Below are positions 1-64,000 of a DNA stretch of 64,000 bases, one piece after another; positions within the stretch are counted from its first letter, which is position 1; every line of letters begins with the position of its first letter. The notes beneath the pieces are model-generated. The model was not told where the DNA came from, searched no databases, and saw nothing but the letters and a program-made list of their open reading frames with translations. The DNA comes from Nitratireductor aquibiodomus NL21 = JCM 21793 (lineage in GTDB: Bacteria > Pseudomonadota > Alphaproteobacteria > Rhizobiales > Rhizobiaceae), in contig NZ_BAMP01000015.1 of NCBI RefSeq assembly GCF_000615975.1, positions 1-64,000 on the forward strand, in the 5' to 3' direction. A program made the position numbers and the translations under genes.

Positions 1-1284
1 TGCGGCTTTCTGCTGGTGCGGCGGCATCGCCGTTGCAGCGCTCGGCGTGATGCTTCACCAGCTCTGGCTTATGTGGCTCGGCGCCGGCGTGATCGGCGGC
101 ATTGGCCTCGGCCTTGGCTATATCTCGCCGGTTTCGACACTGATCAAATGGTTTCCGGATCGTCGGGGCATGGCAACGGGCATGGCCATTATGGGCTTTG
201 GCGGCGGTGCGATGATCGGCGCCCCGCTGGCCGACATGCTCATGAACACGTTCAAGACCGCTGGCTCCGTTGGCGTCTGGCAGACCTTTCTGGTCATGGC
301 CGCCATCTATTTCGTCTTCATGATGGGCGGCGCCTTCGGCTATCGTATTCCGCCATCCGGCTGGCGACCGGAAGGCTGGACACCGCCGGCAAAGAGCGCG
401 AAATCCATGATCACGTCGCGCCATGTCCATTTGCGTGACGCACACAGGACAAAACAGTTCTGGCTGATCTGGCGGTTCTCACCCTCAACGTGTCGGCTGG
501 TATCGGTGTGATCGGCATGGCCTCACCCATGCTTCAGGAAATCTTTGGCGGACGCCTGCTCGGCATGCCGGAACTGACATTCAACGAGCTCGATGCCTCC
601 CAGAAGAGCGCCATTGCAGCGATTGCCGCGGGCTTTGCCGGTCTGTTGTCGCTGTTCAACATCGGCGGACGCTTCTTCTGGGCGTCGCTCTCCGACAGGA
701 TCGGCAGGAAGAATACCTATTACGCGTTCTTCCTGATCGGCATTGTGCTCTATGCGCTTGCCCCCTCGGCCGCGCATATGGGCAGCCAGGTGCTCTTCGT
801 TCTGATGTTCGGCATCATCCTGTCCATGTATGGCGGTGGTTTCGCCACGGTGCCGGCCTATCTGGCCGATATTTTCGGCACCCAGTTCGTTGGCGCCATC
901 CACGGCCGTCTGCTGACGGCCTGGGCGACGGCCGGCATTATCGGTCCCGTCGTGGTGAACTACATTCGTGAAGCGCAGCTCAATGCGGGCATTCCGCGCG
1001 AGCAGGTCTACGACTTCACCATGTATATCCTGGCCGGCATGCTTCTCCTTGGCCTGATCTGCAACATGCTGGTCAAGCCGCTTTCGGACAAATGGTACAT
1101 GTCGGATGAGGAGGTCGCACGGCTTCAGGCGAAATCGGCGGCTGCCGATGCAGGCCCGACCGGCTCGTTCGGTATCGGCAGGGGTGGTTTCGATGGCAAG
1201 GCGCTTGCCGCGTGGGCCATCGTCGGCATCCCCATTCTGTGGGGTGTCTGGATAACGCTGCAGAAGACCGCGGCCCTGTTCTAG
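1..1284 (+). CDS. OFA-family MFS transporter (oxalate/formate antiporter-like), 5' truncated, frameshifted
   Basis: The gene enters from the left edge (open in frame from base 2) and ends at TAG 1282-1284. The visible protein has the hydrophobic segments of a major facilitator, with a GLGYISPVSTLIKWFPDRRG stretch and a second-half loop SLSDRIGRKN, both typical of the oxalate/formate antiporter (OFA) family in the inner membrane. The reading frame breaks near 470-472: frame 2 ends its meaningful sequence at FWLIW and frame 1 continues VLTLNVSAGIGVIGMASPM, as if one G were missing from a GGG run. The substrate cannot be told; OFA members carry small carboxylates. A strong terminator follows directly. 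The missing start means the N-terminal helices lie outside the window. Confidence 0.85.
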
Positions 1285-1301
1285 ACAGGGTTGTTGCAGC
1301 G

Positions 1302-1338
1302 CTGCCCTCCGGCATGAGCCCCGCCGGAGGGCAGTTTA
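1302..1338 (+). terminator. Rho-independent terminator after the MFS gene
   Basis: A perfect 12-bp stem (1302-1313 with 1323-1334, CTGCCCTCCGGC and its complement) encloses a 9-nt loop and is followed by TTTAGTTT. It begins 17 bases after the MFS stop codon. It separates the transporter from the flavoprotein gene downstream. Confidence 0.85.
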
Positions 1339-1420
1339 GTTTGTGCCAACCCAGGGAAACTGCAGGAGCAGTCCCGTCTGCGGCGCAATCGCGGGCTTGC
1401 CCATGTGCCCCGCGCTCTCT

Positions 1421-2698
1421 ATGTCGGACCCGTTGTCATCGGGATTTCAAAGAGCCGGAGGCGGGACCCTGGACGAGCACATCATTATCATCGGTGCAGG
1501 CCATGGCGGCGTACAGGCTGCCGCGAGTTTGCGCGAGGAGGGGTATGAAGGCCGGCTGACGCTCGTTTCGGGCGATCCGGAATTGCCCTATCACAAGCCG
1601 CCGCTTTCCAAGGTTTTCCTGAAGTCGCCGGATGCCGAACCGCAGATTTTGCGCGCCCGGCTTTTTTACGACACACAGAATATCGAGCTTGAGACGGGTG
1701 TCAGCGTTACCGGCATCGCGCCGGAAACCCGCACGCTGACACTCGACGATGGCAGGCAACTTGGCTGGAGCAGACTTCTGCTTGCCACCGGTGCTGAACC
1801 CCGCCGATTGACGGTGCCCGGTTCTGAACGCGCCGGCGTTCTTTATCTGCGCGACTGCGCCGATGCCCGCGTCCTGCGCGATGCCCTGGTCGGGGCGCAG
1901 AACATCGTCGTGATCGGGGGCGGCTTCATCGGGCTTGAGGTGGCGGCGACGGCTGCCATGGCCGGAAAGAGCGTGACAGTGGTGGAGGCGGCCGAACGCA
2001 TCCTCGGCCGGGCCGTGAGTGCGCGCGTCGCAGACCACATGCACGCCTATCATGAGAGCCTCGGTGTCAGGATTTTGACGAACACGGGTGTCGCGCGGCT
2101 CGTCGGCGAGAAGGGAAACCTTCGCAGTGTCATCACATCGGATGGGCAGGAGCTTTCCGCCGATATCGTGCTGGTGGGCATCGGCGCGCTGCCGAAAATC
2201 GCCCTGGCCGAAGCCGTTGGCCTCGCCAGCGACAACGGCATTCGCGTGGATGCCAGCTGCCGCACCAGCGCTGCCGACGTCTACGCGATCGGGGATTGTG
2301 TTTCCTTTCCGCACGCTGCGTCCGGACGCACACTGCGTCTTGAATCGGTCCAGAACGCCACCGATCAGGCGCGCATTGCGGCAAAGGCAATGCTCGGCAA
2401 AGAGGCAGCCTACGACGCCGTCCCGTGGTTCTGGTCCGATCAGGGCGAACGCAAGCTGCAGATGGCAGGTCTCCCATTCGATGTGGATCGGGAGATCGTG
2501 ACGGGCGATCCCGAGAGCGGCGCCTTCGGCGTCTACCTCTTCTCGGGCGACCGTCTGGTCGCCGTGGAAACCGTCAATCGGCCCGGCGAGCACATGATGG
2601 CGCGGCGGATGCTTGCTGCAGGCTTTTCACCGTCTGTGGAAGCGGTGCTCGAAGGCCCGGCCGCGCTGAAGGCAGCGATGATGGCTGCGGAACGGTGA
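1421..2698 (+). CDS. FAD-dependent NAD(P)H:ferredoxin reductase-like oxidoreductase
   Basis: Flavoprotein of the rhodocoxin/putidaredoxin reductase type, which passes electrons from NAD(P)H through FAD to a small ferredoxin. Seen: an N-terminal FAD-binding GAGHGG (about residues 25-30), ATGAEPRRL, a second Rossmann motif GGGFIG (about 165-170) for NAD(P)H, VYAIGDC near 287 and a C-terminal reductase domain. The start is uncertain. ATG 1421 gives 425 aa, but GGAGG at 1457-1461 sits 7 bases before an in-frame CTG at 1469 that would give the more usual ~409 aa beginning DEHIIIIGAG. No ferredoxin or cytochrome P450 partner is visible nearby, so the electron acceptor is unknown. Confidence 0.85.
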   Translation: MSDPLSSGFQRAGGGTLDEHIIIIGAGHGGVQAAASLREEGYEGRLTLVSGDPELPYHKPPLSKVFLKSPDAEPQILRARLFYDTQNIELETGVSVTGIAPETRTLTLDDGRQLGWSRLLLATGAEPRRLTVPGSERAGVLYLRDCADARVLRDALVGAQNIVVIGGGFIGLEVAATAAMAGKSVTVVEAAERILGRAVSARVADHMHAYHESLGVRILTNTGVARLVGEKGNLRSVITSDGQELSADIVLVGIGALPKIALAEAVGLASDNGIRVDASCRTSAADVYAIGDCVSFPHAASGRTLRLESVQNATDQARIAAKAMLGKEAAYDAVPWFWSDQGERKLQMAGLPFDVDREIVTGDPESGAFGVYLFSGDRLVAVETVNRPGEHMMARRMLAAGFSPSVEAVLEGPAALKAAMMAAER

Positions 2699-2862
2699 GC
2701 GCTCACCGGCGCAGCGTCCTGACTGCGTGAGCTGTGGCTTATGGAGAAGTCTTGAGAAAGAGGGCTTTTATCCGAGCCGTGAGCCATTGATCAGCCCCGG
2801 TCGGACTGTTGGCTTTCAGCGGCAGAGCTCCATAAGATTATGGCCGTGCCGCCGCTATGCCG

Positions 2863-4112
2863 CTATTCTGCGGCGACAGCGCTAAGCCTGACCAGCGCTG
2901 CAAGCATCAGCTGAGCGCCCTTTTCGATGGCTTCCCAGTCGGTCCATTCCTCGGGCGCATGGCTGATGCCGTCGCGGCTTGGAACGAAGATCAGGCCCGA
3001 GGGGCTCAGGGCCTGCATCGTCTGGGCGTCGTGGCCGGCGCCGGATGGCATGGTGAGGGTTTTAAGCCCGAGCCGATGCGCTTCCTCGTTCAAAAGCGAG
3101 ACCAGCGTGCCGTCGAGACGAACCGGCTCCATTCGGCTCTGCTCCTCGATGGAAAAGCTCAGCCCGTTTGCCTGCGCGGCATCGCGCACGGCCTGTTCCA
3201 TGGCCTGGGCGAGAGCCGCCATCGTGCCGGGATCGGTATCGCGGATGTTGATTATGAAATCGGCGCGGCCCGGCACGGTGTGGATGAAATTGGGCTGAAG
3301 CGCGACCTTGCCGATGGTGATGCGGCTGCGCTCGCCGCCATGTTCGGCGATGATACTCCGCACTGCCTGACCGACCGCCGAGAGACCGGCGAAGGCATCG
3401 GCGCGCAGGTTCATCGGCGTGGTGCCGGAATGGTTGGCGCGGCCGATCAGCGACACGAAGAGATTGATGACACCGGCGACACTGTCGGCGATCCCGACGG
3501 GGATGCCGGCCTGTTCCAGCACCGGACCCTGCTCGATGTGCAGTTCGAGAAAGGCTTTGACGTCACGGGGAGGCCGGGCGGCGTCGAGCGCATCACGGGC
3601 GTTCAGACCCTGATCGCGCATCGCGTCTGCAAGGCGGATCCCGTCGCGTCGCGGGCTTCATTCAGCCATTGGGCGGTCACGACGCCGGCAATCGCTTGCG
3701 AGCCCAGCATGCCGCCGAACCGTCCTTCCTCCTCGGCGGTGGCGACCACTTCGATCGCGGTCGCCGGCGTGAAACCGACGTCCTTCATGGCGCGCACGCA
3801 TTCAAGCGCCACACAGGCGCCGAGCGCGCCGTCGAAGGCGCCGCCCTCGGGCACGGTGTCTAGATGCGAGCCGGCCATGATGCATGGGCCGTCCGCCGGT
3901 CCGTATCGACCGAACAGGTTGGCAACGGGGTCGCGGTGGACAGCCAGACCATCGGCGCGCATCTGCTCCAGAAACCAGCTTCGCACGGCCATGTCCGCAT
4001 CGCTGTAGCCGACGCGGTTATAGCCGCCGGTCTGCGGATTGCGACCGAAAGCGTTGACCCCGTCGAGCAGGGCGCGCAGGCGCTGTGAGTTGATAGCGGG
4101 TGTGTTGGCCAT
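2863..4112 (-). CDS. M20-family Zn-dependent amidohydrolase (allantoate amidohydrolase / N-carbamoyl-L-amino acid hydrolase type), frameshifted
   Basis: Hydrolyses an N-carbamoyl or ureido group from an amino-acid-like substrate. Metal-site motifs of the family are present: H83 in GSHLDTVPEGG, D94 in FDGALG, the EEE of ATAEEEGRF (127-129), H192 in HIEQGP and GAGHDAQ near the C-terminus; the dimerisation lid has ANHSGTTPM. The start MANTPAIN at 4112 has AGGCAGGT just upstream; an in-frame ATG at 4136 is the alternative. The frame breaks near 3644, as if one G were lost from GCGGACGGG, after which MRDQGLNARDAL follows; the repaired protein is about 416 aa. It is divergent from the peptide-type ABC importer, which suggests the importer supplies its substrate. 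Exact substrate unknown. Confidence 0.88.
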
Positions 4113-4176
4113 GAGACCTGCCTGTTTTTCAAACATATGTTCCGCGTCGGGAGAGCAGAAAAGCGGTGTGTTTTCG

Positions 4177-4192
4177 ATTTATTATAATAAAT
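4177..4192. promoter_or_regulatory. Perfect 16-bp palindrome, candidate operator for the GntR regulator
   Basis: ATTTATTATAATAAAT is its own reverse complement and lies between the divergent amidohydrolase and ABC-importer genes. Its position and symmetry suit a dimeric repressor such as the GntR/FCD protein encoded at 9881. The role is inferred only. Confidence 0.5.
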
Positions 4193-4249
4193 GCTTGCCA
4201 ATGGATAGATTGTTAGGATTAATTATGCGCAACAGAGGGAGGAGCCCCC

Positions 4250-5805
4250 ATGAGGAAACTGATTGCAGCCGCCATCACCGCCGGTTCGATGCTCTTTGCG
4301 TCGCCGGTCTTTGCGCAGACACCGCCCAACGTTCTGGTCGTCGGGCAGATCGCGGAGCCGAAATCGCTCGATCCCCACGCGGTGACGGCAGTCAACGACT
4401 TCCGCATCCTGATGAACGTCTATGACGGCCTGACCCGTTACAAGGACGGCACGCTGGAGCCGGAACCGGCGCTGGCGGAGAGCTGGGAGATTTCCGATGA
4501 CGGGATCACCTACACCTTCAAGCTGCGCGAGGGGGTGACGTTTCATGACGGCACGCCGCTCAACGCGGAAGCGGTAAAGTTCAACTTCGACCGCATGCTG
4601 AAAGAAGATCACCCCTATCACGATACGGGACCGTTCCCGCTCGCCTTCTATTTCTCGTCCGTGGATGAGGTGACGGCGGTGGACGACCTGACCGTCAAGT
4701 TCACGCTGAAAGAGCCTTTTGCGCCCTTCCTGTCGAACCTGTCCTATCCGACGGGGCTGATCGTTTCGCCCGAGGCGGTCAAGGAACACGGCAAGGATTA
4801 CGGCCGGAACCCGGTCGGAACGGGGGCCTTCAGGTTCGAGGAATGGCAGGCCAATTCCCGCGTCGTCATCACCCGTAACGAAGATTACTGGATGGCGCGC
4901 CGCCGCTCGAGGCCGTGATCTACCGTCCGATCACCGACACCAACACCCGCATCGCCGAAATGCTCTCCGGTGGTCTGGACGTGATGGTGGAGGTGCCGCC
5001 GGACAGCCTGCAGCAGTTCCGCGATGGCGCGAATTTCAGCGTTTACGAGCAGGCGGGCCCGCATGTCTGGTTCCTCATCCTCAACATGAAGGAGGGGCCG
5101 TTCACCGAAAAGGCGGTGCGCCAGGCTGCCAATTACGCCATCAACAAGACGGCGCTGGTCGAGAACATTCTGCAGGGCACGGCAGACGTGGCCGCGGGAC
5201 CGACACCGCCGGCCTTCGCATGGGCCTACAATGAAGAACTGCAGCCCTATCCCTATGATCCGGATAAGGCCAGGCAGCTTCTCGAAGAGGCCGGTTATGA
5301 TGGCGAGGAACTGACCTTCTACGTCACCGAAGGCGGTTCGGGCATGCTCGATCCCATCGCCATGGGCACGGCCATCCAGGCCGATCTGCAGGCCGTCGGC
5401 ATGAAGGTCAACATCGAGACCTATGAGTGGAACACGTTCCTCGGCAAGGTGAACCCGGGGCTGGAAGGCAAGGCGGACATGGCCGAAATGGCATGGATGA
5501 CCAACTCGCCGGACACGCTGCCCTTCCTGGCGCTGCGCTCGGAAGCCTGGCCCGACAAGGGCGGGTTCAACTCCGGCTACTACGCCAATGAGAGAGTGGA
5601 TGAACTCCTGAACAAGGCTCGCACCTCGACCGATCAGGCCGAGCGCGCCGCACTCTACAAGGAGATGCAGAAGATCGTTCAGGAGGATGCGCCCTGGGTC
5701 TTCGTCGCCAACTGGAAGCAGAATGCGGTGACCGGCGCGAATGTCGAGAACTTCAAGCTCCAGCCTTCCTTCTTCCTGATGTTGCAGGACGTGGCCAAGC
5801 CCTAG
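4250..5805 (+). CDS. ABC transporter substrate-binding protein, family 5 (dipeptide/oligopeptide type), frameshifted
   Basis: Periplasmic binding protein of a peptide-class importer. It starts with a clear Sec signal peptide (MRKLIAAAITAGSMLFASPV, cleaved after FAQ or nearby), preceded by GGAGG at a good distance from ATG 4250. Typical family 5 sequence follows: PKSLDPHAVTAVNDFRI, LAESWEISDDG, TFHDGTPLNAEAVKFNFDRM. The frame breaks at about 4894: NEDYWM is followed in another frame by APPLEAVIYRPITDTNTR, as if GGG had become GG. Repaired length is about 518 aa, usual for DppA-like proteins. First gene of an importer operon; the ligand may be the substrate of the divergent M20 hydrolase. Confidence 0.9.
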
Positions 5806-5837
5806 GGGCGTGAACGTGCATTCCCACCCTCGTCCTT

Positions 5838-5952
5838 CGCCTTTCGACAAGCTCAAGAGGCTCAGGATGAGGGTGGGGCGACGGCGCGCATGCAGGATGT
5901 TCAACCGACGCACCGAGCCTGCACAGCCTCATCCTGAGCCTGTTGAAGGGCG
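5838..5952. repeat. Intergenic inverted repeat, TTCGACAAGCTCA family
   Basis: Arms at 5838-5873 and 5927-5952 are imperfect inverted copies built on CTTTCGACAAGCTCA and CTCAGGATGAGG; the left arm carries an extra stretch of about 9 bases. It lies between the binding-protein and permease genes. Its core also occurs in the repeat at 28402-28523. Such paired repeats are common in alphaproteobacterial intergenic DNA. It may act as a transcript-stabilising hairpin after the binding-protein gene. Confidence 0.7.
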
Positions 5953-6023
5953 AGGGCGGCATGCAGGGCATCGCATCAAAAGCGAACCGCGCCCATAACC
6001 GAACCTGAAACGAGGCCCCAGCC

Positions 6024-6968
6024 ATGGCAGCCTACATAGCCAAGCGCCTCCTTGCCGCCATCCCGGTCCTGTTCGGGCTCTCGATCATCGTCTTTCTGAT
6101 CATGGCGATGATCCCCGGCGACCCGGCAACGGCCATTCTCGGCTCCTATGCGACGCCTGAGAACGTGGCCAGGATCAACGCCGATCTTGGCCTCGACAAG
6201 CCACTGCCCCAGCAATATCTGATCTGGCTCGGGAACCTTCTTCAGGGCGATCTCGGACGTTCCTATGCGCTCAACCGGCCGGTGCTGGACGAGGTGCTGG
6301 AGCGTTTCTCGGCCACGCTGATCCTGGCCGGAACGGCATTGGTGCTGTGCTCGATCCTCGGACTTTTGGCGGGCGTCGTCTCTGCCGTGCGCCAGTATGG
6401 TCTGGCCGACAAGGTGATCACCGTTCTGGTGCTGATCGGCATTTCGATACCGTCCTTCTGGCTCGGCCTGCTTCTCATCCTGGCTTTCGCCGTCAAGATC
6501 CGGCTGTTCCCGGCCAGTGGCATGTACGCCATTTATGGCGGCGGCGATCTGCCGGACCTGCTTCACCACCTGTTCCTGCCGGCGCTGACGCTGGCGGTTG
6601 TCGCCACCGGCGTCATCGCGCGGCTGACCCGCACGGCCATGCTGGAGGTGCTGCGGCAGGACTACATACGCACCGCGCGCGCCAAGGGGCTGACCGAAAG
6701 ACGCGTGATTTACCGTCACGCCTTCAAGGCGGCGCTTGTCAGTGTCATTCCGGTGATCGGTATTCAGGCCGGGTTCGTGCTCGGCGGCGCGGTATACATC
6801 GAAACCGTCTTCCAGTGGCCGGGCATCGGTTCGATGCTGGTCAACGCCATTTCCACCCGCGATCTGCTTTTGGTGCAGGGCGGGGTTCTGGTGGTGGCCG
6901 CCGCCTATGTTCTTTTCAATCTGGCCGCCGATGTGGTGCAGACGCTTCTTGACCCGAGGTTGCGCTGA
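6024..6968 (+). CDS. ABC transporter permease, DppB type
   Basis: Inner-membrane subunit of the peptide-class importer (314 aa). The N-terminus MAAYIAKRLLAAIPVLFGLS and the PGDPATAILG stretch are characteristic of DppB/OppB. The loop that contacts the ATPase is visible as RTARAKGLTERRVIYRHAFK, and the C-terminus ends in the usual LLDPRLR. About six membrane segments are expected. It overlaps the next gene by one base (TGATG), so translation is probably coupled. A 218-base gap with a hairpin repeat separates it from the binding-protein gene. Confidence 0.93.
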   Translation: MAAYIAKRLLAAIPVLFGLSIIVFLIMAMIPGDPATAILGSYATPENVARINADLGLDKPLPQQYLIWLGNLLQGDLGRSYALNRPVLDEVLERFSATLILAGTALVLCSILGLLAGVVSAVRQYGLADKVITVLVLIGISIPSFWLGLLLILAFAVKIRLFPASGMYAIYGGGDLPDLLHHLFLPALTLAVVATGVIARLTRTAMLEVLRQDYIRTARAKGLTERRVIYRHAFKAALVSVIPVIGIQAGFVLGGAVYIETVFQWPGIGSMLVNAISTRDLLLVQGGVLVVAAAYVLFNLAADVVQTLLDPRLR

Positions 6969-8904
6969 TGAGTGAAGCCGTCTCCACCGCCGCGAAGGGC
7001 AGGGCGCGCGGGGCAGGCCGCCCCGGACCGGTCCGCCTGCTTCTCAACAACACGCTTGCGGCTTCCGGGCTGGCGCTGCTGGTGCTGATCATCGCGGCCG
7101 CGCTTCTGGCGCCGCTCCTGCCGCTGCCCGACCCGGACGCGACGGCACCGGCCAACAGGCTGTTGCGCCCGCTCACAGAAGGGCACCTGCTCGGCACGGA
7201 TGCGCTCGGGCGCGACATTCTCTCGCGGCTTGTCTGGGGCACGCGCGTCAGCCTTGCCGTGGGCATCTCGGCGACGCTGATCGCCGCCTTCTTCGGCTCG
7301 CTCATCGGGCTGGTGGCAGGCTATGCGGGCGGCCGTGTGGACGCCTTCCTGATGCGCGGCATCGATATGGTGATGGCGTTTCCCTACATCCTGCTGGCAC
7401 TCGCCATCGTGGCGGCGCTCGGACCGGGACTGCTCAATGCGCTCTACGCCATCGCGGTGGTGAACATCCCCTTCTTCGCACGCAACATTCGCGGCATCAC
7501 CATCGGGCTGTCGCGGCGTGAATTTGTCGATGCAGCGCGTCTTTCGGGCAAGTCGAACGCGGGCATTCTCTTCGGTGAGATCCTGCCCAACGTTCTGCCG
7601 GTCATCATCATCACCATGTCGACCACCATCGGCTGGATGATCCTCGAAACAGCCGGCCTGTCCTTCCTCGGGCTCGGCGCACAGCCGCCGCAAGCGGATC
7701 TCGGCTCAATGTTGGGAGAGGGCCGCAAAATCCTCTTCACCGCACCGCATGTGTCGATCATTCCCGGCCTGATGATCTTCGCGCTGGTCATGAGCATCAA
7801 TCTGCTGGGCGATGGCGTGCGTGACGTGCTCGACCCGCGGCTGAAATCGGGTGCGCTGACGCGGCCCGTGGCCCGCACGGCAGTGGAACGCCGCACGGTG
7901 CCGGAAACCCGCACCCATAACGACAGTGTTCTGGAAGTGGCGGACCTGAACACGGAGTTTCACATCGGCGATGACGTTTATCGCGCGGTGGGCGGCATCG
8001 ACCTGCATCTGAAGCAGGGCGAATGCCTTGGCATTGTCGGCGAATCCGGTTCCGGCAAATCGGTGACGGCCATGTCGCTCATGGGGCTGGTGCCGACGCC
8101 GCCCGGCCGCATCACGGGCGGGGCCGCCTGGCTCGGCGACGAAGACCTTTTCGCCGTCAGCGATGAGCGTATCCGCGCGTTGCGCGGAGCGGATGTCAGC
8201 CATGTCTTTCAGGACCCGCTGTCCACCCTGCACCCGCTGTTCACCATCGGCGACCAGCTTACGGAGGCGATCATGGCGCACCGACCGATCCGGCGGTCGG
8301 AGGCGGATACACGCGCCGAGGAGCTGCTGCGTCTGGTGCGCATCACCAATCCGGCGGAGCGGCTGAAGGTCTATCCGCACGAACTGTCCGGCGGCATGCG
8401 CCAGCGCGTGTGCATCGCCATGGCTCTTGCCAATGATGCCAGGATCATCATCGCCGACGAGCCGACAACGGCGCTGGACGTGACCGTGCAGGCGCAGATC
8501 CTGTCGCTGATGGACACGCTGAGACGCGAAAGCAATGCCGCGATCCTGTTCATCACCCATGATTTCGGGGTCGTGTCGACCGTGTGCGACCGGGTTGCCG
8601 TCATGTATGCAGGACGCATCGTCGAAACGGGGACGACGGAGGAGGTGCTCAATGCGCCGGCGCATCCCTACACCCGCAAGCTGATCGACTGCGTGCCGGT
8701 TCTGGGCGAGCCCGGCCGGAGCTCGACGCCATCGAGGGGCGTCCGCCGGTGGTCAACGATCTGCCGCCGGGCTGTGCCTTCGCAGCACGTTGCCCGCGGG
8801 TGAAGCCCAACTGCCGCAGGGGGCATATCGCACTTTCCAGCCTTGGCGATACGCAGGCCGTGCGCTGCCTCTATCCAATGACAGTGGAGACCGCCGATGG
8901 ATGA
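6968..8904 (+). CDS. Fused ABC permease (DppC type) and ATPase (DppD type), frameshifted near the 3' end
   Basis: A single polypeptide joins a DppC-like permease (about residues 1-290; [29 protein letters not shown] coupling loop, LDPRL end) to a DppD-like ATPase. The ATPase half has Walker A GESGSGKS (358-365), signature LSGGMRQR (473-480) and Walker [13 protein letters not shown]. Fused permease-ATPase subunits of this class are known, so the join itself need not be an error. Near 8714 the frame changes: GEPG is followed in another frame by [20 protein letters not shown], the C-terminal oligopeptide-binding extension with its FAARCP motif, as if one G were lost. Repaired length about 645 aa. 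The end overlaps the next ATPase gene by 8 bases. Confidence 0.9.
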
Positions 8905-9888
8905 CATGGCCCTTCTAAAAATTGACGCTGCGGAGCGGATCTTCGGCGGTGGCCGCACACTGTTCGGCAAGCCCTTGCCGGCGGTGCATGCGGTGCAGGG
9001 CATATCGTTCGACGTGCGCCGTGGCGAGACGCTTGGGGTGGTCGGGGAATCGGGCTGCGGCAAGTCGACACTTGCGCGCCTGATCGTCGGCCTCGATACG
9101 CCCACCGGCGGCGCGATCACCTTCGACGGGGTGGATCTGGTTGCCGAAGCCAGGCGCGACCCGCAGAAGCTTGCGCGGCGCGTGCAGTATGTCTTTCAGG
9201 ATCCCGTCGCGTCGCTCAATCCGCGCAAGAGATCCGCACCATTCTTGAAGCGCCGCTCAGAAATCTGCTCGGACTGGGCCGCGAGGCGCGCGAAAAACGG
9301 CTTGAGGAACTGATGGAGGCAGTCAATCTCGCGCCGGAATTCCTAGAGCGCTACCCGCACGAGTTCTCCGGCGGGCAGGCGCAGCGCATCGGCATTGCCC
9401 GTGCGCTGGCCGCCGACCCCGAGCTGATCGTGCTTGATGAGCCGGTTTCCGCGCTCGACGTGTCGGTTCAGGCGCAGGTTCTGAACATTCTCGACGACCT
9501 CAAGAAGACGTTCGGCCTCACCTACGTCTTCATCAGCCACGATCTTTCGGTGATCGAAAGCGTCAGCGACCGGGTGGCGGTGCTTTATTTCGGCCGGCTT
9601 GCCGAACTCGGGGCGTCGGAGCGCATCTTCGCAGCGCCGCGCCATCCCTACACGCATCTCCTGTTGAAATCGGCGCCGGTTCCGGGAAAACGGTCGCTCA
9701 TCCCGGAAGATGCGAATACAGAACTGCCGGATCCGTATGATCCGCCGCCAGGCTGTGCATTCTTCGCCCGCTGCCCGCGCGGAACCGACCGATGCAAATC
9801 GGTGCAGCCACCACTCGAGGCTGCACCCGGCCACCCGGGGCACATGGCGGCCTGCCATCACCCCGTCAAAGAGAACGAGGATGCCTGA
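8897..9888 (+). CDS. ABC transporter ATPase, DppF type, frameshifted
   Basis: Second nucleotide-binding subunit of the importer. Walker A GESGCGKS at residues 50-57, Q-loop VFQDP, signature FSGGQAQR, Walker B LIVLDEPVSALD and the C-terminal FFARCPRGTDRC extension are all present. The frame breaks near 9228-9231: SLNPRK is followed in another frame by IRTILEAPLRNLLGLG, consistent with loss of one base; repaired length about 330 aa. It lies immediately after the fused permease-ATPase and its last 8 bases overlap the GntR regulator start, so the cassette is probably one transcript from 4250 onwards. Confidence 0.9.
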
Positions 9889-10654
9889 CCGCAGCAGTTC
9901 GCCACCGGCTCCCGGGCCTTCGCAACTTTCCACGGTGCTCAAGCGCCGCAAGCGGCCGGATATTATCGCTGACCGCATACGCGAGATGATCGTTACGCAC
10001 GGGCTAAGGCCCGGCGATCGCATTCCGCATGAGTGGCTGTTGCCTGAAACGCAGGAAGCATCGCGCGGAACGCTGCGGGAGGCGCAGAAAATACTCGAGT
10101 TCCAGGGGCTGATCGTCAGCAAGACGGGACCGGGCGGCGGGGTTTTCGTCTCGACTGTCGGGGCCGACCAGGCCATTCGGCTGCTCGACAACCTCTTCCT
10201 GTTCCAGCCACCGTCCATCGCGGAGATCTATGCGATCCGCAAGGTTCTCGAGCCGCAGCTTGCGGCGAGTGTTGCCGGTCGGCTCTCGCCCGAGGCCTTT
10301 GCCGCACTTCAGGCCAAGATACGGCTCTACGAGGCAGAACCGGAGACGGCGGAAGAGGAATACCGGCAGCGTCTCGCCGAACTCGACTTTCACGTCGAGC
10401 TCGCACGCCACGCGGAAAATGCGCTGCTTGGCTTCAACTGCATTTTCCTTGTCAGCCTTCTGCGCGACATGACCGTGTGCCGGGCGATCTACAAGGAGTC
10501 AAACCCGGCGCTCCGCGAGGCCGGCCTGCATTACCAGATCAGCCTGATGCGGGCGATCAAGGCGGGCGATGGCGAGCGGGCGGAAAAGGTCATGCGCGAC
10601 CACATGGAAGCGGCGGAGCGTTACATGCTGGAACGGGCAGAAATTCGCCGTTAG
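9881..10654 (+). CDS. GntR-family transcriptional regulator with FCD domain
   Basis: Ligand-responsive regulator of 257 aa. The N-terminal winged helix (about residues 25-95) reads IADRIREMIVTHGLRPGDRI, then TQEASRGTLREAQKILEFQGLI and a wing GGGVFVSTV. An all-helical FCD effector domain follows, with candidate metal-binding positions in ELDFHVEL and RDHMEAAERY. The start MPDRSSSPP is preferred because GAACGAGG precedes it and it overlaps the ATPase gene stop; an upstream in-frame extension to 9710 reads through the ATPase in another frame. As the last gene of the importer cassette it likely controls the cassette, with the palindrome at 4177-4192 as candidate operator. Confidence 0.9.
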   Translation: MPDRSSSPPAPGPSQLSTVLKRRKRPDIIADRIREMIVTHGLRPGDRIPHEWLLPETQEASRGTLREAQKILEFQGLIVSKTGPGGGVFVSTVGADQAIRLLDNLFLFQPPSIAEIYAIRKVLEPQLAASVAGRLSPEAFAALQAKIRLYEAEPETAEEEYRQRLAELDFHVELARHAENALLGFNCIFLVSLLRDMTVCRAIYKESNPALREAGLHYQISLMRAIKAGDGERAEKVMRDHMEAAERYMLERAEIRR

Positions 10655-11169
10655 GGGCAGGGCGACATGGACGGAGCCAGGCCTGCGAAGCATCTTGCTC
10701 ACTGCAGCGTGCGAGAAGAAACCGCGCCGGACGGTTTCGTGTGAGATGACGGTCCGTCCATTGTAGCGAGCTCGAGCAGAAGAGCAGCGCTGAGTGATAC
10801 CTCGCACATACACTTAAAATGCAGGCGAAATGAGTGCCATGCCCCGGTGAGCGGGGAGTACCGGACCACACAATCACGGTGTAGTTTATGTGGCACATGT
10901 AAGCGATTGAAAATTCTCTAAAATGCTCTGTTTCGGCGATGATCGTCTGGCCGGAATTGCCGATTTCCATTGAGCTGAAGGGCAGGGTTCACACGCCTTG
11001 GATAGAGCGGTCTCGCGTCATTAGCTGAGGCGGAGACCAGGTTCTACAGACGAATGCCCTTTGCGTTTTTCTGGCTTCTTTCAGCGCTGGCTTCGCAATC
11101 ATGAATCATCGCATTTTCCCCATGGAGGCAAACGCCCGGGCGCCGAATTCGCTCCCGCGTGGTGTCCAG
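10655..11169. other. Intergenic region, 515 bases, no gene seen
   Basis: No convincing coding sequence on either strand. The only structure noted is a short hairpin (GAAACCG 10718-10724 with CGGTTTC 10732-10738) about 60 bases after the GntR stop, which may end that transcript but has no T run. Confidence 0.5.
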
Positions 11170-11575
11170 TCAGAACCTTTCGGTCAGGTGCAGCGTCATT
11201 GTGTAGCCGGCCCAGGCAGAGACCCCGGTCAACACCGTGCCCCAGGCCATGTCGACAACGGTTACGGCAACCGACCAGTTCTTGATCGTGGCGAGGTTGG
11301 TCATGTCGTAAGTCCCGTAGCTATGAGCCGAGAAGTGCGCCCGCGATCAGGGCGCTCGTCGCCGTTCCATTGCTGAGGGCAGGTGCGACCGCGAAGTAGA
11401 CAACACCTGCCACATAGAAGAGATAGAACATTCCCGCCGCTGCGAAGTTTGGCTGATCCAGCAGAAGGTGCCCCATGCGGTCACGGTAAAACCCCGCAGC
11501 GACGCGCGAAAGCCAGATATAGTCCAACCCGAAGAAGACGATCGCCGTGGCTGCATAAGCAATGACATAGCTCAT
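11170..11575 (-). CDS. DUF2177 family membrane protein, disrupted by two close frameshifts
   Basis: The first 83 residues (MSYVIAYAATAIVFFGLDYI, then WLSRVAAGFYRDRMGHLL) are typical of DUF2177, a four-helix membrane protein. The frame is lost around 11319-11328, where GALLG is followed by a stop. Adding one base at each of two points about 8 bases apart restores YGTYDMTNLATIKNW and TVVDMAWGTVLTGVSAWAGY, ending at the TGA read from 11172-11170; the repaired protein would be about 135 aa. DUF2177 genes often accompany rpoE-chrR pairs, and here it lies 33 bases after chrR on the same strand, so it is probably the third gene of that operon. Function unknown. True decay or sequencing error cannot be separated here. 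Confidence 0.75.
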
Positions 11576-11608
11576 TGGTTTCTCCGGTGCTTGGGTCTAC
11601 AGTCAGGT

Positions 11609-12283
11609 TCAGATTCCCAGGATCGGCTGTATGGCACGCAGCAGCCAACTCCGGAACTTCAACGGGGCATCGGTCACGGCAAGGCAGATACAGTCCTCAC
11701 CTTCCGTTGCCACCGGCTGGTGCTGCAGTGTCTCGTCTGCCTCTTCCAGATCGCCGCGCGCAAACAGCGCTTCGCCATCGTGAAAACTGCCGGAAAGGAC
11801 CAGCGTCAACTCCCGGCCGCGATGTCCGTGTTCAGGCACCGGTTTGCCTGCTGGAATGCGCAGCAGCCGTACTTTGGTGCTCTCGTCCTCCAGCTCGATC
11901 GGCATATGGTATGCGCCACGGCCGAGTGGTCGCCATTTCACGGACTCTAAATCTCCGCCCACATAAGACCGCAGAGGTTCGGGTAAAACGACGGCCCCGC
12001 CTCGCACAGCCAGGTCGTCCGCCTGAAGGACGGCAGGCTGCATTTCGGAAACGCCCAGGCGCTTCTTGATCGATATCCAGGCTTCATCGTCGTTAGATCG
12101 CAAGGGCTCTGGTGGATGTTCGCGCACCAGCACACCCCCTGCCATTTCCATTAAAGAGAGACGGCGCCGGCCCTGCGGGCAAAGCGCGAGATGGGTCGCT
12201 ACAGCGATGCGCCAGCCTTCCGAAAGGGCACCGGTGGCATAGTCCAGAAGCAGTTCGTCGCTGACGTGGTGCCGTATCGTCAT
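11609..12283 (-). CDS. chrR: ChrR-family zinc anti-sigma factor with cupin domain, missing one canonical Zn ligand
   Basis: Anti-sigma factor of 224 aa that should hold the adjacent ECF sigma inactive until singlet oxygen or organic peroxide stress. The N-terminal anti-sigma domain keeps H6, H31 and C35 of the zinc site (numbering coincides with Rhodobacter ChrR), but position 38, normally Cys in HxxxCxxC, is Gly: the sequence is THLALCPQGRRR. The C-terminal cupin (about 95-205) keeps its metal residues in EHGHRGRE and a later His in TLQHQP. The start ATG overlaps the sigma gene stop by 4 bases. Either the zinc site has changed or one base is miscalled (TGC to GGC). Confidence 0.9.
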   Translation of the reverse strand: MTIRHHVSDELLLDYATGALSEGWRIAVATHLALCPQGRRRLSLMEMAGGVLVREHPPEPLRSNDDEAWISIKKRLGVSEMQPAVLQADDLAVRGGAVVLPEPLRSYVGGDLESVKWRPLGRGAYHMPIELEDESTKVRLLRIPAGKPVPEHGHRGRELTLVLSGSFHDGEALFARGDLEEADETLQHQPVATEGEDCICLAVTDAPLKFRSWLLRAIQPILGI

Positions 12284-12849
12284 GGCCGGTCCCCCAGCGC
12301 TGCGCGCAGTTTCGAGAAAGCAAGCCGGATGCGCGATTTCACGGTGCCCAGCGGCAGGCCGAGACGGTCCGCGATCTCGCTGTGCGAGACATCCTCGAAG
12401 AATGCAAGTTTCAGAAGATCACGCTGCTCGGAGGGAAGCCCGGTCATCGCGGCATGAAGACGTGTTTCCTCATCGCGCGTTTCGAGGGCATGGTCGGCCG
12501 CAGGCTCCGGCTCCGGCACAAATGCGGGATCGTTGGGATCAAAGTCGGGGCGCCGGCTTCGACGGTAGTTGTCGATACGCAGGTTACGCGCAATGGTGAA
12601 AATCCACGCGCTGGGCGTGCCTCTGGAGGGGTCGAACTGGGCAGCCTTCCGCCAGACCGTGACCATCGTTTCCTGCATCAGTTCTTCCGAGAGCTGCGGA
12701 TCGCGGACACGCTGCAACATAAATGCACGGACCTGAGGCGCATAAGCACGGAATATCCGCTCAAAAGCCTCGATGTCGCGGCTGCTGCCGACGCGGGCGA
12801 TCAACCGCGCAAGATCGTCCTTAGCCGCCGATTTGGAATTCTGCTTCAT
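12280..12849 (-). CDS. rpoE: ECF sigma factor, RpoE/ChrR-controlled group (ECF11-like)
   Basis: RNA polymerase sigma factor of 189 aa. Region 2 reads FERIFRAYAPQVRAFMLQRV, then ELMQETMVTVWRKAAQFDPS and AWIFTIARNLRIDNYRR; region 4 reads SHSEIADRLGLPLGTVKSRI and RLAFSKLRAALG. The start MKQNSKSAAKDD at 12849 is chosen because homology begins there; longer in-frame starts run through the promoter region. It is followed by its anti-sigma gene with a 4-base overlap, the normal rpoE-chrR arrangement. A TGATCC-N18-TAGCTA promoter about 110 bases upstream matches the known target of this sigma group, implying autoregulation. Confidence 0.93.
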   Translation of the reverse strand: MKQNSKSAAKDDLARLIARVGSSRDIEAFERIFRAYAPQVRAFMLQRVRDPQLSEELMQETMVTVWRKAAQFDPSRGTPSAWIFTIARNLRIDNYRRSRRPDFDPNDPAFVPEPEPAADHALETRDEETRLHAAMTGLPSEQRDLLKLAFFEDVSHSEIADRLGLPLGTVKSRIRLAFSKLRAALGDRP

Positions 12850-12956
12850 CAAGCCCCGCGGAACGTGTGTGTGATGCCGAGCGGCATGCACGACGGAAAA
12901 AGCTTGTAGCGTCTGGCTGGCAGACCTTGTCGGGCGGAGTTCCAGGTTCATGCCCC

Positions 12957-12986
12957 TAGCTACGACACTTAGAGCATCCCGGATCA
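12957..12986 (-). promoter_or_regulatory. RpoE-type promoter of the rpoE-chrR operon
   Basis: On the minus strand TGATCC (12986-12981) is followed by exactly 18 bases and TAGCTA (12962-12957). Established knowledge: Rhodobacter RpoE recognises TGATCC-N18/19-TA. The site lies upstream of the sigma gene start at 12849. Confidence 0.75.
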
Positions 12987-13012
12987 CAGCAGGCAATTTT
13001 TTTGCGTTCCGA

Positions 13013-13042
13013 AGATCCAAACAGGTTCAGCGCCCGTAGACA
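13013..13042 (+). promoter_or_regulatory. RpoE-type promoter of the flavoprotein-DUF1365-methyltransferase operon
   Basis: AGATCC (13013-13018) is followed by 18 bases and TAGACA (13037-13042). This is one mismatch from the TGATCC -35 of RpoE-type promoters with the same spacing as the divergent site. It lies 26 bases before the TTG start at 13069. Confidence 0.6.
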
Positions 13043-13068
13043 CTTATAAATCTCAAGGAGGGCTTCCG

Positions 13069-14417
13069 TTGCTGCCACAGAAACACAGAGCGACCGACAG
13101 TCGAGTGGCCGTTATCGGGAGCGGCATATCCGGGCTCTCGGCAGCCTGGCTCCTTTCTCGCTCTCGCCGTGTGACGCTGTATGAGGCGGATCATCGGCCG
13201 GGCGGACATGCGAACACCTATGATGTCATAACCCCCGGCGGCCCCGTCGCGGTCGATACGGGGTTCATCGTCTTCAACGATCGGAATTATCCCGAGCTTG
13301 TCTCGCTGTTCGGTCATCTTGGCGTGTCGACCCAACTCTCCGACATGTCCTTCGCCGCTTCGCTGGACGGTGGCCGTTTCGAGTATTCCGGCTCGGGTCT
13401 CAAGGGGCTCCTCGGTCAGAGGTCGAATGTGTTGCGGCCGGACTTCTGGCGCATGATCGCAGACATATTGCGCTTCTATCGACAGGCACCCTCGATATTG
13501 ATCGAGCGGAACCATGACAATGAAACCGTCGGCTCGTTTCTTGAGCGGGCAGGGTACAGCGACAGTTTCATAAACAACCATCTATTGCCCATGGGGGCGG
13601 CGATCTGGTCGACCACGGCAGCGCAGATGCGAGAATATCCACTCCTTGCGTTTATCATGTTCTTCGAGCGTCACGGCCTGCTGTCGCTGGTTGACCGGCC
13701 CCGCTGGCGCACCGTTACCGGTGGTAGTCGCACCTATGTCGAGCGGCTCCTTGAAGATTTCGATGGCGAGGTGCGTCTCTCAACGCCCGTGGCGCGAGTG
13801 CGGCGCCGGGATCGCGGGGTCGAAGTTACCGACGCGAATGGAGCTCCGACACGTTTGATGATGTCGTGATCGCCACCCATGCGGATCAGGCCCTGGGCAT
13901 GCTTGAAGATGCGAGCGAAGACGAACACCGGCTGTTGAGCGCGTTTTCCTATACGGCCAACGAGGCGGTTCTGCACCGGCATCCGGGTCTCATGCCGAAG
14001 CGCCGCAGCGTCTGGTCGAGCTGGAACTATGTCGAGGCAGCGCGCCAGTCCGGTGCACAAGAGCTCTGTGTCACCTACTGGATGAACCGCCTGCAGAACC
14101 TGGACCCGGCTCACCCACTGTTTGTCACTCTCAATCCCGTTTTTGACGTTCCTGAGCAGGACCGGATTACCTCCTTCAAATATGCGCACCCTCTGTTCGA
14201 CACGAAGGCGCTTGCTGTTCAGAAGCAGCTCTGGAGGTTGCAAGGTATCCGCAGTACGTGGTTCTGCGGTGCGTATTTCGGCAGTGGTTTTCATGAAGAC
14301 GGGATCCGGTCGGGGCTGAGCGCCGCGGAACAACTGGCAGGCGTGTCGCCCCCCTGGAGAAACGTCCGCCCGGGTCGGAAAGAGACGGCAATGCCGGAAC
14401 TTGTCGCAGCAGAATGA
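13069..14417 (+). CDS. FAD/NAD(P)-dependent amine-oxidase/desaturase-like flavoprotein, frameshifted
   Basis: Flavoprotein of the amine oxidase/phytoene desaturase superfamily. The N-terminal dinucleotide motif reads VAVIGSGISGLSAAWLLS with the acidic residue and RPGGHANTYD that follow in this family; later come DTGFIVFNDRNYP and the C-terminal FCGAYFGSGFHEDG. Start is TTG 13069 with AAGGAGGG 7 bases upstream. The frame breaks near 13843: DANGA is followed in another frame by SDTFDDVVIATHADQAL, as if one base were lost; repaired length about 449 aa. First gene of an operon with ATGA overlaps to DUF1365. Homologues sit beside CFA-like methyltransferases in RpoE regulons; a fatty-acyl desaturase role (UfaD-like) is possible but unproven. 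Confidence 0.85.
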
Positions 14418-15211
14418 AACGGAGCTCCGCCATTTATTCCGGTCGGGTCATACACCGTCGCCATCGACCGAAGGTGCACCGCCTGTTCTATCGGGTGTTC
14501 GCGCTCTATCTCGATCTTGACGAGATACCGGCCCTGTCCAAAGCCATGAAGCTTTTCAGCTACAATGGTGCCGGCGTGTTTTCCTTCAACGACGGCGATC
14601 ACGGGGATGGCACAAGGGGCGGCCTGCGTCGATGGGTCGACACGCAGATCGAAAAGGCCGGCCTGAATCCGGGGTCGATGCGCGTGTTCCTGCTTTGTTA
14701 TCCACGGATCTTTGGATACGTCTTCAATCCACTGTCCGTGTATTTCTGCCACGACACTTATGGAAACATTCGACTGATACTCTATGAGGTGTGCAACACC
14801 TTTGGCGAGCGACACACCTATGTGATCCCGGTGGAACGTGTCGGCCCGAAGGGGATCCGCCATGCCTGCGACAAGGCTCTTTACGTCTCGCCTTTCCTTT
14901 CGATGGATTGCCGGTATCACTTCCACATCATGCCGCCGGCGCAGGATGTGGTGGTCGCGATCAACGAGACAGAAACCAGCGAGCCCGTCCTGCACGCATC
15001 CTTCACAGGCCAACGAAGGGAGTTGACGGATCGCGCTCTGCTTGGCCTCCTGCTCAGTCACCCGCTGATGACCCTCAAGGTTACCGCTGCAATTCACTTC
15101 GAGGCAATGCGCCTCTGGCTGAAGAAAGTGCCCATTCACCGGCATGCGCCATCGGGAGAGCGTGTCGCTCAAACCCTGATCAAATCCGATCAAAAAGGCA
15201 GATCATCATGA
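14414..15211 (+). CDS. DUF1365 domain protein
   Basis: Protein of 265 aa with the DUF1365 hallmarks IYSGRVIHRRHRPKVHRLFY, YPRIFGYVFNPLSVYFCHD and EVCNTFGERHTYV, plus SPFLSMDCRYHFHI. Its start overlaps the preceding flavoprotein stop (ATGA) and its stop overlaps the next start (ATGA), so the three genes are translationally coupled. The molecular activity of DUF1365 is not established. Constant association with CFA-like methyltransferases and flavoproteins points to modification of membrane fatty-acyl chains. Confidence 0.9.
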   Translation: MKRSSAIYSGRVIHRRHRPKVHRLFYRVFALYLDLDEIPALSKAMKLFSYNGAGVFSFNDGDHGDGTRGGLRRWVDTQIEKAGLNPGSMRVFLLCYPRIFGYVFNPLSVYFCHDTYGNIRLILYEVCNTFGERHTYVIPVERVGPKGIRHACDKALYVSPFLSMDCRYHFHIMPPAQDVVVAINETETSEPVLHASFTGQRRELTDRALLGLLLSHPLMTLKVTAAIHFEAMRLWLKKVPIHRHAPSGERVAQTLIKSDQKGRSS

Positions 15212-16425
15212 GTCATATTGAGGACGCCTCCAGGTTGCCCGCCCAACCAGCCAGCCCATTGTGGCAGCGCATTGTCTGCCGCTGGGCGGATGCCGTTGGC
15301 TGCGGGCAGATCACCCTGCGATTTCCCGATGGCAGGCGCCATACCGCCGTCGGCGCACGCTCCGGACCGACAGCCGCACTGAATTTCAAGAGCGGCCGCG
15401 GATTTATGCAGATTCTGACGGGAGGCAGCAACGGCTTCGCACGCGCCTTCATCGACGGCCATGTCGATACGCCCGACCTGGACGCATTGCTTGAGCTTGC
15501 GCTGGTCAACGAGGAGCGGTGGAGCGATATCATGGGCAGTTCAACAATCATGTCGCGGCTGGAGACCCTCAGGCACCGCCTGCGCCGCAATTCGCGGGCG
15601 GGAAGCCGTCGAAACATTTCCTTTCACTACGACCTGGGAAATGCGTTCTACCGCCTCTGGCTCGACAACACGATGACCTACTCCTCTGCGATATACACTC
15701 CGGATACGCAGAATCTGGAAGAGGCGCAGGCCGCTAAATACGACCGCATCATATCCCGGCTGGAGATTGGTCCGGATGACCACGTACTGGAGATCGGATG
15801 CGGCTGGGGTGGATTTGCAGAACACGTCATCCGAAAAACGGGTTGCCGCGTGACCGGGCTGACACTGTCTCGCGAACAAGCCGATTATGCGCGGAACAGG
15901 CTGGAGAAAGCCGGCTTCACCGAAAGGGCCGACATTCGGCTTCAGGACTATCGCGATTGCGAAGGCAAGTTCTCCAAAGTCGTCTCCATCGAGATGTTTG
16001 AAGCCGTGGGCGAGGAGAGCTGGCCCCTTTTTTTCGATCGCCTCTGTGCTTTGCTGGCGCCAGGCGCCCGAGCCGTCATTCAGGTCATCACTCTCGATGA
16101 GAGCCGTTTTGAATCCTATCGCCGCAGGGCGGATTTCATCCAGACCTATGTTTTCCCCGGCGGAATGCTGCCCTCGCCACGCGCTTTCGAGAACGCTGCA
16201 TCCGCCGCAGGATTGACGCTTTCCGACCGGTACCTTTTCGGACAGGATTACGCCCGCACGCTGACGGAATGGGAGACGCGGTTCGAGCAAACCTGGCAAG
16301 CCATCGCCGCGCTCGGCTTCGACGAACGTTTCCGCCGCCTGTGGCTTTACTATCTTGCCTATTGCCGGGTCGGCTTCCAGAGCGGCCGCATCGATGTGGC
16401 TCAATACGAGCTTTCGTCGCGGTAG
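15208..16425 (+). CDS. CFA-synthase-like SAM-dependent fatty-acyl methyltransferase
   Basis: Class I methyltransferase of 405 aa in the cyclopropane-fatty-acid synthase superfamily, acting on unsaturated acyl chains of membrane phospholipids. SAM motif I is LEIGCGWGGFAEH (194-206), followed by LQDYRD, SIEMFEAVGEE (260-270), TYVFPGGMLPS (313-323) and a C-terminal YYLAYCRVGFQSGRID. Compared with E. coli Cfa, the bicarbonate-binding Cys139 (YSCAY) is Ser160 here and His266 (MFEHVG) is Ala266, while the Tyr of KYIFP is kept (Y314). This argues for methylation without cyclopropane closure. The start ATG 15208 overlaps the DUF1365 stop. Possible homologue of the furan-fatty-acid methylase UfaM; moderate confidence. 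Confidence 0.88.
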   Translation: MSHIEDASRLPAQPASPLWQRIVCRWADAVGCGQITLRFPDGRRHTAVGARSGPTAALNFKSGRGFMQILTGGSNGFARAFIDGHVDTPDLDALLELALVNEERWSDIMGSSTIMSRLETLRHRLRRNSRAGSRRNISFHYDLGNAFYRLWLDNTMTYSSAIYTPDTQNLEEAQAAKYDRIISRLEIGPDDHVLEIGCGWGGFAEHVIRKTGCRVTGLTLSREQADYARNRLEKAGFTERADIRLQDYRDCEGKFSKVVSIEMFEAVGEESWPLFFDRLCALLAPGARAVIQVITLDESRFESYRRRADFIQTYVFPGGMLPSPRAFENAASAAGLTLSDRYLFGQDYARTLTEWETRFEQTWQAIAALGFDERFRRLWLYYLAYCRVGFQSGRIDVAQYELSSR

Positions 16426-16445
16426 CGCTGCGGTGTGCGCACGGG

Positions 16446-17213
16446 TCAGTCCGGCGCCCTTACAAGGCGGCGGGTAATCGTGAAGCGAAGCATGGCCGGC
16501 AGCGCGTGCAGAAATTTGATCGCGAGTTTCATTTTCCAGGGAAAGATGATCTCGTACCGTCCATCCTCAAGCCCCTTCTCTATGCTGGCTGCCGCCTCAT
16601 CCGCCGAAATCAGGAACGGCATTGGGAAGTCATTCCTGGCCGTCAGGGGAGTATCGACGAAACCGGGGTTGATGACGCTCAACGAAACATTGCGGCGCTC
16701 CGCCTCTGGTTTCATCGCTTCGCATAGATTGTTGAGCGCAGACTTGGTCGCTCCGTAAGTAGCGCCGCCGGGAAGGCCGTTATAGCCGGCAACGGAAGCC
16801 ATGATGGCGATCTTTCCCCGCCTGCGGCTCATCATACTGTCCAGGAGCGGCTCAAGCGCGTTGCAGGTGCCCTGCAGATTCACCGCGATCATCGACTGCG
16901 CGACCTGAGCACGGAAGTCAAAAGCCCCGTCGCGCTTGTAGGTACCAGCGGCCAGAACAGCCATGTCGATCGGTCCCATTGCCAGTTCGATCTCCGCATG
17001 CACCTGTTTTGTTCGCGCCATGTCGGTCACATCAAGCGGGTAGGGGAAAATACTGCCCTCCTGCTCGGCAGCGAGTTCCTCGAGAGTTGCCGCGCTTCTG
17101 GCGCTCGCGGCGACCTGCCATCCATTGCGCGCCAGGCGTAGCGCCAGCGCACGTCCGATGCCTGAGCTGGCGCCGGTGACCCAGACGATTCCTTTGTGTT
17201 TCCTGCGTGCCAT
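16446..17213 (-). CDS. SDR-family oxidoreductase
   Basis: Short-chain dehydrogenase of 255 aa, using NAD(P)H. Rossmann motif TGASSGIG at 13-20, NAG equivalent LAAG near 88-90, catalytic Ser140, Tyr153 and Lys157 in YGATK. The C-terminal region has hydrophobic stretches around FPWKMKLAIKFLHALPAMLR, which may attach it to the membrane. The start MARRKHKG at 17213 is preferred over an upstream in-frame ATG at 17258. It converges on the methyltransferase gene (20 bases between stops) and has its own RpoE-type promoter, so it likely belongs to the same stress regulon. Substrate unknown. Confidence 0.9.
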   Translation of the reverse strand: MARRKHKGIVWVTGASSGIGRALALRLARNGWQVAASARSAATLEELAAEQEGSIFPYPLDVTDMARTKQVHAEIELAMGPIDMAVLAAGTYKRDGAFDFRAQVAQSMIAVNLQGTCNALEPLLDSMMSRRRGKIAIMASVAGYNGLPGGATYGATKSALNNLCEAMKPEAERRNVSLSVINPGFVDTPLTARNDFPMPFLISADEAAASIEKGLEDGRYEIIFPWKMKLAIKFLHALPAMLRFTITRRLVRAPD

Positions 17214-17237
17214 ATCTTTCCGTCTCCCTCTTGCCTG

Positions 17238-17267
17238 AGAATACGAAGCGCAGTCCAAAACGGATCA
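17238..17267 (-). promoter_or_regulatory. RpoE-type promoter of the SDR gene
   Basis: On the minus strand TGATCC (17267-17262) is followed by exactly 18 bases and TATTCT (17243-17238), 25 bases before the SDR start at 17213. The same pattern and spacing as at 12957-12986. Confidence 0.7.
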
Positions 17268-17507
17268 ACACAATCGCCCGTACAGGGCAGGCGACCTGCG
17301 GAGATGGCGCTGAAGGTTACATGCAACGGGTGGGGTCGTGACATCTTGAGGCGAGGGTGGCGGCCGAACAAGCGACCGTCGTTTCCTATAGGCCGTTCCG
17401 CCCATGATGCCGGAAACACAGCCCCGCTTGTTCCGCGCGCAGTAGTAACGCTTCCGCATAAGGGAATGCGACGGAGCCAACAGAGAGACGGGGTTCGCCA
17501 ACCAACA

Positions 17508-18362
17508 CTACCTTCGTGAAAACCGGACTGGAACCGTGAGTGTGCGGTTCACGCCGGGCGGTGGAGCCGGAACGGGAGAGGCACGGCGCACCAGCGAGAG
17601 AACCGCCTTGTCGAGCGCCGGATAACCGGACGATCGCGCAAGCGAAATCGCGCTTACATTGCCATTGCCGTCGATGCGAAAGCGCACATAGACAGTGCCC
17701 TGTTCGCGTCGCGCCCTTGCCGATGAGGGATAGCGCTTGCGCCGCTCCAGATGCGCCATCAGACGCGATTGCCAGCGGGCCGGGGAAATGTTGGGCGCAG
17801 AGCGTCCCGACGCATTCTGGCGGGCTGCGGTGCGGTTCGATTTGCGCACATTGGCCTGCGCCCTGGTCGCCTGTGTCGAGGTCGCACTTCTCTTCTTGCG
17901 GCGCTTCGTAACCTTCTTGGGAGCCTCTTTCTTCTCCACCTTGGTGGGCGCGGGCGGCTGCGGGCGTGGGGTCGGCAGCGGAACGGCCACGTTTTCGAGC
18001 AGCTGCGCAATCTCACTGACTTCCGGCTGATCTTCCTTCACCTCCGTCTCGGTGGGCTCTGCCACCTCTTCGGGCGGTTCTTCTTCCGGGAGCTCTTCGC
18101 CTGCGCTGGCGGTGCTCTCGGTCGAGTTTTCCTGTTCGGCAGCCATCACCTCTTCCTCGGTGGCCACTGCCTCCGGCGCTTCGGCGAATTCGATCATGAT
18201 GGCGGCGGGTGGCTCGTCGGCAACGGGCATCACCGGCTCCTCACGGGTCAGGAGAACCACCGCGCCGACATGAACGGCCAGAACCGCGAGAATGGCACCC
18301 GTCCAGAGAGCCAGTTCCGTCAGTCTGGCAAGACGTCCTGCAGAACCGTTCCAGGCGCTCAT
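17508..18362 (-). CDS. tonB: TonB-family energy transducer
   Basis: Protein of 284 aa linking the ExbBD motor to outer-membrane receptors. One N-terminal membrane segment (about 18-39, LWTGAILAVLAVHVGAVVLL) is followed by an acidic Pro/Glu-rich periplasmic spacer (EELPEEEPPEEVAEP), a Lys-rich segment and a C-terminal TonB domain with YPSSARARREQGTVYVRFRI and SSGYPALDKAVLSLV. Start ATG overlaps the exbD stop by 4 bases. Last gene of the exbB-exbD-tonB set that ends the haem-uptake locus. About 290 bases without a gene follow before the SDR promoter region. Confidence 0.93.
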   Translation of the reverse strand: MSAWNGSAGRLARLTELALWTGAILAVLAVHVGAVVLLTREEPVMPVADEPPAAIMIEFAEAPEAVATEEEVMAAEQENSTESTASAGEELPEEEPPEEVAEPTETEVKEDQPEVSEIAQLLENVAVPLPTPRPQPPAPTKVEKKEAPKKVTKRRKKRSATSTQATRAQANVRKSNRTAARQNASGRSAPNISPARWQSRLMAHLERRKRYPSSARARREQGTVYVRFRIDGNGNVSAISLARSSGYPALDKAVLSLVRRASPVPAPPPGVNRTLTVPVRFSRR

Positions 18363-18823
18363 GGCTGCTGCTCTGCCTTTGGTTCGGGGGCTGCCGGTGC
18401 TGGCGATGAACCTTCCAGGCCGACCAGCGCGATCTTGAGATAGCCTGCATCGCGAAGCAGGTTCATCACCTCCATGAGATGTTCGTAGGCCACTGTCTTG
18501 TCGGCTCGCAGAAACACCCTCGTCTCAAGGTTCCCCTCAGAAGCGGTCTGCATGGCAACGGCAAGCCCTTCGCGCGTCACCGGATCGTTACCAAGCGAAA
18601 GCGCGAGTTCGGATGTCAGCGTCAGGTAGAGCGGCTTGTCGGGGCGCTCTTGCTTCTTGGCGCTGGATGCCGGCAGATCGACCTTCACATCCACGGTGGC
18701 CAGCGGCGCGGCCACCATGAAGATGATGAGCAGCACAAGCATCACGTCGATAAAGGGCGTGACGTTGATTTCGTGATTCTCTTCGAGATCGTCGGTTGCC
18801 CGTTCCTTCATACGTCCGGCCAT
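18359..18823 (-). CDS. exbD: ExbD biopolymer transport protein
   Basis: 154-aa component of the proton-driven TonB motor. It has a short cytoplasmic N-terminus, one membrane helix beginning INVTPFIDVMLVLLIIFMVA, with the proton-path Asp in FIDVML, and a periplasmic domain (LPASSAKKQERPDKPLYLTL). The C-terminus carries a Pro/Glu/Ala tail. It lies 5 bases after exbB and overlaps tonB. Confidence 0.95.
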   Translation of the reverse strand: MAGRMKERATDDLEENHEINVTPFIDVMLVLLIIFMVAAPLATVDVKVDLPASSAKKQERPDKPLYLTLTSELALSLGNDPVTREGLAVAMQTASEGNLETRVFLRADKTVAYEHLMEVMNLLRDAGYLKIALVGLEGSSPAPAAPEPKAEQQP

Positions 18824-18828
18824 GGCTT

Positions 18829-19965
18829 CTACTCTGCCGCGATTTTCTGGGTGTCTTCCTGCATCGAAGCGGCGGCGAGACGGAAGTCGAGGTCGCGGCT
18901 GGCAAGCCGCTCGACACCGGCGGCCGCATCGCCGAGCAATTGGCGATACCCCGTTATGCTGCGCGCGAAGACGTTGTAGATGACCACGGCCGGAATGGCC
19001 GCGACAAGGCCGATGGCGGTGGCCAGAAGGGCTTCGGCGATGCCGGGCGCGACGATGGCCAGATTGGTGGTCTGCGCTTCCGAAATGCCGATAAAGGAAT
19101 TCATGATGCCCCAGACCGTGCCGAAAAGACCGACGAAGGGCGCCGTCGAACCGATCGTCGCCAGAACACCGGTTCCGCGCGTCAGGCGGCGTCCGGCCTG
19201 TGCCTCGATCCGGCCGAGCGACGAAGCGATGCGTTCCTTCACACCGTCATTGCCGGCATGGTCGAGCGCTGCGGCGGACTGCTGCATTTCCTCTTCGGCC
19301 AGCCGCACCATATAGGCGGCGGGTCCGCCGCGTCGGGCAAGGACGCTTCCCGCATCCTTCAGGCTGGAAGACCGTGTGATGATCCCCAGAACGCGCTTTG
19401 CGCGAGCCCGTGCGCAGGCAATTTCGATGCTTTTTGCGAGCCAGACGGTCCAGGTCAGGAGCGATGCAAGGGCGAGGCCGATCATCACCGCCTTCACCAC
19501 CCAGTCGGCGGCCATGAACATGCCCCAGGGGGAAAGGTCGTGCGGCAGGTCGGAACGCTTTTCTGGCTGGGAGAGCATTTGCGAGAGCGCCGCCGCCGGA
19601 TCGTCGAGAAGCGAGGGGGCCGGCTCGGCCTGTGTTGGTGCGGTCACTGGCTCTGCATCCACTGCTGGTGCGGCGCTGGCGGGGGTGCCTGCGGCAGGTG
19701 TGTCGGCTGGTTGTGGCTTCTGTTCGGTTGCCGGTGCCGCCCCGGATGCCGGAGCGTCCGCCTCCGCGCTGCCTGAACCGGTGCTTTCTGCCGGCGCTGG
19801 GGACTGTGGTTCGGCAGGCGCGCTGGTTTCCGTATCCGGCGCGGCCACGTCCTGTGCCATGGCCGGGTTTGCCGGCGCCAGGAGCAAAGCGGCCGAGAGC
19901 ACCAGGGCAAACCGGAGGCCAGTCCGGTGAAGCACGGTTTCGCGGGAATGATGAGAAGCGGTCAT
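18829..19965 (-). CDS. exbB: ExbB (TonB-system energizer) with long periplasmic N-terminal extension
   Basis: 378-aa MotA/TolQ/ExbB-family protein. A signal-like segment ([20 protein letters not shown], cleavage near AQD) is followed by about 90 residues rich in Ala, Pro, Glu and Thr. The conserved three-helix core comes next, with [13 protein letters not shown] and [19 protein letters not shown]. The long extension is a feature of alphaproteobacterial ExbB proteins. The start MTASHHSRE at 19965 is preferred over an ATG at 19992. About 120 bases separate it from the DUF454 gene upstream, so it may be co-transcribed with the haem oxygenase genes. Confidence 0.93.
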
Positions 19966-20088
19966 GATCGGTCTTTTTTGCTGGCGCGGCACCGCATTGC
20001 TCCCACTTGCGGTGGGGCACGCATCGTCGCTTGATGAAAATTGCGTTCGGTAATTCGGTAAGATTGTCAGGCTGGCGCGCGTGCTTCT

Positions 20089-20577
20089 TCAGGCCTCGGG
20101 GCGCATCGCAATCCAGATCGCCACGCTGCCTGTCGCTGCCCCAACGACGAGCGCCAGCAGAAGGCCCGGTTCGTAAAGCAGGATGAAAACGCCATAACCA
20201 AAGGCAATACCGCCCGCCGCCAGAAGTTTGGCGCGGCGTGACATCACGCCATGGTCGCGCCAGTTGCGCAAAACGGGACCGAGTTTCGGATGTTCGAGCA
20301 GTTTGCGTTCAAGCGCGGGTGAGGAACGCGCAAAGAACCACCCGGCCAGAATCAGGAATATCGTGGTCGGCATGACTGGCAGGAATGCCCCGATCACGGC
20401 CAGAAGCAGCATGACGAGGCCCATAATGAGCAGCATCGTACGCTTTGCATGTTCGAATGCGGGCGCGATCTTCAAAGACCGACCTCCATCGACCGACCAG
20501 CTTGTGAGAGAGACCTGCTCCTGCCCCGATATCTGCGGGGCGGTGGCAGCCTTCATGGCTGCAGGGATCGTATTCAT
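20089..20577 (-). CDS. DUF454 (YbaN-like) inner-membrane protein
   Basis: 162-aa protein with the DUF454 core: MGLVMLLLAVIGAFLPVMPT, then IFLILAGWFFARSSPALERK, HPKLGPVLRNWRDHG and two further membrane segments. Family function is not established. Its start overlaps the haem oxygenase stop by 4 bases, and DUF454 genes are often found next to haem oxygenase genes, which suggests a helper role in haem use. Confidence 0.88.
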   Translation of the reverse strand: MNTIPAAMKAATAPQISGQEQVSLTSWSVDGGRSLKIAPAFEHAKRTMLLIMGLVMLLLAVIGAFLPVMPTTIFLILAGWFFARSSPALERKLLEHPKLGPVLRNWRDHGVMSRRAKLLAAGGIAFGYGVFILLYEPGLLLALVVGAATGSVAIWIAMRPEA

Positions 20578-21182
20578 TGAAACACCTCCTCGACAAGGGT
20601 GCGAACGCGATGAAATGCGTTCTCCGCACCTGTAACAACCGAATGTTCTTCCGTTTCCTGGAGTGAGAGCGCGTCGAGTGCACCGGTAAAGGTGCGCCAG
20701 TGCCGTCCGCGCCCTTCGGGAGCGGCGGCCAGATGCCGTGCGCCGAAATCCTCCGAAAGGTCGAGTGTCCGGGCTTCCTTGAGCAGGAAGGCGGCACCCA
20801 GGTTTGAGCCTTCCGCCACATAGAGCCAGCCAAGCGCGGCGGGCATGTCCGGTTGGGTTTCAGCGGTGAAAATGGGCGCCTCGTTCAGTGCCGGTGCCCC
20901 AATTTCGAGATCGGCGAGATCTTGCGCGATGAGCGAGAAGCGTCTGCGCACATCGAGATCCGGCAGAAGAGCGGAGAGAGCCGGGTTGCAATAAAGCGCG
21001 TCGATGTCGCGGTGAAACAGATACTGCATGCGCAGGAACTGCCCGAAGCGTTCGCGGCTGGCGAAAGGCTCGCGGTCCATGATCGCCTTGTCGAGGCGGT
21101 CGTGCGTTGTGGCTGTGCGCTCCTTCAGGAGTTTGGAGCGGGTTTTGCCATCAGGGTTGTCGAGAATGACGCGTTCATTCAT
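20574..21182 (-). CDS. Biliverdin-producing haem oxygenase
   Basis: 202-aa bacterial haem oxygenase (PigA/BphO-like) that opens haem to biliverdin, CO and iron in the cytoplasm. The candidate proximal haem ligand is H27 in TTHDRLDKAIM. The distal-helix motif is GWLYVAEGSNLGAAFLLKEA. It sits between the haem-type TonB receptor gene (62 bases upstream) and DUF454, as expected for an enzyme releasing iron from imported haem. A photoreceptor-chromophore role is less likely because no phytochrome gene is adjacent. Confidence 0.92.
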   Translation of the reverse strand: MNERVILDNPDGKTRSKLLKERTATTHDRLDKAIMDREPFASRERFGQFLRMQYLFHRDIDALYCNPALSALLPDLDVRRRFSLIAQDLADLEIGAPALNEAPIFTAETQPDMPAALGWLYVAEGSNLGAAFLLKEARTLDLSEDFGARHLAAAPEGRGRHWRTFTGALDALSLQETEEHSVVTGAENAFHRVRTLVEEVFQ

Positions 21183-21244
21183 GGATAATGCCTTTGGATC
21201 GTGAGATGCGCGGAGCGGCTGTGCCGCCCCGCGTGGGAGCGGTT

Positions 21245-23917
21245 TCAGAACTTCGCCGTCATGGACGCATAGAAGGTGCGTCCCGGTCCGGGCCGCTGCA
21301 TGAGGCTGATCGGGTCCACGTAGAACTCGTCTGTGAGGTTCTCGACCCGGAAAGTGGCGGTCAGATTGTCAGTGAACTTGTACTCCGCGAACACATCGAC
21401 AAGTGTGTATGGATCCCATTTGATGAGCGAGATGAACTGCCCCGCGCCCTGACCGTCGATGTTTGTGTGTCCGGCCGCGCGCGGGCCCACATGGGTCACG
21501 CGTCCGCCGAGCGTCAGCCGGTCTTCAAGCAGTTTCTGCGAAAGCGAAAGCCCGATCATGTATTCCGGCGGCACCTGATTGGTCGCGAAGTCCGAATAGA
21601 TGGTCTCGTTCGCGCAGCCGGTGTCCTTGGGGCAAAACTCCACATTCGTGTAGTAATTCGCGGAGAGTTCGGCCGTGAACCCGGAATTCTCGTAGCGACC
21701 GGACAATTCGACGCCGGAGAACTTGGCCTTGTCCATATTGTACATGAAGCCGCCGAAGTAGCCGTTCGGCATGTAGCCGACGTGGCGTGCAACATAATTG
21801 TCGATGGTCCAGTCGAAATAGCCCAGCTTCACCATGGCGCGATCGTCGGCGCTGAAGAGGCCCTGTCGGGTGTGATTGACCCCAAGCTCCCAGTTGCTCG
21901 CGCGCTCCGGTTCGATATCGGTTATCGTGCTGACAGCAATGCCCCCCGACACGGTTTCCAGCAGGCTGGGCGTGCGAAGCGCATAGGAATAGCCGCCGTA
22001 GATCTGCGTATCTTCAAACGGCTCGAACGTAAGGCCCAGCGACGGGCTCAGACCGCCTGCCGAGCGCTTACCCGAATTCTCGATGTAATGAGACGGACCG
22101 ACCGGTCGCTTGTCCTGCGTCCAGTAGTGATCGTAGCGCAGACCACCGTCGACGGTCAGCCAGTCGATCGGCTTCCAGTTCGCCTTGACGAAGGCACCCA
22201 GTTCTTTCTTGTTTCCGTAGGCGGAATAGGGGCCGGAAAGCTCATCGGTATAGGCGCTGGGTTCCGTGGTCATGTAGTTGTAGGAAAGGCCGTAATCCAG
22301 ATTCACATCGCCGAACTGCGTGTCGAGCTTGGATTTGTTGCCGATGTCGAGACCCCACATGAGCACGTCCGAACCGGTCCGGAAGTCCATTGGAAGGCCG
22401 AACTGGTCCGGCGTCGGCCAAGTGCGCGTACCACGGTTCCAGGGTTTGCGCAGTTCCATGTCCGTCAGCCAGGCATTGGCCGTCAGGTCGATGAGGTCGT
22501 TTTCCTCAGGCTGCCATTTGTAGCGTGCGGTATAGGTGTCGACGGAGGTGCCGCTCGTCTGATCCCGCTGAACGGGGCGGTCGCGATTCGTCTGCATGCG
22601 CCAGGAAATCTGATCGCCCGCTTCGCTCCTGAAGCCTGTGTAGCCGAGCTTGAGGCTCTGTCCGTCACCGAACCGAAGCGTTCCCTTTGCAATTGTGGAT
22701 TTCGTTTCGAGCTCGGTGTTCAGAACTTCCTCGCCGGGGCGGTAGTTGGCGATGCCGCCGACTTCGACATATTCCGGCCAGTTGGTACACCAGCCCCAAG
22801 AGTTGCAAAGCTCCCTTGGGCCACTTTTGTAGGGCCTGGCCACGGGACCATTCTTGCCCGCATGGTAGTTTCCACGCTTGCGGTACGCATAGCCGACGAG
22901 AAAATCGTACTTCTCATCGTAGAATGCCGCGACGGCGCTTCCGTGGCCATTTGTCGGCTTCAGGAACGAGGGACGGTCCATGCCATCGGGCGAGGGGGTC
23001 GCCACCGGAGGTGACCAGGCATTTCCGGGGAATTGATAGCCGCCAAACGCGCCGGGAGTGGGATTGGACGAATTGGTTCCAAAGCCGCCTTTGACGCGGA
23101 AACCGAAGCGCTTGCCCTCTTCAACGATATCCTTCGCATCGATTGTGCGCATCGAGACCGTGCCTGCAATGCCGTTGGAGGCTGCGTCCGATCCCTTCGT
23201 GATGTCGATGCCGCCGATGAAGTCGGGATCGACGAAAGTGCGGTTGGAGTAACCCTGATAACCCTGCGGCACCGTCACGGAATTGGAACTGCCATCGATT
23301 TTGGTTGCGACGCGTCCGAGACCCTGCATGCCGCGAACGTTCATGTCGATGCCGCCAGAGCCGTTACGTGCGTTGGCGGAGGCGACGCCCGGCATCCCGC
23401 GAAACATGTCTGTAGGATCGGAGCCACGGTAGCGCTCGATTGTCGCCTCATCGATATGAGCGGTCGCTGCCGCCGTTGCATAGGGGGCGTAGACGGCGCT
23501 GTTTGCATTGCCGCCCAGTACCTCGATCACACCGAGCATCAGCGACCCGTCGGCCGCAACGGGAGCATGTGCGGACGAAACCCGGTCGGCAATGGTGACG
23601 GTTCCCGAAGCGTTGATCTGATGCGAGAGGCCCGTTCCCGAAAGCAGACGCCGAAGCGCTTCATTGCTGGAATAGGAGCCCTGCACTGCCGGGGCGGTGC
23701 GCCCTGATGCGAGGGACGCCGGATAGGCGAGCTTCAGTCCCGCCTGATTTGCAAAGGCGCTGAGCGCGGCCGCGAGCGGCTGCGCCGGAATATTGAACGC
23801 CGTCACCTGCGCGGTCGTCTGCGCTCTGGCGGAAACCACACCGCAAACCGGCACGATTGCCGTAGAGGCGACCAACAGCGCCCTTAGAAACTTACTCTGC
23901 CCCGTTCCAGACAACAT
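21245..23917 (-). CDS. TonB-dependent haem/iron receptor with N-terminal signalling (STN) domain
   Basis: Outer-membrane receptor of about 890 aa. The start at 23917 has GGAG 9 bases upstream; in-frame ATGs at 23932 and 23977 are alternatives. A signal peptide ends near ARAQ. The STN domain follows (FNIPAQPLAAALSAFANQAG, LSGTGLSHQINASGTVTI), then a plug (IERYRGSDPTDMFRGMPGV, GSGGIDMNVRGMQGLGRVAT) and a beta-barrel ending in the C-terminal Phe of FYASMTAKF. Plug and barrel resemble the haemoglobin/transferrin/lactoferrin receptor group. The STN domain, upstream FecI-FecR genes and downstream haem oxygenase indicate self-induced haem or iron uptake. Actual ligand not provable here. Confidence 0.92.
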   Translation of the reverse strand: MLSGTGQSKFLRALLVASTAIVPVCGVVSARAQTTAQVTAFNIPAQPLAAALSAFANQAGLKLAYPASLASGRTAPAVQGSYSSNEALRRLLSGTGLSHQINASGTVTIADRVSSAHAPVAADGSLMLGVIEVLGGNANSAVYAPYATAAATAHIDEATIERYRGSDPTDMFRGMPGVASANARNGSGGIDMNVRGMQGLGRVATKIDGSSNSVTVPQGYQGYSNRTFVDPDFIGGIDITKGSDAASNGIAGTVSMRTIDAKDIVEEGKRFGFRVKGGFGTNSSNPTPGAFGGYQFPGNAWSPPVATPSPDGMDRPSFLKPTNGHGSAVAAFYDEKYDFLVGYAYRKRGNYHAGKNGPVARPYKSGPRELCNSWGWCTNWPEYVEVGGIANYRPGEEVLNTELETKSTIAKGTLRFGDGQSLKLGYTGFRSEAGDQISWRMQTNRDRPVQRDQTSGTSVDTYTARYKWQPEENDLIDLTANAWLTDMELRKPWNRGTRTWPTPDQFGLPMDFRTGSDVLMWGLDIGNKSKLDTQFGDVNLDYGLSYNYMTTEPSAYTDELSGPYSAYGNKKELGAFVKANWKPIDWLTVDGGLRYDHYWTQDKRPVGPSHYIENSGKRSAGGLSPSLGLTFEPFEDTQIYGGYSYALRTPSLLETVSGGIAVSTITDIEPERASNWELGVNHTRQGLFSADDRAMVKLGYFDWTIDNYVARHVGYMPNGYFGGFMYNMDKAKFSGVELSGRYENSGFTAELSANYYTNVEFCPKDTGCANETIYSDFATNQVPPEYMIGLSLSQKLLEDRLTLGGRVTHVGPRAAGHTNIDGQGAGQFISLIKWDPYTLVDVFAEYKFTDNLTATFRVENLTDEFYVDPISLMQRPGPGRTFYASMTAKF

Positions 23918-24039
23918 ACACCCTGTCTCCATTATCTTCAGCGGGGCTTGGCATGCACAGTGCACAACACCCCTCACTGGCTAAGACAGGTTTCCTGACT
24001 AAAATCCTCAACAAAAATCGGAAATAATCTAAGAAAAAT

Positions 24040-25026
24040 CTAACTATTTGAAATTATTGTAAGATATCTGGATGCGTGCAGCACCCGTATGGGCAGACCA
24101 TCTGCCAGGGCATCAAGCGAAGCGGATGGTGAGCGCAAATCAAGAACGGCATTGACCCGCAGCGCCTTCAGGGCGTCGTCCCGCGCGATGATCCAGCCGG
24201 GATGATAGGCGCTGAGCGCCGAAAGGACTTCGTCCAGCCGCCGCCCTTCGGCTATATAAAGTCCTGAACGCCATGCCTGTGTGATGTCGGCGGACTGGCT
24301 TTCCCGTGTCTTCAGCGTTCCGTCACGCGCCATGACCGCACGCTCCCCCTCCGAGATCACGAGTGGGGGCCTGTGCGCTGCATCTGTTCGGAATGCGCCG
24401 ACCTGAACGGCATGCTCCGTCACTGCAACGGCAATGTTTTGACCGGGCAGAGAAGCATTCACGTCGAATGCGGTGCCGAGCGCCCGCACGTCGAGATTTC
24501 CGGCTTGCACGATGAATGGGCGCGCGGCATCCGAACGAACCTCGAAATAGGCCTGTCCCTTGATCAGCGTGATCTGTCGACGGTCCGCCGTGAAAGCGAC
24601 ATCCAGCGCCGTCATGGCATTCAGTGTCGCTCTGGAGCCGTCAATAAACTCAATCGTACGGGTCTCGGCGATACCGGTTGCATGCTCGCCCGCCGGAGAC
24701 ATCTGTCGGCTGACTGCCCAGGCGCCCATCCCGGCGCAGGCGAGGCCGCCAAGCCCGCCAAGAACCGCTCTGCGCGATGGACCCGACGGCCGCCGGCCCG
24801 GATGAATGAAGCCGTTGCGCGGATCGCGATGCAGTTGCGACGCGTCGTCCCACAGGGCTTCGGCCTCCCGGGCTGCCTGTTCGTGGGCATCGCTCTGTTG
24901 TCGCCATTCGGCGAAAGCGCTGCGCTCCGCGTTTCCCACTTCACCCGAATGCAATCTGACAATCCAGGCAATGGCCTCGTCCGACAGTTCTCTGGGCGCG
25001 TAGCGCGATTGTCGGATTTCTGGCAT
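24040..25026 (-). CDS. FecR-family transmembrane anti-sigma regulator
   Basis: 328-aa relay between the TonB receptor and the ECF sigma factor. The cytoplasmic N-terminus has the DUF4880 motif ELSDEAIAWIVRLHSGEVGN and AFAEWRQQSDAHEQA. A membrane helix at about 87-105 is preceded by R85-R86 (PSRRAVLGGLGG), which resembles a Tat-type insertion signal seen in some FecR proteins. The periplasmic FecR domain follows (EFIDGSRATLNAMTALDVAF, GQAYFEV, LGTAFDVN), with a C-terminal STN-like part. It lies between the sigma gene (89 bases) and the receptor. Confidence 0.93.
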   Translation of the reverse strand: MPEIRQSRYAPRELSDEAIAWIVRLHSGEVGNAERSAFAEWRQQSDAHEQAAREAEALWDDASQLHRDPRNGFIHPGRRPSGPSRRAVLGGLGGLACAGMGAWAVSRQMSPAGEHATGIAETRTIEFIDGSRATLNAMTALDVAFTADRRQITLIKGQAYFEVRSDAARPFIVQAGNLDVRALGTAFDVNASLPGQNIAVAVTEHAVQVGAFRTDAAHRPPLVISEGERAVMARDGTLKTRESQSADITQAWRSGLYIAEGRRLDEVLSALSAYHPGWIIARDDALKALRVNAVLDLRSPSASLDALADGLPIRVLHASRYLTIISNS

Positions 25027-25115
25027 GGGCGGGGTTCTCCTCAGATCTTGCGTTCCTATGGCTTTAGACCGGTTTCGCCGGGAAAATCCTCAACGATCCA
25101 TCAGATTAACGGAGC

Positions 25116-25634
25116 CTAAAGCGCTTCATCGTCCCTCAGCGTATCGCGGCAGTGTATCATCGCGCGAATGATGTGCTTCTCGACCATGCTTATCGAGATG
25201 CCAAGACGGCTGGCGATTTCGCGATGCGTATGCCCTTCGATCTTGTTGAGAATGAAGGCTCTCTGACAGGCTTCCGGGAGCTCGTTGAGAACCACGGAAA
25301 GCTTCAGAACCCTCTGGCGACGGTCGAGAAGCGGGGTCGGATCCGTGCTTGCTCCGTCCACAGCCGTATCCTCGAAATCGACCCGCTGGAGCCATTCCCT
25401 GTTTCGCTCTGCCGTGAAATCGAAAGCCGCCCTGCGCGCCACGGAGTATGCATACGCTCTGGGATAGTCGATGACGTCACCCTGTTTCGAGCGACGCACA
25501 AGCCGCAGATAGGTGTTCTGGATGACTTCTTCTCCACCGTCGCGTCCGCCCACCAGGCGTGCGGCGAAACGCACCAGTTCCTGGTGTTGCGATTTGAACA
25601 GATCGGCGAGCCAATTGTGGAAATTACCCGACAT
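25116..25634 (-). CDS. FecI-like ECF sigma factor
   Basis: 172-aa extracytoplasmic-function sigma factor. Region 2 is LVRFAARLVGGRDGGEEVIQ plus NTYLRLVRR, region 4 is LNELPEACQRAFILNKIEGH and THREIASRLGISISMVEKHI, characteristic of iron-uptake FecI-type factors. Paired with fecR immediately downstream, it should direct transcription of the TonB receptor operon when the receptor is occupied. An iron-responsive TGA-N9-TCA motif with an overlapping TTGACA lies about 190 bases upstream. Confidence 0.93.
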   Translation of the reverse strand: MSGNFHNWLADLFKSQHQELVRFAARLVGGRDGGEEVIQNTYLRLVRRSKQGDVIDYPRAYAYSVARRAAFDFTAERNREWLQRVDFEDTAVDGASTDPTPLLDRRQRVLKLSVVLNELPEACQRAFILNKIEGHTHREIASRLGISISMVEKHIIRAMIHCRDTLRDDEAL

Positions 25635-26267
25635 GGGATCTCTCGTTAGACTTGTCTCAATGTCAGGTCTGACGCGCTAAGCGGCGGATTGATGAGTGAG
25701 GGGGGCAGTGCGAAAATGGAATTCCATAGTGCGGCGAGAAGTTTCTCCAAAGCCACTCCCATCAGAAGAGCAGACACAAAACAGATTTGACGGTACCAGT
25801 GAAGGTTCACGAGAATATAAATATGAATTAAAATGTCAACTTTAAGATCGCCTTCGGAAGGGGCAGGTCAAGCCATATCTCGGTGTCCACGAAGCCCTCA
25901 GCAGGTCAGCAGTCCTGTTCCGACTTCCAGACTAAATCGACATTCACCGCATCCACCGCAATGCGCCTGAAACGCTTTCGCCTGTTGAAGCACCGCTCGA
26001 TTGCGTCGGAGAGTGCCGGCGTTTGGTTGCGGCTCGACGTGGATTTGAGCGCCGCCTTGAGCGCACCGGGTTGTCCAGGCCGATCCTCCCGTTAGCTAAG
26101 CCATGCGTTGGCTGTCGATCGAAATTCGAAGGGCTTGTTCTCGTGCAGCACGATCTCGCCGCCGGCCTTATGACAAGCTGCGCGAGCCATGCTACAGACC
26201 TGTCCTTGCGTGAACGCTTTGCGGTCGTGCCCAGATCGGTACAACATTGGTTGTGCTTTCCGGGTAA
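25635..26267. other. Intergenic region of 633 bases between fecI-like and dusA
   Basis: Contains the AT-rich control region of the divergent sigma gene (about 25800-25850). The part from 25880 to 26260 has short open frames on the plus strand but no protein family I recognise. It may be degraded coding sequence. Confidence 0.4.
25824..25838. promoter_or_regulatory. Candidate iron-responsive operator (TGA-N9-TCA) overlapping a -35-like TTGACA
   Basis: TGAATTAAAATGTCA fits TGA-N9-TCA, the iron-responsive (IRO) box bound by RirA in rhizobia. On the minus strand it overlaps TTGACA (25839-25834), which would be the -35 of a promoter reading into the FecI-like gene. The motif is short and could arise by chance; location is the main support. 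Confidence 0.45.
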
Positions 26268-27338
26268 ATGGGTGCGAAGTCAGCCGAAATGAGGCGGGCT
26301 GAAGATTTAAAACATAGGCTAAGTGTTGGAAAAAACAGGAAAATCACATATCTGCGCATCTCGCTTTTTGCTGTCGCCCCAATGATCGACTGGACGGATC
26401 GGCACTGCCGGTTCTTTCACCGACAATTGACGGGCGGGGCGTTGCTTTACACCGAGATGATCGTCGCCGATGCCGTTATTCATGGCGATCGCGAACGCCT
26501 GCTCGGTTTTGACCGGAGCGAACACCCCGTCGCGCTTCAGCTTGGCGGTTCCGATCCCGAAAAACTCGCAGAAGCTGCGGAGATCGGTGCCGGGTTCGGA
26601 TACGACGAGATCAACCTTAATGTTGGCTGCCCGTCAGACCGGGTCCAGTCGGGAACATTCGGTGCCTGCCTCATGAAGACGCCGGGGGTCGTGGCGGCCG
26701 GTGTTGCGGCAATGAAGGCGCGTGTATCTCTGCCTGTAACGGTGAAATGCCGGATCGGGGTGGACGATCAGGATACCGAAATCGCGCTCGATGCGCTTGC
26801 CGATGCGGCCTGGTCGGCTGGGGTGGATGCGCTTTGGGTGCATGCGCGCAAGGCGTGGCTGCAGGGGCTGAGCCCCAGGGAAAACCGGGAAATCCCGCCG
26901 CTCGACTATGATCGCGTCTATCGTCTGAAACAGGCCAATTCCGACCGGTTCATCGGCATCAATGGCGGCATTGTCAGCCTTGACGAGGCGGCAGCGCATC
27001 TTGCGCACGTGGACGGCGTGATGCTGGGGCGCGCGGCCTATCAAAACCCGGCCATTCTGGCGGGCGTTGATGCTCTGCTTGAGGGGGGCGAACGGGCGCC
27101 GGTCGATTACGCCCTGCTGATCGAGACAATGGCGGCCTATGCCGAGCGGCACATCGCCAGTGGCGGACGGCTGTCGCATGTGACACGGCACATGATTGGT
27201 CTTTTTCATGGTTTCGACGGCGCACGCCGCTATCGGCAGATACTCTCCAGCAAGGCGACGAAGCCGGGTGCCGGCGCAGAAGTTCTGCGCGAGGCTTTTT
27301 CAGCTGTCGATCTTGGCACCCGACGCGACGCGGCCTGA
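26268..27338 (+). CDS. dusA: tRNA-dihydrouridine synthase DusA
   Basis: FMN enzyme reducing uridines in the tRNA D-loop. DusA signatures are clear: FAVAPMIDWTDRHCRFFHR, LNVGCPSDRVQSGTFGACLM (catalytic Cys in NVGCPSDR), VKCRIGVDD, WVHARKAWLQGLSPRENR and GINGG. Family homology begins at about residue 31 (RISLFAVAP) and no ATG or GTG with a good ribosome site lies right before it. The start is therefore uncertain between ATG 26268, ATG 26289 or a non-standard codon nearer 26350. From 26268 the length is 356 aa, slightly long for the family. Confidence 0.92.
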   Translation: MGAKSAEMRRAEDLKHRLSVGKNRKITYLRISLFAVAPMIDWTDRHCRFFHRQLTGGALLYTEMIVADAVIHGDRERLLGFDRSEHPVALQLGGSDPEKLAEAAEIGAGFGYDEINLNVGCPSDRVQSGTFGACLMKTPGVVAAGVAAMKARVSLPVTVKCRIGVDDQDTEIALDALADAAWSAGVDALWVHARKAWLQGLSPRENREIPPLDYDRVYRLKQANSDRFIGINGGIVSLDEAAAHLAHVDGVMLGRAAYQNPAILAGVDALLEGGERAPVDYALLIETMAAYAERHIASGGRLSHVTRHMIGLFHGFDGARRYRQILSSKATKPGAGAEVLREAFSAVDLGTRRDAA

Positions 27339-27392
27339 TCTCGATCCCCCCACGTGGAAATTGCATTTGTGCGGCATCGGCGTTAGCTAGGT

Positions 27393-27480
27393 CATCGGAC
27401 CGAGAAGTGGAATCCGGTTGTCGGGCTATTCCGACGCTCTATCAACAGCTTAGATCACCCTTTGCGTCCGGCTGGACGCA
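27393..27480 (+). repeat. Intergenic repeat, copy A (CATCGGACCGA family)
   Basis: An 88-base element matching the reverse complement of 35047-35138 at most positions. It starts CATCGGACCGAGAAGTGG and ends with a hairpin TGCGTCC-GGCT-GGACGCA. The related copy keeps the stem and changes the loop. It lies between dusA and the TauE/SafE gene. Confidence 0.75.
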
Positions 27481-27523
27481 CGGTGATCCAGCCTCGCTGG
27501 ACCGGATTTGAGAGGGGGACATC

Positions 27524-28345
27524 ATGAATCTGCCGATGGGCGAAATCGCCATGTTTGCTGCTGCGCTGGCGGCAGCGGGCGTCGTGGCCGGCATCCTTGC
27601 CGGCCTGTTCGGCATCGGTGGCGGCGCGATCCTTGTCCCGGTCTTCTATCAGGTGTTCGGGCTCGTCGGCGTGGACGAGGCGGTGCGCATGCACCTGTCC
27701 GTCGGTACGTCGCTTGCCATCATCGTTCCGACCTCGCTGCGCTCCTTCCGGTCGCATTATCTGCGTGGCGCTGTGGATATGGATCTGTTGCGGAGTTTCG
27801 TTATCGCCGTGCCGGTCGGTGTGGTGCTGGCAACGCTTGTGGCTGCCCATGTGTCCAGCGGCGGCCTGCGGGCGATTTTTGCGGTGATTGCTCTTCTGGT
27901 CGGTGTCCGACTTCTCTTGAACCGTGAAACCTGGCGGCTGGGAGCCGACATTCCAGGAAACCCGGCGCGCTCGCTTGTCGGCACATTGATCGGATTTCTG
28001 TCGACCCTGATGGGCATTGGCGGCGGTGTTATGAACAACACCTTCATGACGCTCTTCAACCGGCCCATGCACCAGGCAGTGGCGACCTCGTCAGGCGTCG
28101 GCGTTCTGATTTCGATACCGGGCCTGTTCGGTTATGTGTGGGCAGGATGGGGCGAAGCGCTTCTGCCGATTGCCTCCACCGGCTATGTGAACTGGATTGC
28201 CGTCCTGCTCATCATCCCGATCACGCTGATCGTCGCTCCGCTTGGCGTGCGGATCGCCCATGCGCTCGACAAGAGAAAGCTCGAAACGGCGTTCGGCCTC
28301 TTCATGATCATTGTCGCCGCCCGCTTTGGCTGGAGCCTGCTTTAG
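27524..28345 (+). CDS. TauE/SafE family sulfite/organo-anion exporter
   Basis: 273-aa inner-membrane protein with two homologous halves, each carrying the family motif: GLFGIGGGAILVPVF near the N-terminus and STLMGIGGGVMNNTFMTLFN in the middle. Eight or so membrane segments are visible. Proteins of this family export sulfite, sulfoacetate or similar anions. The start ATG 27524 has GAGAGGGGG upstream; a second ATG follows at codon 5. No sulfur gene is adjacent, so the substrate is not inferred. Confidence 0.88.
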   Translation: MNLPMGEIAMFAAALAAAGVVAGILAGLFGIGGGAILVPVFYQVFGLVGVDEAVRMHLSVGTSLAIIVPTSLRSFRSHYLRGAVDMDLLRSFVIAVPVGVVLATLVAAHVSSGGLRAIFAVIALLVGVRLLLNRETWRLGADIPGNPARSLVGTLIGFLSTLMGIGGGVMNNTFMTLFNRPMHQAVATSSGVGVLISIPGLFGYVWAGWGEALLPIASTGYVNWIAVLLIIPITLIVAPLGVRIAHALDKRKLETAFGLFMIIVAARFGWSLL

Positions 28346-28401
28346 GCTGGGCCGCCCCTCCTTTATCTCAATGTTTCGCTTGATCGGTGGCTGCAATGCA
28401 T

Positions 28402-28523
28402 GTGCGTGGTTCGACAAGCTCACCATGAGGGAGGGTTTCACCGGGCTTCATCTGGAGCAACTGCAGAGAGGCATTGTTTGCTAGCGCCACCGATTCTCAT
28501 GGTGAGCTTGTCGAACCACGCAC
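28402..28523. repeat. Perfect 28-bp inverted repeat, TTCGACAAGCTCA family
   Basis: Arms 28402-28429 and 28496-28523 are perfect 28-base inverted copies (GTGCGTGGTTCGACAAGCTC onward) separated by 66 bases. They fill the convergent gap between the TauE/SafE and Nudix genes, and may serve as a bidirectional transcript end. The core TTCGACAAGCTCA is shared with the element at 5838-5952. Confidence 0.8.
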
Positions 28524-28550
28524 CAGTCCGGAGCGCAGACCATCCTGACC

Positions 28551-29312
28551 CTAGATCAGCGCCCGCTCAAAGCGGTTGTAGCGCATGGAATAGAAGGGCA
28601 CGGGCGCTCCCGGCTTGAGTTCCGGATCAACCTTGAGACGCTGCTCCAGATCATCGAGGATCGTGCAGGTGATGAGCGGAACCTCGGTTTTCTTTGCCTC
28701 TGGAATGGAAAGCCAGACCAGCTCTTCCAGCTCGTGGGTCGGGCCACCATCGGGCAGTTCCACGGCCACGTCATCGCGCCAGGCAGCCAGAAAGCGGGTG
28801 TCGAAGCGGCGCACGCGACCGGGCGGCGTGATCGCACGGGCGATGTAACGCAGGCCGGAGAGCGAGGGGCAGACGCCGTTTTCGGCAAAACCCTGCCAGT
28901 CCTTCGCTGTCGTGCTGAATGTGCCTTTTTCGCCGATCAGAAGACCGGCCTCCTCATAAGTCTCGCGGATTGCCGACATGGCGACGGCGCGCGCACGCGC
29001 TGCCGTAGCGCGAGAACCGGTGCCAATCAGCCGGCGCTCTTCGTCAGGGTGCAGACCAGAGGTAACGGGAATGCGGCCGTCGGCGGGATCGGTGCGCCCG
29101 CCGGGAAACACGAAACGGCCCGGCATGAAGGCATGCTTGCGGTGGCGACGCCCCATCAGCACCCGGACCTCGTCACCGCTGCGATCGAGCAGGATGAGGG
29201 TTGCCGCGTCGCGCGGCCTCATGGGCTTGCCGCCGAGCGAAAAATCTTTGGCTTCCGCGCGGTCGACGGCGGCCTTGTCGAGGCCGTCCATGCGGTTGGG
29301 CTGCCCGCTCAT
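28551..29312 (-). CDS. NUDIX hydrolase (NUDT7/19-like)
   Basis: 253-aa phosphohydrolase. A PGRFVFPGGRTDPADGR segment starts the Nudix motif, and the REtYEEAGLLIG box follows after a long insertion (ATAARARAVAMSAIRETYEE), an arrangement seen in CoA-diphosphatase-like NUDT7/NUDT19 relatives. The substrate may be acyl-CoA or a nucleotide derivative. Its start overlaps the DUF983 stop by 4 bases, so it belongs to the topA-rnr-DUF983-Nudix run on the minus strand. Confidence 0.88.
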   Translation of the reverse strand: MSGQPNRMDGLDKAAVDRAEAKDFSLGGKPMRPRDAATLILLDRSGDEVRVLMGRRHRKHAFMPGRFVFPGGRTDPADGRIPVTSGLHPDEERRLIGTGSRATAARARAVAMSAIRETYEEAGLLIGEKGTFSTTAKDWQGFAENGVCPSLSGLRYIARAITPPGRVRRFDTRFLAAWRDDVAVELPDGGPTHELEELVWLSIPEAKKTEVPLITCTILDDLEQRLKVDPELKPGAPVPFYSMRYNRFERALI

Positions 29313-29770
29313 GAGCGCCTCCCGGAGTGTTCGGGAAGTTCCGGGTGGGTTTCCGCTAATTCGTCCTCATCGCCGAAGCCGTGCATGTAATAGGCCCATT
29401 GCAGGCCGACGATCGCCCCCTTGACCGGTCCGATCAGAATGAGCGACATGATCAGCGTGACCGGCACCCAGATCGACAGATGCACCCAGCCGGGCCAGTC
29501 GGTGAACGCCTCCATTCCCATGAAGGCACCGACGACGATGTGACCGACAATGAAAATCACCAGATAGGCCGGAAGATCGTCGGCGCGGTGATGGTGAAGT
29601 TCTTCTCCGCATTCAGGACATTGATCGGCGGTTTTCAGATAGGCGCGAAAGAGTTTTCCCTCGCCGCAACTGGGGCAGCGCCCCATAAAGCCGCGTTTCA
29701 TGGCTTCCATCAGGGGACGCTCGGGCTTCTTTGGCGCTGCTGCGCCGCCGTAGATTTTCTCTTCCATCAT
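29309..29770 (-). CDS. DUF983 membrane protein with zinc ribbon
   Basis: 153-aa protein. An N-terminal zinc ribbon (GRCPSCGEGKLF ... DQCPECGEEL) precedes HHHRADDLPAYLVIFIVGHI and two membrane helices. DUF983 proteins are small alphaproteobacterial membrane proteins of unknown role, some linked to cytochrome oxidase biogenesis. It overlaps both neighbours by 4 bases (rnr upstream, Nudix downstream), so it is translationally coupled to them. Confidence 0.9.
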   Translation of the reverse strand: MMEEKIYGGAAAPKKPERPLMEAMKRGFMGRCPSCGEGKLFRAYLKTADQCPECGEELHHHRADDLPAYLVIFIVGHIVVGAFMGMEAFTDWPGWVHLSIWVPVTLIMSLILIGPVKGAIVGLQWAYYMHGFGDEDELAETHPELPEHSGRRS

Positions 29771-32106
29771 CGTCTCCTGCCCTGCGAGGCGCGGCGGCTC
29801 TTGCCGGCAGCGCGCCCGGAGCGACCCTTTGCCTTGTGGAACGATTTCATCGATCCCGGCAGCTTCTCGGGCTTGCTCAGCATTTCAAAGCGCATCGCAC
29901 CGGCCAGCGGCGCGATCTCGACCAGCCGGACGGACACGCTGTCACCGAGCTGAAAGCCACGACCGCTGCGCTCGCCCACCATGGCATGCCGGGCTTCGTC
30001 ATAGATATAATATTCGTCTCCAAGCGTAGAGACGGGCACGAAGCCATCTGCGCCATAATCCGGCAATTGGACAAAAAGTCCCGCCTTGGCCACGCCGGAG
30101 ATGCGGGCATCGAATTCTTCGCCGACGCGGCCGGAAAGATGTTCGGCAACAAGCCGGTCCACCGTATCGCGTTCCGCCGCCATGGCGCGCCGCTCGGTGG
30201 CCGAAATCAGCGCTGCGGTTTCTTCAAGCCGGGATTCCTCTTCCTGGGTCAGGCCATCCTTGCCGAGCCGTAGGGCCGCAATGAGCGCGCGATGGACGAT
30301 CAGATCCGCATACCGGCGAATCGGCGAGGTGAAATGGGCATAGCGCCGCAGGTTGAGGCCGAAATGCCCGAGATTTTCAGGCGCGTAGACGGCCTGGCTC
30401 TGCGAACGCAAGACCACCTCATTGACGAGCTGTTCGTGCTCGGTGTCGCGCACGCGGGCGAGGATGGCGTTGAACTGGGCGGGCTTGAGCTGCGCGCCGC
30501 GCGCCAGCGAGATCTCGAAAGTGCGCAGAAACTCCCGCAGCGCCTCCTGCTTGGCAAGCGACGGGGCATCGTGGACGCGGTAGACCAGCGCCTGGCGCTT
30601 GGCCTCAAGCGTCTCGGCCGCAGCCACATTGGCCTGCACCATGAATTCTTCGATGAGTTTGTGCGCATCGAGCCGCGGGGGGACCACGACGCGATTGACG
30701 GTGCCGTCCTCCTTCAGGAGAATCTTGCGCTCCGGCAGGTCGAGCTCGAGCGGCTGGCGGTTATCGCGCCCGCGCTTCAAGACCGCATAGGCATCCCAGA
30801 GCGGCTTCAGGATGGGCTCGAGAAGCGGGCCCGTCTTGTCGTCCGGTTCGCCGTCAATCGCCTTTTGTGCCTGCTGGTAGGAAAGTTTTGCCGCCGAGCG
30901 CATGATGACGCGATGAAAGCTGTGCCCGACCTTCTGGCCAGACGCCGAAAAGCGCATGCGCACCGCAAGAGCCGGGCGCGGCTCGCCTTCGCGCAGCGAG
31001 CACAGATCGTTGGAAATGCGCTCCGGTAGCATCGGAACGACACGGTCCGGAAAATAGACGGAATTGCCGCGCTTTAAAGCTTCCCGGTCGAGTGCAGAGC
31101 CCTGACGCACATAATGCGCCACATCGGCAATGGCGACCGTGGCGATGAAGCCGCCGGGGTTCTTCTCGTCCGGGTCGGGCTCGGCCATCACCGCATCGTC
31201 ATGGTCCTTGGCATCGGCCGGGTCGATGGTGATGAGCGGCATGTCGCGCCAGTCTTCGCGGCCTGAAAGCGTGACGGGTTTTGCTCCTTCCGCCTCCGCG
31301 ATCACGCCGTCGGGGAAGACATGCGGAATCTCGTGCGCGTGAATGGCGATCATGGAGACCGCCTTTTCGCTGGAAAGCGAACCGATGACCGAAGTTACCT
31401 TGCCGCGCGCGGGGCCATAGCGCCCGCCGGACATGGGCTCGGTCTCGACCAGATCGCCATCCTGCGCGTCGTTCAGATCGTTTCCGTCAATGATGAGCTC
31501 GCGCTGCGTGCGCTCCACGGGTTCGATGCGAAAGGCGCCATCCTTCGATTTGCGGATGACACCGAGAATGCTCTGCCGGCGCTTTTCAAACACCTTCATC
31601 ACGCGGCCCGTATAGGCGGGGCCTTCGCTGCTTTCGGTCGGGAAGACACGGGCCAGGACGCGGTCGCCGATGCCCGCAGCCTTGCCGCCTTTTTGGGTGC
31701 GGATTTCCACGAGGGGCAGGGGACCTGCGCCCTCGTCCTGGTCCTCCCGTTCGGCAGGTCGGGCCAGCAGGGCACCGGAGGCATCGCGTGAGAAGACATC
31801 GAGCACCACGACATGTGGCAGTGCGCCGGGGCGAAGAAGGCGCTTGCGCGTTTTCTTCAGAAGCCCCTCGTCCTGAAGGTCGCGCAGAATGTCCTTGAGC
31901 CAGATACGGTCGCCGCCCTTGAGGCCGAAGGCCTTGGCGATGTCGCGCTTGGACGTGCGGTCCGGATTGTCGGTGATGAAGCGCAGCACCGCGTCACGGT
32001 TAGGGAGCCCGTCTCCGGAAGGCGCCTTGGCGGAATTCTCCGTCCGACCGGCTTTGCCGAGGGAACGGGTCTTTGCTTTCGACTTGCCGGAAATGCTGCG
32101 CGCCAA
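29767..32106 (-). CDS. rnr: Ribonuclease R
   Basis: 779-aa 3'-5' exoribonuclease that degrades structured RNA. A basic N-terminus and winged-helix region come first, then cold-shock domains, the RNB catalytic domain with the Asp cluster in TIDPADAKDHDDAV, and a C-terminal S1 domain (GEEFDARISGVAKAGLFVQL). A Lys/Arg/Gly-rich tail follows, as usual for RNase R. It starts 4 bases after topA and overlaps DUF983. Confidence 0.96.
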   Translation of the reverse strand: MARSISGKSKAKTRSLGKAGRTENSAKAPSGDGLPNRDAVLRFITDNPDRTSKRDIAKAFGLKGGDRIWLKDILRDLQDEGLLKKTRKRLLRPGALPHVVVLDVFSRDASGALLARPAEREDQDEGAGPLPLVEIRTQKGGKAAGIGDRVLARVFPTESSEGPAYTGRVMKVFEKRRQSILGVIRKSKDGAFRIEPVERTQRELIIDGNDLNDAQDGDLVETEPMSGGRYGPARGKVTSVIGSLSSEKAVSMIAIHAHEIPHVFPDGVIAEAEGAKPVTLSGREDWRDMPLITIDPADAKDHDDAVMAEPDPDEKNPGGFIATVAIADVAHYVRQGSALDREALKRGNSVYFPDRVVPMLPERISNDLCSLREGEPRPALAVRMRFSASGQKVGHSFHRVIMRSAAKLSYQQAQKAIDGEPDDKTGPLLEPILKPLWDAYAVLKRGRDNRQPLELDLPERKILLKEDGTVNRVVVPPRLDAHKLIEEFMVQANVAAAETLEAKRQALVYRVHDAPSLAKQEALREFLRTFEISLARGAQLKPAQFNAILARVRDTEHEQLVNEVVLRSQSQAVYAPENLGHFGLNLRRYAHFTSPIRRYADLIVHRALIAALRLGKDGLTQEEESRLEETAALISATERRAMAAERDTVDRLVAEHLSGRVGEEFDARISGVAKAGLFVQLPDYGADGFVPVSTLGDEYYIYDEARHAMVGERSGRGFQLGDSVSVRLVEIAPLAGAMRFEMLSKPEKLPGSMKSFHKAKGRSGRAAGKSRRASQGRRR

Positions 32107-32110
32107 GGCG

Positions 32111-34732
32111 TTATTCCTCTTTCTTGGCTGCGGTCTTTTTCTTTGCCGCGGTGGCCTTCTTGGTCGTTGTCGCCTTCTTCGCGGGCGCCTTTTTCTTTGC
32201 GGCAGGCTTCTTCTTGCTGCCCTTGGCAGCCTTGGCTGCGATCAGTTCCAGCGCTTCCTCAAGCGTCACATCCATCGGCTCCTTGCCCTTGGGAAGTGTC
32301 GCATTGACCTTGCCGTGATTGACATATGGTCCATAGCGCCCGTCGCGGACGGTGATCTTGCCGCCCTCGTCGGGATGATCGCCAAGCTCCTTGAGGGCTG
32401 CGGGCGTCGAGCGTCCACGTCCGCCCTTGGCTTTCTTCTCCGCAATCACGGTGACGGCGCGGTTGAGACCGATGGAGAACACGTCCTCGACGCTCTCGAG
32501 ATTGGCATAGGCCCCGTCATGCAGCAGGAAGGGACCATAGCGCCCGATGCCGGCTGAAATCATCTTTCCGGATTCGGGATGCTGGCCGACATCGCGAGGG
32601 AGGGCGAGCAACGCCAGTGCCTTCTCGATGTCGATGGAATCGGGCGACCAGCCCTTTGGCAGGCCGGCGCGCTTGGCTTCCTTGCCTTCGCCCCGCTGGA
32701 CATAGGGGCCGAACCGACCGGAGCGCAGCGTGATCTCTTCTTCGGTGTGCGGGTCCTTGCCGAGAACCTTGTCGCCATCGAGTCCGTTTTCGCCATTCTC
32801 GCCATTGCCGGCCTCGCCGAACTGACGGGTAAAGCCGCATTCGGGATAGTTGGAACAGCCGACAAACGCGCCGTGGCGACCGAGTTTCAGCGAAAGCTGA
32901 CCGGTTCCGCAGCGCGGACAGGCGCGCGGATCGGTCCCGTCTTCCTTGGCCGGAAACGCCAGCGGCGCAAGCTCCTCGTTCAGCGCATCGAGAACATTCG
33001 TGACACGCAGTTCCTTGATTTCGTCCACATGGCCGGAGAAGTCCTGCCAGAAGTCACGCAGAACCTCCTTCCAGGAAAGCTGGCCGTCGGAGATCCTGTC
33101 GAGCTTTTCCTCAAGGTCCGCCGTGAAATCGTATTCCACATAGCGTTCGAAGAAGTTTTCGAGGAATGCGGTCACGAGCCGGCCCTTGGCCTGCGGCATG
33201 AGCCTGCGCTTCTCGATCGTCACATAGTCACGATCCTCAAGCGTCTTGAGCGTCGCCGCATAGGTGGAGGGGCGGCCGATGCCGAGCTCTTCCATCTTCT
33301 TGATCAGCGAGGCTTCCGAGTAGCGCGGCGGCGGCTCGGTCGTATGCTTGGTGGCGTCGATCTTCTCGCGCGTCTGCGCCTCGCCCTCGTGGATTTCGGG
33401 CAGGCGGCGGCTTTCCTCGTCCTCGGCGTTTTCGTCCTTGTCGATCGCATAGGCGGCAAGGAAACCCTCAAACCGGATCACTGACCCGACCGCACGCAGG
33501 CCGGCATTGCGGCCACCATTCTCGGCCACGATTTCGACCGTGGTGCGCTCGATCTCGGCCGGCTGCATCTGGCTGGCGATGGCCCGTTTCCAGATCATTT
33601 CATAGAGACGGGCCTGATCGGCATCGAGATAGCGGCGTACCTGATCGGGCGTGCGGGAGAAATCGGTCGGACGGATTGCCTCGTGCGCTTCCTGCGCATT
33701 CTTGGCTTTCACCGAGTAAAAGCGCGGCTTCTCGGGCAAATAGCGCTCGCCGAACTCCACGCCGATCGCCTTGCGCGCCTGATCGAGCGCCTCGGGCGCC
33801 ATCTGAACGCCGTCGGTACGCATATAGGTGATGAGGCCGGCTGTCTCGCCGCCAATGTCGATGCCCTCATAAAGGCGCTGCGCCACTTGCATGGTGCGCG
33901 ACGCACCGAAACCGAGGCGCGAGGAGGCGGCCTGCTGCAGGGTGGAGGTGGTGAAGGGCGGTGCGGGATTGCGCCGGGTGGGCTTGGCTTCGACAGAAAC
34001 AGCCTTGAAGGCGGCACCTTCAAGCATCGCCTTGATGTCGTCAGCCTGCTCCTGGCTCTTGATGTCGAGCTTCTGGAGTTTCTTGCCATCGACAGTCGTC
34101 AGCCGCGCCTCGAAGCTTTCCTGACGCGGCGTGGCGAGTGTGGCGGCGATCTGCCAGTAATCCTCGCGGATAAACCGCTCGATCTCCGCCTCGCGATCGC
34201 AGACAAGCCGCAGCGCCACCGACTGCACACGGCCGGCCGAGCGCGCTCCTGGCAGTTTGCGCCACAGGACGGGCGAGAGCGTGAAACCGACCAGATAATC
34301 AAGCGCACGGCGCGCAAGATAGGCATCGACCAGCGGCGCATCCACCTCACGCGGATGAGAGAGCGCATCTAGCACGGCCTTCTTGGTGATGGCATTGAAA
34401 ACGACGCGCTGGACCGGCTTGTCCTTCAGCACCTTTTTCTGCTTCAGCACTTCCAGTACATGCCAGGAAATCGCCTCACCCTCGCGGTCGGGGTCGGTGG
34501 CGAGGATCAGCGTGTCGGCATCCTTCACAGCCTTGGCGATGTCGCTGAGCCGCTTGGAGGAAGGACTGTCCACGCTCCACGACATGGCGAAATCCTCGTC
34601 GGGACGCACGGAGCCATCCTTGGGCGGAAGGTCGCGCACATGCCCGAACGAAGCCAGAACCTTGTAGTTCGAGCCCAGATATTTGTTGATGGTTTTCGCC
34701 TTTGCCGGCGACTCGACGATAACGAGATCCAT
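32111..34732 (-). CDS. topA: DNA topoisomerase I
   Basis: 873-aa type IA topoisomerase that relaxes negative supercoils. The Toprim domain begins MDLVIVESPAKAKTINKYLG and has ATDPDREGEAISWH. The active-site Tyr is in GLITYMRTDGVQ. Near the C-terminus are a zinc ribbon (CPRCGTGQLSLKL ... CSNYPECGF), two repeats with GRYGPF/GRYGPYVNHGK and a Lys/Ala-rich basic tail. Length is normal for Rhizobiales TopA. Confidence 0.97.
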   Translation of the reverse strand: MDLVIVESPAKAKTINKYLGSNYKVLASFGHVRDLPPKDGSVRPDEDFAMSWSVDSPSSKRLSDIAKAVKDADTLILATDPDREGEAISWHVLEVLKQKKVLKDKPVQRVVFNAITKKAVLDALSHPREVDAPLVDAYLARRALDYLVGFTLSPVLWRKLPGARSAGRVQSVALRLVCDREAEIERFIREDYWQIAATLATPRQESFEARLTTVDGKKLQKLDIKSQEQADDIKAMLEGAAFKAVSVEAKPTRRNPAPPFTTSTLQQAASSRLGFGASRTMQVAQRLYEGIDIGGETAGLITYMRTDGVQMAPEALDQARKAIGVEFGERYLPEKPRFYSVKAKNAQEAHEAIRPTDFSRTPDQVRRYLDADQARLYEMIWKRAIASQMQPAEIERTTVEIVAENGGRNAGLRAVGSVIRFEGFLAAYAIDKDENAEDEESRRLPEIHEGEAQTREKIDATKHTTEPPPRYSEASLIKKMEELGIGRPSTYAATLKTLEDRDYVTIEKRRLMPQAKGRLVTAFLENFFERYVEYDFTADLEEKLDRISDGQLSWKEVLRDFWQDFSGHVDEIKELRVTNVLDALNEELAPLAFPAKEDGTDPRACPRCGTGQLSLKLGRHGAFVGCSNYPECGFTRQFGEAGNGENGENGLDGDKVLGKDPHTEEEITLRSGRFGPYVQRGEGKEAKRAGLPKGWSPDSIDIEKALALLALPRDVGQHPESGKMISAGIGRYGPFLLHDGAYANLESVEDVFSIGLNRAVTVIAEKKAKGGRGRSTPAALKELGDHPDEGGKITVRDGRYGPYVNHGKVNATLPKGKEPMDVTLEEALELIAAKAAKGSKKKPAAKKKAPAKKATTTKKATAAKKKTAAKKEE

Positions 34733-35159
34733 AAGCTTTCAGATTTCCCCGCAGGCATCCGGCGTGTCGCGGCGCCTCGCAATTTGAACGAATCCAGCCT
34801 CGTCAAATGGCCGTGCTTTCTCGTGCGGTCAAGGGCCAATGGGAATTTCGTCCGCTGTAAAGCGCCTGTGGACAGGGTTTGTTTATCGTAAATTTTCCGT
34901 TTATTTGTTTATAATGGTGTGTATACTCCATCTGGGTCCTTAATGGAGAATGATCGGGGACGGCAGGTAGCGGGCAACACGAAAGCATACGAAGGCAGCA
35001 CGAAAATGCATCGGGCAACACGAAGGGGTGCCACGCTAGATCTCCTTGCGTCCATCCGGACGCACAAAGGACGATCTAAACTATTGGTGGAGCATCGGAA
35101 TAGTCCGAAAACCGGATTCCACTTTTCGGTCCGATGCTCCTGGAAGGGAGTGTCGGCGA
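34733..35159. other. Intergenic region of 427 bases upstream of topA, with a repeat
   Basis: Holds the upstream region of topA (AT-rich around 34880-34920) and repeat copy B. A TATAAT lies at 34910-34915 on the plus strand, but no good -35 is at the usual distance, so I do not call a promoter. Confidence 0.5.
35047..35138 (-). repeat. Intergenic repeat, copy B (CATCGGACCGA family)
   Basis: Inverted relative of 27393-27480. The hairpin TGCGTCC-ATCC-GGACGCA keeps the stem of copy A with a different loop. The GGAATCCGGTTTTCGG segment (read on the minus strand) is of a kind widely repeated in rhizobial genomes. It ends about 20 bases before a small conserved gene. Confidence 0.75.
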
Positions 35160-35390
35160 ATGGGCGAACATTGCGGCGGGGGCCGAACAGATGCGCTCGA
35201 CTACATGCAGGCGATGCTCGGTCAGTTGCGGACGATGGCGCTCGCAGAACGCTGCGAGATGCTCGCTTACATGATCGAGATGGCATATCTGGAGGCGGGT
35301 GACATCATCCGCGGCGACCAGCCGTACCGCTTCGAAAGGAACGGGCTCAACCTAGACGTCCGGGGGAAGAAGCGAAACCGCGCTTCCTGA
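35160..35390 (+). CDS. Small hypothetical protein (76 aa)
   Basis: Start ATG 35160 has AAGGGAG about 10 bases upstream. The protein has a helical middle (YMQAMLGQLRTMALAERCEM, then LAYMIEMAYLEAGDII) and a basic C-terminus. It resembles short uncharacterised Rhizobiales proteins; I recognise no domain. No membrane segment is evident. Its end overlaps the 3' end of dprA on the other strand by 39 bases. A longer reading from 35046 would run through the intergenic repeat and is less likely. Confidence 0.6.
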   Translation: MGEHCGGGRTDALDYMQAMLGQLRTMALAERCEMLAYMIEMAYLEAGDIIRGDQPYRFERNGLNLDVRGKKRNRAS

Positions 35391-36485
35391 ATGCCGTTCA
35401 AGCCGGCCAGCCAGATCGAGCTCGAGCAGGACGGTCAGCACCTGCGATGGATGCAGTCCCGTATGACGGATAATCTCGTCTATCAGCACGGGTGACGGTC
35501 CCATCACCTGGGTGATGCGATCGCGGTCGCTGTCACTGGGTGGCGGAGCGGCCGAGAATGACGGCGGTTCTTCCAGGTTTTCCGGTCTCGAAATCGGCCT
35601 GTCCAGCAGCGGCGCGATGTGGGAAATCACGTCGTCGGCTTCGGTGACGAGGATCGCTCCGTCCTTGAGCAGAGCATTCGTTCCGCCGGTGCGGGGGTCG
35701 AATGGCGATCCAGGCACTGCAAAGACAAGCCGCCCCATCTCTCCCGCCAGCCGTGCACTGATCAGGGAGCCGGAGCGCCTGGCGGCTTCCACCACAACGA
35801 GGCCAAAGGCAATCCCCGCGACGAGACGGTTGCGGCGCGGAAAATCACGCGCCCGGGGTGACCATCCGAATGGCATCTCACTGAGAACGGTCCCGCGTTC
35901 TGCGATTTCCTCGAAAAGAGCGCAGTTTTCGGGCGGATAGGGCTTGTCCAGCCCGCCGGCAAGGGCGGCGATGGTGCCGGTGTCGAGGCTGCCCTGGTGA
36001 GCGGCGGCATCGATGCCCCGCGCCAGCCCGGAAGCAACGGAAAAACCGGCGCTTCCAAGTGCGGCCGCCAGTTGCCGGGCCATCTTCATGCCGGTGAGGG
36101 AGGCGTTTCGCGCGCCGACCAGTGCAACCGTCGGCCTGTGCACGATGGAGAGGTCACCCTTCATTGCCAGAAGGGGCGGGGGCTGGTCCATGCGCCGCAT
36201 CAGCGGCGGATAGTCAGGTTCGCCCACGGCGACGAAGGCGGCGCCCAGACGACGGGCTTCCTCCATTTCGCGCTCTGCATCGGCCCGTGAGGCGATGACG
36301 ATCTGTCTTTTTGCCCCGCCACGCTGTGCGAGCTCGGGCAGCATCTCCAGAGCTGTTTCGGCGGAGCCATAATGATTGACGAGCTGGCGGAATGTCACCG
36401 GGCCGACATTCTCGCTGCGCAGCAGCTGAAGCCAGGCGAGGCGCTGTCGGTCGCTAAGCCGCGCGCCTTCGCCGGGCGCGTTCAC
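35352..36485 (-). CDS. dprA: DNA-processing protein DprA
   Basis: 377-aa protein that binds single-stranded DNA and loads RecA during transformation. The Rossmann-like core is [20 protein letters not shown], then [40 protein letters not shown] and [22 protein letters not shown]-terminal winged-helix domain follows ([20 protein letters not shown]). The start is GTG 36485, whose GTGA overlaps the plsY stop; the long upstream open frame to 37079 lies over plsY in another frame. Confidence 0.93.
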
Positions 36486-37096
36486 CCCTTGCCCCCGATA
36501 CGGGTCTCGGTGCCCGCCATCAGCCGGGAGATGTTGGTGCGGTGTTTGATAAACACGATCACGCTCATCAGAACGAAAAGTTCTGCCGCCTGGACATAAT
36601 CCAGAAGATAGAGGCCGACCGGAACGGCGATGGCGGCAACAAGAGCGGAAAGCGAGGAATATCGGGTGATGACGGCAATCGCGAGCCAGACTGCGGCAAA
36701 GATGAGAGCTCCCGGCCAGGCTATGGCGATCAGGACACCGAGATAGGTGGCGACGCCCTTGCCACCGCGAAATCCGAGCCAGACCGGAAAGAGATGGCCG
36801 AGAAACGCGCCAAGCCCCGCCGCAACAGCCTGATCGGGCCCGTAAAGGCCGGCCAGCAGAACGGCGACCGTGCCTTTCAGCGCGTCGCCAAGGAGCGTGA
36901 GGGCCGCTAGCATCTTGTTGCCTGTGCGCAGCACATTGGTTGCGCCGATATTGCCCGAGCCGATCTTGCGGACATCGCCGAGGCCCGCAAGCCGCGTTAC
37001 GACAAGGCCAAACGGAATGGAACCGAGCAGATAGCCGAAAAGGAGCGCGGCCACGAGATAGGGCAATGCTAGCTGCCAACTGATGGGATCCGGCAT
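36482..37096 (-). CDS. plsY: Glycerol-3-phosphate acyltransferase PlsY
   Basis: 204-aa inner-membrane enzyme that acylates glycerol-3-phosphate from acyl-phosphate. Conserved motifs: [45 protein letters not shown] and a third near [14 protein letters not shown]. The start ATG 37096 has AGGGGAGAG upstream. It lies 29 bases after the pyrC-like gene and overlaps dprA by 4 bases. Confidence 0.95.
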
Positions 37097-37125
37097 GCGG
37101 CTCTCTCCCCTGAAACTGCGTTCAC

Positions 37126-38412
37126 TCAGGCCGTGAACACTGTGCGGCCTGCAACCATTGTTTGCAAGACCCGGCCCTGCATTCGCGCACCTTCGAAACA
37201 CGTGTTCTTGGAAAGTGAGCGAATATCCGTCTCGCGCACGATCCACGGCGCGTCGAGGTCCACCAAAACCAGATCGGCGCCTGCTCCAGGTTTCAGCGTG
37301 CCGCCGGGCAGGCCGAACAGACGCGCCGGCGCGGTGGACAGGCACTCGACAAGACGCATGAGCGGCAGGTCGCCATTGTGATAAAGGCGCAGGGCCGCCG
37401 CCAGAAGCGTCTCAAGCCCGATGGCACCGGCCTCGGCTTCGGCAAAGGGAAGGCGCTTCGTATCCACGTCCTGCGGATCGTGCGAGGAGACAATAATGTC
37501 GATCGCCCCCGTTTTGAGCGCTTCCACCATGGCGAGCCGGTCATCCTCAGTGCGCAAGGGGGGCGAAAGCCGGAAAAAGGTGCGGTAATCGCCGATATCG
37601 TTCTCGTTCAAAGTCAGGTGGTTGATCGAGACGCCGGCACTGACATCCGCGCCATCATTCTTGGCGCGGGCAATGGCTGCCGCCGACATGGCGGTGGAAA
37701 TCTTGGCCGCGTGATAGCGTCCGCCGGTCAGTCCGGCGAGCATGAGATCGCGGCTGAGAGGTATGGTCTCGGCCTCTCGTGGAATGCCGGGCAGCCCGAG
37801 CCAGCTTGCGAAAAGCCCTTCATTCATAACGCCGGAGGACGCCAGATGCGGGTCCTGCGTCTCGTGAGCAATGGTGATGCCGAGATCGCGGGCATAGGTG
37901 AGGGCGCGCCGCATCACCAGCGCGTTGGCGATGGTCGAACGCCCCTCGGTCAGCATGACCGCGCCCGCCTCACGCAGCAGGCCGAATTCGGAGAGTTCCT
38001 TGCCGGCAAAGCCCCTGGTCACGGAGGCGGCAGGAAAAATATTGACTGTCGCCGTTTCGCGTGCGGTGCGTTTAACGAACTCAACCAGCGCAACATCGTC
38101 GATCACGGGCGTTGTATCGGGCATCATGATGACCGAGGTCACGCCGCCTGCGGCAGCGGCCCGGCTCGCCGAGGCGATGGTTTCGCGATGTTCGGCGCCG
38201 GGTTCACCGATGAACACACGCGAATCCACCAGTCCGGGAAGGATGGCATGCCCCCGGCAGTCGACGGTCTGGGCGTTCTCGGGCGCGCCCTGATTGTGCG
38301 CGTCAGCGCCGGCGGCAACGATCTTGCCGTCGGCGACGATGACCGAACCGTTTTCGTCCATGCCGCGCGAGGGGTCGACGATACGGGCGTTCTGAAAGAC
38401 GGTCGCGCTCAT
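37126..38412 (-). CDS. pyrC: Dihydroorotase-like protein (PyrC', probably catalytically inactive)
   Basis: 428-aa amidohydrolase-fold protein next to aspartate carbamoyltransferase. The overall sequence is dihydroorotase-like ([72 protein letters not shown]). The zinc-binding DxHxH after the first strand is D63-S-R65-V-F67, so both His are replaced. In Pseudomonas, such non-catalytic PyrC' proteins support the PyrB holoenzyme, and I infer the same here. A catalytic dihydroorotase should then exist elsewhere. The start overlaps the natural pyrB stop (ATGA). Confidence 0.9.
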
Positions 38413-39370
38413 GCCGCGCCTCCCTCGGCATTGCGTCGCGGATCGAGCAGCGCTTCCATCACGCCATGCGCACGGCCACGCCCATCTCCACCTGCTCCTG
38501 AATGAGGCTTTGCGGCCCGTCGGCGATCTCGGACGCGATTTCCACGCCGCGATTCATGGGGCCGGGATGCATGACCAGCACGTCGTCCTTGGCAGCCTTC
38601 AGTTTCTCTGCGTCGAGGCCGAAATGGCGGAAATACTCCCGCACCGAGGGAATGAGCGATCCCGCCATCCGCTCACGCTGGAGCCGCAGCATCATCACGA
38701 TGTCCGCCCCTTTCAGGCCTTCATCCATGCGCGTAAAGGGCTCGACGCCCATCTGTTCGATGCCGGCGGGAAGAAGCGTCGAGGGCGCAACGACCCGCAC
38801 CCGCGCGCCCATTGCATTCAGCAGAACGATGTTCGAGCGCGCCACGCGCGAATGCAGCACATCGCCGCAGATCGCCACGGTGAGCCCGCCGATTCGGCCT
38901 TTCGCGCGGCGGATCGTCAGCGCATCAAGCAGCGCCTGCGTCGGGTGCTCATGGGCACCATCGCCGGCATTGACGACCGAGCACGAAACCTTTTGCGCGA
39001 GCAGGGCTGCAGCACCGGCCGCCGCGTGCCGGATCACCAGAATGTCGGGCCGCATGGCGTTCAGCGTGATCGCGGTGTCGAGCAGCGTCTCGCCCTTCTT
39101 GGTCGAGGAGCTTGCGACCGACATGTTCATGACATCCGCGCCCAGCCGCTTGCCGGCCAGTTCAAAAGAAGACTGGGTGCGTGTCGAGGCTTCGTAGAAA
39201 AGGTTGATATGCGTACGGCCGCGCAGCGCGGCCGTTTTCTTCTCCTGCTGCCGTGAAATGGCAACGGCGGCGTCAGCCCGGTCGAGAAGGGTTTCGATGT
39301 CGAGGGGCGACAGCCCCTTGATGCCAAGCAGATGGCGGTGCGGGTAAAGTGGGAAAGAGGCGTTTGTCAT
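38409..39370 (-). CDS. pyrB: Aspartate carbamoyltransferase catalytic subunit, frameshifted at the last codons
   Basis: Condenses carbamoyl phosphate and aspartate in pyrimidine synthesis. Seen: carbamoyl-phosphate loop [28 protein letters not shown], the HPTQ motif in [12 protein letters not shown], and [13 protein letters not shown]. The open frame stops early at 38459 (VRMA then TGA). One extra G at about 38462 would give [20 protein letters not shown] and a stop overlapping the pyrC-like ATG, as in relatives. Repaired length is about 320 aa. Start ATG 39370 begins [15 protein letters not shown]. Confidence 0.93.
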
Positions 39371-39574
39371 CTCAAGAGCTGCTATAGGCCGCAGTCTGGT
39401 GGGCTGCAAGCGGGCATCGCGTGCGAAGCACATCAACGGGGCACAAATAACAGGTTTTGTGTTTTTGTGGTTCATCGCGCTTTCATCGATTGGCAAGGTG
39501 TGCTTGCCACTATGAAGCGTCGAGCGCGCCTTGATTCCCGACGCGCCGCATTTTTGTTGTGATAGAGTGAAGCC

Positions 39575-41203
39575 GTGACGCACGAAGTAACCAACCAGTC
39601 GCCTCCGATCGCCGGGACCAATGCCTGGCGCAGCGATCCTTTGCTGATGCAGGCGGCGGAGCGGTTTTCCGAGCCCGTGCGCAAAGAGCTCGATACGCTC
39701 GGGCGTTTCGTGCGCAATCAGGAGGCGCTCGACCTGGCCCGGCTGGCCAATGCCGAGACGCCCCAGCTCAGAACCCATGACCGATACGGCAACCGGCTCG
39801 ATCTGGTCGAGTATCACCCGGCCTATCACGCACTGATGCGCCGTTCGGCCGCCAATGGGCTTCATTCCTCCATCTGGGAGAAGACAGAAGCGGAGGCGGG
39901 CCATCGCCACCAGATACGCGCCGCGCGCTTTTATCTGACTGCGCAGCTTGAATGCGGGCATCTGTGCCCGCTGACCATGACGAATGCCTCGCTGGCGGCG
40001 CTGATGGCGGACAACACGCTGTTTCGCCGCTGGGCGCCGCGTGTGGCCGTCCGCAAATACGATCATTCGAACAAGCCCGTCGCTCAGAAAAGCGGCATCA
40101 CCATCGGCATGGGGATGACCGAGAAACAGGGCGGAACCGATGTGCGCGCAAACACGACCCGCGCCGAACGCCTTGAAGGCAAGATTTATCGCCTGACCGG
40201 GCACAAATGGTTCCTGTCGGCGCCGATGTCGGACGCCTTTCTCGTCCTGGCGCAGGCCGACAAGGGGTTGTCCTGTTTCCTCGTTCCGCGCGTGCTTGAA
40301 GATGGCACCGGAAACGGCCTCCATCTCCAGCGCCTGAAAGACAAGCTCGGCAATCGCTCGAACGCGTCCTCGGAAGTGGAATTCCACGGAACGATGGGCG
40401 AACTGGTTGGCGAGCCGGGTGGTGGGATCCGCACCATCATGGACATGGTGACGCTGACGCGGCTCGACTGTGCACTGGGCTCAGCGGGCATGATGCGTGC
40501 CGCACTGGCGGAAGCCGTGCATCACACGCGCCACCGTAAGGCTTTCGGCGCGCGGCTCATCGAGCAGCCGCTGATGATGCGCGTGCTTGCCGACATGGCT
40601 CTGGACGTCGCCGCCGCAACGGCGCTTTCTATGCGGCTCGCGCGCTCCTTCGACGAGGCGGCCGACAGCCGCGGCGATGCGGCTTTCGCCCGCGTCATGA
40701 CGCCGGTGGTCAAATACTGGGTCTGCAAGCTGGCGCCCGCCGTCACCTATGAGGCGATGGAGTGCCTGGGCGGCAATGGCTATGTCGAGGAGGCCCCGCT
40801 CGCCCGTCACTACCGTGAAGCCCCGGTCAACGCAATCTGGGAAGGCTCCGGCAATGTGATGGGGCTCGACGTTCTGCGGGTCCTCGAACGCAACGCCGGG
40901 CTTTTTGACGAGGTGCTGGGCATGATCGGCAGGGATCTTGGCGAAAAGGGTGGAGCGACGCTCGAGGTTCTGGCCGCCGCAGCCCGCGTGTGTCAGACGG
41001 ACGAGGGCTCGGCGCGCATCCTGACCGAGCAGCTCGCGCTCGCCGCTGCAGCGGCCGAACTCAAGCGCATGGGCGCCGGCCGTGTTGCCGATGCCTTCAT
41101 CGAGACGCGTCTGGCCGGCCAGTGGCGCAGCACCTATGGCATGCTGGATGCGCGCCATGACGCGGCTTCCATCCTCGATGTGCTTTACCCCGAGACGAGC
41201 TGA
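39575..41203 (+). CDS. Acyl-CoA dehydrogenase, AidB-like
   Basis: 542-aa flavoenzyme of the acyl-CoA dehydrogenase superfamily. The long N-terminal part ([20 protein letters not shown]) and the motifs [48 protein letters not shown] and [15 protein letters not shown] with [15 protein letters not shown] place it in the AidB/isovaleryl-CoA-like branch. AidB in E. coli belongs to the adaptive response to alkylation; the natural substrate is unsettled. The start is GTG 39575. It is divergent from pyrB across 204 bases and converges on the AEC gene with a 19-base overlap. Confidence 0.92.
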
Positions 41204-42123
41204 GCCACAACTGTCAGAACCAGCGGTATCGTGAAGAAGGCGAGTGCCGTCTGCAGTGTGGTGATGCTCGCATAGAGCGGTGCATCGCCACCAAGCTGTC
41301 GTGCGAGAAGATAACCGTTCATTGCGGTCGGGACCGCAGCGCAAAGTGCCAGATAATCGAGCGCCGGGCCCGAAACGCCAAAGGCAAGCGCGATCGAGAT
41401 CATCAACACCGGAAAGAAAACCAGCTTTAAAAAAGCGGATGTCCAAAGTGCCGCCCGTGCGGCGAGGAAATCGCCCGGGCGCAGGCTCGCACCTATGGTC
41501 AAAAGCCCCATGCCGAGCGCGGCGCGTCCGACCAGGTCCAGCGTCTGGTTCAGCGGCGGATAGAGACCGAACGGCATGAAGCGCAGCACGACGGCCGCCG
41601 CCGCCGCCAGCACCATCGGATTGCGCGCAACGTCCAGAAGCACTTTCGACCAGGATGCGCTGCTGTCGGCGAAGCGCGTCACAACGAACACAGAAGCGAT
41701 GTTGATGGGAATGATGATCGTCGCCATCACCAGCGCGACCACGGCGGCACCCTCAGGCGGAAAGAGTTTCTGCGCTACAGCCAGTGCCATAAACCCGTTC
41801 CAGCGCACGGCCGTCTGGAACAGCGAAGAATACTGACTGTGCCTGATCAACCGGCTCGCCCTGAGCACCGGCCACAGCGCCAGGACCAGCAAGATCATCG
41901 CAAAGACCGAGACCGAAAGCGCGCCGAGCAGGGCATCGAGCCGGAGTTGTGAGAAATCGGCGTTGGCAATCGTGATGAAAAGCAGCGCCGGGTAGAGGAA
42001 CCAGTAGCAAAGCTGCTCGAGCCCCGGCCACGTCTCATCCCGGATGAGGGGAGACCGCCGCAGCATATTGCCCGCAATGATGAGCAGGAAGATCGGAAGG
42101 ATGCTTTCGAAAATCGCGAACAT
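41185..42123 (-). CDS. AEC-family transporter
   Basis: 312-aa membrane protein of the auxin efflux carrier family, with about ten hydrophobic segments. Family features: ESILPIFLLIIAGNMLRR near the N-terminus, QTAVRWNGFMALAVAQ in the middle and PTAMNGYLLARQLGGD before the last helices. Bacterial members move small organic acids such as malonate or malate; the substrate here is not determinable. Its 3' end overlaps the acyl-CoA dehydrogenase end. A MITE-like element begins 28 bases upstream of its start. Confidence 0.92.
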   Translation of the reverse strand: MFAIFESILPIFLLIIAGNMLRRSPLIRDETWPGLEQLCYWFLYPALLFITIANADFSQLRLDALLGALSVSVFAMILLVLALWPVLRASRLIRHSQYSSLFQTAVRWNGFMALAVAQKLFPPEGAAVVALVMATIIIPINIASVFVVTRFADSSASWSKVLLDVARNPMVLAAAAAVVLRFMPFGLYPPLNQTLDLVGRAALGMGLLTIGASLRPGDFLAARAALWTSAFLKLVFFPVLMISIALAFGVSGPALDYLALCAAVPTAMNGYLLARQLGGDAPLYASITTLQTALAFFTIPLVLTVVAQLVSG

Positions 42124-42150
42124 GGGGAATCCGACGGCAGGAGGGTTCTT

Positions 42151-42419
42151 CTAGGGTCAGGCCCCATAAATATGGCCGCAATGGTCGGCCTGATTTGTGC
42201 GGATACGCGAAGCAAGGCCGCAGGAAGATTTCATGTCTTTCAAGGCCTTGCGACAAAGTAGGCCGTGCAAATCAGGCCGATCCGAAGGACGCTCGATAGA
42301 CCAGCGACCTGCCGCGTCAAACCCCTTGACCGGGGAAAGGCCCCGCTCTGCGGGCTTTTCCTCGCATCTCTTGGTCTATCGAACGCCATTGCGGTCATAT
42401 TAATGGGTCCTGACCCTAG
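42151..42419 (+). mobile_element. MITE-like element, copy 1 (269 bp)
   Basis: Both ends read CTAGGGTCAGG inward, forming terminal inverted repeats of about 34 bases with few mismatches. Internal inverted segments (GGCCTGATTTGTGCGG / GTGCAAATCAGGCC and CGATAGACCA / TGGTCTATCG) give nested hairpins. No coding capacity. An inverted copy of identical length lies at 43922-44190. Ends carrying CTAG, with a possible TA duplication, suggest a non-autonomous relative of IS630/Tc1-type elements; this is inference. Confidence 0.8.
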
Positions 42420-42552
42420 CTAATGTTCGATATTGAAACTGTAAAGCGCGGGACGGGTGCGCGCCGCCTGTGAAAGTTAACCTTAACGATTGGTAAGCGT
42501 TGCAGGTCGATTTGCGTCGGTTCAGTGTGCTTCTCATCCAGAGGCGAGACTC

Positions 42553-43125
42553 ATGAACCGTACATTCGCAATCCTTCTGTCGGTCTATTGGGCCGTCAAT
42601 TTCGGCCTTGCCGCCCGATCGGCGGCGCTCGCCGACGGCATCGTCGTGCCCGCTGGCACATCAGGTGCGGAAAGCGTCTGGCACGCATCGCAGTTTTTCG
42701 GCCATCTGGGCGTGGTGCTCGGCAACGCGCTCGTCGCCGCCCTCTTTGCATGGACGCTGCTCGTGTCGCTGCTAGAGGAGGGGGCCCGGCGCGAGACCGC
42801 AAATCTCGCCGGGCTTGCCTGCGCCGCTGCGCTCGTCATGCTTCTGGTGGATGTCGCTTACGCGGGGCTCGCCGCGAAGGTGGCAACAGTCGCTCCCTCG
42901 GCCGCGATGATGATGAAGTTCCTGGCCGTGCTGGCGACGCATCTGGTTCTGCGCCGTGAGGGAGCGGATGTGGATAGTGGAGAAGCGGCACCGGCCCTGC
43001 GGGCCACATCCCGTGTCTCGACGCTGCGCACCATTGACGCCGCGCACGACACAATGGCTGACCGTGTTGCGCGAAGGCACCGGCTGCGTTTCTCACCACC
43101 CGCCAACGACCACGGGAGCCCGTAA
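42553..43125 (+). CDS. Hypothetical membrane protein
   Basis: 190-aa protein starting ATG 42553, with GAGG-like bases just upstream. About four hydrophobic segments: FAILLSVYWAVNFGLAARSA, FFGHLGVVLGNALVAALFAW, LAGLACAAALVMLLVDVAYA and AAMMMKFLAVLATHLVL. The C-terminus (about 40 residues) is polar and basic. I recognise no family. The stop overlaps the start of the DUF6105 gene by one base (TAATG), suggesting a two-gene unit. Both lie between two inverted MITE copies. Confidence 0.7.
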   Translation: MNRTFAILLSVYWAVNFGLAARSAALADGIVVPAGTSGAESVWHASQFFGHLGVVLGNALVAALFAWTLLVSLLEEGARRETANLAGLACAAALVMLLVDVAYAGLAAKVATVAPSAAMMMKFLAVLATHLVLRREGADVDSGEAAPALRATSRVSTLRTIDAAHDTMADRVARRHRLRFSPPANDHGSP

Positions 43126-43456
43126 TGCGCTACCTGTTAATCTTCTGGGCGCTCCCGCTCGGCCTGTTCTGGGGCTGGTACGGCCTGTCCTATCATGACA
43201 TCAATTTCGGCCTCGGCTTTTTCAGCCGGGAGATGAACGATCTCCTGTTCCGGATCTATGGCGACATTCTGGGCATCGATCCCGCGATCATTCCCGGCAT
43301 GGTGGCGCGCGCTGCGTGCTCGACAGCTTCATCCTTCTGGGCATCGTTGCCTTCCGGCGCCGACGAGCTCTATGGAGCTGGTTCAGGGAGAAACGCGCCG
43401 CCTATCGGTCCGGCGACGCAACGCCCGAAGCGCGCAACCTGTCCAGCGCGCCCTGA
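43125..43456 (+). CDS. DUF6105-like small membrane protein, frameshifted
   Basis: The N-terminus [20 protein letters not shown], then [20 protein letters not shown] and [14 protein letters not shown], matches a small membrane protein family known from Rhizobiales (DUF6105). The frame breaks at about 43312, where one C seems to be missing. The continuing frame reads [20 protein letters not shown] and [15 protein letters not shown], ending at TGA 43454-43456, about 110 aa. Its 3' end overlaps ruvX on the other strand by 55 bases. Function unknown. Confidence 0.75.
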
Positions 43457-43887
43457 AGGATGAAGGCGGCGGCGGCCGAATCGATCCGCTCCGCCCGTTT
43501 CCTGCGCGATACATCCATTTCCAGCAGCGCCCGCTCTGCGGCAACCGTCGACATGCGCTCGTCCCAGAAAGCGACCGGAAGCTCGGTCAGCCGCTCCAGA
43601 TTGCGAATGAACGCGCGCGTGGACTGCGCGCGCGGACCTTCGCTGCCATCCATGTTGACGGGCAGGCCGATGACGATGCCGCCGACATTGTCGCGCTTGA
43701 AGGCGGCAAGCAGCGCTTCGGCGTCCTGCGTGAACTTCTTGCGCATGATCACCTGACGGGGGGTTGCCAGGGACAGTCCGCGATCAGAGACCGAAAGCCC
43801 GATGGTCCTGGTGCCGAGATCGAGCCCGGCCAGCGTCTGGCCTGCATCGAGAAAAGCGGGGAGTTCCTGCAGGTCAACCACTGACAA
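43402..43887 (-). CDS. ruvX: Putative pre-16S rRNA nuclease / Holliday junction resolvase RuvX (YqgF)
   Basis: 161-aa RNase H-fold nuclease. Conserved acidic residues sit in [47 protein letters not shown] and [14 protein letters not shown]. YqgF proteins mature the 16S rRNA 5' end and are usually essential. It is convergent with the DUF6105 gene. A MITE-like element lies 35 bases upstream of its start and may displace or supply promoter sequence. Confidence 0.94.
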
Positions 43888-43921
43888 AACTGTGTTCTCC
43901 GATTACGACTGTGGGATCGTT

Positions 43922-44190
43922 CTAGGGTCAGGACCTATTAATATGATCACAATGGCGATCGATAGACCAAGAGATGCAAGGAGAAGCCCGCAGAGCGGGG
44001 TCTTCCCCCCGGTCAAGGGGTTGACGCGGCAGATCGCCGGTCTATCGAGCGTCCTTCGGATCGGCCTGATTTGCACGGCCTACTTTGTCGCAAGACCTTG
44101 AAAGACGTGAAGTCTTCCTGAGGTCCTGCTTCGCGTATCCGCACAAATCAGGCCGACCATTGCGACCATATTAATAGGTCCTGACCCTAG
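43922..44190 (-). mobile_element. MITE-like element, copy 2 (269 bp, inverted relative to copy 1)
   Basis: The reverse complement of this segment aligns end to end with 42151-42419, with substitutions but the same 269-bp length. Terminal CTAGGGTCAGG repeats, the GGCCTGATTTGTGCGG core and the CGATAGACC/GGTCTATCG internal stem are all kept. It lies between the divergent ruvX and UPF0173 genes. Confidence 0.8.
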
Positions 44191-44274
44191 CGCTGCGGCG
44201 GTTACACGAAAAGCCGCCATTGCGCGATAGCCGCCACTGACGGCGCGGCGACAACAGGCAAGGAGGACAATTCC

Positions 44275-44982
44275 ATGGAGCTGACCTGGTACGGGCATTC
44301 CGCATTTCGCGTGGATACGGGCGATGCGCATATCCTGATCGATCCCTTTCTGAGCGGAAACCCCTCCTGGAACAATGGGTGGGAGGAGCCGGCTGAAGGC
44401 GTGACACATGTGTTGCTCACCCACGGTCATGACGATCACATCGGCGATGCAGTTGATATTCTGAAGAACACCGGCGCCATGCTGGTCGCCAATTTCGAAA
44501 TCTGCATGTTCCTTGTGGGCAAGGGCGTGGACCAGAACCGCATCAACCCCGGCAACCACGGCGGCACCGTCGATTGCGGCGGCTTCACCACCACCTTCGT
44601 CAACGCGCTGCATTCCTCATCGTCTGCGGGCGAGGGCGGTGCGAACACGTATCTGGGCAATCCCGCCGGTCTTGTCCTGCACTTCCCCGGGGACAAAACG
44701 CTCTATCATATGGGCGACACCGACATTTTCGGCGACATGGCGCTGATTCAGGAACTGCATCAGCCCGATATCGGTCTTGTCCCGGTTGGCGACCGCTTCA
44801 CCATGGGTGGGGCGGTCGCGGCCCTTGCCTGCCGGCGCTATTTCAAGTTCGAGACGGTGCTGCCTTGCCATTTCGGCACGTTCCCGATCATCGATCAGAC
44901 CGCGCAGAAATTCATCGAGGGGATGGAAGGTTCGGGCGTGAACGTGCCGGCGCTGAAGGTCGGCGAGACGATTTCGCTATAG
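44275..44982 (+). CDS. UPF0173 metal-dependent hydrolase (metallo-beta-lactamase fold)
   Basis: 235-aa protein starting [20 protein letters not shown]. The metal-binding HxHxDH appears in [13 protein letters not shown], with further ligands in [18 protein letters not shown] and [12 protein letters not shown]0173 members are L-ascorbate-6-phosphate-lactonase-like hydrolases of unknown substrate. GGAGG-like bases precede the ATG. It lies upstream of gatC on the same strand. Confidence 0.92.
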
Positions 44983-45074
44983 CAATTCCGGTGCGCCGGA
45001 GCGCGTTGGCGGTTGCACGCCGCCCGCGCGCCGATTATAGCCGTGGCGCAGCCAATAAGCGCCTGGAGAAAACC

Positions 45075-45362
45075 ATGTCCGTGGACATCGATACCGTGAA
45101 GCGCGTTGCGCGCCTTTCCCGCATTGCCGTTGATGAGGCCGATGCAGAGCGCATGACCGGCGAACTGAACGCCATTCTCGGTTTCGTCGAGCAACTGAAC
45201 GAAGTGAATGTCGAGGGCGTCGAGCCGATGACCTCCGTCATCCCGATGGCGATGAAGAAGCGCCAGGACGGTGTGACCGACGGCAGCAAGGCTGACGATA
45301 TCGTCGCCAATGCGCCTGCTTCGGAAGACAATTTCTTCGTCGTTCCCAAAGTGGTCGAATAA
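45075..45362 (+). CDS. gatC: Asp-tRNA(Asn)/Glu-tRNA(Gln) amidotransferase subunit C
   Basis: 95-aa small subunit of GatCAB, which converts mischarged Glu-tRNA(Gln) or Asp-tRNA(Asn). Typical sequence: [47 protein letters not shown] and a C-terminal FFVVPKVVE. The start ATG 45075 has TGGAG upstream. gatA follows after 60 bases; gatB is not in the window. Confidence 0.95.
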
Positions 45363-45422
45363 GAGCGCCCCGCTTCCAAACCCATTTGCCCTGACGGGCC
45401 TCCGGATTTTCACGGATCTTCC

Positions 45423-46905
45423 ATGACAGAGCTCACCAAACTCACAATCGCCGAAGCGCGCGAAAAGCTCGCCGCCAAAGCTTTCACCGCCACCGAACTG
45501 ACCGAGGCCTATCTTTCGGCCATCGACTCGGCCAACGAAAAGCTGAACGCCTATGTCGCCGTAGCGCACGACAAGGCGCAGGCGATGGCAAAGGCGAGTG
45601 ACGAAAAGATTGCCAGGGGCGAGGCGGGCGCGCTGGAAGGCATTCCGCTCGGCATCAAGGATCTTTTTGCCACGCAGGACGTCCACACCCAGGCAGCAAG
45701 CCACATCCTTGATGGTTTCAGGCCCAAATACGAATCCACCGTCACGGCCAATCTTTGGGCTGATGGCGCAGTGATGCTCGGCAAGCTCAACATGGACGAG
45801 TTCGCCATGGGCTCGTCGAACGAGACTTCCTATTATGGTCCGGTCATCAACCCATGGCGCGCCGAAGGCTCCAATGCCGACCTCGTTCCCGGCGGCTCTT
45901 CGGGCGGTTCGGCGGGCAGCCGTAGCGGCACTCCTGTGCGCGGGCGCGACCGCAACGGACACCGGCGGCTCGATCCGCCAGCCCGCCGCCTTCACCGGCA
46001 CGGTCGGCATCAAGCCGACCTATGGTCGCTGTTCGCGCTGGGGCACGGTGGCCTTCGCCTCCTCGCTCGATCAGGCAGGGCCGATTGCGCGCGACGTGCG
46101 CGATGCGGCAATCCTTCTGAAATCCATGGCGTCCGTCGATGACAGGGACACGACCTCAGTCGATCTTCCGGTACCGGACTATGAAGCTGCCATCGGCCGG
46201 TCGGTCAAGGGCATGAAGATCGGCATTCCGCGCGAATACCGCCTGGACGGCATGCCGGAGGAAATCGAGGCACTGTGGAAACAGGGCATCGACTGGATGC
46301 GCGATGCGGGCGCGGAGATTGTCGACATATCGCTGCCGCATACAAAATACGCGCTGCCGGCCTATTACATCGTGGCACCGGCAGAAGCCTCTTCCAATCT
46401 CGCGCGCTATGACGGCGTGCGTTATGGCCTGCGCGTCCCCGGCAAGGACATTGCCGACATGTATGAGCAGACCCGTGCCGCCGGTTTTGGCCGTGAGGTC
46501 AAGCGCCGCATCATGATCGGCACCTATGTGCTGTCGGCCGGCTACTACGACGCCTACTACCTGAAGGCGCAGAAGGTGCGCACGCTCATCAAGCGCGACT
46601 TCGAGCAGGTTTTCGATCAGGGCGTGGATGCGATCCTGACACCGGCCACGCCCTCGGCCGCCTTCGGCGTTGCTGATCAGGAGATGGCGTCCGATCCGGT
46701 GAAGATGTATCTGAACGACATTTTCACCGTGACGGTGAACATGGCGGGCCTTCCGGGCATCGCGGTGCCGGCCGGACTTGACGCAAAGGGGCTGCCACTC
46801 GGCCTGCAGCTCATCGGCAAGCCGTTTGAGGAAGAAACGCTGTTCCGCACAGCACACGTGATCGAACAGGCCGCAGGCCGTTTCGCACCGAACAGGTGGT
46901 GGTAA
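45423..46905 (+). CDS. gatA: Asp/Glu-tRNA amidotransferase subunit A, frameshifted
   Basis: Amidase subunit that releases ammonia from glutamine for the tRNA amidation. Catalytic triad: K79 in PLGIKDLF, the cis-Ser of GGSSGGSA, and the nucleophile Ser in [13 protein letters not shown]. The frame shifts at about 45914-45916 inside [11 protein letters not shown]. Removing one G from GCGGGCA restores exactly SAAAVAALL, so here one base seems to have been added. Repaired length is about 493 aa. Because gatA is essential in bacteria lacking GlnRS or AsnRS, a sequence error is the most likely explanation. Confidence 0.94.
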
Positions 46906-46946
46906 TGCCCATGGCGCGGCTCGCTTCCTGATAGAAAGGCCGCGTC

Positions 46947-47756
46947 ATGTTCCATTTCATCTCTGCGATTGGCTGGCTGTTCCTGCAGCCACTCGGCCTT
47001 GCCGCAATCCTGATTGCGGTGTCGTTGGTCACCGCTTTTTTCGGCTGGCGCCGCCTGTCCATGATGGCAGGCGGTTTCTCTTTTCTGGTTCTCTTTCTGT
47101 CCGCCTGGACGACGCTTGGCGCGCTCGTTCTCGGACCGCTAGAAGACCGTTTTCAGAAGCCTGACCCCGTGCCGGAGAGGGTTCACGGTATCGTTGTTCT
47201 GGGTGGTGGGCTGGAAGGCTCCATCAACAGTACACGCGGCGGCCACGAGTTGAACGCCAGCGGCGATCGTTTCGTGGAAGCAGCCATCCTTGCGCGCCGC
47301 TACCCGCAGGCAAGAATTCTCATTTCCGGCGGGCAGGGCGCTGTATTCCTGAGCGGTGAGGGCGATGCGGACACCGCACCGCGCCTTTTGACCGCACTGG
47401 GCGTCGACCCGGACGGCCTCATCCTCGAAAATCGCTCGCGCGATACCTATGAGAACGCTGCCTTTTCCAGAGAGATGGTGCAGCCGGCGGCAGGTGAGAC
47501 ATGGCTGCTCGTCACCTCCGCCTTCCACATGCCGCGCGCCGTCGGGGTGTTCCGCAAGGCCGGTTTCCCTGTGACGCCATGGCCGGTCGATTATAAGACG
47601 GCCGGCAATGAGAAGCCGGGCTTCGCGGAAGACAACGCGCTCGATTCTCTGCGCAATGTCACGGTCGGAATACGCGAGTGGATCGGCCTTGCCGCCTATC
47701 GCATCGCGGGCAGGACAGACACGTTCCTGCCTGCTCCGGAGGCATCATCGCAATGA
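46947..47756 (+). CDS. YdcF family (DUF218) membrane-anchored protein
   Basis: 269-aa protein. Two N-terminal membrane segments (IGWLFLQPLGLAAILIAVSL and MAGGFSFLVLFLSAWTTLGA) precede a DUF218 domain with GIVVLGGGLEGS, RRYPQARILISGGQG, ENRSRDTYENAAF and LLVTSAFHMPRAVGVFRKAG. Family members act in envelope biogenesis (ElyC/SanA-like); the reaction is unknown. It lies 41 bases after gatA on the same strand. Confidence 0.9.
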   Translation: MFHFISAIGWLFLQPLGLAAILIAVSLVTAFFGWRRLSMMAGGFSFLVLFLSAWTTLGALVLGPLEDRFQKPDPVPERVHGIVVLGGGLEGSINSTRGGHELNASGDRFVEAAILARRYPQARILISGGQGAVFLSGEGDADTAPRLLTALGVDPDGLILENRSRDTYENAAFSREMVQPAAGETWLLVTSAFHMPRAVGVFRKAGFPVTPWPVDYKTAGNEKPGFAEDNALDSLRNVTVGIREWIGLAAYRIAGRTDTFLPAPEASSQ

Positions 47757-48020
47757 GTCGTGGTCTCATTATCAGGGTGTGATGGTGCAATGCAGCAAAT
47801 TTGTCCGCATTTCGCCACAACTCTTGAAAATTCCTTTACGCCTGCAAGTGATTGATTGCGCTATAGAAGCCCGGTTTTCTAAGGCTTCTTACCTGTTTTG
47901 CAGTCGTCATTTTGCCGTTTTTGGACTTGCGGAAGCCTGCGCGGAGGAGTATCTCCCGCCGTCACGGATCGGCGATCGGGATCATCCCGTTCGGAGATCG
48001 GATAACAAAACGGGATATGC

Positions 48021-48152
48021 ATGGACGATAGCGTTGAGAGATCCTGCTGGGGCGTGACCGCCAAAGCAGTGATCGGGCTTGCGGGAATAATCTTTCTGGC
48101 ATGGCTCTTGATTGGCGCCGAAACGGCAGCGGTCGTAGCAACGGCAGGCTGA
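48021..48152 (+). CDS. Candidate small single-pass membrane protein (43 aa)
   Basis: The open frame from ATG 48021 to TGA 48150-48152 encodes a polar N-terminus (MDDSVERSCWGVTAK) and one strong hydrophobic helix (AVIGLAGIIFLAWLLIGAET) ending AAVVATAG. A strong terminator begins 42 bases after its stop, as expected for an independent short transcript. The ribosome site is weak (CGGGA). I recognise no family. Conservation would decide whether it is real. Confidence 0.45.
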   Translation: MDDSVERSCWGVTAKAVIGLAGIIFLAWLLIGAETAAVVATAG

Positions 48153-48194
48153 ACTACCAGCAAAACCGCACAATATCGGTTCTTTAAAGTTGAA

Positions 48195-48221
48195 GGGCGC
48201 AGCGCAACCGCTGCGCCCTTT
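48195..48221 (+). terminator. Rho-independent terminator
   Basis: Perfect 10-bp stem GGGCGCAGCG (48195-48204) with CGCTGCGCCC (48209-48218), loop CAAC, followed by TTTGCTT. It lies after the candidate small gene and before sdaA. Confidence 0.8.
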
Positions 48222-48348
48222 GCTTGTTCGGGGAAATGGCCTACATCTTCGCATGTCGCGGTCACACCAGAGCATGCCGCGCCACAACCTGCTAATGGCC
48301 GCAGACCACGGGAATCCTCCGTGTGGTTACAGTCCGGAGCCTTCGCCC

Positions 48349-49749
48349 ATGTTCCTTTCCGTTTTCGACCTGTTCAAGATCGGCATCGGACCGTCCAGCT
48401 CGCACACGATGGGGCCGATGACGGCGGCGGAGCGATTTCTGGCCGAGATCGCGGGCGATGACTGGCCGCGCCCGGCGGGAAGCGCCGTGCACCGGCTCTC
48501 GGTGAGCCTGCATGGCTCTCTCGCCTTTACCGGTGTCGGGCACGGCACGGACCGGGCGGTCATACTCGGGCTTGCAGGCTACAATCCGCTGACCGTTGAT
48601 CCCGACCGGATGGACGGGCAACTCGCCACCATCGCCGCCGAAAAGATGGTGCGGCCGGCAGGGCATCCGCTTTACCACTTCGACCCGGAAACCGATCTTG
48701 TGCTGGACAAAAAGCAGGCTCTGCCGGGGCATGCCAATGGCATGGCATTCAACGCCCATGATGTGGATGACAGGCTTCTCCTGCGGCGGATCTATTACTC
48801 CATCGGCGGCGGTTTCGTGGTTTCCGAGGAAGAGCTTCAGACACTCAAGAACGAATCCGCGAAGCCCGCAAAGGACGATGTACCGTTTCCCTTCGCCAGC
48901 GCCCGCGAAATGCTCGCCATGGCGGCTGAGAGCGGGCTCTCCATTGCCGAGATGAAACGGGCGAACGAAGAAAAACACATGACGCGGGCCGAGCTCGATA
49001 CCGGGCTGGACCGCATCTGGCAGGCGATGGACGCGTGTATCGAACGCGGCCTCTCGCAGGACGGTGTCATGCCAGGCGGCCTCAATGTGCGTCGTCGCGC
49101 CCGTCATCTGCACGAAAAGCTGGACGAGGACTGGCGTCAGAACCGTCCCAACCCATTGGCAGCAAACGACTGGCTTTCCGTTTTTGCGATGGCCGTGAAC
49201 GAGGAAAACGCCAGCGGCGGACGTGTGGTGACCGCGCCGACCAATGGCGCGGCAGGTGTGGTGCCGGCCGTCATGCGCTACTGGCAGAAATTCCATGTGG
49301 ATGCGGACACCAACGGCATCCGCGATTTCCTGCTGACGGCGGCGGCCATTGGCGGCATCGTCAAGCACAACGCCTCCATCTCCGGGGCTGAGGTGGGCTG
49401 CCAGGGCGAGGTCGGGTCGGCCTCCGCCATGGCTGCCGCAGGCCTTGCCGCCGTTTTGGGCGGTACGCCGGAGCAGGTCGAAAATGCCGCCGAGATCGCG
49501 CTTGAACATCACCTGGGCATGACGTGCGACCCGGTTGCCGGGCTGGTGCAGGTTCCCTGCATCGAACGCAATGCGCTGGGCTCTGTCAAAGCCGTCACGG
49601 CGGCTTCACTGGCCGTAAAGGGCGACGGCAAACATTTCGTCTCTCTGGACGCTGCGGTGGAGACCATGCGACAGACCGGAATGGACATGAACGAACGCTA
49701 CAAGGAAACAAGCCTTGGCGGCCTTGCGGTCAATGTCGTCGAGTGCTGA
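48349..49749 (+). CDS. sdaA: L-serine ammonia-lyase (iron-sulfur type)
   Basis: 466-aa enzyme deaminating L-serine to pyruvate. The N-terminal domain starts [20 protein letters not shown] with GPMTAAE. The three Cys ligands of the 4Fe-4S cluster are visible in [18 protein letters not shown] and [30 protein letters not shown] and AISGAE-like SISGAEVGC are family motifs. The start MFLSVFDLF at 48349 is used; a longer open frame to 48190 lies over the terminator. Confidence 0.95.
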
Positions 49750-49821
49750 GCGCGTTCAGACACTGTGGAGAGCGCACGGGCCGCGCTTGACCTTCACTGC
49801 CTGCCACCCGACATTCAGGAC

Positions 49822-50256
49822 ATGGCACTGAATCTCATAAAATTGTGCGTCGGCTGTGAAAGCGTCGAGCAACTGGAAGACTGGATCGCGCTGCGCGTTC
49901 GCGAAAAAAAGGCGCGTGGCGAGCCGGCCGAACACTTCCACACGACCCGCATGGTGCCCAAACGCGTGGAGGAACTGACGGAAGGTGGCTCGCTCTACTG
50001 GGTGATCAAGGGGTCGGTTCAATGCCGACAACGGCTTGTTGACATACGGCCGTTTCGTGACGCGGAGGGTGTGTCCCGCTGCCATCTCGTTCTGGAGCCC
50101 AGACTGGTGCGCACGCAATTTCAGCCACGCCGGGCCTTTCAGGGGTGGCGCTATCTGGATGCGAAGGACGCGCCGGCCGATATTGGCAGCGCGGGAGACG
50201 ATGCCGCGATGCCTCAGGAACTGCGCCGCGAACTCTCTGAACTCGGCTTGCTGTAG
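49822..50256 (+). CDS. DUF1489 family protein
   Basis: 144-aa soluble protein beginning MALNLIKLCVGCESVEQLED, the conserved start of alphaproteobacterial DUF1489 proteins. Other features are HTTRMVPKRVEEL, GSLYWVIKGSVQCRQRLVDI and a FQGWRYLD segment near the C-terminus. ATG 49822 has AGGA upstream. Function is not known. It lies 72 bases after sdaA on the same strand. Confidence 0.88.
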   Translation: MALNLIKLCVGCESVEQLEDWIALRVREKKARGEPAEHFHTTRMVPKRVEELTEGGSLYWVIKGSVQCRQRLVDIRPFRDAEGVSRCHLVLEPRLVRTQFQPRRAFQGWRYLDAKDAPADIGSAGDDAAMPQELRRELSELGLL

Positions 50257-50322
50257 CGACCGTTCTGGCGCAGGCTTGTCGTCAGCCTTGCAACCGGTCC
50301 GAACACGCCCATCTTTCTCACT

Positions 50323-51059
50323 ATGAGCGACAAGAAAACGCCTGCACCACACCGCGCCAAAGCCGATCTCGCCGCGCCCAGGTCCACTTCGGGCGCGATC
50401 GACGCCTTCGTTCGGCATGCCCGTGCCGTTGCGCCGGTACACGGAACGGGCACAGGCCGCCTGATTCTGGCGCTCGACGCGACGATGAGCCGTCAGCCGA
50501 CCTGGGATCTCGCCTGCAAGCTTCAGGCGGAAATGTTCGATGCAGTCGGCAAGGCCGGTGCACTCAATGTTCAGCTCGTCTACTTCCGCGGTTTTGGCGA
50601 AAGCCGCGCCTCGCGTTTCGTGCGCGATACCGATGCGTTGAAAACGCTGATGACGAAGATCGACTGTCGCGGCGGCCACACGCAGATCGGCAAGGTGCTT
50701 GCACATGCGCTGAAGGAAACGGCGCGCGAAAAGATCAACGCGCTTGTCTATATTGGCGATGCATGGAGGAGAGCGTGGACGAGCTTTCCGACAGGGCCGG
50801 GCGGCTTGGCCTGAGCGGCGTCCCGGTCTTCGTCTTTCAGGAGGGGCACGATCCCGTCGCAGAGCGTGCTTTCCGTGAGATCGCCCGACTGTCGAAGGGG
50901 GCGTGGTTTCGGTTCGATTCACGTTCGGCAGCGGAACTCGGCAGGCTCCTGTCCGCCGTCGCCGTCTATGCAACGGGTGGGCTGAAGGCACTCAGCGATC
51001 GCAACCGGCCGGAAGATCGCCGGATGCTGGAGCACCTGCGCGGCGGAAAAGACCGATGA
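50323..51059 (+). CDS. VWA-domain-like protein, frameshifted
   Basis: About 245 aa after repair. A von Willebrand A-like fold is suggested by LILALDATMSRQPTWDLACK (a MIDAS-like DxTxS), VQLVYFRGFGESRAS, GGHTQIGKVLAHALKE and INALVYIGDA. At about 50762 one base (probably C) is missing: GDA is followed in another frame by MEESVDELSDRAGRLGLSGV and PVFVFQEGHD. Its stop overlaps the start of the J-domain gene, so the two are probably partners. The role is unknown. Confidence 0.82.
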
Positions 51060-51751
51060 CCTTTCCCTTCTTTCTCTTTGGGCTTCTGCTGCTTCTGGTT
51101 CTCGGGGGGCTTGCATTCGTTAATGCGAGCCCGAAGCGGGTGGCAGATACACTGCGAATAGCCGGCCCGGCGGTGCTGGCGCTTTCCGGCGTGGTGATGC
51201 TCTTTGCGGGCAGGGCGGGAATCGGCGGAATGCTTATTTCGGCAGCCGCCGCCTGGTTCGGTTCAGCGCGGCTGAGGATGGGACGGGCCAAAACGCCTGG
51301 CCAGCGCTCAACCGTGCGCTCCGCTGCCATCGAGATGGAACTCGATCACGATAGCGGAAAATTGTCCGGTGTGGTCCTGGCCGGTCGGCACGAAGGACGC
51401 CGGCTCGCGGACATGACGCAGGAAGAACTGCTTTCGCTCTACGCCGAGCTCGAACGCGACGAGGAGAGCCTAAGGCTTCTCGAAACCTATCTTGACAGCG
51501 AATTCCCCGCCTGGCGCGACAGCACGCAGTCGGATGGCGACCGGGGGGAGGGAGTTGCGCCGGGCACGGGCCCCATGACCGAGGAGGAGGCCTATGAGGT
51601 CCTTGGTCTTGAACGAGGTGCGACCGTTGCGCAGATCAGACAGGCTCACCGCCGCCTGATGCAGCGCCTGCATCCCGACATGGGAGGAACCTCGTCTCTT
51701 GCCGCCCGCATCAACGAGGCGCGCGATATTCTGCTGTCCACTCATCACTGA
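51056..51751 (+). CDS. Membrane-anchored J-domain protein (DnaJ-like)
   Basis: 231-aa Hsp70 co-chaperone-like protein. Two membrane segments at the N-terminus (FFLFGLLLLLVLGGLAFV and IAGPAVLALSGVVMLFAGRA), a middle helical part (MTQEELLSLYAELERDEESL) and a C-terminal J domain (about 175-231) with EEAYEVLGLERGATVAQIRQ and the HPD of MQRLHPDMGG. The arrangement resembles TIM14/DjlC-like proteins. It overlaps the VWA-like gene by 4 bases (ATGA). Confidence 0.9.
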   Translation: MTFPFFLFGLLLLLVLGGLAFVNASPKRVADTLRIAGPAVLALSGVVMLFAGRAGIGGMLISAAAAWFGSARLRMGRAKTPGQRSTVRSAAIEMELDHDSGKLSGVVLAGRHEGRRLADMTQEELLSLYAELERDEESLRLLETYLDSEFPAWRDSTQSDGDRGEGVAPGTGPMTEEEAYEVLGLERGATVAQIRQAHRRLMQRLHPDMGGTSSLAARINEARDILLSTHH

Positions 51752-51798
51752 ATTCCCGCTACGCGCGACGCTGTCCTGACTCATCTTCAACTCCGGTC

Positions 51799-53165
51799 TT
51801 ACTGCTGCACGGCGTAGCAGGAGATGCTTTTCTTCTTGAGCGACGCACAGGCGCCCCATGCATCGGACTTGCTGTCGAACCCGACGAAGCGCGCGCGATG
51901 ATAGGTGATGCCGCCCTTTTCGAACGTTTCGGTGATCGGCACGGCCCGTGCGAGCACCTGGCCGGCCTTCTTCTCGGTTTCGGCGAGGAACATGAGGCTT
52001 CATCCTCACTCGGCATCGATGCGACCTGGATCACCCAGCCGCCTGCGGAGGCGCGCCCCTGCGGCTCGGGCGCGGTGGAAGCCGTGGGCATAGGGTCGAC
52101 CGCCGCAACAGCCGCACGGGGGCGCGGCACGGCAGTGTTCATGACAGCAGCGGCCTTGACCGGGGCTTCCGGCGCGTAGGCCGTCAGCGTTTCGGCTTCC
52201 GGACGCTCGGTCGGCAGAGGCACCTGCTTGCCGGGAATCATTGCTGCAAGCGCGGTGCGGGCGCCGCCTGGCGCCTTGGCGATCAGCATGCGGTCCCGCC
52301 CGGTGGAGCCCTTGTTCAGGTAGCGCTTGATCAGATCGGCCATGTGCGCGTCGCGGCTGCGCGACGTGCGGCCGCCCAGAACCACGGCGACGATGCTGCG
52401 GCCATTTGCCTGCACGGAGCTGGCGAGGTTGAAACCGGAAGCGCGCGTATAGCCGGTCTTGATGCCGTCGACGCCGTTGACGCGCCCGAGAAGGCGATTG
52501 TGGTTGCCGTAGCGGCGCTTCTTGTAGGTGAAGGAAGTGGTCTGAAAATAGCTGTAGTACTGCGGATAGTGCTCGCGCAGGGCGATGCTGAGCTTGGCCA
52601 TGTCGCGCGCGGTTGTCTTCTGCCGGCTGTTGGGAAGGCCGTGCGCGTTCTTGAACGTGGTGCGGGACATGCCGAGCTGACGCGCTTTCGCCGTCATCAT
52701 GGATGCGAACTTGGCTTCCGAACCGCCGAGAAACTCGGCAACGGCGGTTGCCGCGTCGTTTGCGGAGCGGGTTACGAGTGCCCGGACCGCCTGATCGACA
52801 GTCAGGCTGTCGCCGGGGCGCAGCGCGATGTTCGTCGGTGGCTCGGCCGCCGCATTGCGTGACACGGGGACGCGCGTATCCTTTTTGATGCGTCCGCTCG
52901 AAAGAGCCTCGAAAATCATGTAGGCCGTCATCATCTTGGTGAGCGAGGCCGGGTAGCGTGGCGCGTCGGCATTCGATTCGTAAAGCACCTTGCCGGTCTT
53001 TGCGTCCATGACGATGCCCGCATATTTGGCGTTTGCGGAAGCCTGCTCCGCCGCGCCCAGCATGACGATACCTGAAACGAAAAGTGCCGTGAGAATCCTG
53101 CCTGAGAGCCGCACAAGATTCGCTCTACCCAACAACGCCTGACGCACGATTACACCCATTTGCAT
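51799..53165 (-). CDS. D-alanyl-D-alanine carboxypeptidase with C-terminal SPOR domain, frameshifted
   Basis: Penicillin-binding protein of the DacA/PBP5 class trimming peptidoglycan stem peptides. A signal peptide (ILTALFVSGIVMLGAAEQAS, cut near ANA) precedes the catalytic motifs S74-x-x-K77 (YPASLTKMM), SAN in TRSANDAAT and KTG in GIKTGYTRASGF. After a Pro/Ala-rich linker comes a SPOR domain (GGWVIQVASMPSEDEA). At about 51996 one C seems lost, and the continuing frame reads MFLAETEKKAGQVLARAVPI, ending CYAVQQ at 51799; about 455 aa. Without repair the open frame runs on to 51759. SPOR suggests targeting to denuded peptidoglycan at the septum. Confidence 0.92.
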
Positions 53166-53479
53166 CTGGTTTCAGGCCGCGAAGCATCCCCACTCGCTGG
53201 CCCATTTCCCATCACCCTATCGGCGTCGGCGTTACCAATCCGTTTATGGTGAGCCATTCGTTGACGGAATTTCTTAACATTGACTCGAAATCGAACGATC
53301 TTTCCGGTCAAAGGGTGGCGAAGACGGATCAACTGTCATGATGGCGTAGTTTTGAACGCAAAAGGCTTTCACCCATATTGTCAGGAACGCATAAGGGCTT
53401 AAAATTGTCGGAAGGGTACCTACATGTCCCACGTAAGGGCTCGGCACAGGGAATGGAATTTTTGAATATCGGTGAAGCC
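53166..53479. other. Divergent intergenic region, 314 bases
   Basis: Separates the carboxypeptidase gene from clpS. It must contain promoters for both directions, with TTGAC-like hexamers around 53260-53285, but I could not pair one with a convincing -10 sequence. No other feature seen. Confidence 0.4.
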
Positions 53480-53830
53480 ATGCAGCACGACGCCTGGCGA
53501 ATGCAGGATGGCGAGGATGACGGTGACAGTTCCGACCGCGGGACTGCGGTCATCACGCGTACGAAAACCAAGACGAAGAAGCCGAGCCTCTATCGTGTGT
53601 TGTTGCTGAATGACGATTACACGCCCATGGAGTTCGTCATTCACGTGCTTGAGCGATTCTTCAGGAAGGATCGCGAGGCCGCGACCAGAATTATGCTGCA
53701 CGTACACAATCACGGTGTTGGTGAATGTGGCGTGTTCACGTTCGAAGTGGCTGAGACCAAGGTGACGCAGGTGATGGATTTCGCCCGGCAGAATCAGCAT
53801 CCACTTCAATGCGTGATGGAAAAGAAATGA
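53480..53830 (+). CDS. clpS: ATP-dependent Clp protease adaptor ClpS
   Basis: 116-aa adaptor delivering N-degron substrates to ClpAP. The conserved core is [20 protein letters not shown] with [29 protein letters not shown] and a C-terminal [12 protein letters not shown]. The start is uncertain: ATG 53480 (with GGTGAAG upstream) gives the usual length; ATGs at 53453, 53501 and 53378 are in frame. clpA follows after 8 bases, the normal order. Confidence 0.93.
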
Positions 53831-53838
53831 GGTACTGA

Positions 53839-56297
53839 ATGCCGGCTTTTTCCCAAGGCTTGGAGCGGGCACTGCATCAGGCGCTCACCTTCGCCAATGA
53901 GCGCCACCATGAATATGCGACGCTCGAGCACCTGCTCCTGGCGCTGATCGACGATTCGGACGCTGCAGCCGTCATGCGGGCCTGCAATGTCGATCTCGAT
54001 GCGCTCAAGGATACGGTGGTCAAATATATCGACGGCGAACTCGATAACCTCGTCACGGGCTATGACGAGGATTCCAAGCCGACCGCAGGCTTCCAGCGCG
54101 TCATCCAGCGCGCTGTCATCCATGTGCAGTCGTCCGGGCGCGAAGAGGTGTCCGGGGCGAACGTGCTCGTGGCGATTTTCGCCGAACGCGAAAGCCATGC
54201 GGCCTATTTTCTGCAGGAACAGCAGATGACCCGTTACGACGCGGTCAACTATATCAGTCATGGCATCGCCAAGCGGCCCGGTGGGTCGGAGGCAAGAACG
54301 CCCCGCGGTGCAGAAGACGACGACGCCGGCGCACCGGGTGCGGAGGCGGAAGAGGGCGGCAAGAAGAAACAGGCGCAGGACGCGCTCACCGCCTATTGCG
54401 TCAACCTCAATGAGAAGGCGCGGGCAGGCCGTATCGATCCTCTGATCGGGCGCGCGCCCGAGATCAACCGCACGATCCAGGTCCTGTGCCGCCGCTCCAA
54501 GAACAACCCGCTTTACGTTGGCGATCCCGGCGTCGGCAAGACGGCGATTGCCGAGGGGCTCGCCAAGCGCATCGTCGAGGGCGATGTGCCGGATGTTCTG
54601 GCGGACGCGACGATTTTCGCCCTCGATATGGGCACGCTTCTGGCCGGGACACGCTATCGTGGTGATTTCGAGGAACGCCTGAAGCAGGTCGTGAAGGAGC
54701 TGGAGGATTATCCCGGCGCGGTTCTATTCATCGACGAAATTCACACAGTCATCGGCGCAGGCGCAACGTCCGGCGGTGCGATGGACGCGTCCAATCTCCT
54801 GAAGCCTGCCTTATCGTCCGGCTCGATTCGCTGCATTGGCTCCACCACCTACAAGGAGTTCCGGCAGTTTTCGAAAAAGACCGTGCGCTGGTACGCCGCT
54901 TCCAGAAGATCGACGTCAGCGAGCCGACGGTTGAGGACGCCATCGAGATCATGAAGGGGCTAAAACCCTATTTCGAGGATTTCCATAAGGTCCGCTACAC
55001 AAATGAAGCCGTGAAGGCGGCGGTGGAACTTTCCGCGCGCTATATCAACGACCGCAAACTGCCCGACAAGGCAATCGACGTGCTGGACGAAACCGGCGCA
55101 TCGCAAAAGCTGCTGCCGGAATCGAAACGACGCAAGACGATCAACGTCAAGGAAATCGAGGCGACGATTGCCACCATGGCCCGCATCCCGCCAAAAACCG
55201 TTTCGGCCGATGACGAGAAGGTTCTGGCGACGCTTGAGGACGAGCTGAAGCGGGTCGTTTACGGGCAGGACGCAGCCATCACGGCGCTTTCTTCGGCGAT
55301 CAAGCTGGCACGTGCCGGCCTGCGGGAGCCTGAGAAGCCGATTGGCTCCTATCTGTTCTCGGGCCCCACGGGTGTTGGCAAGACCGAGGTCGCCAAACAG
55401 CTTGCGGCATCGCTTGGTGTGGAGCTCCTTCGCTTCGACATGTCGGAATACATGGAGCGCCATACGGTCTCGCGGCTGATCGGCGCTCCGCCCGGTTATG
55501 TCGGCTTCGACCAGGGTGGCCTGCTGACCGACGGTGTCGACCAGCATCCGCATTGCGTGCTGCTTCTCGACGAAATCGAGAAGGCGCATCCGGATCTGTT
55601 CAACATCCTGTTGCAGGTGATGGATCACGGCAAGCTTACGGACCACAACGGCAAGAGCATCGATTTCCGCAATGTGATCCTCATCATGACGACCAATGCG
55701 GGCGCATCCGATATGGCCAAGCCAGCCATCGGTTTCGGATCGTCGAAGCGTGAAGGTGACGATATGGAGGCGATCAACCGCCTCTTTACCCCGGAATTCC
55801 GCAACCGCCTGGACGCCGTTATCCCGTTTGGCGCTCTGCCGGTCCCGGTCATTCATCAGGTCGTGCAGAAGTTTGTCATGCAGCTCGAGGCACAGCTTGC
55901 CGAGCGCCGCGTCACCTTCGATCTCTCGGAGGATGCCGTCGCCTGGCTTGCCGACAAGGGGTATGACGAACGGATGGGCGCGCGTCCTCTTGGACGTGTC
56001 ATTCAGGAGCATATCAAGAAGCCACTCGCAGACGAGGTGCTTTTCGGCCGGCTCAAGAAGGGCGGTACGGTCCGCGTAACCGTCGAGAAGGACGATACGG
56101 GTGAGAGCCGCCTGAAGCTTGACGCCGTGCCCGACGATGCGCCGATCAAGCCGCGCGAGGAGGTTCCGGCCAAGAAGAAGGCGAAGCCGGCTGCCAGGAA
56201 AACGCGCAAGCCCAAATCGGCTGCCAAACCCAAGGCGCAAAAGCCCAAGGATCCGCCCAAGCGCAGCCTCGTGCCGCAGTTGCCGCGCAAGAGCTGA
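53839..56297 (+). CDS. clpA: ATP-dependent Clp protease ATP-binding subunit ClpA, frameshifted, with Lys-rich C-terminal tail
   Basis: AAA+ unfoldase that feeds ClpP. An N-terminal Clp-N domain ([20 protein letters not shown]) precedes D1 with Walker A GDPGVGKT (228-235) and D2 with GPTGVGKTE (about 508). A ClpP-binding loop is visible as [11 protein letters not shown]. At 54868-54871 one T seems missing: YKEFRQF is followed in another frame by [20 protein letters not shown]; repaired length about 819 aa. The last 50 residues form a Lys/Pro/Ala-rich tail ([20 protein letters not shown]) absent from E. coli ClpA. A terminator hairpin follows. Confidence 0.94.
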
Positions 56298-56330
56298 TAG
56301 CCGGAAACGGTTCTCGAGTGGACTAATTTC

Positions 56331-56363
56331 GAAGGCGTGGGTGTCCCAAGCACCCACGCCTTC
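56331..56363 (+). terminator. Terminator hairpin after clpA
   Basis: Perfect 13-bp stem GAAGGCGTGGGTG (56331-56343) with CACCCACGCCTTC (56351-56363) and a 7-base loop, 33 bases after the clpA stop. No T run follows, so it may be Rho-assisted or a stability hairpin. Confidence 0.7.
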
Positions 56364-56407
56364 GTCGTATCGCCCACCGGGCAGGGCTGTGCTAGGTCGT
56401 TGAAGCG

Positions 56408-57157
56408 ATGAGTGAGAATGCGACAGCCGAATCGAGCAGCGAAGAAAGCCACTTTGCCTGGTATCTGCGGGGCGTGCGGCGCTGCTTCTCGATACCGGGC
56501 CTGGTGCTGGTAAGCGCGTTCATCGGGTTTGCCGGCCTTGCGCGAGAAGCTGGGCTTACGCTTCCCCAGACCGTTTTCATGACGGGCGTTGTCTGGGCCC
56601 TGCCTGCACAGGTCGTTCTGGTCGGCGCGGTTCTGGCGGGCAACAGTCTGATTGCCGCAGCCTTCGCTGTCGCCCTTTCATCAGTTCGTCTGGCGCCAAT
56701 GGTTGTTGCCTTGACGCCGGAAATGCGTACGCCCGGAACCCGAAAATGGGTTCTCTACGTCCTTTCCCACTTTGTCGCGATCACCTCCTGGGTGCTCGCC
56801 ATGGAAAGTTTCAGGCATGTACCGCGCCATCTGCGGACGGCGTACTACACCGGTATAGGTTCCACGCTCGTTCTGGTGAACATGGGCGTGGTCGCAACCG
56901 TTTTCCTTTTGGCTGAAAGCCTGCCCGTACAGGTGACGGCAGCGCTGTTCTTCCTGACGCCGATATATTTTCTGACCTCGCTATGGGGGTCGGCACGCGA
57001 ACGGGCAGGGCATGTGGCAATGATCCTGGGGCTGGCGAGCGGGCCGGTGTTCCATATTGTCCTGCCGGGCTTCGACCTGCTCGCTGCCGGCGGCGTGGCA
57101 GGGGGCGCCGCCTATATCTGGCACCGCTCGCGTGTGAGGCGGGAGATGGGCAAGTGA
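56408..57157 (+). CDS. azlC: AzlC-family branched-chain amino acid permease
   Basis: 249-aa inner-membrane protein that with AzlD forms an exporter of branched-chain amino acids. Typical sequence: YLRGVRRCFSIPGLVLVSAF, IGFAGLAREAGLTLPQ, FMTGVVWALPAQVVLVGAV and a ten-residue-separated set of further helices ending in a basic RSRVRREMGK. The stop overlaps the GTG start of azlD by 4 bases. Confidence 0.9.
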   Translation: MSENATAESSSEESHFAWYLRGVRRCFSIPGLVLVSAFIGFAGLAREAGLTLPQTVFMTGVVWALPAQVVLVGAVLAGNSLIAAAFAVALSSVRLAPMVVALTPEMRTPGTRKWVLYVLSHFVAITSWVLAMESFRHVPRHLRTAYYTGIGSTLVLVNMGVVATVFLLAESLPVQVTAALFFLTPIYFLTSLWGSARERAGHVAMILGLASGPVFHIVLPGFDLLAAGGVAGGAAYIWHRSRVRREMGK

Positions 57158-57504
57158 GTTTCGACGCGTTCGATGCCTGGTGGTGGCCCTATCTGTTCAT
57201 CCTGCTTGCCGGCTGGCTGGCAACGGATTCGTGGCGCTATCTCGGTGTCTACCTCGGAGGCAAAATGTCTGAGGAGTCAGACATTCTGGTCTTTGTGCGC
57301 TGTGTTGCGACGGCGCTTGTGGCTGCCGTCATTGCCAATCTCATCGTTTTCCCAAGTGGCGCGCTTGCCGATTCCCCTCTTGTCCTGAGGGTGGGTGCGG
57401 CGATTGCAGGGGTCGCCGCCTATCTTCTCGCCCGCAAACAGATTCTCGCCGGAATCGTTGTTGCCGAAACCGTTCTTTTGACCGGGCTTTACCTGATCGG
57501 TTGA
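57154..57504 (+). CDS. azlD: AzlD-family transport protein
   Basis: 116-aa small membrane partner of AzlC. It starts at GTG 57154, inside the azlC stop (GTGA). Features: WPYLFILLAGWLATDSWRYL, GVYLGGKMSEESDILVFVRC and ANLIVFPSGALADSPLVLRV, with about four helices. It converges on the HIT gene with 1 base between the ends. Confidence 0.9.
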   Translation: MSFDAFDAWWWPYLFILLAGWLATDSWRYLGVYLGGKMSEESDILVFVRCVATALVAAVIANLIVFPSGALADSPLVLRVGAAIAGVAAYLLARKQILAGIVVAETVLLTGLYLIG

Positions 57505-57505
57505 C

Positions 57506-57931
57506 CTAAAGCTGGGATCGGATTTTTTCAGCCTGTTCGGCGAGCACCGCCTGATCCGCCATCTCGCCGGTGTGCGGGCGCAGTGCAACGCCTTCAAAAC
57601 GCGGGATGATGTGGACATGCAGGTGAAACACGACCTGACCGCCGGCCAGTTCATTGAACTGCTGGATGGTCACGCCATCCGCATCGAAGGCTGATTTTGC
57701 GGCGCGGGCAAGCTTCTGGACTGTGCGCATCACCGCCGCGAGGCTGTCTGCATCGACATCAAGAATGTTGCGTGAGGGCTTCTTCGGTATGACGAGACAG
57801 TGGCCATCGCCGCGCGGCATGATGTCCATCAACGCAAGGGTCTCGTCATCCTCATAGAGCTTGTGAGAGGGCAGTTCGCCGCGCAGGATTTTTGCGAATA
57901 CGTTGTCGTTGTCATAGGCGGCACTGGTCAT
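57506..57931 (-). CDS. HIT family hydrolase (HinT-like)
   Basis: 141-aa nucleotide-binding hydrolase acting on adenosine phosphoramidates or related AMP conjugates. The histidine triad HLHVHIIPR (FHLHVHIIPRF) is intact, with FAKILRGELPSHKLYEDDET at the N-terminus and QFNELAGGQVVFH before the triad. ATG 57931 is the start; the open frame extends upstream to 58366 over another gene and is not used. Divergent from the SMR pump. Confidence 0.93.
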   Translation of the reverse strand: MTSAAYDNDNVFAKILRGELPSHKLYEDDETLALMDIMPRGDGHCLVIPKKPSRNILDVDADSLAAVMRTVQKLARAAKSAFDADGVTIQQFNELAGGQVVFHLHVHIIPRFEGVALRPHTGEMADQAVLAEQAEKIRSQL

Positions 57932-58039
57932 AGGAACCTCTTGTGTCAGGCAATTGCCGCCGCATTTTTCTGCGCTAATGTCCGGGCCGTCAACTCCCGG
58001 TGTTGAGTGATTCGTAGCGTTATCCAGAAGGTGCAGACC

Positions 58040-58369
58040 GTGACCTATCTTTATCTGATCGTTGCCATTCTGTTCGAGGTGGTGGCGACGACGGCACTCA
58101 AGCAGACCGAGGGGTTCACGCGCCTCATGCCGTCGCTGGTCACGCTCATCGGCTATGCGGTTGCCTTCTTCTTCCTTTCGCTCACGCTGCGCACCATGTC
58201 GGTCGGCATCGTCTACGCACTCTGGTCGGGTGCCGGCATCGTGTTCATCACCGCCATAGGCTGGCTCTGGTTTCAGCAGGCGCTCGACGCTCCGGCGCTT
58301 TTTGGCGTCGGGCTCATCATCGCCGGCGTTCTGGTGATCAATCTCTTTTCGAAATCGGTCATGCACTGA
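58040..58369 (+). CDS. Small multidrug resistance (SMR) family transporter
   Basis: 109-aa, four-helix proton-coupled exporter of cationic compounds. The essential Glu is in LIVAILFEVVATTALK, with LSLTLRTMSVGIVYALWSGAG and a C-terminal GLIIAGVLVINLFSK. The start GTG 58040 has AAGGTG upstream and gives the family length; an ATG at 58007 would add 11 residues. Single-gene arrangement suggests a homodimer. Confidence 0.92.
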   Translation: MTYLYLIVAILFEVVATTALKQTEGFTRLMPSLVTLIGYAVAFFFLSLTLRTMSVGIVYALWSGAGIVFITAIGWLWFQQALDAPALFGVGLIIAGVLVINLFSKSVMH

Positions 58370-58375
58370 AGCCCA

Positions 58376-59575
58376 TCAGCCTTTGCGGAACGGTGTATGG
58401 GCCTCCAGCATGCGGCTGATTTCCGCCACGTCCCGGCGTTCCATTTCCAGATATTGCGCCACCGCGCGCCGCAGGCCCGGGTGGGGAATATAATGGGCCG
58501 ACCGGGTGGTGACGGGCTCATAGCCGCGCGCGAGCTTGTGTTCGCCCTGTGCGCCGGCCTCCACACGCGTCAGTCCGCGGGCAATGGCAAACTCGATTGC
58601 CTGATGGTAGCAGACCTCGAAATGCAGGAAGGGGTGATGTTCGACGCAGCCCCAGTTCCGGCCAAACAACGTGTCTGAGCCAATGAAGTTGATCGCGCCG
58701 GCAATGTAGCGGCCATTCCTGCGGGCCATGACGAGCAGGATGTCGTCGGCCATCCGCTCGCCGATAAGGGAAAAGAACCGGCGGTTGAGATAGGGGCGCC
58801 CCCATTTGCGGCTTCCAGTATCGGCGTAAAAGCTGAAGAAGTCGTCCCAGACGGATTCTGTCAGATCCGGTCCCGTCAGCCAGTCGATTTCGATACCGTT
58901 TTCGAGCGCGGTACGACGCTCTTTTTTCAGCGCCTTGCGCTTGCGTGAAGCGAGTGTGGCAAGAAAGTCGTCGTAGTGACCATAGTCACGATTGAAAAAG
59001 TGAAACTGCTGATCGGTGCGCATCAGAAACCCCGCGCGGTCCAGCGCGGCGATGTCGTCGTCTGTCGCGAAGGTGACATGCGCCGACGAAACGCCCAGCC
59101 GGTCCGTCAGGGTCTTGATTCCTTCCGCCAGTGCCTCGCGCACGGCGCGGGATGATGCTCCCTCGCGCACAAGGAGGCGCGGACCGCTCGCAGGCGTGAA
59201 GGGTATCGACACCTGCAGTTTTGGGTAATAGCGCCCGCCGGCACGCTCGAAGGCATCCGCCCAGCCATGATCGAAGACATATTCGCCCTGGCTGTGAGAT
59301 TTGAGATAGCACGGCACCGCCCCCAGAAGCGTGCCGTCTGCCGCGCGCAGAAACAGATGCTGCCCAAGCCATCCGCTTTCGCGCACCGCGCATCCACTGT
59401 CTGCCAGACTCGACAGAAACGCGTATGAAACGAATGGGTTGTAGGGTGAACCCGTTCCGTTCCGACGCGCCCCGGAAAGAGCTGCCCAGTCAGCCTCTGG
59501 CATATCGGCGAGTGACGGTGAAACCGTCAGTGTCACGTCGCCCGACATTGGCGTGTTGGTTTCTGTTGCAGTCAT
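58376..59575 (-). CDS. FemAB/GNAT-like N-acetyltransferase (peptidoglycan biosynthesis-type)
   Basis: 399-aa protein of the DUF482 family, a double GNAT fold related to FemAB. Motifs: GTGSPYNPFVSYAFLSSLAD, HSQGEYVFDHGWADAFERAG, YYPKLQVSIPFTPASGPRLL, LASRKRKALKKERR and a C-terminal FEVCYHQAIEFAIARGLTRV with EAGAQGEHKLARGYEP. The donor and acceptor are unknown. It ends 6 bases from the convergent SMR gene. Confidence 0.88.
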   Translation of the reverse strand: MTATETNTPMSGDVTLTVSPSLADMPEADWAALSGARRNGTGSPYNPFVSYAFLSSLADSGCAVRESGWLGQHLFLRAADGTLLGAVPCYLKSHSQGEYVFDHGWADAFERAGGRYYPKLQVSIPFTPASGPRLLVREGASSRAVREALAEGIKTLTDRLGVSSAHVTFATDDDIAALDRAGFLMRTDQQFHFFNRDYGHYDDFLATLASRKRKALKKERRTALENGIEIDWLTGPDLTESVWDDFFSFYADTGSRKWGRPYLNRRFFSLIGERMADDILLVMARRNGRYIAGAINFIGSDTLFGRNWGCVEHHPFLHFEVCYHQAIEFAIARGLTRVEAGAQGEHKLARGYEPVTTRSAHYIPHPGLRRAVAQYLEMERRDVAEISRMLEAHTPFRKG

Positions 59576-59634
59576 ATAGCTTAACTAAGCGTCCGCCGGG
59601 TGCGGCTTCAAGAGGTTGCGAACGCTTGGCGCAG

Positions 59635-60345
59635 TCAGGGTGTGAAACCTTCGAACGTCATCTGGTCGGCATAAGCGAAGGTGCGTTTGACGGCCTCGCG
59701 GTCCCGCACCGTCCATGTGATGACAGGCATGAAGAGGCGTTCACGCACGAATGCGACAAACGGGTTCGGTAGCTCTTTGACCGCGTAGGAGACGAAAGAG
59801 ATGTCATGCGCCAGCATGGAAAAATGCGCTTCCATGGCCTCCGGTGCAGTGCCTTCGGCCGTCAGGCCGCACGGTAGTCCGGGTGCCAGTCGGGAAAACT
59901 GGCGCACCAGTCGATGCTCGAACGACATGAGTGCCATGGGGCCCGAATACCCCTCAAGCGTCTCAGCGACACGGGCAACGAGCGCGTCGTCATGACCCTC
60001 GGAGCCCTTGAGTTCGATCACCAGCGGCACGCGGCCGGCCACCAGGTCCAGCATTTCACGAAGGGTCGGCACACGAGCGGCGGTATCGCCGACCCTCAGC
60101 GCGTTCATTTCCGCCGCCGTCTTTCCGGCAATCGTCCCGTCCTGACCCGTCAGGCGGCGCAGTGCATGATCGTGAAAGACCATGGGCACCCCGTCGGATG
60201 ACAGATGCACATCGCATTCGATGGAATAGCCGGCATCGGCCGCCGCCTCGAAAGCCGGGAGCGTGTTCTCCCAGCGCGTGTTGTTCATGTCGTGAAGACC
60301 GCGATGCGCGATGGGCCGTGCCGCCAGCCAGTCGAGATCGGGCAT
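59635..60345 (-). CDS. Glycerophosphodiester phosphodiesterase
   Basis: 236-aa TIM-barrel enzyme hydrolysing glycerophosphodiesters from phospholipid turnover. Catalytic residues: AHRGLHD with the general-acid His, ENTLPAFEAAADAGYSIECD, a second His in FHDHALRRLTG, and IELKGSEGHDD. The start is ATG 60345; it overlaps the RidA stop by one base. The upstream open frame to 60606 lies over ridA. Confidence 0.92.
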   Translation of the reverse strand: MPDLDWLAARPIAHRGLHDMNNTRWENTLPAFEAAADAGYSIECDVHLSSDGVPMVFHDHALRRLTGQDGTIAGKTAAEMNALRVGDTAARVPTLREMLDLVAGRVPLVIELKGSEGHDDALVARVAETLEGYSGPMALMSFEHRLVRQFSRLAPGLPCGLTAEGTAPEAMEAHFSMLAHDISFVSYAVKELPNPFVAFVRERLFMPVITWTVRDREAVKRTFAYADQMTFEGFTP

Positions 60346-60812
60346 TACGCGGCAACCTCGATGATGGCATCGATCTCGACGGGCGCGTTCATTGGCAGTG
60401 ATGCCATGCCGACGGCTGCGCGTGCATGGCGTCCGCGGTCCCCAAGCGCCGCCACGAGGAAATCCGAAGCGCCGTTGGCTACCAGATGCTGGTCGGTGAA
60501 GTCCGGCGTCGAGGCGACATAGACGGAGATGCGCACCACACGCTTGATCCGTTCCAGGTCGCCAAGCGCGGCACGCGCCTGTGCCAGCACATTGACCGTG
60601 CACCATTTGGCGGCGAGCTTGCCCGCTTCGGTTCCCAGTTCACGCCCCAGAAGGCCCATGGCCATCAGCTTGCCATCCTTGATGGGCAGTTGCCCCGAGG
60701 TCATCAGCAGAGAACCGGTCTGGACATAAGGCACATAGTTTGCAACCGGCGCTGCCGCTTCGGGCAATTCGACACCCAGTTCCAGCAGTCTTTTCTCGAT
60801 TTTAAGTGCCAT
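60345..60812 (-). CDS. RidA family protein
   Basis: 155-aa member of the YjgF/YER057c/UK114 family, which hydrolyses reactive enamine/imine intermediates. Features: ANYVPYVQTGSLLMTSGQLP, NVLAQARAALGDLERIKRVV, YVASTPDFTDQHLVANGASD and the C-terminal AAVGMASLPMNAPVEIDAII. The Arg that binds carboxylate in classical RidA (R-x-A-V) appears as RAAVG. This longer subgroup (about 155 aa) may differ in activity. Coupled to the GDPD gene. Confidence 0.92.
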   Translation of the reverse strand: MALKIEKRLLELGVELPEAAAPVANYVPYVQTGSLLMTSGQLPIKDGKLMAMGLLGRELGTEAGKLAAKWCTVNVLAQARAALGDLERIKRVVRISVYVASTPDFTDQHLVANGASDFLVAALGDRGRHARAAVGMASLPMNAPVEIDAIIEVAA

Positions 60813-61044
60813 ATTGCTCTCCCGGCATTTTATAAGATTCTGGATGCGGCAACTCCGCCGCGCAGGCGGAACTAAACGTCAGTTGCAACACTTTCGCAAT
60901 CGAATCTGCGCTCAAGGGGGAATGTGCCGCAGTGGCAGAGGTTGCATATTTGCCTCGCTTCCGCCACGACTCTCGTTCAAACGGGAACCATCCAGACGGT
61001 CACGACACGCTGCGACCGTAATAGCCGAATTCCGGAGGTCGTTC

Positions 61045-61878
61045 ATGCGCTCATTGCGCCTATTTGCTTTGGCCCTGCTCTGCGTTCCGGTTGCGGGGCC
61101 GGGTGTTGCCCTGGCCGCACCAAAACTGCTGCCACATCGGGCCGTCTACGACCTTTCTCTGGAACAGGCGAGCGACCGTTCCGGCATCAACGGCATTACC
61201 GGGCGCATGGTCTACGAGTTTGCAGGCTCCTCCTGTGAGGGGTACACGACCACCTTCCGCTTCGTCATGCGGCTTGAAACGGACGAGGCATCGCGGCTTT
61301 CCGATCAGCAGACATCCACCTATGAGGACGGTAACGGGAAAGTCTTCCAGTTCGTCAACAAGATGTATCTCGACAACGCGCTCGACCGGGAAGTGAAGGG
61401 TGTTGCCCGCCTCGGCGACGGCGAAACACTTGTGGAACTTTCAAAACCCGAACCTCGCAGCGAGACGCTTGAGAAGACGCAGTTCCCGGTTCAGCACATG
61501 AAAGAGGTGCTGGCAAAGGCCGAATCCGGCGGCGGATTTTACCAGACCACGCTTTATGACAGCTCCGAGGATGCTGACCGCGTCATGATCACGTCCGTGA
61601 CCATCGGAGGGCCAAAACCGATCGGAGAGGACGAAGCGGAACGTTCGGCCGCGGCGCCGCTCGCGAACCAGTCTTACTGGCCGGTGAGCATTGCCTATTT
61701 CGATCCCACGCAGGAGCGCGGCGAGGCTTTGCCGGATTACGAGATCAGCTTTCTGTTGCATGAAAGCGGCGTCACGCGCAGCCTCGACATGAACTATGGC
61801 GAGTTCTCGATTCGCGGCCAGCTTGTCGATCTGACCATGTTCGATGAGACGAAAGAGGCGCGCAATTGCGCTGATTAG
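61045..61878 (+). CDS. eipB: Cell envelope integrity protein, EipB family (DUF1849)
   Basis: 277-aa periplasmic protein with a signal peptide (LRLFALALLCVPVAGPGVAL, cut near ALA). Homology covers LLPHRAVYDLSLEQASDRSG, TGRMVYEFAGSSCEGYTTTF, SDQQTSTYEDGNGKVFQFVN and a C-terminal RNCAD. The two Cys, C64 and C275, match the conserved disulfide of Brucella EipB, which is needed for envelope stability. The start ATG 61045 has GGAGG 7 bases upstream; a longer frame to 60814 is not used. Confidence 0.92.
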   Translation: MRSLRLFALALLCVPVAGPGVALAAPKLLPHRAVYDLSLEQASDRSGINGITGRMVYEFAGSSCEGYTTTFRFVMRLETDEASRLSDQQTSTYEDGNGKVFQFVNKMYLDNALDREVKGVARLGDGETLVELSKPEPRSETLEKTQFPVQHMKEVLAKAESGGGFYQTTLYDSSEDADRVMITSVTIGGPKPIGEDEAERSAAAPLANQSYWPVSIAYFDPTQERGEALPDYEISFLLHESGVTRSLDMNYGEFSIRGQLVDLTMFDETKEARNCAD

Positions 61879-61899
61879 GCCCTTTCGCCGGCCAAACGC

Positions 61900-61928
61900 T
61901 TGCATTCTGCGCCATAAGCTTCTATATG
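61900..61928 (+). promoter_or_regulatory. Candidate housekeeping promoter of rpsB
   Basis: TTGCAT (61900-61905), a 17-base spacer and TATATG (61923-61928) lie 112 bases before rpsB. The long leader could host S2 autoregulation, but I see no specific motif. Confidence 0.5.
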
Positions 61929-62040
61929 CGCGCGCATTCCACACACGGATCTTGGTTCCGGTCGGGAGACATCCGGCCAGCGCCTCCGGTGGCGGTTTCC
62001 GCCTGACAGTCCGTGGAGGTTCAACCGGAAAGGATAACGA

Positions 62041-62835
62041 ATGGCACTGCCCGATATCAGCATGCGCCAGCTTCTGGAAGCTGGTGTTCACTTTGGTCAC
62101 CAGACCCACCGCTGGAACCCGAAGATGTCCAACTACATCTTTGGCGCCCGCAACAATGTTCACATCATCGACCTGAGCCAGACCGTGCCGCTGATGCACC
62201 AGGCGCTGAAGGCTGTCTCCGACACCGTCGCCAAGGGCGGCCGCATCCTGTTCGTCGGCACCAAGCGTCAGGCATCCGAGATCGTTGCCGATTCTGCCAA
62301 GCGTTCGGCACAGTATTATGTGAACGCCCGCTGGCTTGGCGGCATGCTGACCAACTGGAAGACGATTTCCAACTCGATCCAGCGTCTGCGCAAGCTCGAC
62401 GAACTGCTCGCTGCCGATGCCCAGGGCTTCACCAAGAAGGAGCGGCTGAACCTTGAGCGCGAGCGCGAGAAGCTCGACCGTGCCCTCGGTGGTATCCGCG
62501 ACATGGGCTCCACGCCGGACCTGATGTTCGTGATCGACACCAACAAGGAAGCGATTGCCGTTCAGGAGGCCAAGCGCCTCGGCATTCCGGTTGTCGCCAT
62601 TGTCGATTCGAACTGCGATCCGGACGTTGTCGACTACCCGATCCCGGGCAACGACGATGCCGCACGTGCGCTCGCTCTTTACTGCGATCTCGTTGCCAAG
62701 GCGGCAATCGACGGCATTGAGCGCCAGCAGGGTGCTCTCGGCCTCGATATCGGCGAAGCAGTCGAGGCTCCGGCAGAACCGACCCTCGACGATGAGGCCG
62801 CAGCGCCGGCAGCGGAAGAAAACAAGGACGCCTGA
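62041..62835 (+). CDS. rpsB: 30S ribosomal protein S2
   Basis: 264-aa protein of the small subunit. Conserved sequence: [80 protein letters not shown] and [20 protein letters not shown]. The acidic C-terminal tail ([20 protein letters not shown]) is usual in alphaproteobacteria. The ATG has AAAGGA-like bases upstream. First gene of rpsB-tsf-pyrH. Confidence 0.98.
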
Positions 62836-62874
62836 TAAGCGCCGTACCGAAAATGTGGGGCTGAGGCTCCGCGG

Positions 62875-62912
62875 CGGCCGCGCGGCAGACAGGAAGCTAC
62901 GCGGCCGTTTTT
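62875..62912 (+). terminator. Rho-independent terminator or attenuator between rpsB and tsf
   Basis: Stem CGGCCGCG (62875-62882) with CGCGGCCG (62900-62907), loop of 17 bases, followed by TTTTTGTT. It may set the rpsB:tsf ratio. Confidence 0.7.
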
Positions 62913-62938
62913 GTTAGAAGATTTATGAAGAGGCGACG

Positions 62939-63861
62939 ATGAGCATTACAGCAGCAATGGTCAAGGAACTGCGCGAGAAGAGCGGCGCAGGCATGATGGA
63001 CTGCAAGACGGCCCTGACCGAGAACAATGGCGACATGGAAGCAGCCATGGACTGGCTGCGCAAGAAGGGCATCGCCAAGGCCGACAAGAAGGCCGGCCGC
63101 ACGGCTGCCGAAGGCCTGATCGGCGTTGCATCCGACGCTAACAGCGCCGTTGTCGTCGAGGTCAATTCCGAGACCGACTTCGTTGCCCGCAATGACGCGT
63201 TCCAGGCACTGGTCAGCAACATTGCGACCGTTGCACTCGGCACCGACGGTTCCATCGACGCTGTCTCGTCGGCGACTATCCCGCGACGGGCAAATCCGTC
63301 GCCGACACGGTGAAGGACGCCATCGGCACGATCGGTGAAAACATGACGCTGCGCCGCTCGGCGAAGCTGTCCGTGGAGAACGGCGCCGTCGCAAGCTACG
63401 TCCACAATACCGTGACTGACGGTCTTGGCAAGCTTGGCGTGCTGGTGGCGATTGAGACGACCGGCAATGCCGATGCTGCCCGCGCCTTCGGCCGTCAGGT
63501 TGCCATGCATGTTGCCGCGACCAACCCGCTGGCTCTGACCGAGGCTGATGTCGACCCGGCAGCCGTTGCCCGTGAGAAGGAGATTTTCTCCGACCAGGCG
63601 CGCCAGTCGGGCAAGCCGGAAAACATCATCGAGAAGATGGTTGAAGGCCGTCTGCGCAAATTCTTCGAGGAGGTTGTCCTCCTGAAGCAGGCATTCGTGA
63701 TGAACCCGGATCTGACTGTCGAGAAGGCGCTGGCCGAAGCCGAAAAGGAAATCGGCGCCCCGGCAAAGATCGTCGGCTTTGTCCGCTTCGCACTCGGCGA
63801 GGGTGTTGAGCGCGAAGAGACCGACTTCGCGGCTGAAGTGGCTGCTGCTGCAAAGTCGTAA
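62939..63861 (+). CDS. tsf: Elongation factor Ts, frameshifted
   Basis: Nucleotide-exchange factor for EF-Tu. The N-terminal motifs [20 protein letters not shown] and [20 protein letters not shown] are complete, with [20 protein letters not shown] and TDFVARND. At 63275-63277 one base seems missing: SAT is followed in another frame by [20 protein letters not shown] and the rest of the protein. Repaired length is about 307 aa, normal for Rhizobiales. Because tsf is essential, an intact gene in the organism is very likely. Confidence 0.96.
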
Positions 63862-63887
63862 GACGGGCGAATAACTGTTTGAAGACA

Positions 63888-63917
63888 AAGGGCGCCGCGT
63901 GACAACGCGGCGCCCTT
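63888..63917 (+). terminator. Hairpin between tsf and pyrH
   Basis: Perfect 13-bp stem AAGGGCGCCGCGT (63888-63900) with ACGCGGCGCCCTT (63905-63917) and loop GACA. No T run follows, so it may act as an attenuator or Rho-assisted end. Confidence 0.7.
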
Positions 63918-63952
63918 CGTGTAACGCAGGGTCAAATTTGGAGACTTTGAAG

Positions 63953-64000
63953 ATGACCGAGAAACGCTATCGGCGTGTTGTCCTGAAGGCATCCGGCGAA
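63953..64000 (+). CDS. pyrH: UMP kinase, 5' end only
   Basis: The last 48 bases encode MTEKRYRRVVLKASGE, the conserved start of bacterial UMP kinase including the VLKxSGE nucleotide-binding motif. Position after tsf is the standard order. The gene continues beyond the window. Confidence 0.85.
   Translation, partial: MTEKRYRRVVLKASGE

Follow-up and report, generated by a model that had tools for sequence, protein, structure and literature searches.

The 64-kb window of DNA analysed here, taken from a Nitratireductor-related draft genome, holds a locus which, on its sequence, adds a member to an established regulon, that of ECF11 sigmaE-ChrR and the furan fatty acids. The ChrR of this locus has lost a zinc ligand of its anti-sigma domain, and the same site has been lost repeatedly among relatives. 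Comparison of the sequences makes it rather probable that the locus is an autoregulated switch of the ECF11 kind with a Ufa regulon, in which ChrR inhibits its sigma factor with a zinc site that is being dismantled.

Genes and promoters of the locus

Gene calls and Pfam/TIGR matches confirmed the genes and orientations given in a preliminary description of this DNA, i.e., an rpoE-chrR-DUF2177 operon facing an operon of flavoprotein, DUF1365 and CFA-like genes, with an SDR gene converging (Table 1). In Rhodobacter, RSP1087 is presumably an SDR. The preliminary description had read the locus as one self-contained singlet-oxygen response unit that remodels membrane lipids, possibly to furan fatty acids; from this interpretation the Rhodobacter-type RpoE/ChrR pair, the matched promoters and the UfaD-UfaO-UfaM families stand, all by sequence. 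It mentioned neither the two frameshifts nor the CG extension of the promoters, nor that the zinc site of ChrR is degenerate.

Table 1. Features of the locus and their positions in the window.
Feature	Position	Strand	Basis
rpoE-like ECF sigma factor, 189 aa	12280..12849	-	Pfam Sigma70_r2/r4; best PDB match 2q1z/2z2s
ChrR-family anti-sigma factor, 224 aa	11609..12283	-	TIGR02451, alignment to 2z2s, ligands, model
Codons of ChrR residues 5-38, anti-sigma zinc site	12170..12271	-	sequence against 2z2s alignment
DUF2177 membrane protein, third gene of rpoE operon, frameshifted	~11170..11575	-	PF09945, E 1.1e-24 (first part)
UfaD-like amine-oxidase-type flavoprotein, frameshifted	13069..14417	+	PF01593/PF13450 (first part)
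UfaO-like DUF1365 protein	14414..15211	+	PF07103, E 4.8e-79
UfaM-like SAM-dependent fatty-acyl methylase, CFA family	15208..16425	+	PF02353, E 2e-85
Short-chain dehydrogenase (SDR), converging on CFA-like gene	16446..17213	-	PF00106, E 1.1e-44
Predicted rpoE promoter TGATCC-N16-CGTA, 112 bases upstream of start codon	12961..12986	-	sequence, conservation
Predicted promoter of flavoprotein operon AGATCC-N16-CGTA	13013..13038	+	like site in L093, L094
Predicted SDR promoter TGATCC-N16-CGTA	17242..17267	-	also strong in L093, L094, L095

The Rhodobacter type of the sigma/anti-sigma pair was borne out by the PDB and TIGR02451 matches. The sigma factor gave R. sphaeroides RpoE (2q1z/2z2s) as its best PDB sequence match with E 1.9e-41, the next being at 1.4e-19, and the product of the gene directly downstream scored 206.1 bits with TIGR02451 (cut-off 124.5), while the narrower model NF051881 was not reached (136.4 vs 300). 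The predicted model of ChrR showed four anti-sigma helices and again matched 2q1z/2z2s best; mean pLDDT per ten-residue block was 93-97 over residues 11-50 and 68-81 over residues 51-80. All four cupin zinc ligands, H141, H143, E147 and H177, are kept. No second ChrR was found at E <= 0.001 in the draft genome, which is 86.6% complete, and 64 of the 65 family genomes having a match had one at E <= 1e-50.

The lipid-modification gene set of the preliminary description was recovered as the families of UfaD, UfaO and UfaM in the order of Rhodopseudomonas palustris. Together these families mark the Ufa pathway, and all three are present in the window, although the UfaD-like frame is broken in the assembly (13069-13869 and 13866-14417), the second part giving no Pfam match. 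The DUF1365 gene was the only match for its family in the draft genome. The DUF2177 gene, which directly follows chrR in 96 of 106 related loci, is frameshifted as well: its first part at 11321-11575 continues in another frame, and this second part matches relatives. Both genes are single open frames in all four Nitratireductor loci compared (L093-L096), the flavoprotein frame having 459-555 codons there.

Three promoter sites with 18 bases before a TA had been proposed, and they do sit at the starts of the three units. The pattern NGATCC-N18-TA occurs exactly three times in 64 kb, each time at one of these starts, but its number alone is not above chance, since 100 dinucleotide shuffles contained 3.42 on average (maximum 9). 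At all three sites CG precedes the TA, and NGATCC-N16-CGTA, likewise present three times, averaged 0.35 over 100 shuffles, none of which held more than 3. Conservation, more than the count in the window, is to our judgement the decisive sequence evidence for a promoter signal. What is conserved in the 106 related loci, which add up to 1.32 Mb, is TGATCC-N16-CGTA with a spacer that does not vary: TGATCC-Nk-CGTA occurred 108 times at k=16, these not being independent draws because they are mostly rpoE promoters of related loci, and 0-4 times at every other k from 8 to 26. Upstream of rpoE (107 loci, window included) a strong site was found in 92 loci, a weaker one in 6 and none in 9, while support for the other two promoters was thinner (37/107 and 16/65 loci). 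RpoE of Rhodobacter uses promoters of the TGATCC type, and the presence of one upstream of rpoE agrees, by sequence, with ECF11. That all the matches arose by chance, as the count of the loose pattern would allow, has a negligible probability in view of the exact spacer and the strong site before most rpoE genes, and for the rpoE promoter a chance origin is ruled out by the conservation across loci.

The scan of the draft genome proposed in the preliminary description gave 32 GATCC-N16/17-CGTA sites. Thirty were inspected and three belong to this locus; all but one (L073) of the other 27 lie in open frames of at least 80 codons on either strand. Since two of the locus's own three promoters (L082, L084) do so as well, such a position does not tell promoters from other matches. 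A control with the reversed pattern (5 vs 32) was not used, since rare words in the reversed motif make the comparison unfair.

Loss of the anti-sigma zinc site

The window ChrR has Gly at the zinc ligand Cys38 (codon 12170-12172) and keeps H6, H31 and C35. The motif H-X3-C-X2-C is broken, reading HLALCPQG in the window and HLALSPQS in two relatives. Within Nitratireductor the four ligand positions read H-H-C-C in N. aquimarinus, H-H-C-G in the window, Q-H-C-S in pb3 and Q-H-S-S in B36. A sequencing error was ruled out, as Cys38 is likewise missing from three relatives in the starred clade to which the window ChrR belongs. In the literature searched, no description of a ChrR with missing zinc ligands was found, though one may be in print.

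Two samples were drawn by profile search. The family sample came from 394 genomes with 66 places, and 64 loci, window included, were examined; omitted were the place in G028, whose site looks intact on inspection, and a second copy in G398. The site H6-H31-C35-C38 was complete in 56 of them and degenerate in 8, all 8 without C38. The class-level sample comprised 109 loci from 138 places besides the window's own, the lowest-scoring being left out, and gave 89 intact and 20 degenerate sites, again all 20 without C38. An adjacent ECF gene was found for 14 of these 20 and for 80 of the 89 intact loci. The cupin ligands were intact in 64/64 and 109/109 loci, that is in 173 of 173 for both samples, which were obtained by searches favouring proteins with a well-conserved cupin domain. 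A pattern-based count of the cupin ligands was set aside as biased, because the patterns themselves contained H141, H143 and E147. Cys38 was missing in every degenerate case seen, and His6 and Cys35 were sometimes lost too.

The relatives were placed on a tree built from 117 of 128 sigma+ChrR rows (at least 45% identity to the window ChrR) with the ligand columns removed; the locus counts do not include 11 of these rows, whose loci are shorter than 7 kb. On this tree, which is of a quick kind and for which the program warned of long-branch joins, the zinc site was lost in at least 8 changes, and 8 are also forced by the starred branches. The regulon accompanies both kinds of ChrR: the UfaD, UfaO and UfaM families occur together in 94 of the 106 related loci (degenerate ChrR, 18 of 19; intact ChrR, 76 of 87), and the rpoE promoter is strong in 17 of 20 degenerate loci and weak in 3. 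A residue in ChrR or sigma compensating for the zinc loss was not found among independent pairs on the tree (1436 tests). The best non-ligand columns changed along with the ligands in some 4.5 of 8 such pairs, and besides the ligands and their direct neighbours no column of either protein stood out.

Mechanism and competing readings

In the explanation we favour, the locus would be an ECF11-type switch that regulates itself: ChrR would hold RpoE, and RpoE would transcribe its own operon, the UfaD-UfaO-UfaM operon and the SDR gene from the TGATCC-N16-CGTA promoters. Upon inactivation of ChrR, brought about in Rhodobacter by singlet oxygen or organic hydroperoxide, RpoE may be released so that the regulon is induced, membrane acyl chains are methylated and furan fatty acids are formed. 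Lacking zinc, the helical bundle of the anti-sigma domain would probably owe its cohesion to hydrophobic packing, like that of RseA, which has no zinc, and the signal would be received by the invariant cupin site. The two frameshifted genes of the locus, the missing compensating residue and the quick tree speak against this explanation.

An inducer other than singlet oxygen, namely organic hydroperoxide, UV-A, cadmium or superoxide, is a serious possibility, though on the doubtful side. The Caulobacter sigmaE-ChrR is described as responding also to organic hydroperoxide (PMC6852236), Lourenco and Gomes 2009 name cadmium and UV-A for that system in their title, and a Stenotrophomonas pair has been linked to superoxide (PMC11832516), whereas the furan-fatty-acid genes of Rhodobacter are tied to the singlet-oxygen response (PMC6852236).

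Concerning zinc, we infer that inhibition continues without it and that the anti-sigma zinc is dispensable in these lineages, because degenerate and intact ChrRs show equal constraint on the anti-sigma domain and the regulon has been retained. A wider reading, to which we give a little under even chances, is that the anti-sigma zinc is neither needed for inhibition nor the sensor of singlet oxygen, and at most tunes the set-point. On this reading natural zinc-free ChrRs, which arose time and again in Alphaproteobacteria with Cys38 lost on each occasion and the cupin metal site unaltered, would go on running the singlet-oxygen and furan-fatty-acid regulon, and sensing would lie wholly in the cupin domain. 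The structure of SigW/RsiW is reported to be kept without zinc (PMC5358783), which we count for zinc-free inhibition. The window ChrR, with three of four ligands, may still bind zinc, a point against the zinc-free reading. It is somewhat unlikely that the window protein binds zinc through H6, H31 and C35, with water or some other group completing the site, so that losing Cys38 would only weaken or retune the affinity and raise basal sigma activity. In the family set H31 is kept by all 21 degenerate proteins and C35 by 15, zinc is described as modulating the affinity for sigma (PMC4960319), and the change Cys37Ala in the Neisseria protein, equal to position 38, had only a modest effect by the account in PMC2893595. 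However, H6 is lost in 13 of the 21, and too few Cys and His are left among residues 1-60 of L094 (H5, H31), L034 (H5, H31, H54) and L163 (H5, C25, H31). H31 is unchanged throughout the family set, although in ChrR, RsrA and the Neisseria protein inhibition is reported not to depend on the His of this position (PMC2893595), and this, too, stands against our explanation.

As to the product, the switch probably turns on furan-fatty-acid synthesis, judging from the gene families. We took the active site of CFA synthase to be Cys139 and His266 in E. coli numbering, presumably its bicarbonate ligands. Two alignments to PDB CFA synthases placed Ser and Gln at these positions in the CFA-like protein, which therefore lacks the Cys and His of a cyclopropane synthase; among related loci the first was Ser or Ala in 95 of 95 and the second Gln in 94 of 95, with one gap. 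The CFA-like gene being the housekeeping cfa was ruled out, as a separate copy in the draft genome (G000:C183) keeps both residues. We regard it as improbable that the operon makes cyclopropane or merely methyl-branched lipids and no furan. The matches of the protein to CFA models, every one below cut-off, the frameshift of the UfaD-like gene and the cyclic fatty acids reported in E. coli overexpressing Halomonas ufaM or cfa (PMC12089945) would fit such a product, but both active-site residues are replaced in the relatives while the separate CFA keeps them, and UfaD and UfaO homologues accompany the CFA-like gene in 94 of the 106 related loci.

A shade less probable still is a degenerate ChrR that no longer inhibits, with the regulon constitutively on and furan fatty acids always made. 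In R. sphaeroides, inhibition of sigmaE by ChrR is reported to require zinc binding (PMC6852236, PMC6432622), and a ChrR without zinc could therefore be inactive. Against this, the pN/pS of the anti-sigma domain at matched divergence, ligand columns excluded, was 0.101 for 7 degenerate pairs and 0.100 for 51 intact pairs, and in the family set the 21 proteins with a degenerate site have intact cupin ligands. The matched values supersede an earlier comparison of mixed divergences (intact 0.321, 256 pairs; degenerate 0.126, 6 pairs), in which the weaker constraint of the intact pairs was attributed to their being more diverged.

According to a 2019 review (PMC6852236) it is unknown what exactly the anti-sigma zinc does in the ChrR response, and Chabert et al. 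2019 (PMC6432622) propose cysteine oxidation in the Cys2His2 zinc site as a possible key sensing event. Since relatives have lost the site repeatedly, this role is directly testable, and natural ChrRs without one or both cysteines beside an intact regulon are ready test material; should they still repress and respond, the cysteine-oxidation proposal cannot be general. The survey of ZAS proteins described in PMC4960319 selected by zinc motif and would therefore miss such losses.

Comparison with known systems

In this locus the three gene families of furan-fatty-acid synthesis lie together with the regulator that goes with them. Its closest counterpart is sigmaE-ChrR (ECF11) of R. sphaeroides, the sigma factor and ChrR of which are the closest solved structures by sequence, and where the furan-fatty-acid genes and the rpoE-chrR operon are described as core members of the regulon (PMC6852236). 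In contrast to Rhodobacter, where ufaM is described as far apart from ufaD and ufaO (PMC12089945), the ufaM-like gene here shares an operon with the ufaD- and ufaO-like genes; this operon faces rpoE, DUF2177 follows chrR, and ChrR is without Cys38. The same three families in the same order are found in RPA2571-2570-2569 (UfaD-UfaO-UfaM) of R. palustris, reported to make 9M5-FuFA (PMC7380195) and likened here by family, not by sequence. In Halomonas sp. YLGW01 the three genes are consecutive too, as ufaM-ufaD-ufaO, the likeness resting on their description (PMC12089945). With the ZAS proteins (ChrR, RsrA, RslA, RsiW) the window protein appears from its model to share the anti-sigma domain, but its H-X3-C-X2-C motif is broken, and it was filed under the ChrR family and not as ZAS because residue 38 is Gly. 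RseA and other zinc-free anti-sigma domains would be alike in mechanism, i.e., inhibition by a helical bundle without zinc as proposed here, while RseA differs in being part of a membrane-bound system by the account in PMC4598750.

Layout and distribution of the rpoE-chrR locus

The preliminary description placed rpoE-chrR-DUF2177 opposite a flavoprotein-DUF1365-CFA-like operon with an SDR gene converging, and both gene content and orientation were confirmed. The source genome is a 4.5-Mb draft in 207 contigs, 86.6% complete.

Genes of the rpoE-chrR locus and the facing operon
Feature	Position	Strand	Remark
ECF sigma factor (rpoE)	12280-12849	-	rpoE operon, gene 1
ChrR-family anti-sigma	11609-12283	-	rpoE operon, gene 2
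DUF2177	about 11170-11575	-	rpoE operon, gene 3; frame broken
Amine-oxidase-type flavoprotein	13069-14417	+	operon opposite rpoE, gene 1; frame broken
DUF1365	14414-15211	+	operon opposite rpoE, gene 2
CFA-like methyltransferase	15208-16425	+	operon opposite rpoE, gene 3
SDR gene	16446-17213	-	converges on flavoprotein-DUF1365-CFA-like operon

Compared with PDB sequences, the window sigma factor and ChrR each matched best to their counterpart in the R. sphaeroides complex 2q1z/2z2s, and the rpoE-chrR/furan locus itself adds a new member to a known class of systems. Its closest named relatives were four Nitratireductor loci, L093-L096, with ChrR identities of 69-75%. The locus is patchily distributed within the genus: ChrR was found at E <= 0.001 in seven of ten genomes, including one with a distant ChrR only, and not in G003, G007 and G009, each 99% complete. 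The genome with the distant ChrR is G005 (loci L050, L091 and L092), where that protein has 40% identity and two partial matches accompany it. DUF2177 directly followed chrR in 96 of 106 related loci (ChrR at least 45% identical to that of the window), was located elsewhere in seven and was not found in three.

The flavoprotein and DUF2177 genes, each frameshifted in the window assembly, were single open frames in all four loci L093-L096. Oligopeptide ABC transporter genes at 6968-9888, read by eye, also look split (6968-8803 with 8584-8904, and 8897-9313 with 9313-9888), giving apparent frame breaks near 8.7 and 9.3 kb. Since several breaks fall in unrelated genes within a few kb, assembly indel errors are favoured over gene decay; family-level conclusions are independent of whether the frameshifts are real. 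On the other side, 17508-23977 adjoins the rpoE locus with a TonB/ExbD/ExbB-like set, a heme-oxygenase-like gene and a TonB-dependent receptor, labelled by eye from translations as a putative iron or heme uptake cluster.

Promoters and lipid genes

Three matched promoters had been proposed, and the window indeed contains three NGATCC-N18-TA sites, one for each transcription-unit start. This loose pattern was as frequent in shuffled windows (mean 3.42), so its count alone proves nothing. All three sites also have CG preceding TA, and NGATCC-N16-CGTA, likewise found three times, averaged 0.35 in shuffled windows (maximum three in 100 shuffles). Over the 106 related loci (1.32 Mb), TGATCC-Nk-CGTA was counted 108 times at k=16, mostly as rpoE promoters of loci that share kinship, against 0-4 times for each of the remaining k values between 8 and 26. 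With the window included, the site upstream of rpoE was strong in 92 of 107 loci, weaker in six and absent from nine, so this promoter of rpoE is general across related loci. Upstream of the flavoprotein gene the site was strong in 37 loci, weak in two and lacking in 65 (gene absent in three), and the nearest SDR had a strong site in 16 of the 65 loci having an SDR. Among all 20 rows with a degenerate ChrR (defined below) and part of the 87 intact rows, those with strong sites at all three starts were the window, L093 and L094. The draft genome contains 32 GATCC-N16/17-CGTA sites; 26 of the 27 other sites inspected fall within some open frame, as do two of the three promoters of the rpoE locus, making this criterion non-discriminating.

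In PDB alignments, the window CFA-like protein has Ser and Gln at the Cys and His positions of two CFA synthases. In CFA synthase these two residues are bicarbonate ligands. Among the 95 CFA-like neighbours in the 106 loci, the Cys position held Ser in 88 and Ala in seven, and the His position Gln in 94 (one gap). Equivalents of Glu239 (95), Ile268 (94, one gap) and Tyr317 (93, two gaps) were kept. The second CFA of the draft genome retains Cys and His. From these replacements, methylation without ring closure would be the likelier activity. In Rhodobacter, UfaD is RSP1091, UfaO (DUF1365) is RSP1090 and UfaM methylates cis-vaccenate. The window has the UfaD, UfaO and UfaM families in the gene order of Rhodopseudomonas palustris RPA2571-2570-2569, which in that species were shown to produce the furan fatty acid 9M5-FuFA (PMC7380195). 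Cyclic fatty acids in E. coli overexpressing either ufaM or cfa are described in PMC12089945.

State of the anti-sigma zinc site across relatives

The zinc ligands of R. sphaeroides ChrR are H6, H31, C35 and C38 in the anti-sigma domain and H141, H143, E147 and H177 in the cupin (PMC6852236). Aligned to the PDB sequence, the window ChrR has Gly in place of C38 and retains all other ligands. A family sample filling 64 of 66 places, window included, comprised 56 intact proteins and eight degenerate ones, i.e., lacking one or more anti-sigma ligands; cupin ligands were intact in 64/64. Among 129 distinct proteins, a set partly chosen by similarity and including the PDB sequence, 21 were degenerate: C38 was lost in 21, C35 in six, H31 in none and H6 in 13, replaced by Gln, Arg or Lys. 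A class sample (n=109) gave 89 intact and 20 degenerate proteins, C38 missing in all 20 and H31 also lost in 12, with cupin ligands intact in 109/109. The profile that found all these proteins leans on the cupin domain, and in the most diverged ones the alignment is uncertain at single positions. For six of the 20, a search of roughly 1 kb around the gene revealed no ECF gene, so they may be a different kind of protein.

ChrR-like proteins at eight loci (L052, L054-L060) adjoin an SDR gene in 8/8, with a cysteine-synthase-like gene nearby, by eye, in the three inspected (L052, L055, L058). They lack the cysteines of the anti-sigma zinc motif, no match to ECF sigma was found there, and they possibly form a separate family.

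A tree was built from 117 concatenated sigma-ChrR sequences after taking out the four ligand columns (a quick method with SH-aLRT, long-branch joins flagged). On it the degenerate state required eight changes, and still eight when only starred branches were counted. With R. sphaeroides and the deep branches in the intact state, the changes are read as losses. They lie in Nitratireductor (N. indicus and the window's own clade), the Agrobacterium rubi group, the Agrobacterium vitis S00303/Allorhizobium terrae group, Ciceribacter sp. L1K22, Rhizobium sp. AAP43, isolate AFS045263 and genome G234.

Degenerate ChrR as a probable anti-sigma factor and comparison with known systems

Anti-sigma domain pN/pS (residues 2-58, ligand columns removed, pairs matched at pS 0.2-0.45) was 0.101 for seven degenerate pairs, from three clades and not all independent, and 0.100 for 51 intact pairs. 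Corresponding values were 0.061 and 0.055 for the cupin domain and 0.090 and 0.083 for sigma. The rpoE promoter was present in 20/20 degenerate loci (17 strong, three weak); leaving the window aside, 18 of 19 also carried all three furan gene families. The anti-sigma zinc site has been lost repeatedly beside an intact regulon, which makes the role of this zinc amenable to testing. No report of this variant was found in the mostly open-access literature searched.

As modelled by AlphaFold, which leaves zinc out, the window ChrR (mean pLDDT 85.7; four anti-sigma helices, the fourth less confident) matched 2q1z/2z2s best and is compatible with an anti-sigma fold. In L094, H5 and H31 are the sole Cys/His of ChrR residues 1-60, so a zinc site made solely of anti-sigma domain residues seems implausible.

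Most likely, the helical bundle of degenerate ChrRs would keep together without zinc and the signal would be relayed by the cupin domain. Against such zinc-free inhibition, R. sphaeroides ChrR is reported to need zinc. A bundle persisting without zinc would resemble RseA, reportedly held by hydrophobic contacts (PMC4598750), and RsiW, whose bundle is reported to hold in a zinc-free crystal (PMC5358783). The zinc loss bears on the sensing proposal of PMC6432622, by which oxidation of the zinc-site cysteines may be central to sensing; that paper also leaves room for the cupin domain to share in it, and PMC4960319 already takes the cupin domain to be the sensor. The lost ligands are consistent with mutants of a Neisseria ZAS protein: Cys34Ala, at the position of C35, resembles deletion, and milder effects are seen for Cys4Ala (position of H6) and Cys37Ala (position of C38). 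That H31 never changes in our family set is at odds with the same source, by which this His is not required (PMC2893595).
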